From assembly GCA_031263985.1 (NCBI GenBank), contig JAISER010000094.1, positions 1 through 35,761 of the forward strand: a stretch of DNA of 35,761 bases, in the 5' to 3' direction. Numbering within the stretch: position 1 is the first letter of the stretch; every line of letters begins with the position of its first letter. Below the pieces are notes generated by a model. The model searched no databases. It was not told the DNA's origin and saw only the letters and a list, made by a program, of their open reading frames with translations. Shown here in pieces: positions 1 to 35,761 of the stretch. A program made the translations under genes and the position numbers. Source of the DNA: Clostridiales bacterium (GTDB lineage Bacteria > Bacillota > Clostridia > Lachnospirales > JAISER01).

Positions 1-242
1 CCCAAGGTTTTATCCACCCCCCCTACTTCCCTATAACCGGCGCGAAGCGCAAAAGGGTTCCTAAGGGACGAAGTCCCTTAGCGGGGTTTTGGGGCGGCGC
101 CCCAAGGTTTTATCCCACCCCCTACTCCACCATAACCGGCGCGAAGCGCAAAAGGGTTCCTAATGGACGAAGTCCCTTAGCGGGGTTTTGGGGCGGCGCC
201 CCAAGGTTTTATCCCATCCCCTACTCCCCCATAACCGGCGCG
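1..242. repeat. Tandem ~100-bp hairpin repeat, about 2.4 copies
   Basis: The block starting CCCAAGGTTTTATCC recurs at positions 1, 101 and 200, so the period is 100 then 99 bp with only a few differences between copies. Each full unit holds three small inverted repeats: GCGCGAAGCGC, AAGGGAC-GAA-GTCCCTT, and TTGGGGC-GGC-GCCCCAA. The third copy breaks off after ATAACCGGCGCG, about 30 bp before the mnmE start. No U-tract follows the hairpins, so they do not look like plain terminators, and there are no unique spacers as in CRISPR. The array may continue left of the window. Confidence 0.9.
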
Positions 243-274
243 GCGCTGACCAAGTCTTTCAGGAAGGAAAACTT

Positions 275-1639
275 ATGTTTGATGATACTATAGCGGCACT
301 GTCCACACCTCCGGGTTCAGGCGGCATAGGCGTCGTGCGCGTGAGCGGCGACAAAGCGCTTTCAATATTGAACGCTGTTTTCAGAAGAAAAAAAGACGCG
401 TCTGCGATGAAAAGTCATACGCTGTATTATGGCGTGGCGGCGGATGAAAAGGGCGAAGTCGCGGACGAGGTTTTAGCCTGCTATATGAAAAAACCCGCTA
501 CTTACACTAGAGAGGATGTCGTGGAGATACATTGTCATGGCGGCTCCAGTTGCGTAGCGGGAGTTTTGCGTCTTGTATTGTTAAACGGCGCGCGTCCGGC
601 TGAACCCGGAGAATTTACGAAACGCGCGTTTATAAACGGCCGTATCGATTTGTCGAGAGCAGAAGCTGTAATGGACGTCATAAGCGCTAAAACGGATTTG
701 GCGCGACGCGCGGCGATAAACAGGCTGCAAGGAAGCGTTCACAAGGAATGCGCTGAAATTTCAACGGAGATAGTTTCCGTTTTGGCGCGCGTTGAGGCGT
801 CGATAGATTATCCGGAACATGATTTGGAAGAAATAACGTTAAAAGATGTGAAAGATAGGTCATTGCGTTTAATTAAGCGCTTGGACAGACTTATTGACGG
901 CGCGCATAGGGGTCGTGTATTGCAATACGGCGTCGAAACGGCTATTGTGGGAAAGCCTAATGTAGGCAAATCATCGCTGCTTAACTTTTTATTGGGCGAA
1001 GATAGAGCTATAGTTTCCGATACGCCAGGTACAACGCGAGACGCCATACAGGAATGCGCGAATATCAAGGGAGTCCCGCTGCGACTCGCAGATACGGCCG
1101 GCATAAGGGAAACGACGGACGAAATTGAGCGTATGGGCGTCGAAAAAGCGCTTCGTCATATTGATTCGGCGGATCTCCTGATAATCGTGCTGGACGGTTC
1201 GTCTCCGGCTACGGAAGAGGACATTTCACTACTAATGAATACACGAGAGCGAAAAAGAATTGTGGCGATCAACAAAAGCGACTTGCCATCGGCTTTACAT
1301 CTGGAAGAAGAATGGATAAAACCGGACGAAATAATAAAAATATCTCTTTTGGACGAAATAGGCGCGAACAAATTGCTGGAAAAGATAAAAGATATGTTTT
1401 TCTTAGGTGAAATTGAACAAAAAGATACGCTGATAAGCGGCCTTCGCGCCGAACAGGCTTTGAGGCGCTGCCGCGACGGGCTTTGTAACGTCGTAAGAGC
1501 CGTTGACGCGGGTTTGCCAGAAGACTTCTGCACTATAGATCTGCGCGAGAGCCATGCCGCGCTCGGCGAAATAACGGGCGAAACAACGGACGACGCCGTT
1601 ATCGATAAGATATTCAGCGAGTTCTGCGTCGGAAAATAA
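275..1639 (+). CDS. mnmE: tRNA modification GTPase MnmE
   Basis: MnmE works with MnmG to install the carboxymethylaminomethyl (or aminomethyl) group at C5 of wobble uridine 34 in certain tRNAs. The product is 454 aa, normal for the family. Visible are the N-terminal folate-binding region starting MFDDTIAALSTPPGSGGIGV, the inserted G domain with P-loop GKPNVGKSS, DTPGTTRD, DTAGIRET and NKSD, and the C-terminal FCVGK with the conserved Cys at residue 451. The frame stays open up to 188, but that would read through the tandem repeat; the ATG at 275 follows AGGAAGGA and matches the family N-terminus. mnmG starts 44 bp after the stop, so the two are probably cotranscribed. Confidence 0.97.
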   Translation: MFDDTIAALSTPPGSGGIGVVRVSGDKALSILNAVFRRKKDASAMKSHTLYYGVAADEKGEVADEVLACYMKKPATYTREDVVEIHCHGGSSCVAGVLRLVLLNGARPAEPGEFTKRAFINGRIDLSRAEAVMDVISAKTDLARRAAINRLQGSVHKECAEISTEIVSVLARVEASIDYPEHDLEEITLKDVKDRSLRLIKRLDRLIDGAHRGRVLQYGVETAIVGKPNVGKSSLLNFLLGEDRAIVSDTPGTTRDAIQECANIKGVPLRLADTAGIRETTDEIERMGVEKALRHIDSADLLIIVLDGSSPATEEDISLLMNTRERKRIVAINKSDLPSALHLEEEWIKPDEIIKISLLDEIGANKLLEKIKDMFFLGEIEQKDTLISGLRAEQALRRCRDGLCNVVRAVDAGLPEDFCTIDLRESHAALGEITGETTDDAVIDKIFSEFCVGK

Positions 1640-1647
1640 GGGGAGAC

Positions 1648-1683
1648 GGGGAGGTCACGGCGTTTGCGTGACGCGTTTGGTTT
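1648..1683 (+). promoter_or_regulatory. Unusual mnmG ribosome binding region with hairpin
   Basis: The only strong Shine-Dalgarno-like sequence before mnmG, GGGGAGG (1648-1654), lies 29 nt from the ATG at 1684, too far for normal use. Between them is a perfect 6-bp inverted repeat, GTCACG (1654-1659) and CGTGAC (1667-1672). If the hairpin folds, the linear gap left is about 11 nt. No in-frame upstream start is possible because a TGA lies at 1669-1671. Use of this hairpin in initiation is inference. Confidence 0.4.
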
Positions 1684-3549
1684 ATGACGGACTACGATGT
1701 TGTAATAATCGGCGGAGGCCACGCCGGTTGCGAAGCGGCACTTGCGTGCGCGCGAATGGGCGTAAAAACGATTATGTTTGTGATGAATCTGGATTCGATA
1801 GCGATGATGCCATGCAATCCGAACATCGGAGGCACGTCTAAAGGGCACCTTGTGCGCGAGATAGACGCGCTAGGCGGTGAAATGGCTAAAAATATCGACA
1901 AGACATTCATACAGAGCCGTATGCTTAACACGGGCAAAGGTCCGGCGGTTCACTCGCTTCGCGCCCAAGCGGATAAAGCGGCCTATGCGACGGAAATGTT
2001 GAAAACGCTGCAAAGTGAGCCGAACTTGAGTTTAAGACAGTCGGAAGTCACGGATATTTCGGTTCAAAACGGCGAATTAAAAGGCGTATTTACGCGATCG
2101 GGAGCGTTTACGCCATGCAAAGCGGCGGTAATATGCGTTGGTACGTATATGCGTTCGCGTTGCCTTTGCGGCGATGTGATAACCGACGTCGGGCCTAACG
2201 GTTTAAAAAACGCTAAGCGGCTTAGTGAAAGTTTCGCGAAGCTAGACGTTTCAATGATGCGGTTTAAAACGGGCACGCCGGCGCGCATAGATGGCGCGAC
2301 CATAGACCGTTCTAAGATGCAAATTCAGCCAGGCGACGAGGTTATAACGCCGTTTTCGTTTGATACGGACGCCAGCGGCGCGCAGCGCGTTCAGGTCCCG
2401 TGCTATTTGACTTATACTAATGAGCGCACGCACCGGATAATACGCCAAAATCTGAGCAGATCTCCTATATATTCAAATATTATAGAAGGAACGGGAGCGC
2501 GTTACTGTCCGTCCATAGAGGACAAGATCGTCCGCTTCGCTGACAAGGACAGGCATCAGGTGTTTATAGAGCCGGAAGGCGAAAACACGACGGAGATGTA
2601 TGTATCCGGCATGTCCACCTCTATGCCGGAGGATGTGCAGGAAGCGATGTATCGCACCGTGCCGGGCCTTGAAAACTGCCGACTCACGCGAAACGGTTAC
2701 GCGATTGAGTACGACTGCATTGACGCGACTCAACTTACATTGTCGCTGGAGTTTAAACATATAAAAGGGTTGTTTTCCGCTGGGCAGTTTAACGGTTCTT
2801 CCGGTTACGAGGAAGCCGCGGCTCAAGGTTTGGTCGCCGGGATAAACGCGGCGCTGTTCGCGCTAAAAAAACCGGCCATGACTATAGACCGCTCCGAAGG
2901 TTATATAGGCGTTTTGATTGACGATTTAACCGCTAAAGGCAGTGACGAGCCTTATCGCATGATGACGAGCCGGGCGGAATATCGGTTGCTTCTGCGCCAA
3001 GATAACGCCGATTTGCGGCTTATGCCAAAGGGATACGCGGCGGGGCTTGTTCCAAAAGATCGGTTTGAGCGGTTTGAAGCGAAACGTGAATCTATAGAGC
3101 GCGAAATAAAGAGAGTGGGACAGGTTATGGCGACGCCGGAAGCGAACGCGTTTTTAAGAAGCCAAAACAGCGCCGAACTTAATTCCGGCGTTCCGCTCAG
3201 AGATTTGATAAAAAGACCGGAACTTGATTATCTCAAGCTCGCGCCCATTGATCGGAACCGCCCGAAAATTACGCGCGACGTGGCGGAACAGGTTAATGTA
3301 CGGATTAAATTTGAAGGATATATTAAAAGACAAACGGAACAGGTAGAGCGATTTAAAAGACTTGAGGACAAGAAGCTGCCGGAAAATATTGACTATTCGA
3401 CGATAAGCGGTCTTCGGATCGAGGCGCGCCAAAAGCTTAGCGCGGCGATGCCGGCTAATATCGGCAGGGCGTCACGCATAACGGGCGTTTCGCCGTCGGA
3501 TACCGCCGTTCTATTGGCATACATTAAAAAAGCGCGGGTTCAGTCATGA
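1684..3549 (+). CDS. mnmG: tRNA uridine-5-carboxymethylaminomethyl modification enzyme MnmG (GidA)
   Basis: This is the FAD-dependent partner of MnmE in wobble-uridine modification. The 621-aa length is typical. The N-terminus [14 protein letters not shown] is the FAD dinucleotide-binding motif (GGGHAG at residues 10-15), followed by the family block [23 protein letters not shown]. The middle holds [21 protein letters not shown], also typical of GidA. The C-terminal helical region contains LKLAPIDR and ends near [16 protein letters not shown]. The start is fixed by the family N-terminus and by an upstream in-frame stop. Its end overlaps the holA start by 4 bp (ATGA), indicating translational coupling. 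Confidence 0.97.
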
Positions 3550-4565
3550 AAAATCTAAAAACCGACTTAAGTAAAAACGCGTTAAAAACGGTGTATCTAT
3601 TTTATGGTGAAGAACGCTACCTGTTAAACGCGTATGAAAAGAAGATAAAAGACAAGGCTGTCGATCCCGCGTTCGAGCTGATGAATACGGATAAGTTTGA
3701 CGGAAAGGCCGTTGTTTTTGATGACGTTAAAAACGCGCTGGAGACGTCGCCGTTCATGAGCGAAAAAAGGCTGGTTGTGCTGCGTGACACAGCTCTTTTT
3801 AAAGCCGGGCGAAAAGATCAGACGGAAGCGTTCGCCGGCACTGTCGAACATTTGCCAGATACGACTGTGACTGTCTTTGTCGAGAGTGAAGTTGATAAAC
3901 GCAACAAGTTATATAAAGCGGTGGGCAAAGCCGGTCGTTGCGTGGAGTTTAAAACGCCGGGCGAAAGAGAATTGGCTGAATGGGTTTGCAGTCTCGCCTC
4001 TAAAGCCAACAAAAAAATAAGCTATGAAGACGCGCTGTATATGACTAACATAGTCACAAAAGATATGAGCGTCGTAGAGCGGGAAACAGCGAAGTTAATC
4101 GATTACGCCGGGCAAAACGACGTCATAACGCGTGAGTTCGTAGACGCGGCCTGCGTGAGGTCGTTTGAGACGCGCGCGTTTGATTTGGCGGACGCCATAA
4201 CGGCTAAAGACGCCAACACGGCGCTCGAGATATTTAACAATATGCTTTTGGTGAAAATGTCTCCTATAATGGTCATATCTATGATCGCCAGGCAATTCCG
4301 AAACGCGCTCGCGTGCCGTCTCTTATCCGACGCGGGGCGCGATTTTGCGCAAATAGTCGCTGAAACAGGGCAGAGCGACTGGATCGTCCGGCGAAACCTG
4401 GAAAAAAGCGCGCGGTTTTCCGCGACGGAAATGAAAAACGCGCTTGCGGATTGTTTGGAAGCTGATTTGAGCGTTAAAACGGGTAAGATGGACGATAAGA
4501 CGGCTGTGGAATTGATCATTATAAGGTACGCTTTGAACGCCGGTTTATGTCCAGACAAGTCATAA
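3546..4565 (+). CDS. holA: DNA polymerase III, delta subunit (HolA)
   Basis: HolA is the clamp-loader subunit that opens the beta sliding clamp. The 339-aa product has the usual N-terminus of Gram-positive HolA ([20 protein letters not shown]), the AAA-like region around [13 protein letters not shown] and [19 protein letters not shown], and the C-terminal collar region ([18 protein letters not shown], then [20 protein letters not shown]). The length is close to the family norm. The ATG overlaps the mnmG stop, so it is the third gene of the + operon. The last codons and the TAA lie inside the 112-bp repeat at 4552-4663, so the C-terminal PDKS was probably supplied or altered by the repeat. Confidence 0.93.
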
Positions 4566-4663
4566 AGACCTTGGGGCTCCGCCCCAAACCCCGCCGGGGT
4601 CTTCGACCCCGGACCCCACGCCGCGCATTCGCGCGGCTTCATGAAATGATCGGATAGTCATAA
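4552..4663. repeat. Dispersed 112-bp hairpin repeat, copy 1 (overlaps holA end)
   Basis: This stretch matches 26594-26705 over 112 bp with no gap and only scattered differences, starting CAGACAAGTCATAAAGACC and ending GGATAGTCATAA. It holds three consecutive inverted repeats: TTGGGGC-TCC-GCCCCAA, GGGGTC-TTC-GACCCC and GCCGCGC-ATTC-GCGCGGC. The first 14 bases are the end of holA including its stop. Read on the other strand it has the same hairpin order and shared blocks (GGGGTTTGGGGCGG, GCCCCAAGG) as the tandem units at 1-242, so the two are related modular elements. Confidence 0.9.
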
Positions 4664-4667
4664 AGAC

Positions 4668-4721
4668 AAAAAAAGGGATTTGGGGTAAACTTTTAAAAAA
4701 AAGCCTTCCCTAAATCCCTTT
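4668..4721 (-). terminator. Probable terminator of the pgk-to-crh run
   Basis: A 14-bp stem pairs 4672-4685 with 4708-4721 (one G-T pair) around a 22-nt loop. On the minus strand the stem is followed by seven Ts (the A-run 4668-4674). It lies about 155 bp past the crh stop and has no U-tract in the plus direction, so it serves the minus-strand genes rather than holA. Confidence 0.65.
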
Positions 4722-4728
4722 CAAAATC

Positions 4729-4742
4729 TTAGAGCCTGTTCA
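4729..4742. repeat. Isolated end of the MITE-like element
   Basis: The 14 bases TTAGAGCCTGTTCA match exactly the terminal repeat of the elements at 9032-9162 and 11473-11597, but the following AAGATCTC is absent and no matching right end is nearby. It is probably a decayed or solo end; chance is possible for so short a match. Confidence 0.4.
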
Positions 4743-4876
4743 CGCCACTAGGCAAAATAATGTTAGAGAGAAAACATTAATATAGCGTTATCGAAACAAA
4801 CTCGCGCCGCTTCACGCTCCGTTTTGAATTAAAAGAATGGCTTTACAATCAAAAAAACCAATTGCGATCAAGAGTT
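4743..4876. other. Intergenic remainder between holA and crh
   Basis: With the repeat, terminator and element end, this fills the gene-free stretch 4566-4876. The only structure seen is a weak 7-bp hairpin, TAATGTT (4758-4764) with AACATTA (4773-4779). It could be an additional weak minus-strand terminator, since four Ts follow on that strand. No open frame with family resemblance was found. Confidence 0.4.
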
Positions 4877-5122
4877 TTATTGGCCGAAAAATTCTACAAG
4901 ATCAGCCGCCGCTTTTAGTTCGTCGCTGCCATCGGTTATTATAGTCAACTGTTGCCCGTCTGAAATGCCCATGGAAATAAGCCCCATAATGCTTTTGCCG
5001 TTGGCTACTTTATTGTTTATCTTAATTTGTACGCTGCTCGCGAATTGGCTGGCTAATTGCACAAATAACGCCGCCGTTCTGGCTTCGAGGCCGCTTTTGG
5101 CCATAACTGTTTTCTCAGTCAT
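4877..5122 (-). CDS. crh: Crh-like HPr protein lacking the PTS histidine
   Basis: An 81-aa HPr-fold protein. The loop that in HPr reads G-[IL]-H-A-R-P-A reads GLEARTAA here, so the phosphorylatable His is Glu (residue 13) and the Pro is Thr. The second site, KSIMGLISMGI, is intact with Ser44 at the place of HPr Ser46, the target of HPr kinase. It therefore should not carry PTS phosphate but could be Ser-phosphorylated and act as a catabolite co-repressor, like Crh of Bacillus, which has Gln at the same place. The position after rapZ-whiA matches the Bacillus crh locus, and hprK lies in the same gene run. The start overlaps the whiA stop by 8 bp and follows GGGGGAG. The alternative is a degenerate HPr with another role. 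Confidence 0.85.
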   Translation of the reverse strand: MTEKTVMAKSGLEARTAALFVQLASQFASSVQIKINNKVANGKSIMGLISMGISDGQQLTIITDGSDELKAAADLVEFFGQ

Positions 5123-6059
5123 TTAAATGTCTCCCCCTAATGCTATCCGCGATTTGACTTATTTTCCTTAATCTGTGATTCACTCCGGACTTACCGATCG
5201 ACGGATTAAGCATCGCGCCGATTTCCTTCAAACTCGCTTCCGGACTTTTAAGACGAGCGGCGGCGACCTCTCCAAGACGTTTCGGTAAAAAATCGACGCC
5301 TTTCGTCTCGGCGATAAATTTAATGTCTTCCGTTTGACGCGCGGAAGCGTTCGCCGTTTTAAAAATATTGGCCGCCTCGCAATTAACGATGCGATTTACA
5401 TTATTTCGCATATCCTTTACAATGCGCACGTTTTCCAGGTCCATAAGCGATATGTGCGCGCCAAGCATATTAAGCAGATCGACGATGTTTTCGCCTTCCT
5501 TTAAATATACCACGCTATGATTTTTTCTAAGCGTAATTTTACCGTTAAGCCCTAAAAAACGCAACATATCAGCCACCGCGGCGGCGACTTCGCCGTCAGA
5601 GTTTATAAACTCAAGGTGATAGCTTTTTTCCGGATTGACGAGCGAGCCGCCCGATATGAAAGCGCCGCGCAAATACGCCCGTTTGCAGCAATCGCTTTTA
5701 ATCGCCGTATGATTGACGCGCTTTTTAAGCTGACCATTTTCAAAAAGCCCAACGGCCATAAGCAATTTATCCGCTCCGCCTTCTGAATACGTCGCAACTC
5801 TGTATATTCTGTTTTTCCTAAAGTTACGCGCGCGCGTCACGGTAAGCTCACACTTAGCTTTAAACACGCGTTTTATGAGTTTAAAATATTTTTTCGCGAC
5901 CGCCGCGTTTTCAGTGCGAACTGACACGGATGGTCCGTCCGCGCCAAAAAACAGCGTTCCGCAGGCGTTGATGAGACCCGCTATTTCCGCTATGTCGCAA
6001 TGCCTGGCTTGGTTTTCAAAAGCGCAAAGCTCCTTTTTCACGTTTGACGAGAACGACAC
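5115..6059 (-). CDS. whiA: DNA-binding protein WhiA
   Basis: WhiA is a Gram-positive DNA-binding protein linked to sporulation in actinomycetes and to cell division and growth in Firmicutes. The 314-aa length fits. It starts MSFSSNVKKELC, typical of the family, carries the LAGLIDADG-like N-terminal part (IAGLINACGTLFF and later LRGAFISGGSL), and ends with the helix-turn-helix region near residues 255-305 (SLKEIGAMLNPSIGKSGVNH). The start is GTG, 20 nt after the rapZ stop, with GGGTGA at good spacing. It is coupled to crh by an 8-bp overlap. yvcK/mgfK, often found between rapZ and whiA, is not present. Confidence 0.96.
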   Translation of the reverse strand: MSFSSNVKKELCAFENQARHCDIAEIAGLINACGTLFFGADGPSVSVRTENAAVAKKYFKLIKRVFKAKCELTVTRARNFRKNRIYRVATYSEGGADKLLMAVGLFENGQLKKRVNHTAIKSDCCKRAYLRGAFISGGSLVNPEKSYHLEFINSDGEVAAAVADMLRFLGLNGKITLRKNHSVVYLKEGENIVDLLNMLGAHISLMDLENVRIVKDMRNNVNRIVNCEAANIFKTANASARQTEDIKFIAETKGVDFLPKRLGEVAAARLKSPEASLKEIGAMLNPSIGKSGVNHRLRKISQIADSIRGRHLND

Positions 6060-6079
6060 GCATATTCACCCATGAGATT

Positions 6080-6934
6080 CTATTTATATGTGTCTCTATG
6101 TTCGATTATAACAGGATGTCCCTCTTTTTGCAAACTATAAAACAATTCTCCCGCTATCGTTACCGAGCGATGCCGGCCGCCCGTACAGCCGATGGCTATT
6201 ACAAGCTGGCTTTTACCTTCGGAAACGTAACATGGAATGAGAAATTCGAGCATATCAATAAGTTTTTCCAAAAAAACGCGGCTTGCCTCGCAAGCCATTA
6301 CATAGTCGCGCACTTCCTTGTCGTTGCCTGTTTTTTCTCTAAGTCCCTCCACGTAATAAGGGTTAGGAATGAAACGCACATCGAAGACTAGATCCGCGTC
6401 AGCCGGAGCGCCGTGTTTAAATCCGAACGTCAAAATCGTTATCATCAGGTTGTCTAAATTTTCGTCGTCTTTGAAAATATCTATAATTTTCTCTTTAAGT
6501 TGCCTCGTCAATAAATACGAAGTGTCAATCACATAGTGCGCTATGTCCTTTACATTGACGAGCAGTTGGCGTTCGCGCCGGACGCCTTCCTCTATTCGGC
6601 CGCTTTTAGCGAGCGGATGCGCTCGCCTTGTTTCTTTATAGCGTTTTAGCAGCGTTTCATCCGACGCGTCCAAAAACATTATGCGATAGTCATATCGTTC
6701 GGTGTCAATCTCCGCCAAGCTGGCGAAAAGTTCGTCAAACAGCTTGCCGCCTCTTATGTCTATGCCAAGCGCGGCGCTTTCTATTCCTGACCCTTTGCGA
6801 AAACAAACCTCCGCGAATTTCGAAATGAGCGCTGGCGGCAAGTTATCAACGCAAAAATAGCCTATATCCTCGAGAAACTTCAGCGCCGCGCTCTTTCCCG
6901 CGCCGGACATGCCCGTCACAATTATAAACTTCAA
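6080..6934 (-). CDS. rapZ: RNase adapter / nucleotide-binding protein RapZ (YvcJ)
   Basis: RapZ-family proteins bind nucleotides. In enterobacteria they control GlmS through small RNAs; the Firmicutes role (YvcJ) is less clear. The 284-aa product has the Walker A motif GMSGAGKS at residues 8-15 right at the N-terminus (MKFIIVTGMSGAGKSAAL), VDNLPPALI shortly after, and the conserved C-terminal GCTGGRHRSVTIAGELF followed by HRDTYK. The start is TTG with GGGGATGA upstream. It sits between murB (128 bp upstream) and whiA (20 bp downstream), the usual Firmicutes neighbourhood. Confidence 0.96.
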   Translation of the reverse strand: MKFIIVTGMSGAGKSAALKFLEDIGYFCVDNLPPALISKFAEVCFRKGSGIESAALGIDIRGGKLFDELFASLAEIDTERYDYRIMFLDASDETLLKRYKETRRAHPLAKSGRIEEGVRRERQLLVNVKDIAHYVIDTSYLLTRQLKEKIIDIFKDDENLDNLMITILTFGFKHGAPADADLVFDVRFIPNPYYVEGLREKTGNDKEVRDYVMACEASRVFLEKLIDMLEFLIPCYVSEGKSQLVIAIGCTGGRHRSVTIAGELFYSLQKEGHPVIIEHRDTYK

Positions 6935-6950
6935 TTAAATCATCCCCAAA

Positions 6951-7021
6951 ACGCTTGCGCGCTTGAAACCGCAGGCCCACAAGCTCCGTGGACGCGGAGC
7001 GCGTCAGCGCCGCGCAAAGCG
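6951..7021. other. Nested inverted repeats between murB and rapZ
   Basis: An outer imperfect pair, CGCTTGCGCG (6952-6961) with CGCGCAAAGCG (7011-7021), encloses a perfect 6-bp hairpin GCTCCG (6983-6988) with CGGAGC (6995-7000). There is no U-tract. It may be an RNA fold in the operon message or a decayed repeat; it resembles no other element in the window. Confidence 0.35.
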
Positions 7022-7062
7022 AGCTATCGTAACTATGTAAAAAACGGGGTAAGACTTTCTTT

Positions 7063-7971
7063 CTAAAAATTTCCGACGAACCGTATTTCGGGCCGCAATT
7101 CGACGCCGAACTTATTGAAAACGATCTCTTTAACGCGATCCATGAGCTCCCTTACATCACGCGCCGAGGCTTTGTCATAGTTTACTACAAAACCGCAATG
7201 TTTTTCAGAAACGCGCGCCCCGCCGACCGAAAAACCCGCCAGACCCGCGTCCGCTATAAGTTTTCCGGCGAAAAACCCCTCAGGGCGTTTAAACGCGCTG
7301 CCCGCGCTGGGCAGGTCAAGCGGTTGCTTCTGTTTTCGGAGAGCGTTTAATCTCGCCATCTTGTCGCCGATATCTTTCTTGTTTCCTTCCCGCAACCGGA
7401 GTTCAGCCGCCAAAATCGTAAGACGCTCAGTCTGTGCGGCGCTCGTTCTGTAACCGAATTTCATATCCTCATTTCCGATTATATCAATCGAGAAATTATC
7501 ATCAGCTCTGACGACTGTTACGCTAGCGACCACGTCCTTGATTTCGCCGTCGTAAGCGCCCGCGTTCATAAACAACGCGCCGCCAAGGGCGCCCGGTATG
7601 CCATAGGCGAATTCCAAACCGGAAAGACCGGCTTCAAACGCTTTTTGGGCTATGGCGGAAAGCGGCGCGCCCGCTCCGGCCGTTATCACATCTCCGTTAA
7701 CGTTGACCGTCGATTCGCTTACTTTCAAAACTACTCCGTCTATACCGCCGTCGCCCACAAGTATATTACTGCCCGCGCCCAGAACTAAACGCTCTATCCC
7801 TTCCGACTGACAAAGCTTTAAAACGCCGACGATCTCCGCGGCGCTCAAGGCTTTTATAAAAAGCTCAGCTTCGCCTCCTATATGAAACGTCGTATGTTTT
7901 TTCATCGATTCGCGTTCAAGGAGCCGCGACTCGTCACCGATTAAACCTCCAAACAGCTTGATAAGCTCCAA
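7063..7971 (-). CDS. murB: UDP-N-acetylenolpyruvoylglucosamine reductase MurB
   Basis: MurB reduces UDP-GlcNAc-enolpyruvate to UDP-MurNAc with NADPH and FAD, the second committed step of peptidoglycan synthesis. The 302-aa protein shows TTFHIGGEAELF, the FAD-binding LGAGSNILVGDGG, GIPGALGGALFMNAGAYDGE, FGYRTS, GSAFKRPEGFFAGKLI with the catalytic Ser, and a C-terminal Glu (ELRPEIRFVG). The start is TTG, placed by GGGAG seven to ten bases upstream and by the family N-terminus. In clostridia murB often lies between hprK and rapZ; here a glucokinase gene stands between hprK and murB. Confidence 0.96.
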   Translation of the reverse strand: MELIKLFGGLIGDESRLLERESMKKHTTFHIGGEAELFIKALSAAEIVGVLKLCQSEGIERLVLGAGSNILVGDGGIDGVVLKVSESTVNVNGDVITAGAGAPLSAIAQKAFEAGLSGLEFAYGIPGALGGALFMNAGAYDGEIKDVVASVTVVRADDNFSIDIIGNEDMKFGYRTSAAQTERLTILAAELRLREGNKKDIGDKMARLNALRKQKQPLDLPSAGSAFKRPEGFFAGKLIADAGLAGFSVGGARVSEKHCGFVVNYDKASARDVRELMDRVKEIVFNKFGVELRPEIRFVGNF

Positions 7972-8054
7972 CCGCAGCTCTCCCTTTCACTACCGAATAT
8001 CGCGCCGCAAAACTCCAAAATCACGGACGCTTGCGCGCCGCTATCATATTTTAT

Positions 8055-9005
8055 TCATAATCGGCCTAAACGATGTCTACCCAACATAGCGGCGCCCACC
8101 AACCCGGCGTCGTTGCCGAGCGCGGCGGTTACTATCTTCGCTCGTAAAATTCCTCCATATACGTCTTTGGCCACATATTTTTTTATAGGCTCAATAATGA
8201 CGTCGCCTTGTTCGCTGACGCCGCCGCCTATCACGACGATTTCCGGGTCGAATATGTTTATAAGGTTCGTGACGCCGCAAGCTACATATCTCAGATAATT
8301 ATCTATCACGCTGATCGCTGTCGGATCGCCGGCCGCGGCGGCTTCAAACGCGAGGCGTCCCGTAACGCGCCCGCCGCCGCGCCGCGCGAGCTTGGCCAGG
8401 GCGGAGGACGGCGCGCGTTTTATCGCTTCGTTTGAGTCGTATATAAGCGCGGTCACGGAAGCGTATCGCTCCCAGCAGCCTCTGCGCCCGCACCCGCACT
8501 GCCTGCCGCCGTACTCTATGACTTGATGGCCGGCTTCGCCGCCGTTTGAAAATGAGGATTTAAGTATAGTCCCGTCTATGATGACGCCGCAACCTACACC
8601 CGTGCCGAGAGTGACGGTCACGGACATTCCGCTTCCGCGCGCCGCGCCGTTTACGTTTTCTCCTAATGCGGCGCAATCAGCGTCGTTAGCGAGAAACACG
8701 CGAAAGCCCGTCATTTTTTCTAACTCGTCGCGGATAGGGAGATCATCTAAATTTATGTTGGCCATTTTACGCGAAACGCCTGTTTCGGTTTCCACCGCGC
8801 CGGGAACGCCGACGCCTATATACGCGAATTCGCCGCCGTCTTCCGACATTACATCCCTGCACAGGTCGGCGATGTCTTTCATTATCAAGGAGCCTTCACG
8901 AAAAGCGCGGGCGGAAATGGTCTTTTTCAGCGTTACTTCACCTTCGGCCGAAACCGCGCCCGCCGCGATGTTCGTGCCGCCGACGTCTACACCGACATAT
9001 TTCAC
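8055..9005 (-). CDS. glk: ROK-family glucokinase
   Basis: It probably phosphorylates glucose to glucose-6-phosphate with ATP. The 316-aa product has the N-terminal ATP-binding DVGGTNIAAG (residues 7-16), the sugar-binding and catalytic LANDADCAALGE with Asp108, LGTGVGCGVI, and the ROK zinc site: His160 in GGEAGHQ and Cys170, Cys172, Cys177 in CGCGRRGC. There is no DNA-binding N-terminal domain, so it is a kinase and not a NagC/XylR-type repressor. Start is GTG behind GGAAGG. It lies between hprK and murB; the hprK gap holds a MITE-like element. Glucose as substrate follows from the family and glycolytic context; other hexoses are possible. Confidence 0.88.
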   Translation of the reverse strand: MKYVGVDVGGTNIAAGAVSAEGEVTLKKTISARAFREGSLIMKDIADLCRDVMSEDGGEFAYIGVGVPGAVETETGVSRKMANINLDDLPIRDELEKMTGFRVFLANDADCAALGENVNGAARGSGMSVTVTLGTGVGCGVIIDGTILKSSFSNGGEAGHQVIEYGGRQCGCGRRGCWERYASVTALIYDSNEAIKRAPSSALAKLARRGGGRVTGRLAFEAAAAGDPTAISVIDNYLRYVACGVTNLINIFDPEIVVIGGGVSEQGDVIIEPIKKYVAKDVYGGILRAKIVTAALGNDAGLVGAAMLGRHRLGRL

Positions 9006-9031
9006 AGCGTTTTTCCTTCCGGCTTTTTCTC

Positions 9032-9162
9032 TAAGAGTCTGTTTAAGATCTCGCTTTTAGCGGACTTTTGTGATGATTTTTCGCCAAACGCGGAAACGCG
9101 AATAAAGCTTGGCGGAAAGTAAGCCAAAAAAACGCAAAACGGAGATCTTGAACAGGCTCTAA
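9032..9162. mobile_element. MITE-like element, copy A (131 bp)
   Basis: The ends form an imperfect inverted repeat of about 27 bp: left TAAGAGTCTGTTTAAGATCT, right (reverse complement) TTAGAGCCTGTTCAAGATCT. Two of the mismatches would be G-U pairs in RNA. An inner pair CGCCAA/TTGGCG lies in the centre. It encodes nothing. It fills the gap between hprK and glk, and the hprK stop TAG (9159-9161) lies inside its end. Copy B at 11473 has the same design. No clear target duplication could be read. Confidence 0.8.
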
Positions 9163-10094
9163 TCATTATTTTTTTTATTCATGTTTTCCAAGACACGCGC
9201 GCTTAAAACATGAGCGGCATTATAGCCCATCTTTTTTTGACGATTATTTATGGCGGCCGACTCGCAGATGATGGCTATGTTGCGTCCGGGCCTTATAGGT
9301 ATATGGTTGCATACGATTTTATTTCCCAAAATCTCGGCGTATTCTTCCGTCATGCCAAGCCTGTCGTAGAACTTTGAACTGTCCCATGACTCAAGCTTTA
9401 TCACGAGGTCGATCGCTTGCGTAGCCTTGATGGATTGCACGCCGAAAAGCTGGCGCACGTCAACTATGCCTATTCCGCGAAGCTCTACGAAATTTTGTAT
9501 GACTTCGGGACAACTGCCTATCAGCGTCTCGCTCGACACCCGTTTGATTATTATAGAGTCGTCCGCGACAAGTCTGTGCCCGCGTTGTATAAGCTCCAGC
9601 GCGGCCTCGCTCTTGCCTATGCCGCTTTCGCCCATGATAAGCACGCCTTCGCCGTATATGTCTACCAAAACGCCGTGCGTCATAATCTTCTCCGCCAGCT
9701 TATCATGGAGCCATCGCATAATTTCCGCCATAAAATTGGCCGTGCTTTCATCGCTTTGCAAAACGGGCACGCCATTTTCGTTCGCGTTTTTAAGCATTTC
9801 CGGAAAAGGCTCTATGCCGCGGCATATGATAACCGCCGGCAGTTTGCGCTTAAAAAGCCGCTCAAGCGTGTCGCGCCGCTGTCGGGGCGTAATTTTGAGC
9901 AGGTAAGCGGTTTCAACTTTTCCAACAAGCTGTATGCGGTCTTCGTCAAAATAGTCATAAAACCCGGCGAGCTGCAAAGCCGGACGGTTAATTTCCGAAT
10001 TATAAATCATCTTACTTTTAATATCAACATCTTCAGTCAATACTTTCAGGCCGTACTCTTCTATAATTTCGCATAGCGCTACGCTGTTCGTCAT
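9159..10094 (-). CDS. hprK: HPr kinase/phosphorylase HprK
   Basis: HprK phosphorylates HPr and Crh on Ser46 (and removes the phosphate) in response to fructose-1,6-bisphosphate, ATP and phosphate, driving CcpA-type carbon catabolite repression. The 311-aa protein has full length. It shows the Walker A motif GESGIGKS at residues 155-162, His140 just before it (THGVLVDIYGEG), RLVADDSIII, and the family signature ELRGIGIVDVRQLFG. Its presumed partner, the Crh-like protein at 4877-5122, is in the same gene run. The start ATG has GGTGG upstream and lies 29 nt after eno. The stop codon is within the MITE-like element, so the last residues (NKKNND) may be altered from the ancestral end. Confidence 0.96.
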   Translation of the reverse strand: MTNSVALCEIIEEYGLKVLTEDVDIKSKMIYNSEINRPALQLAGFYDYFDEDRIQLVGKVETAYLLKITPRQRRDTLERLFKRKLPAVIICRGIEPFPEMLKNANENGVPVLQSDESTANFMAEIMRWLHDKLAEKIMTHGVLVDIYGEGVLIMGESGIGKSEAALELIQRGHRLVADDSIIIKRVSSETLIGSCPEVIQNFVELRGIGIVDVRQLFGVQSIKATQAIDLVIKLESWDSSKFYDRLGMTEEYAEILGNKIVCNHIPIRPGRNIAIICESAAINNRQKKMGYNAAHVLSARVLENMNKKNND

Positions 10095-10123
10095 AAAGCC
10101 ACCGTCCCGACGCGTTCAACGCG

Positions 10124-11597
<1,474 letters not shown>

Positions 11598-11637
11598 GAT
11601 TATAAAATTTCTTAAAGCCATAGGCGGCTGTTAGAGT

Positions 11638-13176
11638 TCAGGCGATAATCAGCGATCGCCCTAACATCTCCTTAGGTTGCTCTACGCCCATCATATCGAG
11701 CAGAGTAGGAGACACGTCGCATAGTTTGCCTTCCTTCGCGATAGCCTTGGCTTTCGCGCAGTTTACGATTATGAACGGAACAGGGTTCGTAGTGTGCGCG
11801 GTGAATGGTTCAGAGGTCCCGTACTCCGTCATTTTTTCCGAATTGCCATGATCGGCGCATACGAACATCTGCGCGCCGGATTTTATCAGAGCGTCATAAA
11901 CGCGCCCGACGCATAGATCAACGGCTTCGACCGCCTTAACGGCCGCGTCGTAAACGCCCGTGTGCCCTACCATGTCGCAATTCGCGTAATTTATTACAAT
12001 CAGGTCGTAAGCGTTTGACAATATGCTCTCAATAAGCCTATCCGTCACGGCGTACGCGCTCATCTCGGGCTGCAAGTCGTAAGTGGCGACTTTAGGCGAC
12101 GGCACAAGTATTCTGTCTTCGCCGTCAAACGGTTTTTCCACGCCGCCGCTGAAAAAAAACGTCACATGCGCGTACTTCTCGGTTTCCGCCAAGCGCAACT
12201 GGGTTTTGCCGATTTTGGACAGATATTCCCCCATTGTGTTTTCAAGCTTACGCTTGTCGAACGCGACGAGACAGTTAGGCATAGTCGCGTCATATTCGGT
12301 AAAACATACGTATTCAAGCGGAAAAAAATCGCGTTCAAACTCGCTGAAATCAGCGTCTACGAAAGCGCGCGTAATTTCTCTGGCGCGGTCCGGCCTGAAA
12401 TTAAAGAATATTACGGAGTCATTTTCTTTTATCGTGGCGACAGGTCTGCCTTTTTCAAGAATCACCGTCGGAACGACGAACTCGTCCGTTACTTTTTTCG
12501 CGTAAGAATCGTTCACGCATTGAGCCGCGGATTCAGCGACCTCGCCTTCGCCCAGCGCAAGCGCGTCATACGCTTTCTTCACGCGCTCCCATCGGTTGTC
12601 GCGATCCATCGCGTAATATCTGCCGGAAACGGTCGCCACGCGTCCCACGCCGATTTCGCGCGCTTTTTCCTCAAGCTCAGCGATATACGCCCCGCCTGAC
12701 GAAGGCGGCGTGTCGCGCCCGTCTAAAAACGCGTGTATAAACGTGTTCGACACGCCGTTGCGATAGGCGAGTTCCAGCAGGGCGTACAGGTGCGCGTTAT
12801 GACTATGCACGCCGCCGTCGGACAACAGGCCCATCAAATGCAGCGAGCCGCCGCGCGCCTTGCAATTTTCAATTGCGGCCAGCAACGCCTTGTTTTGAAA
12901 GAAGGTCCCGTCCGCTATGTCTTTAGTCACGCGCGTAAGCTCCTGATACACTATGCGTCCGGCGCCTATGTTTAAATGTCCCACTTCGGAATTACCCATT
13001 TGCCCTTCGGGCAGACCGACGTTCAATCCGCTGGCGTAGCCCAGCGCGAACGGGTAATTTTCCATAAGGAAATCCATATTCGGCGTTTTAGCCGCTTTAA
13101 CCGCGTTGCTTTCCGTCATTTCCGTCAGGCCGAAGCCATCTATGACAAGCAATACGGCGGTTTTTCTTGTATCCAT
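11638..13176 (-). CDS. gpmI: 2,3-bisphosphoglycerate-independent phosphoglycerate mutase GpmI
   Basis: This Mn-dependent alkaline-phosphatase-superfamily enzyme interconverts 3- and 2-phosphoglycerate. The 512-aa length matches the family. It shows metal-binding Asp13 in LLVIDGFGL, the phosphoserine nucleophile Ser63 in GQMGNSEVGHLNIGAGR, HAFLDGRDTPPSSG, FNFRPDRAREI, NYANCDMVGHTG and CADHGNSEKM. ATG start with a weak GGGCGGG site. It lies between tpiA (115 bp upstream) and eno. The 13177-13291 gap shows no clear promoter. Confidence 0.98.
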   Translation of the reverse strand: MDTRKTAVLLVIDGFGLTEMTESNAVKAAKTPNMDFLMENYPFALGYASGLNVGLPEGQMGNSEVGHLNIGAGRIVYQELTRVTKDIADGTFFQNKALLAAIENCKARGGSLHLMGLLSDGGVHSHNAHLYALLELAYRNGVSNTFIHAFLDGRDTPPSSGGAYIAELEEKAREIGVGRVATVSGRYYAMDRDNRWERVKKAYDALALGEGEVAESAAQCVNDSYAKKVTDEFVVPTVILEKGRPVATIKENDSVIFFNFRPDRAREITRAFVDADFSEFERDFFPLEYVCFTEYDATMPNCLVAFDKRKLENTMGEYLSKIGKTQLRLAETEKYAHVTFFFSGGVEKPFDGEDRILVPSPKVATYDLQPEMSAYAVTDRLIESILSNAYDLIVINYANCDMVGHTGVYDAAVKAVEAVDLCVGRVYDALIKSGAQMFVCADHGNSEKMTEYGTSEPFTAHTTNPVPFIIVNCAKAKAIAKEGKLCDVSPTLLDMMGVEQPKEMLGRSLIIA

Positions 13177-13291
13177 ATCAAATACCCGCCCATGTCAAAA
13201 ATTTAAAGCGTTTTTCATCACGACAAACGTATGCGTAAAACTTGCCAGGTTCGGCTGCGCTTCAAACTAAGTCCAGCATAAAACGTCGTCG

Positions 13292-14035
13292 TTAATAATT
13301 CACAATCTTTATGAAGTCGTCCTTAAGACTGGCGCCGCCGACAAGCCCGCCGTCTATATCGGGCTGACCGAACAATTCGCCCGCGTTCGCGCCCGTAACG
13401 CTCCCACCGTATTGTACGCGCGTGGCCTCAGCGGTATCCGCGTCATAAATTTCCGCCAGAACGGCGCGTATCGCGGAGCATACCTCTTGCGCTTGCGCGC
13501 TTGTCGCCGTTTTGCCCGTACCGATCGCCCAGATCGGCTCGTAAGCGATTATGAGCTTTTTCGCGGCGTCGCTTTTGACGCCAAAAAGCCCGACTTTAAC
13601 CTGCATGCGAATCCATTCGATCGTGACGGCTTTTTCACGCTGAACAAGACTTTCACCGACGCACATTATAGGGACAATGCCTTTTTCAAACGCCTTTAGA
13701 ACCTTTTTGTTAACCGTTTCGTTCGTTTCCGCGAAAAGTTCGCGCCGTTCCGAATGCCCAATTATAACGTATCTTACGCCCATGTCCAAAAGCATGTTCG
13801 CGGAGATTTCGCCTGTATAGGCGCCATTATCCTCAAAGAACATATTTTGAGCGCCGACGGATATATTCGAACCTTTAACGGCTTGTGACACGGCGTATAT
13901 ATCCGTCGCCGGCACGCAAAATATCACGTCTGACTTATCCGTATCAGCGCCGTTTTTGAGCCTCTCGGCGAGCGCCGCCGCTTCCGTGGGCGTCATGTTC
14001 ATTTTCCAGTTTCCAGCTATTACCTTTTTCCTCAA
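13292..14035 (-). CDS. tpiA: Triosephosphate isomerase
   Basis: TpiA interconverts dihydroxyacetone phosphate and glyceraldehyde-3-phosphate. The 247-aa protein has the N-terminal GNWKMN with Lys11, catalytic His94 in [11 protein letters not shown], catalytic Glu166 in [14 protein letters not shown], and the phosphate-binding [11 protein letters not shown] and GGLVGGASL. The start is TTG ([13 protein letters not shown]); GGGGG lies eight bases upstream, and no ATG is available. It starts 20 nt after the pgk stop, so it is cotranscribed with pgk. Confidence 0.98.
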
Positions 14036-14055
14036 TAAAAAAACCCCCGTATTTC

Positions 14056-15246
14056 TTATTTGTTTTGTATGACTTCGACGCCAGGCAGCGATTTGCCTTC
14101 CAAAAATTCAAGAGACGCGCCGCCGCCGGTCGAGATGTGAGTCATTTTATGTCCGAAACCGAGCTGATTAACCGCCGCCGCCGAATCCCCGCCGCCTATT
14201 ACGGTCATGGCGTCAATTTCCGAAAGCGCCTTAGCCATAGCTATCGTGCCTTTCGCGAAATTTTCAAACTCAAATACACCGAGAGGTCCGTTCCAAAGGA
14301 CGGTTTTAGCTGTCTTTACCGCGCCTGAAAACAAGTCGCGCGTTTTTTCACCGACATCGAGGCCCATCCAACCTTCTTCGATTTTGTCCACGTCCACGGT
14401 TTTGAAATTCGCGTCGTTTTTGAAAGCGTCCGCGACGACTATATCTATCGGCAGCGACAGATTGACGCCCTTGTCTTTCGCTTTGTTCATCATTTCACGC
14501 GCGTAATCGATTTTTTCAGCGTCCAAAATGGAATTTCCGACTTCGTAGCCTTGCGCTTTTGCGAACGTATACGACATGCCGCCGCCTATTATAAGCGTAT
14601 CGACTTTGTCAAGCAAATTATTGATAACGTTTATTTTGTCCGAGACTTTAGCGCCTCCAAGTATCGCGACAAACGGTCTTTGGGGATTATTAACGACGGC
14701 GCCTAAAAATTCGATTTCCTTACTCATTAAATAGCCCACGGCCGTTTCGGCGACGAATTTCGTTACGCCGACCGTTGAACAGTGCGCTCTATGCGCCGAA
14801 CCGAAAGCGTCGTTTACATAAATATCAGCCAGATTGGCCAGAGCTTTTGAAAACGCGTCCTCATTTTTAGTCTCTTCCTTGCGAAAACGGGTATTTTGAA
14901 GGAGCAGCGCGTCGCCGTCCTTTAGGCCCTTAACAGCCAGCCTGGCTTTTTCACCCGCGACGTCATCATCCGCCGCAAAGATAACGTCTTGCCCCAAATG
15001 CTCGGATAATCTTTTGGCAACTGGCGCGAGAGAAAATTCCGCCGACGGTTCTTTTGGTTTGCCAAGATGCGAACATAAAATAAGCCGTCCGCCATCGCTG
15101 ATAATTTTTTTAATCGTGGGCAGCGCCGCGACAATCCTGTTTTCATCAGTTATTTCCCCGTTTTGTATCGGGACATTGAAGTCCACGCGAACCAAAACGC
15201 GCTTACTTCTAACATTTAAATCATCAACCGTTTTCTTGTTAAGCAT
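14056..15246 (-). CDS. pgk: Phosphoglycerate kinase
   Basis: Pgk makes ATP and 3-phosphoglycerate from 1,3-bisphosphoglycerate. From the ATG at 15246 the product is 396 aa, the standard size, beginning [20 protein letters not shown]. It shows [41 protein letters not shown], and the C-terminal nucleotide-binding [15 protein letters not shown] and [16 protein letters not shown] longer frame reaches 15357 but would start inside the promoter; GAAGGGAGA precedes 15246 at eight bases. It is the first gene of the run. No gap (GAPDH) gene or cggR-type regulator lies upstream, unlike many Firmicutes. Confidence 0.97.
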
Positions 15247-15328
15247 GTCGCTTCTCCCTTCAAAATATATTTTTGGCTTTAGCGTTACGGCGAAAGCCAG
15301 ATTATTCCTTTTTATAGTCCTTAACTGC

Positions 15329-15357
15329 ATTTTAACACGCATCAATCCGCAGTTCAA
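15329..15357 (-). promoter_or_regulatory. Promoter of the pgk operon
   Basis: On the minus strand TTGAAC (15357-15352) and TAAAAT (15334-15329) are separated by exactly 17 bp, a good vegetative sigma-A match. Transcription would start near 15321, giving a 5' leader of about 75 nt before the pgk ATG. No cre-like operator was found around it by eye. Confidence 0.7.
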
Positions 15358-15367
15358 TAAATTCCCC

Positions 15368-15396
15368 TTTAATTCAAAAATAAATAGCGTTATAAT
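15368..15396 (+). promoter_or_regulatory. Promoter of the PHP-phosphatase gene
   Basis: TTTAAT (15368-15373) and a perfect TATAAT (15391-15396) are 17 bp apart on the plus strand. It is divergent from the pgk promoter only 10 bp away. A small hairpin CCGTC-CGAA-GACGG (15427-15440) lies in the leader. Confidence 0.55.
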
Positions 15397-15490
15397 GTAT
15401 TTCTAACAATGACCAAAAACATGGGTCCGTCCGAAGACGGCGCAAAGGCCCCGACCGGACGTTTTAACGCGTGAAAGGAAAGGATTTTTA

Positions 15491-16306
15491 ATGATTAAAG
15501 CGGATTTTCATATGCATACGTCGTTTTCCGTTGACGGCGCGCCGGAAGCCACGATGGACGCTATGGCGAATAGAGCCGTCGAGCTTGGGCTGTCAGAAAT
15601 AGCTTTTACCGACCACGTTGATTATATGCCTGACGGCGGCATAACGAACTTTCACATAGATTACAAAGAGTATATAATCCATTTTAACCATATTAAAGAA
15701 AAATACTCAAATAAGCTGCGTGTCGCGCTCGGCGTGGAAATCGGGGTGGCGCCGCATGTGACGAAACAAACCAGGGAATTCGCCGCATCCTATCCATTTG
15801 AATTCATTATAGCGTCTACGCACGATGTGCAAAAATGCGAGCTTTATGTCAAAGACAATGAATTTTTTAGAAACCGCTCAAAGTTTCAAGCCTATTCCAT
15901 ATATTTTGAGGAAATTCTTCATAATGTGAAGACAAATTCGTTTTTTTCAGTATACGGACATCTAGATTACATACCTCGTTACGGAATTTATAAAGACAAC
16001 AGTCTTGACTATGATGACTTTAAATATGTGATAGACGAGATTTTAACGGAACTTGTATCGCGCGGCAAAGGTTTAGAAATCAACACGTCCGGTTACGCGT
16101 ACGGTCTTAACGCCGCGCATCCTCAGACTAAAATTCTAAAGGCGTACAAACGACTGGGCGGCGAAATAATAACTGTCGGTTCCGACGCGCATTCGCCGAA
16201 ACGTATAGCGGCCGATTTCGATAAAGCCGAAGACGCGCTTCGGCAGGCGGACTTCAAGGCATATACGGTTTTTCGCGACGGAAAGCCTTACTGGATAGAT
16301 CTTTAA
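15491..16306 (+). CDS. PHP-domain phosphatase, histidinol-phosphatase (HisJ/HisK) family
   Basis: A 271-aa PHP-fold metal-dependent phosphatase. The metal ligands are visible as His7 and His9 in DFHMHTSFS, Asp41-His42 in FTDHVDY, Glu in GVEIGV, His in STHDVQ, His in YGHLDYIPRYG, and GSDAHSP near residue 230. This pattern and length fit the Firmicutes histidinol-phosphatase that completes histidine synthesis, but the gene stands alone with no his genes near, so another phosphate ester is possible. ATG follows GGAAAGG. Its stop abuts a fragment of the MITE-like element; it converges with the giant surface-protein gene. Confidence 0.82.
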   Translation: MIKADFHMHTSFSVDGAPEATMDAMANRAVELGLSEIAFTDHVDYMPDGGITNFHIDYKEYIIHFNHIKEKYSNKLRVALGVEIGVAPHVTKQTREFAASYPFEFIIASTHDVQKCELYVKDNEFFRNRSKFQAYSIYFEEILHNVKTNSFFSVYGHLDYIPRYGIYKDNSLDYDDFKYVIDEILTELVSRGKGLEINTSGYAYGLNAAHPQTKILKAYKRLGGEIITVGSDAHSPKRIAADFDKAEDALRQADFKAYTVFRDGKPYWIDL

Positions 16307-16340
16307 TAACCTGTTCAAGATCTCACTGTAAGCGGCGATA
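16307..16340. repeat. Solo left end of the MITE-like element
   Basis: TAACCTGTTCAAGATCTCAC followed by TGTAAGCGGCGAT matches the left ends of the elements at 9032 and 11473 (shared core CTGTTCAAGATCTC and then AGCGG). The rest is missing and a terminator hairpin follows directly. It begins immediately after the stop codon of the phosphatase gene. Confidence 0.65.
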
Positions 16341-16377
16341 AAAAACAGGCGACCTTCTTTTCAAAAGGTCGCCTGTT
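16338..16377 (-). terminator. Terminator of the giant surface-protein gene
   Basis: A perfect 13-bp stem, AACAGGCGACCTT (16344-16356) with its complement at 16365-16377, and an 8-nt loop. On the minus strand a T-run follows (TTTTTTAT). It lies 13 bp after the stop of the minus-strand gene. In the plus direction there is no U-tract, so it would be a weak stop for the phosphatase gene. Confidence 0.85.
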
Positions 16378-16390
16378 AGTGAGAAAGCGT

Positions 16391-19300
16391 TTATTTCAGA
16401 AGTCCCGCGCGCGTTAGCAGATTGTAGATCATCTGCGCCGCTTCAGCTCTGGCGCTATTTGCCAAAGGCGCTAGCGTGGTTTCGGTTATTCCGTTGATCA
16501 ATCCGTAATCTACGGCCTGCTCCAGGCTATCGCGCGCCCAATCGGAGATTTCTCCCTGATCCGTAAACTTGGCGAGCGTCTTATTCAATTTCATATCATT
16601 ATTCAATACGCCGCGCCGCGCCGCGAGTCTTACCGTCATAGCCGTCACTTCCTGACGCGTAATCCGCGCGTCGGGCAGAAAACGCCCGTCGCCCACGCCT
16701 TGGACGACGCCTAACTCGTAAGCTTTCTGAATCGTCGCGGCGTGCCAATCTTCAGCGTGAACATCTACGAACGTATTCTGATACGCCGACGTTTCTACGT
16801 CTATTTTCAGCACCTGTAACAACATCGTCAGAAATTCAGCGCGCGTAATGTTATTCTCGGGTTTGAACGTTCCGTCCGGATAACCCGCTATCACATTAGC
16901 CTGAACCAGCGTCCTTATAGCCTGCCGCGCCCAGTGCCCGTCGATGTCGTACAACTCTATCTCACCCAGCGGCGTTTTCAAATCATCTATCGCGACATCC
17001 GCGCCGCCGGAATTTTCGGTCGCGTTGTCCGCGGTTGAATCCTCAGTCGTTGACTGATCAGTTCCCGAAATTACGGTCTGTCCGGCGCCCGAACCTCCTG
17101 AACCGGATGAGCCTCCTGAACCGCCCGAGCCACCCGAACCGCCTGAGCCTCCTGAACCGCCCGAGCCACCCGAACCGCCTGAGCTGCCCGAAGAGGAGAT
17201 TTCGAACCTGGCTTGCACAGTTCGCGCCGCCGCCGCCGTGAAGCGGTAAATTGCCTGCGCGCCTGTTATCCTCAGATCGTTTTCGTACCACCCTGAAAAC
17301 ACATATCCGCTGTTTGCCGTCGCGGTCAGCGTAACCTCGGCGCCAATTTCATATTCTCCGCCTCCGGCGACGCTGCCCCCCGTCCTAGCGGTCGCTGTAA
17401 TCAGCGCCTTATCCGTAATTTTGATCTCATAGCCGAATGCCACTGTCTCGCTATCCGTCATACCGTCTTTAACAGCTATAGCTTTTATCGTCGTATCGCT
17501 TGTTATCTGAATTGGCGTCTGATATTTAACGCTTGATCTCGTCGGTTCGCTTCCGTCAAGCGTGTAATATATGTCAGCGCCGTCGGTATCCGCGCTTAGC
17601 GTTACCGATTGAACCGAGCTATAGGCGCCAGCGACGGGCGAAGCCGTCGGAGCGGCCAGCGTCTCAAGCGCGACATACGCCAACGCTATGTGATAAACGT
17701 TATTGCTTACCGCGATTTCACCTTCCAGCGGCGCGACTTCCACATACACGCTACGCGCGTCTTTGCCATCGAAATCAATGTTGTTCAGTTTAATAGGCAG
17801 CAACACGCTGTCATAAGCGTCTATGCCGTCAACAAACTCCGTTGAGTAAAGCTCATCGCCTGTAGGTGAGTCATAGCGCAGCGTCAGCGGCAATTCGCCG
17901 ACAGGCTTGCCGCTCAGGTTGCTTATCTTTACATATATCTCCGCCGCGCCGCCGCCCGTCACCTGAGTCTTCTGGACCGATACGGCTATATCGGGCGCGT
18001 CCAGTTCAACTAATATCCGGTTGCTCATCGAAGCGTTAACGTTGTCGCCTGTAGGCTTCACCCTAATGGATACGTTGCCGCCCGTATAATTGTCGAGCAA
18101 AGGTATATTAACCGTAATAGTTTCTGATTCCCCAGGCAACAGAGTAACCGGCGCATCGAACGTATAAATTACTTGCCCGTCTTCATCCAGCGTTTCCAGC
18201 GTTACGCTATTAACGCTCTTTTCACCCGAGTTGCGCACGACCGCCATAACCGTAAGCTCGCCGTCAATGGGCAGATTGGAGCTGTCAATCCATGTCGATT
18301 CATCAAGGTAGAGCGAATTTACAGGCTCAATGTCCGCCGTATATAAATCGAAGTCGCCGTACGCGGCCGCGGAAGTTTCCGTCGCCTCGCTGATTATGGG
18401 CGCCCCTTCGTACGCCAGCGCTATGGCGCCCGCCGCGTCCATATAACCGCTGAAACTTGTTATATAAAGCTCCGTGTCCGTAATCCGCGCGCCTGGACTC
18501 CATCTGTCCTCCGCCGCGTCATAGAACGATGACCAAACCTCATTCGCTCCATCCTCGCCCGAAGCTCCAAGCCAAGCTATCGCCTTTCGTCCCGCCGCGT
18601 CGGAAAACACCTTGAAATCGGCGGTTAACGCTCCTCCGTTGTCTTCGCCTAAAGCCGTCTTTACATATTCGGGAGCGGACGCGTCCGCGTAAAGTATCTG
18701 ACCGTCCTCATACCAATATAATACGCCGCCGTCGAATACGGGAGTCGAGAAGATCGTTCCGCCGTTTCCTATAGTCCAAGCGGCAGAGCCATATTCGAGT
18801 AACCTAAGCGTCGTATCAGCGACTTCGCCTTCGCCCGTCACAACGGTATAGGCGATATAAACGCTTCCCGCGTTTGTGATATCAATATCCGTCACGCGTC
18901 CATCAACGGAAATCGTATCGAGATCCGAAGACCAAACGCCGCTTGACTTACGGGCGATATAGATTACGCTCTGAGCGGAGTCGAAAACGCCACCGTCGCC
19001 GCCGACCCATGCCGCGTACTCCACGCCATGATCATCCGGCCCAACATAAACAGGCATCATATCGAGCTTACCGTCTATCGCCGGGAGTTTCTCCGCCAAG
19101 CTCAGAACGCCGTCGTCGAACGCCGCTGCGCTTATGCCCATAACCGATGATACCGCGTCAAACCCGTCATTTTCCGTAAGCTCACGATCCGCGTCCATCC
19201 AAATTATACGCGCGACGCCGTCCGTCACGGAAACCTCAGGGTAGAAGTCCGCCGTATTGTCGCCCGGATCAACCTGCGCTGGAACGCTCCACTCAGATCC

Positions 19301-22300
19301 GTCGTAATAGGAATACATAAGAGCGGCGCGGTTGCTGTCCGTACGTGATTCTAAATCGTCAATCCATACAAGAAGCTTCTTATTCGATCCCAAATCCGTC
19401 AGTATCGGATCTCCGTAGGGATATACGTTCGTCTTAAACCGCTTATATTCCTTGCCCACGGGGGACACCGCCGGCGCTTTAAACAGAATATCGTTCGCGG
19501 TAAATTTCGACGATCTCAGAGCGTAATCACGCCCATCCAGTTCGAAGTCCGCGCTCTGCGCGGCGGCCATAAAACCAATGCCGCCGTTGCTCGGCATCGT
19601 GACCTTGACCATATCCAGCTTTGCGTTATAAAGGAACGCGCGCAAGGTCCCGCGCAAACCCGACTCAAATGAGTAACGAGTGTCGTTAAGCGGCGCTGTC
19701 GAGACAATATCGCCGCCGCCGAAAAATTCAAGATCCATAGACGCTATCTTGGAAACCCCAAAACCTGATCCCACATGACCGTTAACTCCAAGGCCAAGCT
19801 CGCCTTCGAAAGTTAGCTTGAGGTCTTTCGTAATATCCGCGACCTTCAGTTTGGAAGTAAGCTCCCCGCCTATCGTCCCGCCGTACACGAACGGCGCGGA
19901 TACGGAACCTACCGTAATAACAGCCTGTTTCTGAACGTTATAGTTTCCGTTGAACGCCCCTATCACGCCGCTCGATTCCGTGTACAGCGTCCCGTCGTCC
20001 CTGACAATGCCGTCGGCGTAACCTATGACGGCGGCGTCGAACGAACGGCCGCCAAAGTCAGCCTTGTTATCAACCGCGCCGCCTAATGAACGCGCGACAT
20101 TAATGATAGTTTCCCGCTCGGCTCCGTTTTTATTAACGTCGTCCACAAAATTCTTCAGCCGCGCGAAGCCCGTCTCGCTGGACAGCGCATCCTCGCCTAC
20201 CCCTATTGACATCATAAACCGCTTGCCGTTTTCGGATTTAGCGAATTCAACCGGCGCTCCGGATATATTCAAGCCTATCGACTCATCGCCGAACAACTTC
20301 AGTTCCGCGTCAACCTTTACAGGCGGAATACGGAAATCTACGCTTCCATTATGCTGGAGTATATTGTCGCCATTCGGCTGCGTCGGATCGCCGCCTTCCG
20401 GCGCCAGGTATATTAGACCGCGTTGTTTCAGGAAAATATATTTAAGCGAAAATGGCTCAAAACCGGTCTTGCTTACTGTTATCATCTTGTTATATCCGCG
20501 CGGAACGTCTATCTTGACCAAGCCGGCGGCGTCCGCCAGCCAGCTTTTCCCGTCTTCTGACGTGAATAACGCCCCCGGGACAGGTATCATAACATTGTTC
20601 TCATTATGCGTGTAAGCGAATACGCTTCCGGTCTCCAATACGACGCTTGGCGGCGGCGGTGACGCCGGCCTGAAGCCAAAGACTACGTCAACCTCCGCGT
20701 TGCTGCCTTCACGCGTAAACGCGAACGCGCGCCTTAAGCGATAGATTAAATCGCTTTGCAGGAAATCGGCGCTGAAATCCATCGTAAACGAAGACTTTAG
20801 GGATTTTTGCGGCTTCAGCTCGCTTATGAAAACGCTGCCGCCGCCTACCAAAGCCCCCGGCGCGTTTTCAAGATCTTCATACGTATATTCAGGCAGCAAT
20901 GTTCCGCCCTCTATTTCAAATCCCACGTTATACAGCGTAATATCGGATATATTAACAAGCTCAAAGTCCACGTTGTACGGCGCTCCGACGAAAGCTTTAT
21001 CGTCAGCTTGGACGTAAAGACAAAGCGCGTCGCCAGCCCAAACCTTTACAGGCTCCTCAACCGTGAATGTCTTTGTGATGGGCGCTCCGTCGGACCAAGC
21101 GCCCGTGACAGTGGCGCTGAGGTCGTAAGTCCCGGCCTTGTCGCCTCTGACTATCCAGCTTGCGCCGCCAACGCCTCCGTCGCCCGGAATCAAACCTATA
21201 TCCACAATCTCGTTTTGCGGCGCCGGGGTCGGCGCGAGCGAAAGACCGTCGGCTGGCAGGTTAAGCTTAGCCTTTATATCCTCCAAGTACAAATTTTCCG
21301 GCGCGTAATTTATCAGATCCAACTGAACCATAAAGAACTCTTTCAGCCAATGCGCCTCTCCGTATATCAGCATGTAGGCCACGCTCGGCGGCACGTCCGG
21401 ATATTGCGACGGAATGAAGACAGGCCAACCGCTTCCGCCGCCGCCGCGATATCCTCCTCCGCTTCCGCCGCCGCCGCTCCCTCCGACGACGCTTCCGCCC
21501 GCATTAACATAATACGGTTCAGTATACCTCTCGCCCAAAAATTCCAGGACTATCGTGAATTTCCAGACAAACTGGTTATCCGGGTCATTCACGTCTATGC
21601 CCGCTTGCACTATCTCATCGAACGACATTCTCTCCGTAGTGAGCGCGCCCACTAGGTAATCGCTCCTGTTCATGATAATGGAGCCGTAAAAATTACTTGT
21701 ATTAAGGCTCTGCGTGTTCAAAGTTATCGTTGTAACCTCAAAATCGCGCTTATATCCCGTTACGCTCGTATTATCGCCGCGCGGCGCGACTACCGAGACC
21801 TTACCCTGGTCGTCGGCGATCATAGGCGCCAGCTCTTCATCTCCGTTAGTTATCAGAACTGTAGCGCCTGAAGCTGACGACAAATTCCCCGCTTTGTCAC
21901 GGCCCTGAACTTCTATATCTATAACCGCCCAGTCGCCGTCTTTCTCATGAACCGTTATATCCTTCGCCGCGGAAGCCTGGTTTCCCTTACGGTCCGTTAC
22001 CGTCAGCGTTACCGTATATTCGCCGCTCGCCGCGTATGCGTGTTTCACGCTTATGCCGTTTTCATCAGGGGATCCGTCTCCAAAATTCCAAACGCCATCA
22101 ATGATTTTGTCGTTATCCGTTGAGGCGGCGGCTGAAAAGTCGGTCGCGTATTCAACTACGGCGTTCTCCTGCGCGGTTATCGCCGGCACAGGATTTTCAT
22201 CGTCGTAGAGTATGGCTTCCGCGCTTTGCGACGCGCCGGCGCTTTCGTTTCCGGCTGAATCATAAGTCACTATTTTGAACGTATAAACGCCAGGCTCTAA

Positions 22301-25300
22301 GCTGTCAGCGACATAGGACAGGGAATTCGGCCCTAAATTCGCCGCGTATTGATAGCTTCCGTCGCCGAGAGCGTCGATATATATCTTGTAACCGGCTATA
22401 TCGGCTTCGGAGCCGTCATTCGTCCATTCTATTCCGGCTTGCAGATTGCCGTCCGTCCCTATCGGCGTCCTGTCCGACGGCGGCGCGTTATCTATGACGT
22501 ATCTTATGACTTCAACGTCCGACACATTGCCTTTGGCGTCGGTCAAACGAATCCCGAAGTCATATTCGCCGTCAGGCTGACTATCGTACCAATTGTCAAA
22601 CGTCACTATTTCCGAACCTTTTGACAGGTTCAGCGATTGAAGCCGCGTCCACTCCGCGGCGGCGTCAGCTTTGTACAAAAGCTCGGCGCTCGCCAACTTT
22701 ACATTGTCAACGACGCTTGCGGTTATCGACGCGTTCGAACGAATTCGGGCGTTCGCGTACGGATACGCCGAATAGACCGACGGCGGCTCGGCGTCAGCCG
22801 TCGGAACAGCCCAAACCACAGGGCTTTTAAGGCTTTGATTCCCCGCCGCGTCTATGGAAACCAGGTAATAATAATACTTTTGGTCTTGCTCAACCGATTT
22901 ATCATAATACCCTATATAACGATCGGTATTAAGTATCAACGAGTAGCTTCCCGGCGCGCCGTTCTCATCCTCGGCGCGGTAAAGATTGAACCCTGCGAAA
23001 CCCTTGTCATTCTCTGATGGCGCATTCCATTTAAGGTATATATATGCGGCGCTCTCGTTAACGACAAAACCCGTAGGCGTCTCAGGCAGCGTTAAATCCA
23101 CTCTGTAGCTGTAAACCGGCGTGCCGTCGCTAACATTGCCGGCCTTATCGTAAGCTATGGCGCGAATATAGATTACGCCGTCATACGGTTTTCCATTATT
23201 GTCAAGCGACGCCGCGTCAAACGTGAATTCCACGACGCCGTTCTTCCCGCTGGCGGGTTTTTCTTCATCCGCCGTTTCCCACGTAAGCTGATCGACGGAA
23301 TATTGCAGCGCTACCTTTGACAGCCCTACATTATCAATGGAAGTAATCGTGAATGTAGTCGCTCCGGTTATATATGACCCGTTCACCGGAGATATTAGGG
23401 AGACGCTCGGCTTGCCGCCGTCAAGCTCAAACATCTGTTCGGCGCTGACGACGCTGCTGTTGCCCGCTCTATCCACAGCTATGGCGCGGACTTTATAGAC
23501 GCCGTCAGCAAGCGACGTAGAGTCGAATGTTCCGCTTTCTTTAATTTTGCGTCCCGGAACCGCGACGTTCTTTTCAAACAGCTTGGTAAAACCGCCGCCG
23601 TCCAGAGAATATTCCACTACGACGCTATCCACGAAATAATTGTCAGCGGCTTCCACTTGCCATTCTATCGCGTTTCTTCCGTTGACATACGCGCTAAACG
23701 AGCTGACTTCCGGTTTTATCAAATCTACGCGATAGCTTGACTCCGCATAATCGCTCTTGTTCAGATTTCTGTCGAGCGCATACGCCCTAAGCTGTATGGT
23801 TCCGCTGGTCGTATCGCCTATGTTAACAAAGGCTTTGACGCTGTCCTCGGCTTTTTCGCTCAAAAGGTTACCGATTTCAACCCAGTCGCCGTTCCTGTCC
23901 TTAGATTCGACGACGACGCGGTATAATTTCTTGTCGTCCTTCGCGGTCACATTTAACTGTAAATTATCGGAAATAATTGAGTTCTCGCCTGGCTCAAACC
24001 CTGTTATAACCGGCTTTGACGCGTCGCTCGCGTCGAGCGCCGAACTGTAATTCCCGAGGGATTGAGAGCTTACGGCGTTGTTCTGATCAAGAACCTGGAT
24101 CAGCAGCTCATATTCTCCGCCTTCTAGGTCGAAATCCACCTGAGCTGACTTGCCCGAAAGCCTGTTCCACGCTCCTATGGCGACCGTTCCGTCCGGCGCC
24201 ACGCGCGCCGCGCGGTACGCGGATAACCATCCCTCGCGGTCCGACAATATCGCGGATACCCTCAACGGCGGATTATAAAGCGTATAGCCGCCGTCGGCGG
24301 GGCCTATCTTCTCTACGGATATCGAATCATTGACCCCATATACCGTGACTTCCTGCTCGTAGGGCAATGACCATAACTCGTCGTCGCCTTTTACGCGCAG
24401 TTTTATCGTATAGTTCCCAGATGGCCGCCGAGAAAAATCAAAGCTCGCGGAACCGCCGCCTAGCGAGAGATCAGGCTCAATGTCTTGAACCGCTTCGCCT
24501 CCGCGGCTCACTTCCCATTCAAATTCCGTTATACTGCGGTACGAAGGATTGTATGACAGATCTTTAGCGGTTATAACCGCGTTCACATTAACTCCTGGCA
24601 TACTGAATTCAGCCGGCCAAATTTCGTGATCGCTTACTGAAAACTCAGCCAAAGGCGGCACATGCGCCGACGTAATGTACAGCGACGCCGGCGCGCTCGT
24701 TTGCCCTGTCACTGAGTCGGTTACGCGCGCTCCGACAAAATAGTGCTTATCTTCTTCCAATGTAAATGTAAACGTATCGCCCGAATTCGACTGAGCCTTC
24801 CATTCCCCGGCATCCGCGTCCATCAGAGTCCACGCGTATCCTCCTATGGGGTTGCCCAGCGACGTCGCGGCGTCTGTCACGCTGACCTGCGCGGAATTCC
24901 CCGATATTACCGCGGTAAGACGCGGGGCTTCGGGCTTGACAAGCTTCCTATCGAGGATCTGATCGTATATATAGCTCGCGAGCTTCTCAACGCCCTGTTC
25001 AAGCGACTCCTCGTCTTCAAGACTCCTGTTAATAAACAAACCGCGCCCCAGATTCTGCGCCACAAGCGCTTCCGCCTGGTCTTTCACCGTCTCAAACAGG
25101 GAACTTTCCGCGATAGCGTTATTAACGCCCCATCCCGCGTAATGAGCGTCATTATTATTCAGGTAATAGAGTATAGTCGAAAGATCTTGAGTCGCGTTCA
25201 GATCCTTAACCCCGTCGTTGTCAACATTCGCTATTACGCGGATTGAATTTGGATACGTCCACTTTGCGCTTCTTATCGTATCAGTCAAAGAATTCGAATC

Positions 25301-26293
25301 ATCGGTCGACATTTTCAGATCGCTCATGATTATGTGCGTCTGAGACGAGCAACCGTGGCTGGCGTATGAGCCGATCGGGCCAAAACCGTAACTTCCCGAT
25401 ACGTTCGACAGCGGCGTCGGCTCTATGACCCGTTGTTTCATCTCGCTGTAAGTTCCGTCCGTAAACGAGTACAGCGAAGCTTCTTGCGGCGACGCTACCA
25501 GTCGGAGATAGTGCAGGGACCCCGACGGCTTCGCCACCCTGGTTATCAATTGAACCTTTCCTCCCCAAACGCTGGCGCGCCCCGCCGCGGATGAGAAGGT
25601 TTCGCTGGCGGCGTCAACCATCGCGTCCACATCGACATCCTCGATCCAGTAAAGAGAAACATTGCCGGTTCCCATAAGCGCCATGTAGCCGCTGAGCGTT
25701 CTCTTGCCATCTTTGAGCTTGTAGTCAGCGTTAAACAGGAAACCGAAACCCTCAATGGTATGAGTATCTATTTTCGACTCATCCAATTTGAAAGTAAAAA
25801 CTTTGTTATTCGACGCCGAGTTCGGCATGAACAGGAAATCCTTGAACGCCGGCGCTCCGTAACCCAGGAATTCTACCGTATCTTCGCCGTATATTACATG
25901 CGTATCGTCTATTTTTCTTATGTAAGGATCATTGTAGTATTTCAGCCTGTTCAGCCCGTCGTCCGTATCAGCGGCCTCATCGTTAGTGTGGTCCACCCTG
26001 AGCCAATCAAAAGTCTCATCAATATAGCTTACATTTGTGGTATTCACGGTCAGCGATTCGCCCGGAACGCCTTTTCGCTCCAAAGCCTCACGCAATAGCT
26101 CGCCCGTTCCCGTCAGGTTAAGATTGTTCGCCGCGGCGTCCGCCGCTACCAGAACTTCGATGTAATCATCGAAGCCGGCTCCCCATGCCGGCGCGCCTGG
26201 CGCCGCAAGAACCGTCCCTCCGGGCAGCGCCGCTGACGTCAACGCCAAACATGCCGACAAAAGAGCCGCCAACAGTTTCCTGAATTTTACCAT
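16391..26293 (-). CDS. Giant secreted SLH-anchored multidomain surface protein (3300 aa)
   Basis: A signal peptide (MVKFRKLLAALLSACLALTS, cleavage near VLAA) is followed by an N-terminal region of unknown fold (to about 450), Ig-like modules, fibronectin-III-like modules (about 1070-1165 and 1275-1360), a PKD domain (1370-1450, WNFGDGSPDENG), a Gly-rich stretch (1596-1623), a carboxypeptidase-regulatory-like domain (about 1885-1960), propeller-like repeats (about 2295-2640), CARDB-like modules (2655-2870), a chitobiase C-terminal-like module (2876-2958), an InlB-B-like repeat (2956-3030), a Gly-Ser linker, and three SLH domains (3109-3300) that bind cell-wall polymer. No catalytic domain was recognised; adhesion or S-layer-associated binding is inferred. 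The frame is open to 26338, but ATG 26293 has AGGAGG at ideal spacing and begins the signal peptide. The gene is monocistronic. Domain borders are approximate. Confidence 0.9.
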   Translation of the reverse strand: MVKFRKLLAALLSACLALTSAALPGGTVLAAPGAPAWGAGFDDYIEVLVAADAAANNLNLTGTGELLREALERKGVPGESLTVNTTNVSYIDETFDWLRVDHTNDEAADTDDGLNRLKYYNDPYIRKIDDTHVIYGEDTVEFLGYGAPAFKDFLFMPNSASNNKVFTFKLDESKIDTHTIEGFGFLFNADYKLKDGKRTLSGYMALMGTGNVSLYWIEDVDVDAMVDAASETFSSAAGRASVWGGKVQLITRVAKPSGSLHYLRLVASPQEASLYSFTDGTYSEMKQRVIEPTPLSNVSGSYGFGPIGSYASHGCSSQTHIIMSDLKMSTDDSNSLTDTIRSAKWTYPNSIRVIANVDNDGVKDLNATQDLSTILYYLNNNDAHYAGWGVNNAIAESSLFETVKDQAEALVAQNLGRGLFINRSLEDEESLEQGVEKLASYIYDQILDRKLVKPEAPRLTAVISGNSAQVSVTDAATSLGNPIGGYAWTLMDADAGEWKAQSNSGDTFTFTLEEDKHYFVGARVTDSVTGQTSAPASLYITSAHVPPLAEFSVSDHEIWPAEFSMPGVNVNAVITAKDLSYNPSYRSITEFEWEVSRGGEAVQDIEPDLSLGGGSASFDFSRRPSGNYTIKLRVKGDDELWSLPYEQEVTVYGVNDSISVEKIGPADGGYTLYNPPLRVSAILSDREGWLSAYRAARVAPDGTVAIGAWNRLSGKSAQVDFDLEGGEYELLIQVLDQNNAVSSQSLGNYSSALDASDASKPVITGFEPGENSIISDNLQLNVTAKDDKKLYRVVVESKDRNGDWVEIGNLLSEKAEDSVKAFVNIGDTTSGTIQLRAYALDRNLNKSDYAESSYRVDLIKPEVSSFSAYVNGRNAIEWQVEAADNYFVDSVVVEYSLDGGGFTKLFEKNVAVPGRKIKESGTFDSTSLADGVYKVRAIAVDRAGNSSVVSAEQMFELDGGKPSVSLISPVNGSYITGATTFTITSIDNVGLSKVALQYSVDQLTWETADEEKPASGKNGVVEFTFDAASLDNNGKPYDGVIYIRAIAYDKAGNVSDGTPVYSYRVDLTLPETPTGFVVNESAAYIYLKWNAPSENDKGFAGFNLYRAEDENGAPGSYSLILNTDRYIGYYDKSVEQDQKYYYYLVSIDAAGNQSLKSPVVWAVPTADAEPPSVYSAYPYANARIRSNASITASVVDNVKLASAELLYKADAAAEWTRLQSLNLSKGSEIVTFDNWYDSQPDGEYDFGIRLTDAKGNVSDVEVIRYVIDNAPPSDRTPIGTDGNLQAGIEWTNDGSEADIAGYKIYIDALGDGSYQYAANLGPNSLSYVADSLEPGVYTFKIVTYDSAGNESAGASQSAEAILYDDENPVPAITAQENAVVEYATDFSAAASTDNDKIIDGVWNFGDGSPDENGISVKHAYAASGEYTVTLTVTDRKGNQASAAKDITVHEKDGDWAVIDIEVQGRDKAGNLSSASGATVLITNGDEELAPMIADDQGKVSVVAPRGDNTSVTGYKRDFEVTTITLNTQSLNTSNFYGSIIMNRSDYLVGALTTERMSFDEIVQAGIDVNDPDNQFVWKFTIVLEFLGERYTEPYYVNAGGSVVGGSGGGGSGGGYRGGGGSGWPVFIPSQYPDVPPSVAYMLIYGEAHWLKEFFMVQLDLINYAPENLYLEDIKAKLNLPADGLSLAPTPAPQNEIVDIGLIPGDGGVGGASWIVRGDKAGTYDLSATVTGAWSDGAPITKTFTVEEPVKVWAGDALCLYVQADDKAFVGAPYNVDFELVNISDITLYNVGFEIEGGTLLPEYTYEDLENAPGALVGGGSVFISELKPQKSLKSSFTMDFSADFLQSDLIYRLRRAFAFTREGSNAEVDVVFGFRPASPPPPSVVLETGSVFAYTHNENNVMIPVPGALFTSEDGKSWLADAAGLVKIDVPRGYNKMITVSKTGFEPFSLKYIFLKQRGLIYLAPEGGDPTQPNGDNILQHNGSVDFRIPPVKVDAELKLFGDESIGLNISGAPVEFAKSENGKRFMMSIGVGEDALSSETGFARLKNFVDDVNKNGAERETIINVARSLGGAVDNKADFGGRSFDAAVIGYADGIVRDDGTLYTESSGVIGAFNGNYNVQKQAVITVGSVSAPFVYGGTIGGELTSKLKVADITKDLKLTFEGELGLGVNGHVGSGFGVSKIASMDLEFFGGGDIVSTAPLNDTRYSFESGLRGTLRAFLYNAKLDMVKVTMPSNGGIGFMAAAQSADFELDGRDYALRSSKFTANDILFKAPAVSPVGKEYKRFKTNVYPYGDPILTDLGSNKKLLVWIDDLESRTDSNRAALMYSYYDGSEWSVPAQVDPGDNTADFYPEVSVTDGVARIIWMDADRELTENDGFDAVSSVMGISAAAFDDGVLSLAEKLPAIDGKLDMMPVYVGPDDHGVEYAAWVGGDGGVFDSAQSVIYIARKSSGVWSSDLDTISVDGRVTDIDITNAGSVYIAYTVVTGEGEVADTTLRLLEYGSAAWTIGNGGTIFSTPVFDGGVLYWYEDGQILYADASAPEYVKTALGEDNGGALTADFKVFSDAAGRKAIAWLGASGEDGANEVWSSFYDAAEDRWSPGARITDTELYITSFSGYMDAAGAIALAYEGAPIISEATETSAAAYGDFDLYTADIEPVNSLYLDESTWIDSSNLPIDGELTVMAVVRNSGEKSVNSVTLETLDEDGQVIYTFDAPVTLLPGESETITVNIPLLDNYTGGNVSIRVKPTGDNVNASMSNRILVELDAPDIAVSVQKTQVTGGGAAEIYVKISNLSGKPVGELPLTLRYDSPTGDELYSTEFVDGIDAYDSVLLPIKLNNIDFDGKDARSVYVEVAPLEGEIAVSNNVYHIALAYVALETLAAPTASPVAGAYSSVQSVTLSADTDGADIYYTLDGSEPTRSSVKYQTPIQITSDTTIKAIAVKDGMTDSETVAFGYEIKITDKALITATARTGGSVAGGGEYEIGAEVTLTATANSGYVFSGWYENDLRITGAQAIYRFTAAAARTVQARFEISSSGSSGGSGGSGGSGGSGGSGGSGGSGGSSGSGGSGAGQTVISGTDQSTTEDSTADNATENSGGADVAIDDLKTPLGEIELYDIDGHWARQAIRTLVQANVIAGYPDGTFKPENNITRAEFLTMLLQVLKIDVETSAYQNTFVDVHAEDWHAATIQKAYELGVVQGVGDGRFLPDARITRQEVTAMTVRLAARRGVLNNDMKLNKTLAKFTDQGEISDWARDSLEQAVDYGLINGITETTLAPLANSARAEAAQMIYNLLTRAGLLK
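17109..17180. repeat. Two perfect 36-bp repeats coding a Gly-Gly-Ser linker
   Basis: The 36-bp unit at 17109-17144 is repeated exactly at 17145-17180, with partial 9-bp units on both sides. It encodes the GGS repeats joining the InlB-like module to the SLH anchor. Such perfect short repeats allow in-frame length change by slippage or recombination. Confidence 0.85.
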
Positions 26294-26392
26294 AAAATGA
26301 CCTCCTCTGATCATTGCGCGGCGACTTACTCTCCCCATAACCGCGCCTCTTTAAAATATTAGAGCTATCTCGTAAAGCGCTGAGATATTAGG

Positions 26393-26421
26393 AATATACC
26401 ATACTGGAGCGCGAAAGTCAA
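26393..26421 (-). promoter_or_regulatory. Promoter of the giant surface-protein gene
   Basis: On the minus strand TTGACT (26421-26416) and TATATT (26398-26393) are 17 bp apart, close to the sigma-A consensus. The predicted leader is about 93 nt and contains a small hairpin, ATCTC/GAGAT, around 26368-26386. Confidence 0.75.
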
Positions 26422-26593
26422 TTAAAATGGCCCTAAAAACCGCGGCGGACACATGAAAAACATTATAAATACGGTATAATCTTCCGAAATGAAGGCGCGT
26501 GGATGGGGCGTGTTTTGAGAGAATAGGCGACCGCGCGCGACGCGTTTCAACGGGCATTTCAACTGGCGGACCCAAATCACTATAATGACTATT
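26422..26593. other. Intergenic stretch without recognisable gene
   Basis: Part of the 644-bp gene-free region between the giant gene and the radical SAM genes. A TATAAT stands at 26475-26480 (+) but has no acceptable -35 box and no gene to serve. ATAATGACTATTC just before 26594 resembles the reverse complement of the right end of the 112-bp repeat, so the repeat may have a further terminal inverted repeat here. Confidence 0.4.
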
Positions 26594-26705
26594 CAGACAA
26601 GTCATAAAGACCTTGGGACTCCGCCCAAAACCCCGCCGGGGTCTTCGACCCAGAACCCCGCGCCGCGCATTCGCGCGGCTTCATGAAACGATTGGATAGT
26701 CATAA
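26594..26705. repeat. Dispersed 112-bp hairpin repeat, copy 2
   Basis: Ungapped match to 4552-4663 from CAGACAAGTCATAAAG to GGATAGTCATAA, with the same three inverted repeats. Here it lies wholly between genes, and its flank ATAATGACTATTC (26582-26594) is nearly the reverse complement of its right end. Two stem positions of the first hairpin differ from copy 1 (GGGACTCCGCCCAA), slightly weakening it. Confidence 0.9.
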
Positions 26706-26737
26706 TCGCTATTGACAGAGATTTAAGTTTCGCGCGG

Positions 26738-26775
26738 TTGCCGTGGCGGAGGGCAAGTTGTAAAATGAATTGCCC
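26738..26775 (+). promoter_or_regulatory. Promoter of the radical SAM pair with overlapping palindrome
   Basis: TTGCCG (26738-26743) and TAAAAT (26761-26766) are 17 bp apart. The -10 box lies within a perfect inverted repeat, GGGCAA (26751-26756) and TTGCCC (26770-26775), 13 bp apart, so the palindrome could be a repressor operator. Both calls are by eye. Confidence 0.5.
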
Positions 26776-26937
26776 AATAACGGTTTTCAGTCGCGCGATC
26801 GAGCGAATACAGCGCGTAAAACTAAATATATTACAGCTAAAGCCAAAAGAAACTCATCTTGTAAATATGTCTTCACAAGTATAGAATATACAAGTAAACA
26901 TATATATGTAATATGAATTAAATATGGAGGATCTAAC
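26776..26937 (+). promoter_or_regulatory. Long AT-rich leader and ribosome binding site of the radical SAM genes
   Basis: About 165 nt separate the predicted transcription start from the ATG. The distal half is very AT-rich and contains an imperfect inverted repeat, CTTGTAAATAT and ATATACAAG, around 26858-26894, and a possible second promoter, TTCACA-N17-TAAACA. GGAGG at 26926-26930 is the ribosome binding site. No known riboswitch class was recognised. Confidence 0.4.
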
Positions 26938-28176
26938 ATGAGTTTTGCCGCTCAAGCTGTTAAAGAGTCGCTTATGCGTGAGATTGAACTAAAGGACGAA
27001 GTCGGCGTCGAAGGGTTAAATCTCGAACCGTCAATTTTCCATCATCTCGCCCTGGGCGCGGAATATCAAGAACAAGTCCACACACTTTTCGAGCGCGATC
27101 ACGAGCCGCATGAAGGATTCTATCTGCCGTGCGGTTTTAAGTCTCCCCATGGCGTCCGCTTCGCGTTTAAATGGGACCGTCGATCATATATCGGAATAAT
27201 TTACGATGGCGAAAATTACATTCTTACCAAACGCGGAAAGGAACTTTTTCCTATTGAGTTTGATAAGCGGCCCGAATATTTCAAACTGTCCGGTTCAGAC
27301 GGAACGCCGTTTAAAACAGTGGGCGGATATACCCACGGAGATATAGCCGGGTCAGTTCTAAACGTCGCTTACAGCAATGAATGCGCGCTGAAAGACAAGG
27401 GTCTCGACTGCCTTTTCTGCAACGCCAACGCCACTGCGGCGCGTTACGCGAAAAAAGAGGGAGTCGGCTGGAAAAACCCGCGTCTGATCGACGAGGCGTT
27501 AAAATCCGCCCGCGAAATGGACGGCGTGACGCATTTCGTCCTAACCGGCGGGTTTATTCCGGAACGCCGCGAAGTCGATTATTATCTCGATGTCGCCGAC
27601 GCGATCGCAGACATTACAGGCGTCAAAGATTTTAACGGCACAGCCGTTATAGGCGCTCCGCTGGATTTAGAAATAATTGACAAATACGCGGAGTCGCCCT
27701 TCGACACAATCTCCATAAACCTCGAAGTGTGGGATCCCCATTATTTCGAGGTTATCAACCCAGGGAAATCTCAACAATGCGGCGGACGCGACCACTGGAT
27801 CAAAGCGCTGGATTACGCGGCGAAGAAATTCGGCAAAGGAAAGGTTCGCACAAGCTTCGTCACGGGGATCGAACCAAAACCGTTTACCCTTGAAGGCGTG
27901 GAATATTTAGCGTCAATAGGCGTTATATCATTGACCGGCGGTTGGAACGTCGGTCTCGGTTCCGCGCTGGAAGGCCACCGTACGCCGGAACCCGCCTGGC
28001 ATTGGGATATGCACAACAAAGTTAAGGATATCCTTAAAAAGCATGATTACAAATATCTGGACTATTTCAACGTCTCCGCCGGCGCCACGACTGTCGTCAG
28101 CGACCTTTTAGCGGCGGACGAAGGGCTTTTTCCTGTTCAGAGAACGTTGAGCGAAAAAACGGCTATAGCCTTATAG
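26938..28176 (+). CDS. Atypical radical SAM protein, first of a tandem pair
   Basis: A 412-aa probable radical SAM enzyme. The cluster-binding cysteines appear to be Cys149, Cys158 and Cys161 in NECALKDKGLDCLFCNANA, a CX8CX2C spacing instead of CX3CX2C. They are followed by the SAM-binding Gly motif HFVLTGGFIPERREVDYY and barrel strands with GAPLDLEIIDKYAES, SINLEVWDPHYFEVINPGKS, RTSFVTGIEPK and SLTGGWNVG. The strand pattern recalls biotin-synthase-like radical SAM proteins. About 145 residues precede the cluster, with PCGF (Cys65) and FKWDRRSY, not recognised as a known domain. No SPASM extension is present. Strong GGAGG start signal. The second copy begins 34 bp after the stop. Specific reaction unknown. 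Confidence 0.8.
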   Translation: MSFAAQAVKESLMREIELKDEVGVEGLNLEPSIFHHLALGAEYQEQVHTLFERDHEPHEGFYLPCGFKSPHGVRFAFKWDRRSYIGIIYDGENYILTKRGKELFPIEFDKRPEYFKLSGSDGTPFKTVGGYTHGDIAGSVLNVAYSNECALKDKGLDCLFCNANATAARYAKKEGVGWKNPRLIDEALKSAREMDGVTHFVLTGGFIPERREVDYYLDVADAIADITGVKDFNGTAVIGAPLDLEIIDKYAESPFDTISINLEVWDPHYFEVINPGKSQQCGGRDHWIKALDYAAKKFGKGKVRTSFVTGIEPKPFTLEGVEYLASIGVISLTGGWNVGLGSALEGHRTPEPAWHWDMHNKVKDILKKHDYKYLDYFNVSAGATTVVSDLLAADEGLFPVQRTLSEKTAIAL

Positions 28177-28210
28177 ATCGACTATGCCGCGCAATGAAAG
28201 GGGAAATGAA

Positions 28211-29470
28211 ATGAGCGCAACCGTACAAGCTTTAAAAAATCAATTGCTGAACGATATCGAACTTAAATCCGAAATAGGCGTAGAAGGCATAAACCTGGAA
28301 CCTGAAATTTTTAAAACGCTCGCGCTAGGAACCGAGTATCAAGAGCAGGTCCATACTTTGTTTGAATTCGACCATGAAGCGCACGAGGACATTCCGCTTC
28401 CATGCGGATTTACTAATCCTAACGACGTCCATTTTGGCTTCAAATGGGACAGACGCTCGTATTTTGACATTATTCGCGAAGACGGAAGCTATTTGCTCAG
28501 AAAAAAGGGCAAAGAGTTATTTCCGATAGCATTCAATAAACGTCCGAAATATTTTGAGTTAAAAGGCTCAGACGGAACTCCGTTCAAGACTGTCGGAAAT
28601 TACGCGCCAGGCGAGCTTGCCGGCTCAACGCTTAATGTAGCGTACAGCAACGAATGCGCGCTGAAAGAAACGGGGCTTGACTGCCTGTTCTGCAACGCTA
28701 ACGCCACCGCGGCGCGTTATGCCCATAAAGAAGGCGTAACCTGGAAAAATCCTCGTTTAATCGGCGAAGCGCTTAAAGCGGCGTGGGAATTAGACGGAGT
28801 CAGACACTTCACCTTAACAGGCGGGTTTATTCCCGAGCGGCGTGAAGTTGATTATTACCTTGACGTGGCCGAGGCGATCGTAGATATCGCCGGACTTGAG
28901 GATTTCAACGGAACCGCTGTAATAGGCGCTCCGCTGGATCTGGAAATAATCGACAAATACGCGGAATCGGCGTTCCGTACGCTGTCAATAAACCTAGAAG
29001 TCTGGAATCCCCATTATTTCGAAATCATTAATCCTGGAAAATCGAGCCAACTCGGCGGACGCGGAAATTGGATCAAAGCTCTTGAATACGCAGCTAAAAA
29101 ATTCGGCTGGGGCAAAGTGAGAACGAGCTTCGTCACAGGGATCGAACCTAAAAACTTTACTATTGAAGGCGTGGAATATTTGGCGTCTATAGGCGTGATC
29201 TCGCTGACCGGCGGCTGGAATGTCGGCATCGGTTCCGCGTTGGAGGGTCACCGCACGCCAGAACCCGCTTGGCATTGGGATATGTATAACAAAGCGCATG
29301 ATATCCTCAAGAAATATGGCTTTAAGCATCAAGATTATTTTGACGTCTCACCTGGCGCCAATACTCTTGTCGGCGATCTGTTCGCGGTTGAGGAAGAACT
29401 TTTCCCCATTCAAAAAGAACTAACTCAAAATGAACTAACCGCGAAAGATTCAAGCCGAAAAAGCGCGTGA
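28211..29470 (+). CDS. Atypical radical SAM protein, second of a tandem pair
   Basis: A 419-aa paralogue of the preceding gene, aligning without gaps over nearly the whole length. By hand count 120 of the first 170 residues are identical, and the core looks even more alike. The three cysteines fall at the same numbers, 149, 158 and 161 (NECALKETGLDCLFCNANA), as do TLTGGFIPERREVDYY and SLTGGWNVGIGSALEG. Differences include CGGRDHW becoming LGGRGNW and a longer charged tail. The frame is open from 28184, but ATG 28211 matches the paralogue start and follows AAAGGGG. Duplication with retention suggests a heterodimer or two related substrates; both are inference. Confidence 0.8.
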   Translation: MSATVQALKNQLLNDIELKSEIGVEGINLEPEIFKTLALGTEYQEQVHTLFEFDHEAHEDIPLPCGFTNPNDVHFGFKWDRRSYFDIIREDGSYLLRKKGKELFPIAFNKRPKYFELKGSDGTPFKTVGNYAPGELAGSTLNVAYSNECALKETGLDCLFCNANATAARYAHKEGVTWKNPRLIGEALKAAWELDGVRHFTLTGGFIPERREVDYYLDVAEAIVDIAGLEDFNGTAVIGAPLDLEIIDKYAESAFRTLSINLEVWNPHYFEIINPGKSSQLGGRGNWIKALEYAAKKFGWGKVRTSFVTGIEPKNFTIEGVEYLASIGVISLTGGWNVGIGSALEGHRTPEPAWHWDMYNKAHDILKKYGFKHQDYFDVSPGANTLVGDLFAVEEELFPIQKELTQNELTAKDSSRKSA

Positions 29471-29472
29471 AG

Positions 29473-29498
29473 AAAGGCGGTTTTCCCGCCTTTTTTCT
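29473..29498 (+). terminator. Terminator of the radical SAM pair
   Basis: An 8-bp stem, AAAGGCGG (29473-29480) with CCGCCTTT (29486-29493), a 5-nt loop and a U-rich tail (TTTCTT), three bases after the stop. It is a typical intrinsic terminator. It could stop the opposing transcript weakly. Confidence 0.85.
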
Positions 29499-29615
29499 TA
29501 GAATACAGATAACTTACCCTGCCCGGTAATATTTCGTTATCGTCCGCACAGCTATTCCGCCGTCAATATATATGCCTGCCTATTTTCGACATTTCCGCCG
29601 CTCCGTAAAAAAATA

Positions 29616-29756
29616 TCATCTCGAAATGGTTTCAGCGTTAATTTCTTCCAACACTCCCTTGTCCATCACCACCGTGAAACTCCATGACCGCTCGTTACGA
29701 ACGACTGGCGATTCCAAAGCGGCTTTGACGAGAGCGTCCAACTGTTTTACCCCCAT
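29616..29756 (-). pseudogene. Nitroreductase-family remnant (46 codons)
   Basis: The frame beginning at ATG 29756 encodes LDALVKAALESPVVRNERSW and then SFTVVMDKGVLEEIN, the pattern of the FMN-binding first part of nitroreductases (typically ...AALxAPSxxNxQPWxFTVVxDK...LxxIxE). It stops after ETISR, where a full enzyme continues for well over 100 residues. The RRS-type N-terminal motif is also missing; upstream the frame runs into the 3' end of the exporter gene. It starts 5 bp after the exporter stop. It is most simply an internal fragment left by deletion, though a short product could still be made. Confidence 0.6.
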
Positions 29757-29760
29757 TTCA

Positions 29761-31533
29761 TTAAGAAAATTGCGATTTGTAGAGTCCGGCGTAAACGCCG
29801 CCCAATTCAATAAGCTCTTTGTGGGCGCCGCGCTCCGCTATATCCCCGTCCTTTACAACCAAAATTATATCCGCATCACGTATGGCGGACAACCGGTGCG
29901 CTATCACGAAACATGTTTTGCCGCCGCCGTCTTTACCGCGCATCAATCGTGTCATCGCGCTCTGAATCTTCTTTTCCGTCCACGTATCGACGTTGGACGT
30001 GGCTTCGTCGAAAATCAGCATATCCGCCTGAGACATCATGGCTCTGGCAATAGATATCAGTTGTTTCTGCCCTTGAGAAATGTTCGTTCCGTTTTCGCTT
30101 AATATAGTATTGTACCCGTCAGGCAGCGAATTTATATAATTATGTATTTGAGCGGCTTTCGCCGCGGCGACAACTTCGTCCATAGCGACGTCGCCTCGGT
30201 CCGCGCGTCCGTACGCGATATTTTCAAACACTGTTCCGTGGAACAGCCAACTATCCTGCAATATCATCGCAAATCCGCGCCGCAGGCTTTTACGCGTCAC
30301 CTCTCTGATTTCGCGTCCGTCGATCTTAATTTCACCTTTCTGAGGATCGTAGAACCGCATAAGCAAGTTGATGATAGTAGTTTTTCCCGCGCCTGTCGGT
30401 CCCGCGACCGCTACGAGACTTCCTTTAGGTATATTCAAGTTAAGATTTCTAATTACGGGAGACTCGTCGTCATATCCAAACCTCACATTTGTAAAATCCA
30501 CTTCGCCTCCCGTCGTAACAAGCGGCTGAGCCTTGTCAGCGTCAGCGGCTTCCCGAGGTTCATCGATCAGCGCGAAAACTCTTTCCGCCGCCGACAGAGC
30601 GGATTGAAGCTCGCTTGAGATATTCGCGATTTCCGTAATAGGACCCGAGAATTTACGCGAATAGAGAATAAACGCCGCTAAACCTTCCAGCGCGAGACCG
30701 CCGTAGATATAGAACAGCGAGCCGAAAACGGATATTAACGCCATCGCCGCGTTGTTTATCATCATCATGCACGGCCCGACGAAGCTAGCGTTATATTCAG
30801 CGATATAATGGGCGTCCACAGCTATCCTGTTCTTATCTTTAAAAAGGGAAGCGAAATAATTCTCTTTGCGATAAGCTCGTATAGTTTTATGCCCGCCTAT
30901 AATCTCTTCCGCGTATCCGTTCAGCTCTCCCAGCTTCACGCTTCTTTCATGAAACATCGGTCGTACCTTTTTTCCCATGTAGCGCGCGAGCAAAAATGAA
31001 ACGGGCAGCGTAGCCGCGTATGTAATCACAAGCGGCGGAGAAATGGACAACATCATTATGAACGAACCGACGACAGTAATCAAACTGGAAACGATTTGTA
31101 CAAGATCGTTTGAAAGCGAAGCGTTGACTCTATCCACGTCATATGAAATATGACTTATTATGTCGCCCGCCTGATGACGGTCAAAGAAGGCCACGGACAG
31201 CTCCGTCACGCTATCAAATATATCCTTTCGCATACGCTTCGTCATTTGTTGACTTAGTTTAATCATCATCACGGAAAGGATATACGACATCACAGAAGAA
31301 ATGACATAAAAGAACGCCAGCAAAGCGCAATAAAAGACGACCGCCTTAAAATCAACGCCGCCCGCCGCGTCGCCTATTACGCCAATCGCCTTTCCTAACA
31401 GGAGAGGGCCAAGCAACGAAAAAAGATTACTTGTCACGGATATGACGATCGCCGCAACCACCCTCCACTTATAACGGCAAATGTATGTCCATAGCCTAAA
31501 AAGAGTTTTTTTAGCTTTCCGCGGCTTCCTCAA
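29761..31533 (-). CDS. Heterodimeric ABC exporter, canonical-site subunit
   Basis: A fused membrane and ATPase subunit of about 590 aa. Transmembrane helices fill roughly residues 20-290; the ATPase has Walker A GPTGAGKTT (378-385), signature ISQGQ (485-489, departing from LSGGQ), Walker B MLIFDEATSNVD with catalytic Glu510, and His546 in IAHRL. With the upstream subunit it would form one working and one degenerate ATP site, as in BmrCD- or TM287/288-type exporters. The frame is open to ATG 31650, but that start overlaps the upstream gene by 101 bp and gives an unusual basic leader. TTG 31533, 17 nt after the upstream stop with AAGGAT before it, is preferred; this is not certain. Substrate (drug, lipid or peptide) unknown. 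Confidence 0.88.
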   Translation of the reverse strand: MRKPRKAKKTLFRLWTYICRYKWRVVAAIVISVTSNLFSLLGPLLLGKAIGVIGDAAGGVDFKAVVFYCALLAFFYVISSVMSYILSVMMIKLSQQMTKRMRKDIFDSVTELSVAFFDRHQAGDIISHISYDVDRVNASLSNDLVQIVSSLITVVGSFIMMLSISPPLVITYAATLPVSFLLARYMGKKVRPMFHERSVKLGELNGYAEEIIGGHKTIRAYRKENYFASLFKDKNRIAVDAHYIAEYNASFVGPCMMMINNAAMALISVFGSLFYIYGGLALEGLAAFILYSRKFSGPITEIANISSELQSALSAAERVFALIDEPREAADADKAQPLVTTGGEVDFTNVRFGYDDESPVIRNLNLNIPKGSLVAVAGPTGAGKTTIINLLMRFYDPQKGEIKIDGREIREVTRKSLRRGFAMILQDSWLFHGTVFENIAYGRADRGDVAMDEVVAAAKAAQIHNYINSLPDGYNTILSENGTNISQGQKQLISIARAMMSQADMLIFDEATSNVDTWTEKKIQSAMTRLMRGKDGGGKTCFVIAHRLSAIRDADIILVVKDGDIAERGAHKELIELGGVYAGLYKSQFS

Positions 31534-31549
31534 ATCATCCTTATAAGAC

Positions 31550-33277
31550 TTAGAGACTTGACGACTGATGACTTTCGCCGCCCCCCATCTGCGAAACGTA
31601 AATTTCGTTGTAAAACTCGCAATTTTCCGACAAAAACCTATGTGTCCCATATCCGACGAGTTTGCCGTCGTCCAAAGCGATAATCTTATCGGCGTTCATT
31701 ACGGAACTAATCCTCTGCGCTACTATAATCAACGTAGTTTCTCGATAATTTTTAGCTATCGAACGCCTAAGCGCCGCATCGGTAGTATAGTCCAACGCGC
31801 TGGAAGAATCGTCAAGAATCAGAATATCCGGCTTACTCGCAAGCGCCCGGGCGATAATCAGTCTTTGTTTTTGTCCTCCGCTGACATTGGTTCCGCGAGC
31901 CGCAAGCCTGTGATTAAGCCCGTTTGGCTTATCTTCAATGAATGTCGCCTGCGCGTTCAGCGCAGCCTCAGAAATCCGTTTCATTGAAAGCCCGCGGCCG
32001 AAATCAATATTCTCAGCTATGCCTCCGGCGAATATAATATCGTTTTGGAACGCCACGCCGAATTTCGGATAAAGTTCCTCCGGAGCGATAGCGTTGACAA
32101 GTTCGCCGTCTACTCGGATCTCCCCGCTGTCACAGTCGTAAAAACGCATAAGCAGATTGATCAGAGCGCTTTTGCCGCTTCCCGTCGAACCAAGTATTCC
32201 CAGAGTTTCGCCTTTGCCTATTGTAAAAGAAATGTTTTCAATATTGTTCTTTTTCTTATCGTAAGAAAACGAGACATTCTTAAATTCCACGCGAGGCGCG
32301 TTTTTGTCTTTTATTCTCACCGCCGGCCAAATCTCAGGCTCATTGGGCAGATCCATAATCTCCTTAATTCGTTCAGACGACGCCATCCCTCTTGAATAAG
32401 AAACGAAGATGCGCGTTATCCACAACATCGCGGATGAAAACATCGTAAAATAAGTTAAAAACGCGACTATTACCCCAGGTTTAGTCAACCCGTCGTTCAC
32501 GCGGAAAGCTCCTACAATAACAATTACGACAAGTCCGACATTCAGCAGCAAGTTCATGGCGGGGTTTGTCATCGCCATTATAACGCCCGCTTCGGTCTCT
32601 CGATCGGACACGGCGCTATTGTCGCGGTCAAAACGTTCCCGTTCGTATCCGGTTTTGGATAAAGCCTTAATAACGCGGACGCCTACTATATTTTCCCGAA
32701 CAATTCTGACCATGCCGTCGATAGTTTTCTGCATATCCGCGTACATGGAAATACCCTTGCCGCTGATTTTCCATACCACGGCGCCCATAATCGGCAACGC
32801 GCCGACCAGCGCAAGCGTAAGCGCGCCGTCCTGCGCCCATATGACGAAAATGCCGCCAATCAGCATAATCGGGGTACGAATACCCATACGCATCATATTG
32901 TTAAGAAATTCGTGAATATTATAAGTGTCCGCGGTCAGACGCGACTCAATGGATGACAAAGTCAGCCGGTCAATCTGCCCTCCGGACAGTGAAAGCGTCT
33001 TTTCAAACAGATCGTTTCGAATTTTCTCCGTGACGTCGCGGGCGATACGCACCGCCATACGATTCGGAATTACGTTGAACTGTAAACTGATAAACGCGAC
33101 GACTAATATGAGCCCACCCCACAATAATATGGTTTTCACATCTTTTGTCGGCGCTACATTGTCCACGATATGCGCGAATATCATCGGCGACGCCAAGTCC
33201 AGCAGCGTACCGACCGATTTAAGAACGAATAAAATAACCATATGCGAATAGTGCGGGCTCAACCGTCTCCAGAGCAT
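31550..33277 (-). CDS. Heterodimeric ABC exporter, degenerate-site subunit
   Basis: A 575-aa exporter half with membrane helices over residues 12-295 and an ATPase domain: Walker A GSTGSGKS (363-370), canonical signature VSGGQKQR (465-472), Walker B ILILDD (485-490) with Asp490 where the catalytic Glu should be, and Gln521 in VAQRI in place of the switch His. These two changes mark the noncatalytic member of heterodimeric exporters, and they fit the partner gene downstream, which has Glu and His but a poor signature. ATG start preceded by GGTTGGTGA. It begins 52 bp after the binding-protein gene, so it may share a transcript with the importer. Confidence 0.93.
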   Translation of the reverse strand: MLWRRLSPHYSHMVILFVLKSVGTLLDLASPMIFAHIVDNVAPTKDVKTILLWGGLILVVAFISLQFNVIPNRMAVRIARDVTEKIRNDLFEKTLSLSGGQIDRLTLSSIESRLTADTYNIHEFLNNMMRMGIRTPIMLIGGIFVIWAQDGALTLALVGALPIMGAVVWKISGKGISMYADMQKTIDGMVRIVRENIVGVRVIKALSKTGYERERFDRDNSAVSDRETEAGVIMAMTNPAMNLLLNVGLVVIVIVGAFRVNDGLTKPGVIVAFLTYFTMFSSAMLWITRIFVSYSRGMASSERIKEIMDLPNEPEIWPAVRIKDKNAPRVEFKNVSFSYDKKKNNIENISFTIGKGETLGILGSTGSGKSALINLLMRFYDCDSGEIRVDGELVNAIAPEELYPKFGVAFQNDIIFAGGIAENIDFGRGLSMKRISEAALNAQATFIEDKPNGLNHRLAARGTNVSGGQKQRLIIARALASKPDILILDDSSSALDYTTDAALRRSIAKNYRETTLIIVAQRISSVMNADKIIALDDGKLVGYGTHRFLSENCEFYNEIYVSQMGGGESHQSSSL

Positions 33278-33329
33278 TTTTCACCAACCAAAACGCTGAA
33301 TTTTCGTACGCGCGCCGGCAAGCCGAAAA

Positions 33330-34433
33330 CTATGACCGATATTCCTGTTCGGCTTTTTCAAACCAACTTGCGTCATACCACTCATCAATGTCAACCTCTT
33401 GGTCGGAAAGGCCTTCATCGACCAGCCATTTAGTCGTAGCCTTCAAACTAGCTAAAAATTCCGGCGTCGCTTTTAAAGAAAGCGCCCAGTCATCTATAGC
33501 GGGTTTGGCCTCATTCACGTCTTCCAAATCAGACCCGGCCGCAACCGCCAAGCCGCGCAGCTCGTCAAGATTTTCTTTAGCGTAATCCGAACTGCGGATA
33601 AGCGCCTTGAGGAAAGCGATAGCGACTTGAGGGTTTTCTTCAAGATATTCCGTACGGAAAATAACGTCTTCGGTATATCCCCATTCGCTTTTCCCTTCTG
33701 ATGTCAACAAAATCTTATAACTGTCTCTTTCCATTTTCAAAGCGTTGACATGACTGGTCAGAAAAGCTTGAATATCATCTTTAATAAACGCGGCGATCGC
33801 GGTATCGTTGGTCATGTTTAAAAACTCAATGTCATTAGGACCCGATCCGTCGGTCTTCGGCAAAGAGATCCCCCCTGTAGCCAGAAACAAACCCAGTATG
33901 CGATGCATATACGTTCCAAACCCGGCGGCGACACGCTTACCTTTTAAATCGCTCACCGACTTGATGTCAGGTTTTACGGCCAACACGCTGTCGTTATCCG
34001 AAAGCTGTCCGCCTAACAATGTCGTGTCCGTACCTTTGGATTTCACCTGCGTCGCCGGAACGTCGCCATATATAGCGGCGTCCAAGCTTTTCCCCGTCAG
34101 CGCGGCGTTAATCTCCGGCCCTGATTTGGCGAACCCTATAACCTCAATAGTGGCGTTGACCTTCGCCAGTTCCTCTTCAAAAAAACCGTTCTTATAAGCA
34201 AGCCCCTGTATACCCGTCCAAAGTCCGCTTCCGGGATGCCCTACTCTTAGCTTAACCGCCGGATAAGACTCCGGGCTATCGCCGGATCCGCCGCTTTCGC
34301 TATCTTGACCAGCGGTCGATTGACCGGCGGTCGGTTGACCAGTGGTCGGTTGACCATTAGACGGCCGGCTTGGACCGCACCCGGAAAAAATCATGGAGAA
34401 TAGCGTAACGCCGATTAATAATGTCTTTTTCAT
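33330..34433 (-). CDS. NMT1/TauA/SsuA-type substrate-binding lipoprotein
   Basis: A 367-aa solute-binding protein of the nitrate/sulfonate/taurine/thiamine-precursor class. The signal MKKTLLIGVTLFSMIFSGC is a lipobox with Cys19 as the lipid anchor. A low-complexity linker with GQPT/GQST repeats follows, then the fold: LRVGHPGSGLWTGIQGLAYK, NGFFEEELAKVNATIEVIGF, GPEINAALTGKSLDAAIYGD, SVSDLKGKRVAAGFGT. The last pattern is typical of TauA/SsuA-like proteins. The ligand is not readable from the sequence. ATG follows AAGGGAAG. It lies downstream of its ATPase and permease in one minus-strand operon. Confidence 0.9.
   Translation of the reverse strand: MKKTLLIGVTLFSMIFSGCGPSRPSNGQPTTGQPTAGQSTAGQDSESGGSGDSPESYPAVKLRVGHPGSGLWTGIQGLAYKNGFFEEELAKVNATIEVIGFAKSGPEINAALTGKSLDAAIYGDVPATQVKSKGTDTTLLGGQLSDNDSVLAVKPDIKSVSDLKGKRVAAGFGTYMHRILGLFLATGGISLPKTDGSGPNDIEFLNMTNDTAIAAFIKDDIQAFLTSHVNALKMERDSYKILLTSEGKSEWGYTEDVIFRTEYLEENPQVAIAFLKALIRSSDYAKENLDELRGLAVAAGSDLEDVNEAKPAIDDWALSLKATPEFLASLKATTKWLVDEGLSDQEVDIDEWYDASWFEKAEQEYRS
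34305..34349. repeat. Three 15-bp repeats coding the lipoprotein linker
   Basis: Three near-identical 15-bp units starting TTGACC at 34305, 34320 and 34335, with a partial fourth at 34350, encode the Gly-Gln-(Pro/Ser)-Thr-(Ala/Thr) linker after the lipid-anchored Cys. Length variation by slippage would only change the tether. Confidence 0.75.
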
Positions 34434-34498
34434 AGCTAATCTTCCCTTTCAATGATATGCGAACAGCGTATTTTTTATATCCGCCTATATCGCCGCGA

Positions 34499-35281
34499 TT
34501 ATATCATATATTCGATTTCCGATCTTTGCTCTCCAAACAGACTGATGTATATTTTCCGACGAATATCGAGAAAATCCTCCCTTGTTCTGTCACGCGGGCG
34601 AGGCAATCCGACCGGAACGATCTTTTTGATACGAGCGGGCCGCTCAGACATGACTACTACATAATCGCCTAAAAAAATCGCCTCATCAATATCATGAGTG
34701 ACCAAAATCATGGTCGAACGCTCGGTTTCCCAGATATACAGCGCTTCTTGCTGAAGCTGGATGCGAGTAAGCGCGTCCAACGCGCCGAACGGCTCATCCA
34801 TCAAAAGAACCTGCGGACGATGAACAAGCGCCCGCGCGATAGCCGCGCGTTGAGCCATTCCGCCGGATAATTGGGCCGGAAAAGCGTTCGCGAATTTTTT
34901 CAGTCCGACCAAAGTCAGATGCGACTCTATCAGTTCCTTTTTTTCGCCCGCGCTCATGCCGTACAGACCAAAAGCGACGTTATCATATACGGTCATCCAC
35001 GGTATCAAGCGGTGATCTTGAAATATCATTCCTCTGTCCACGCCCGAACAGCGGATATCGCGTTCTCCTAAACGAACCACGCCCGTTTCATACGTTTCCA
35101 GTCCGGCGATAACTCGCAGAAGAGTGCTCTTTCCGCAACCGCTATGCCCCACAACGCTAATAAACTCTCCATGCTTCACATCAAGCGAAATGTCGTCTAA
35201 AACTTTAATGACGTCATTCTCTATTTTAAACTCTTTGCTTAGGTTCCGGATGACTAAATTTTCTATAGCGCGCTCCGCCAT
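34499..35281 (-). CDS. ABC importer ATPase (SsuB/TauB/NrtD-like)
   Basis: A 260-aa ATPase for the importer. It shows Walker A GHSGCGKS, the Q-loop IFQDHRLIPWMTV, signature LSGGMAQRAAIARAL, Walker B VLLMDEPFGALD and the switch His in LVTHDIDEA; the sequence LIPWMTVYDNVAFGL is typical of the nitrate/sulfonate/taurine group. The frame has a GTG two codons upstream (35287), but the GGGAG site is 7 bases from ATG 35281 and only one base from the GTG, so ATG is chosen. It lies 48 bp after the permease and 65 bp before the binding protein. Confidence 0.94.
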   Translation of the reverse strand: MAERAIENLVIRNLSKEFKIENDVIKVLDDISLDVKHGEFISVVGHSGCGKSTLLRVIAGLETYETGVVRLGERDIRCSGVDRGMIFQDHRLIPWMTVYDNVAFGLYGMSAGEKKELIESHLTLVGLKKFANAFPAQLSGGMAQRAAIARALVHRPQVLLMDEPFGALDALTRIQLQQEALYIWETERSTMILVTHDIDEAIFLGDYVVVMSERPARIKKIVPVGLPRPRDRTREDFLDIRRKIYISLFGEQRSEIEYMI

Positions 35282-35329
35282 AGCCACACTCCCACTAGGT
35301 AAGATTTAACGGCGTAAAATCTGACAGCG

Positions 35330-35761
35330 TCAAGCTCTTTGCCAACGCGTAAACCTCTTTATTATTAAACGCAGCGTAAAATCCGTCATCCCTCCAATCG
35401 CTCCAATCACAATCATGTCCACCAGCAGCATATCTGACAGCATCATCGTCTGCGCATGCGTAATGCGATATCCAAGTCCGTCCACAGAGGCGAACATTTC
35501 CGCCGCTACTACCGACATCCACGCCGCCGCCGCGCCCAGACGAAGTCCCGTGAATATGTATGGCAGAGAAGACGGCAGATATATTTTGCCGATTAGATCC
35601 AACTTAGTGACGTTGTACAGTTTTGAAAGTTCAAGCAGACCCATGTTTGTGCTTCGCGTTCCGTCAATCGTGTTAATCAGCACGGGGAAAAACGTCCCTT
35701 TAGCCACGAGAACCAGTTTCGCCGCGTTACCTATTCCGCACCATATAATGATAAGAGGAAT
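35330..35761 (-). CDS. ABC importer permease (SsuC/TauC-like), 5' end outside window
   Basis: The C-terminal 143 residues of a binding-protein-dependent permease. The frame runs open to the window edge, beginning IPLIIIWCGIGNAAKLVLVA, so the GTG at 35707 is internal and the gene starts beyond 35761. Hallmarks are FFPVLINTIDGTRS, the EAA-type loop around LGAAAAWMSVVAAEMF that docks the ATPase, and DGLGYRITHAQTMM. It pairs with the ATPase and lipoprotein downstream as a complete importer. Confidence 0.92.
   Translation of the reverse strand: MPLIIIWCGIGNAAKLVLVAKGTFFPVLINTIDGTRSTNMGLLELSKLYNVTKLDLIGKIYLPSSLPYIFTGLRLGAAAAWMSVVAAEMFASVDGLGYRITHAQTMMLSDMLLVDMIVIGAIGGMTDFTLRLIIKRFTRWQRA

Follow-up and report, generated by a model that had tools for sequence, protein, structure and literature searches.

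Tandem IsrB-type radical SAM paralogs in a Clostridiales genome as candidate parts of radical SAM/transporter cassettes that may share a single nitrogenase-like core

Two adjacent genes of a Clostridiales bacterium (GenBank assembly GCA_031263985.1) encode putative radical SAM proteins with a CX8CX2C cysteine motif and a long N-terminal domain, a layout in which the initial annotation recognized no characterized enzyme. They lie on contig JAISER010000094.1, of which positions 1 to 35,761, the whole stretch analyzed here, are called the window. We asked to which family these proteins belong and what a genome might do with more than one of them. The features of the pair are as follows.

26938..28176, + strand: copy A, IsrB-type radical SAM protein, 412 aa
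26938..27345, + strand: copy A N-terminal domain, residues 1 to 136, helices followed by a beta sheet; no solved structural relative
27382..27420, + strand: copy A cluster motif, C149-X8-C158-X2-C161, invariant in 88 relatives
27544..27570, + strand: TGGFIPERR motif after barrel strand 2; G204, G205, E209, and R211 invariant
28211..29470, + strand: copy B, IsrB-type radical SAM protein, 419 aa
28655..28693, + strand: copy B cluster motif, C149-X8-C158-X2-C161, invariant in 88 relatives
29470..29505, + strand: likely intrinsic terminator, GGCGG-TTTT-CCGCC and then a T run, read from the sequence

The tandem pair is real: both open reading frames are complete, with the extent given in the initial annotation. 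For copy B we take the ATG at 28211, preceded by the Shine-Dalgarno-like GAAAGGGG, as the start; the listed start at 28184 makes the protein 9 residues longer. The copies are 75% identical in an alignment that is gapless as far as the C-terminal tail, and the three cysteines stand in the same frame in each, as had been claimed. Identity is lowest exactly where the strongest differences had been located, at residues 58 to 100 (56%) and in the tail (48% over residues 371 to 412), and reaches 84 to 86% over residues 146 to 370. Saturation of synonymous sites (pS 0.76) together with a pN of 0.15 indicates an old duplication with purifying selection on both copies, which agrees with the earlier view of a retained duplication. 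Given the likely terminator 3′ of copy B, the pair is probably a two-gene operon. An Rfam scan of the window found no leader of the riboswitch or T-box kind 5′ of the pair, and a plasmid collection searched with the pair gave no match. The upstream neighbor, on the other strand, encodes a secreted protein of 3315 aa whose C-terminal repeats are SLH-like (window positions 16391 to 26338).

Pfam reported Radical_SAM alone on the pair (E 1.7e-10). An AlphaFold model of a pair member, built with 88 sequences (pLDDT 94.6, pTM 0.93), has the strands of a radical SAM barrel beginning at residue 139, with the three cysteines directly after the first of them (residues 139 to 144), the outcome anticipated when structure prediction was suggested as a check. 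Motif and predicted barrel together support membership in the radical SAM superfamily, from which a [4Fe-4S] cluster and SAM cleavage are predicted; the TGGFIPERR motif would then sit where other radical SAM enzymes have the SAM-binding GGE motif. Both copies have CX8CX2C instead of the canonical CX3CX2C, and the spacing is as unusual as had been noted. We rejected it as the mark of a new class, since known radical SAM enzymes differ in their spacing, with CX14CX2C in QueE and CX5CX2C in HmdB (PMC4389238). Fold matches in the PDB were to the barrel only (BioB, MgmA, HydE, LipA, PylB, and MqnE), and in whole-fold comparison TMq values were at most 0.46 and no chain covered the entire model. BioB, HydE, LipA, PylB, and MqnE have the barrel in common with the pair (TMt about 0.5 to 0.6), but at 13 to 19% identity and with the N-terminal domain unmatched. 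Modeled alone (pLDDT 91.9), that domain had no PDB match with an E value below 0.38, in line with its description as unrecognized, and a PDB sequence search with the pair returned nothing relevant.

Among sequence families, the pair aligns to almost all of the NCBIfam model NF045502 (variant_rSAM), at 389 and 392 bits (cut-off, 125). The model is a generic one for the domain and also takes in a CX9CX2C subfamily (170 to 220 bits) and orphan branches without IsrD. Similarity to the MSMEG_0568 radical SAM family (TIGR04043) is distant, extending over residues 89 to 375 at 77 and 76 bits, far below the cut-off of 303.7 bits. A closer assignment came from gene neighborhoods, whose survey among homologs had also been suggested. 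We sampled 76 loci from named genomes by six-frame profile search, up to a distance of 10 kb from the radical SAM gene. IsrH, IsrD, and IsrK were found in 58 of them, and an SsuABC-type importer (binding protein, permease, and ATPase) in 64 to 66. Both D and K are nitrogenase-like; the one D protein tested against curated nitrogenase families scored above none of the cut-offs. This is the company kept by IsrB of Rhodobacter capsulatus (rcc02237), the radical SAM protein within IsrBHDK, a nitrogenase-like isethionate reductase (mSphere 2024, PMC11423573). IsrB likewise occurs there with IsrH, IsrD, IsrK, and an SsuABC importer; isethionate use in R. capsulatus was shown genetically to need all of isrBHDK and ssuCAB (PMC11423573). 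As far as tested, the pair therefore belongs to the IsrB family by gene neighborhood and by the cysteine signature of its partners (see below); a search for R. capsulatus IsrB in 397 genomes of the Rhodovulum family did not find it and gave matches from Rhodovulum only. The earlier statement that no characterized enzyme of this layout was recognized thus needs qualification: the family can be named as IsrB from its neighborhood and partners, while the profile match is to a generic model and the role of IsrB itself was stated to be unclear (PMC11423573).

Several further genes recur in these loci. A PNPOx-like protein was found in 16 of the 76, a MATE exporter in 15, and an MFS exporter in 12. 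A second variant_rSAM subfamily (170 to 220 bits) lies inside or near Isr loci L057, L070, L074, L088, and L091; its motif is CX9CX2C or CX10CX2C where read, and it adjoins a small conserved protein annotated PNP2. Arylsulfotransferase (ASST) genes occur in Isr loci L037, L044/L048, L078, and L087, near the clade of the C9 copy described below, and perhaps point to aromatic sulfates or sulfonates as substrates. A T-box precedes a radical SAM cassette in Clostridium polyendosporum (L041), with a specifier read as UGC (Cys), and beside the Isr locus L057 (positions 17173 to 21164) a T-box is followed by genes resembling a sulfate-type ABC importer.

The pair is not alone in its genome. The assembly (2.1 Mb, 90% complete) encodes four IsrB-type proteins, namely the window pair and one each on contigs C3 and C9. 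An SsuA-family binding protein and ABC genes are close by in each case. Its sole Isr-type HDK set lies beside metK on C41, a 7.3-kb contig without an IsrB-type gene. Of the C41 proteins, D has one conserved cysteine, K three, and H two, which is the published IsrHDK signature (PMC11423573), present in the same genome as the pair but unlinked to it. No other metK was found in the 90% complete assembly, and the idea that the core metK is always an extra copy was rejected accordingly. On contig C123, CysD, CysN, and an APS-reductase-like gene accompany a sulfite reductase (Cys gene names by sequence reading), so the organism can probably use sulfite. Another contig, C68 (L120, G000; positions 4164 to 14317), holds a second nitrogenase-like set comprising H, a binding protein, D, K, an ATPase, a permease, cysK, and a NifB-like gene, and looks like a Mar/Nfa-type organosulfur reductase.

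Whole-genome searches of 50 genomes picked for holding the protein (IsrB-type, 390 bits or more) found 89 IsrB-type proteins and one clear IsrD per genome; 26 of the genomes have a single IsrB-type copy, and 24 have two to six. The family is rare, with 5 genomes in a sample of 398 of the phylum, in which the IsrD search scored four candidates per genome and gives a lower bound. The four copies of the source genome are spread over three distant clades (98 to 100% SH-aLRT). The C3 copy clusters with genes of Azoarcus and Synergistaceae and is 77% identical to the Azoarcus (Pseudomonadota) protein, which suggests that cassettes of IsrB-type genes and transporters travel. The C9 copy shares its clade with one gene from Clostridiales and one from Ruminiclostridium, the latter adjoining an arylsulfotransferase. 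Broken or partial IsrB-type copies (G125:C46:23532-24426, G146:C168:11824-12402, and G155:C67:50548-50829) are a sign of cassette turnover. The published gene order B-H-D-K also occurs in alphaproteobacterial relatives (L103, L105-L107) and in L112. Unlike R. capsulatus IsrB, the pair is tandem, unlinked to HDK, and from a four-copy genome, and its clade is apart from the alphaproteobacterial ones; since the alphaproteobacterial B-H-D-K genes form a separate clade, the substrate of the pair need not be isethionate.

Could the pair be an off-shoot that has given up its work with IsrHDK and performs some unrelated radical SAM chemistry? Its contig has no HDK, and divergent CX8CX2C relatives (L137, L139, and L140) occur in three genomes without IsrD (G349, G374, and G446), so that the wider family has other uses and a rule that it never occurs without IsrD was rejected. 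Two of these three loci adjoin an Lrp/AsnC-like regulator. However, the clade of the window pair joins it to HDK-adjacent Paenibacillus genes and a Ruminiclostridium gene of an Isr locus (99% support), and the source genome does carry IsrHDK. We consider this explanation decidedly improbable.

The partners of IsrB also invite comparison with MarBHDK methylthio-alkane reductase, likewise a nitrogenase-like reductase with a radical SAM gene, by which sulfur is freed from organosulfur compounds. MarB is a NifB homolog, assumed to make a nitrogenase cluster (PMC12552129). By genetic analogy with marBHDK and nifB, and with isrB having first been named nflB (PMC11423573), IsrB might be a NifB-like maturase that builds a carbide-containing metal cluster for IsrDK. 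In contrast to the Mar system, however, the pair has no match to NifB-family profiles and IsrDK lack cluster ligands: the FeMo-co ligands are missing (PMC11423573), and a single cysteine column is conserved in the IsrD sequences compared here. The NifB-like gene of the genome adjoins the second nitrogenase-like set on C68, copy numbers run the opposite way, and HDK-adjacent IsrB-type copies are scattered over the tree (at least 18 changes), so there is no dedicated maturase clade. With ligands, NifB match, and copy numbers all against it, a NifB-like role was rejected; we grant it scarcely any probability.

Beside the pair, the window carries the following genes.

29761..33277, - strand: two half-transporter ABC exporter genes (29761-31650 and 31550-33277)
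33330..34433, - strand: SsuA-family (sulfonate-type) solute-binding protein of an ABC importer (TIGR01728, 3e-31, below its cut-off; PF09084)
34499..35287, - strand: ABC importer ATPase, NitT/TauT type
35330..35707, - strand: ABC importer permease, close to the contig end or running across it

The importer is convergent to the pair and 4 kb off, with the exporter in between. Relatives of the exporter pair also occur in Isr loci L042, L066, and L088, and the exporters (ABC here, MATE or MFS elsewhere) perhaps carry out the desulfonated residue. We calculated partial rank correlations over loci with both genes, a small sample of 17 to 28 rows. With IsrD held fixed, divergence of the binding protein tracks that of the radical SAM protein (r 0.41, p 0.001, 21 rows), and among direct neighbors r is 0.50 (p 0.001, 17 rows); the importer ATPase does likewise (r 0.31, p 0.005). 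The binding protein does not track IsrD (r 0.11 to 0.12, p 0.10 to 0.13). Controls behave in the opposite manner, tracking IsrD (IsrH 0.63, IsrK 0.74, and MetK 0.83) and not or hardly tracking the radical SAM protein (IsrH -0.04, IsrK 0.14, and MetK -0.37). Joint transfer of linked genes alone could produce the transporter co-divergence, at least in part. Even with joint transfer, these results show that radical SAM enzyme and transporter are passed on together as one unit, separately from the core.

This pattern bears on a further explanation, that IsrB is an activase which makes a radical or modification on IsrDK, as the PFL or IslB activases do, with paralogs that are redundant or tuned. 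Such a role was left open by the authors of the IsrBHDK study (PMC11423573), and some IsrB genes directly adjoin HDK. Yet up to six IsrB-type proteins accompany one IsrD in a genome, and the extra copies stand with different importers and co-diverge with these rather than with IsrD. MetK (26 of the 76 loci) and an MTA/SAH nucleosidase (23 of the 76) also suggest a use of SAM beyond rare activation. Choi-Rhee and Cronan reportedly found that biotin synthase depends on a nucleosidase to function in vivo. 5′-Deoxyadenosine inhibits radical SAM enzymes and needs disposal (PMC8102628). The presence of both genes in Isr loci fits bulk SAM use but is suggestive only, as the nucleosidase also serves methylation. 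Altogether, we regard an activase as unlikely.

We instead favor, as the best reading and with a probability of roughly 0.6, a shared core with interchangeable, SAM-consuming, substrate-specific radical SAM/transporter cassettes. Signs of sulfur control also speak for it: besides the T-box of L041, SAM riboswitches precede isr genes in L044, L048, and L057, the distance being 330 to 410 bases in Clostridium luticellarii and C. tyrobutyricum. The window pair would be two paralogous IsrB-type enzymes of oxygen-independent organosulfur (sulfonate) scavenging. The core, encoded once (on C41 here) and made up of the nitrogenase-like, ATP-driven reductase IsrH, IsrDK, and MetK, would serve several cassettes, each consisting of an IsrB-type radical SAM enzyme and an SsuABC-like importer. 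Each radical SAM enzyme would attack its own imported sulfonate with a 5′-deoxyadenosyl radical, SAM being a co-substrate; IsrHDK would provide low-potential electrons or the final reduction, and the sulfite released would pass to sulfite reductase. Since across genomes one reductase core appears to serve several IsrB-type enzymes, each with its own transporter, it is probably the radical SAM enzyme that chooses the substrate. That this enzyme acts on the substrate and uses SAM stoichiometrically, which protein breaks the C-S bond, and what the substrates of the pair are, we infer; a counterpoint to the shared core is that the pair itself has no linkage to HDK. It is conceivable, rather than probable, that IsrB-type proteins are themselves substrate-specific desulfonases, breaking the C-S bond with one SAM per turnover while IsrHDK acts as a common ATP-driven electron source, the diet being widened by acquiring cassettes.

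The 2024 description of IsrBHDK dealt with a single IsrB and a single substrate and left the role of IsrB open; nothing is said of paralogs or copies in its main text (PMC11423573). In the literature examined we found no IsrB biochemistry and no description of the multicopy, transporter-linked IsrB pattern, which may be new and bears on the role of IsrB. One core with many cassettes predicts that the paralog decides the substrate and that SAM is spent per turnover. If this is true, a nitrogenase-like enzyme would be a power unit common to several exchangeable radical enzymes, and gut and sediment anaerobes would use a wider range of organosulfur compounds than isethionate.
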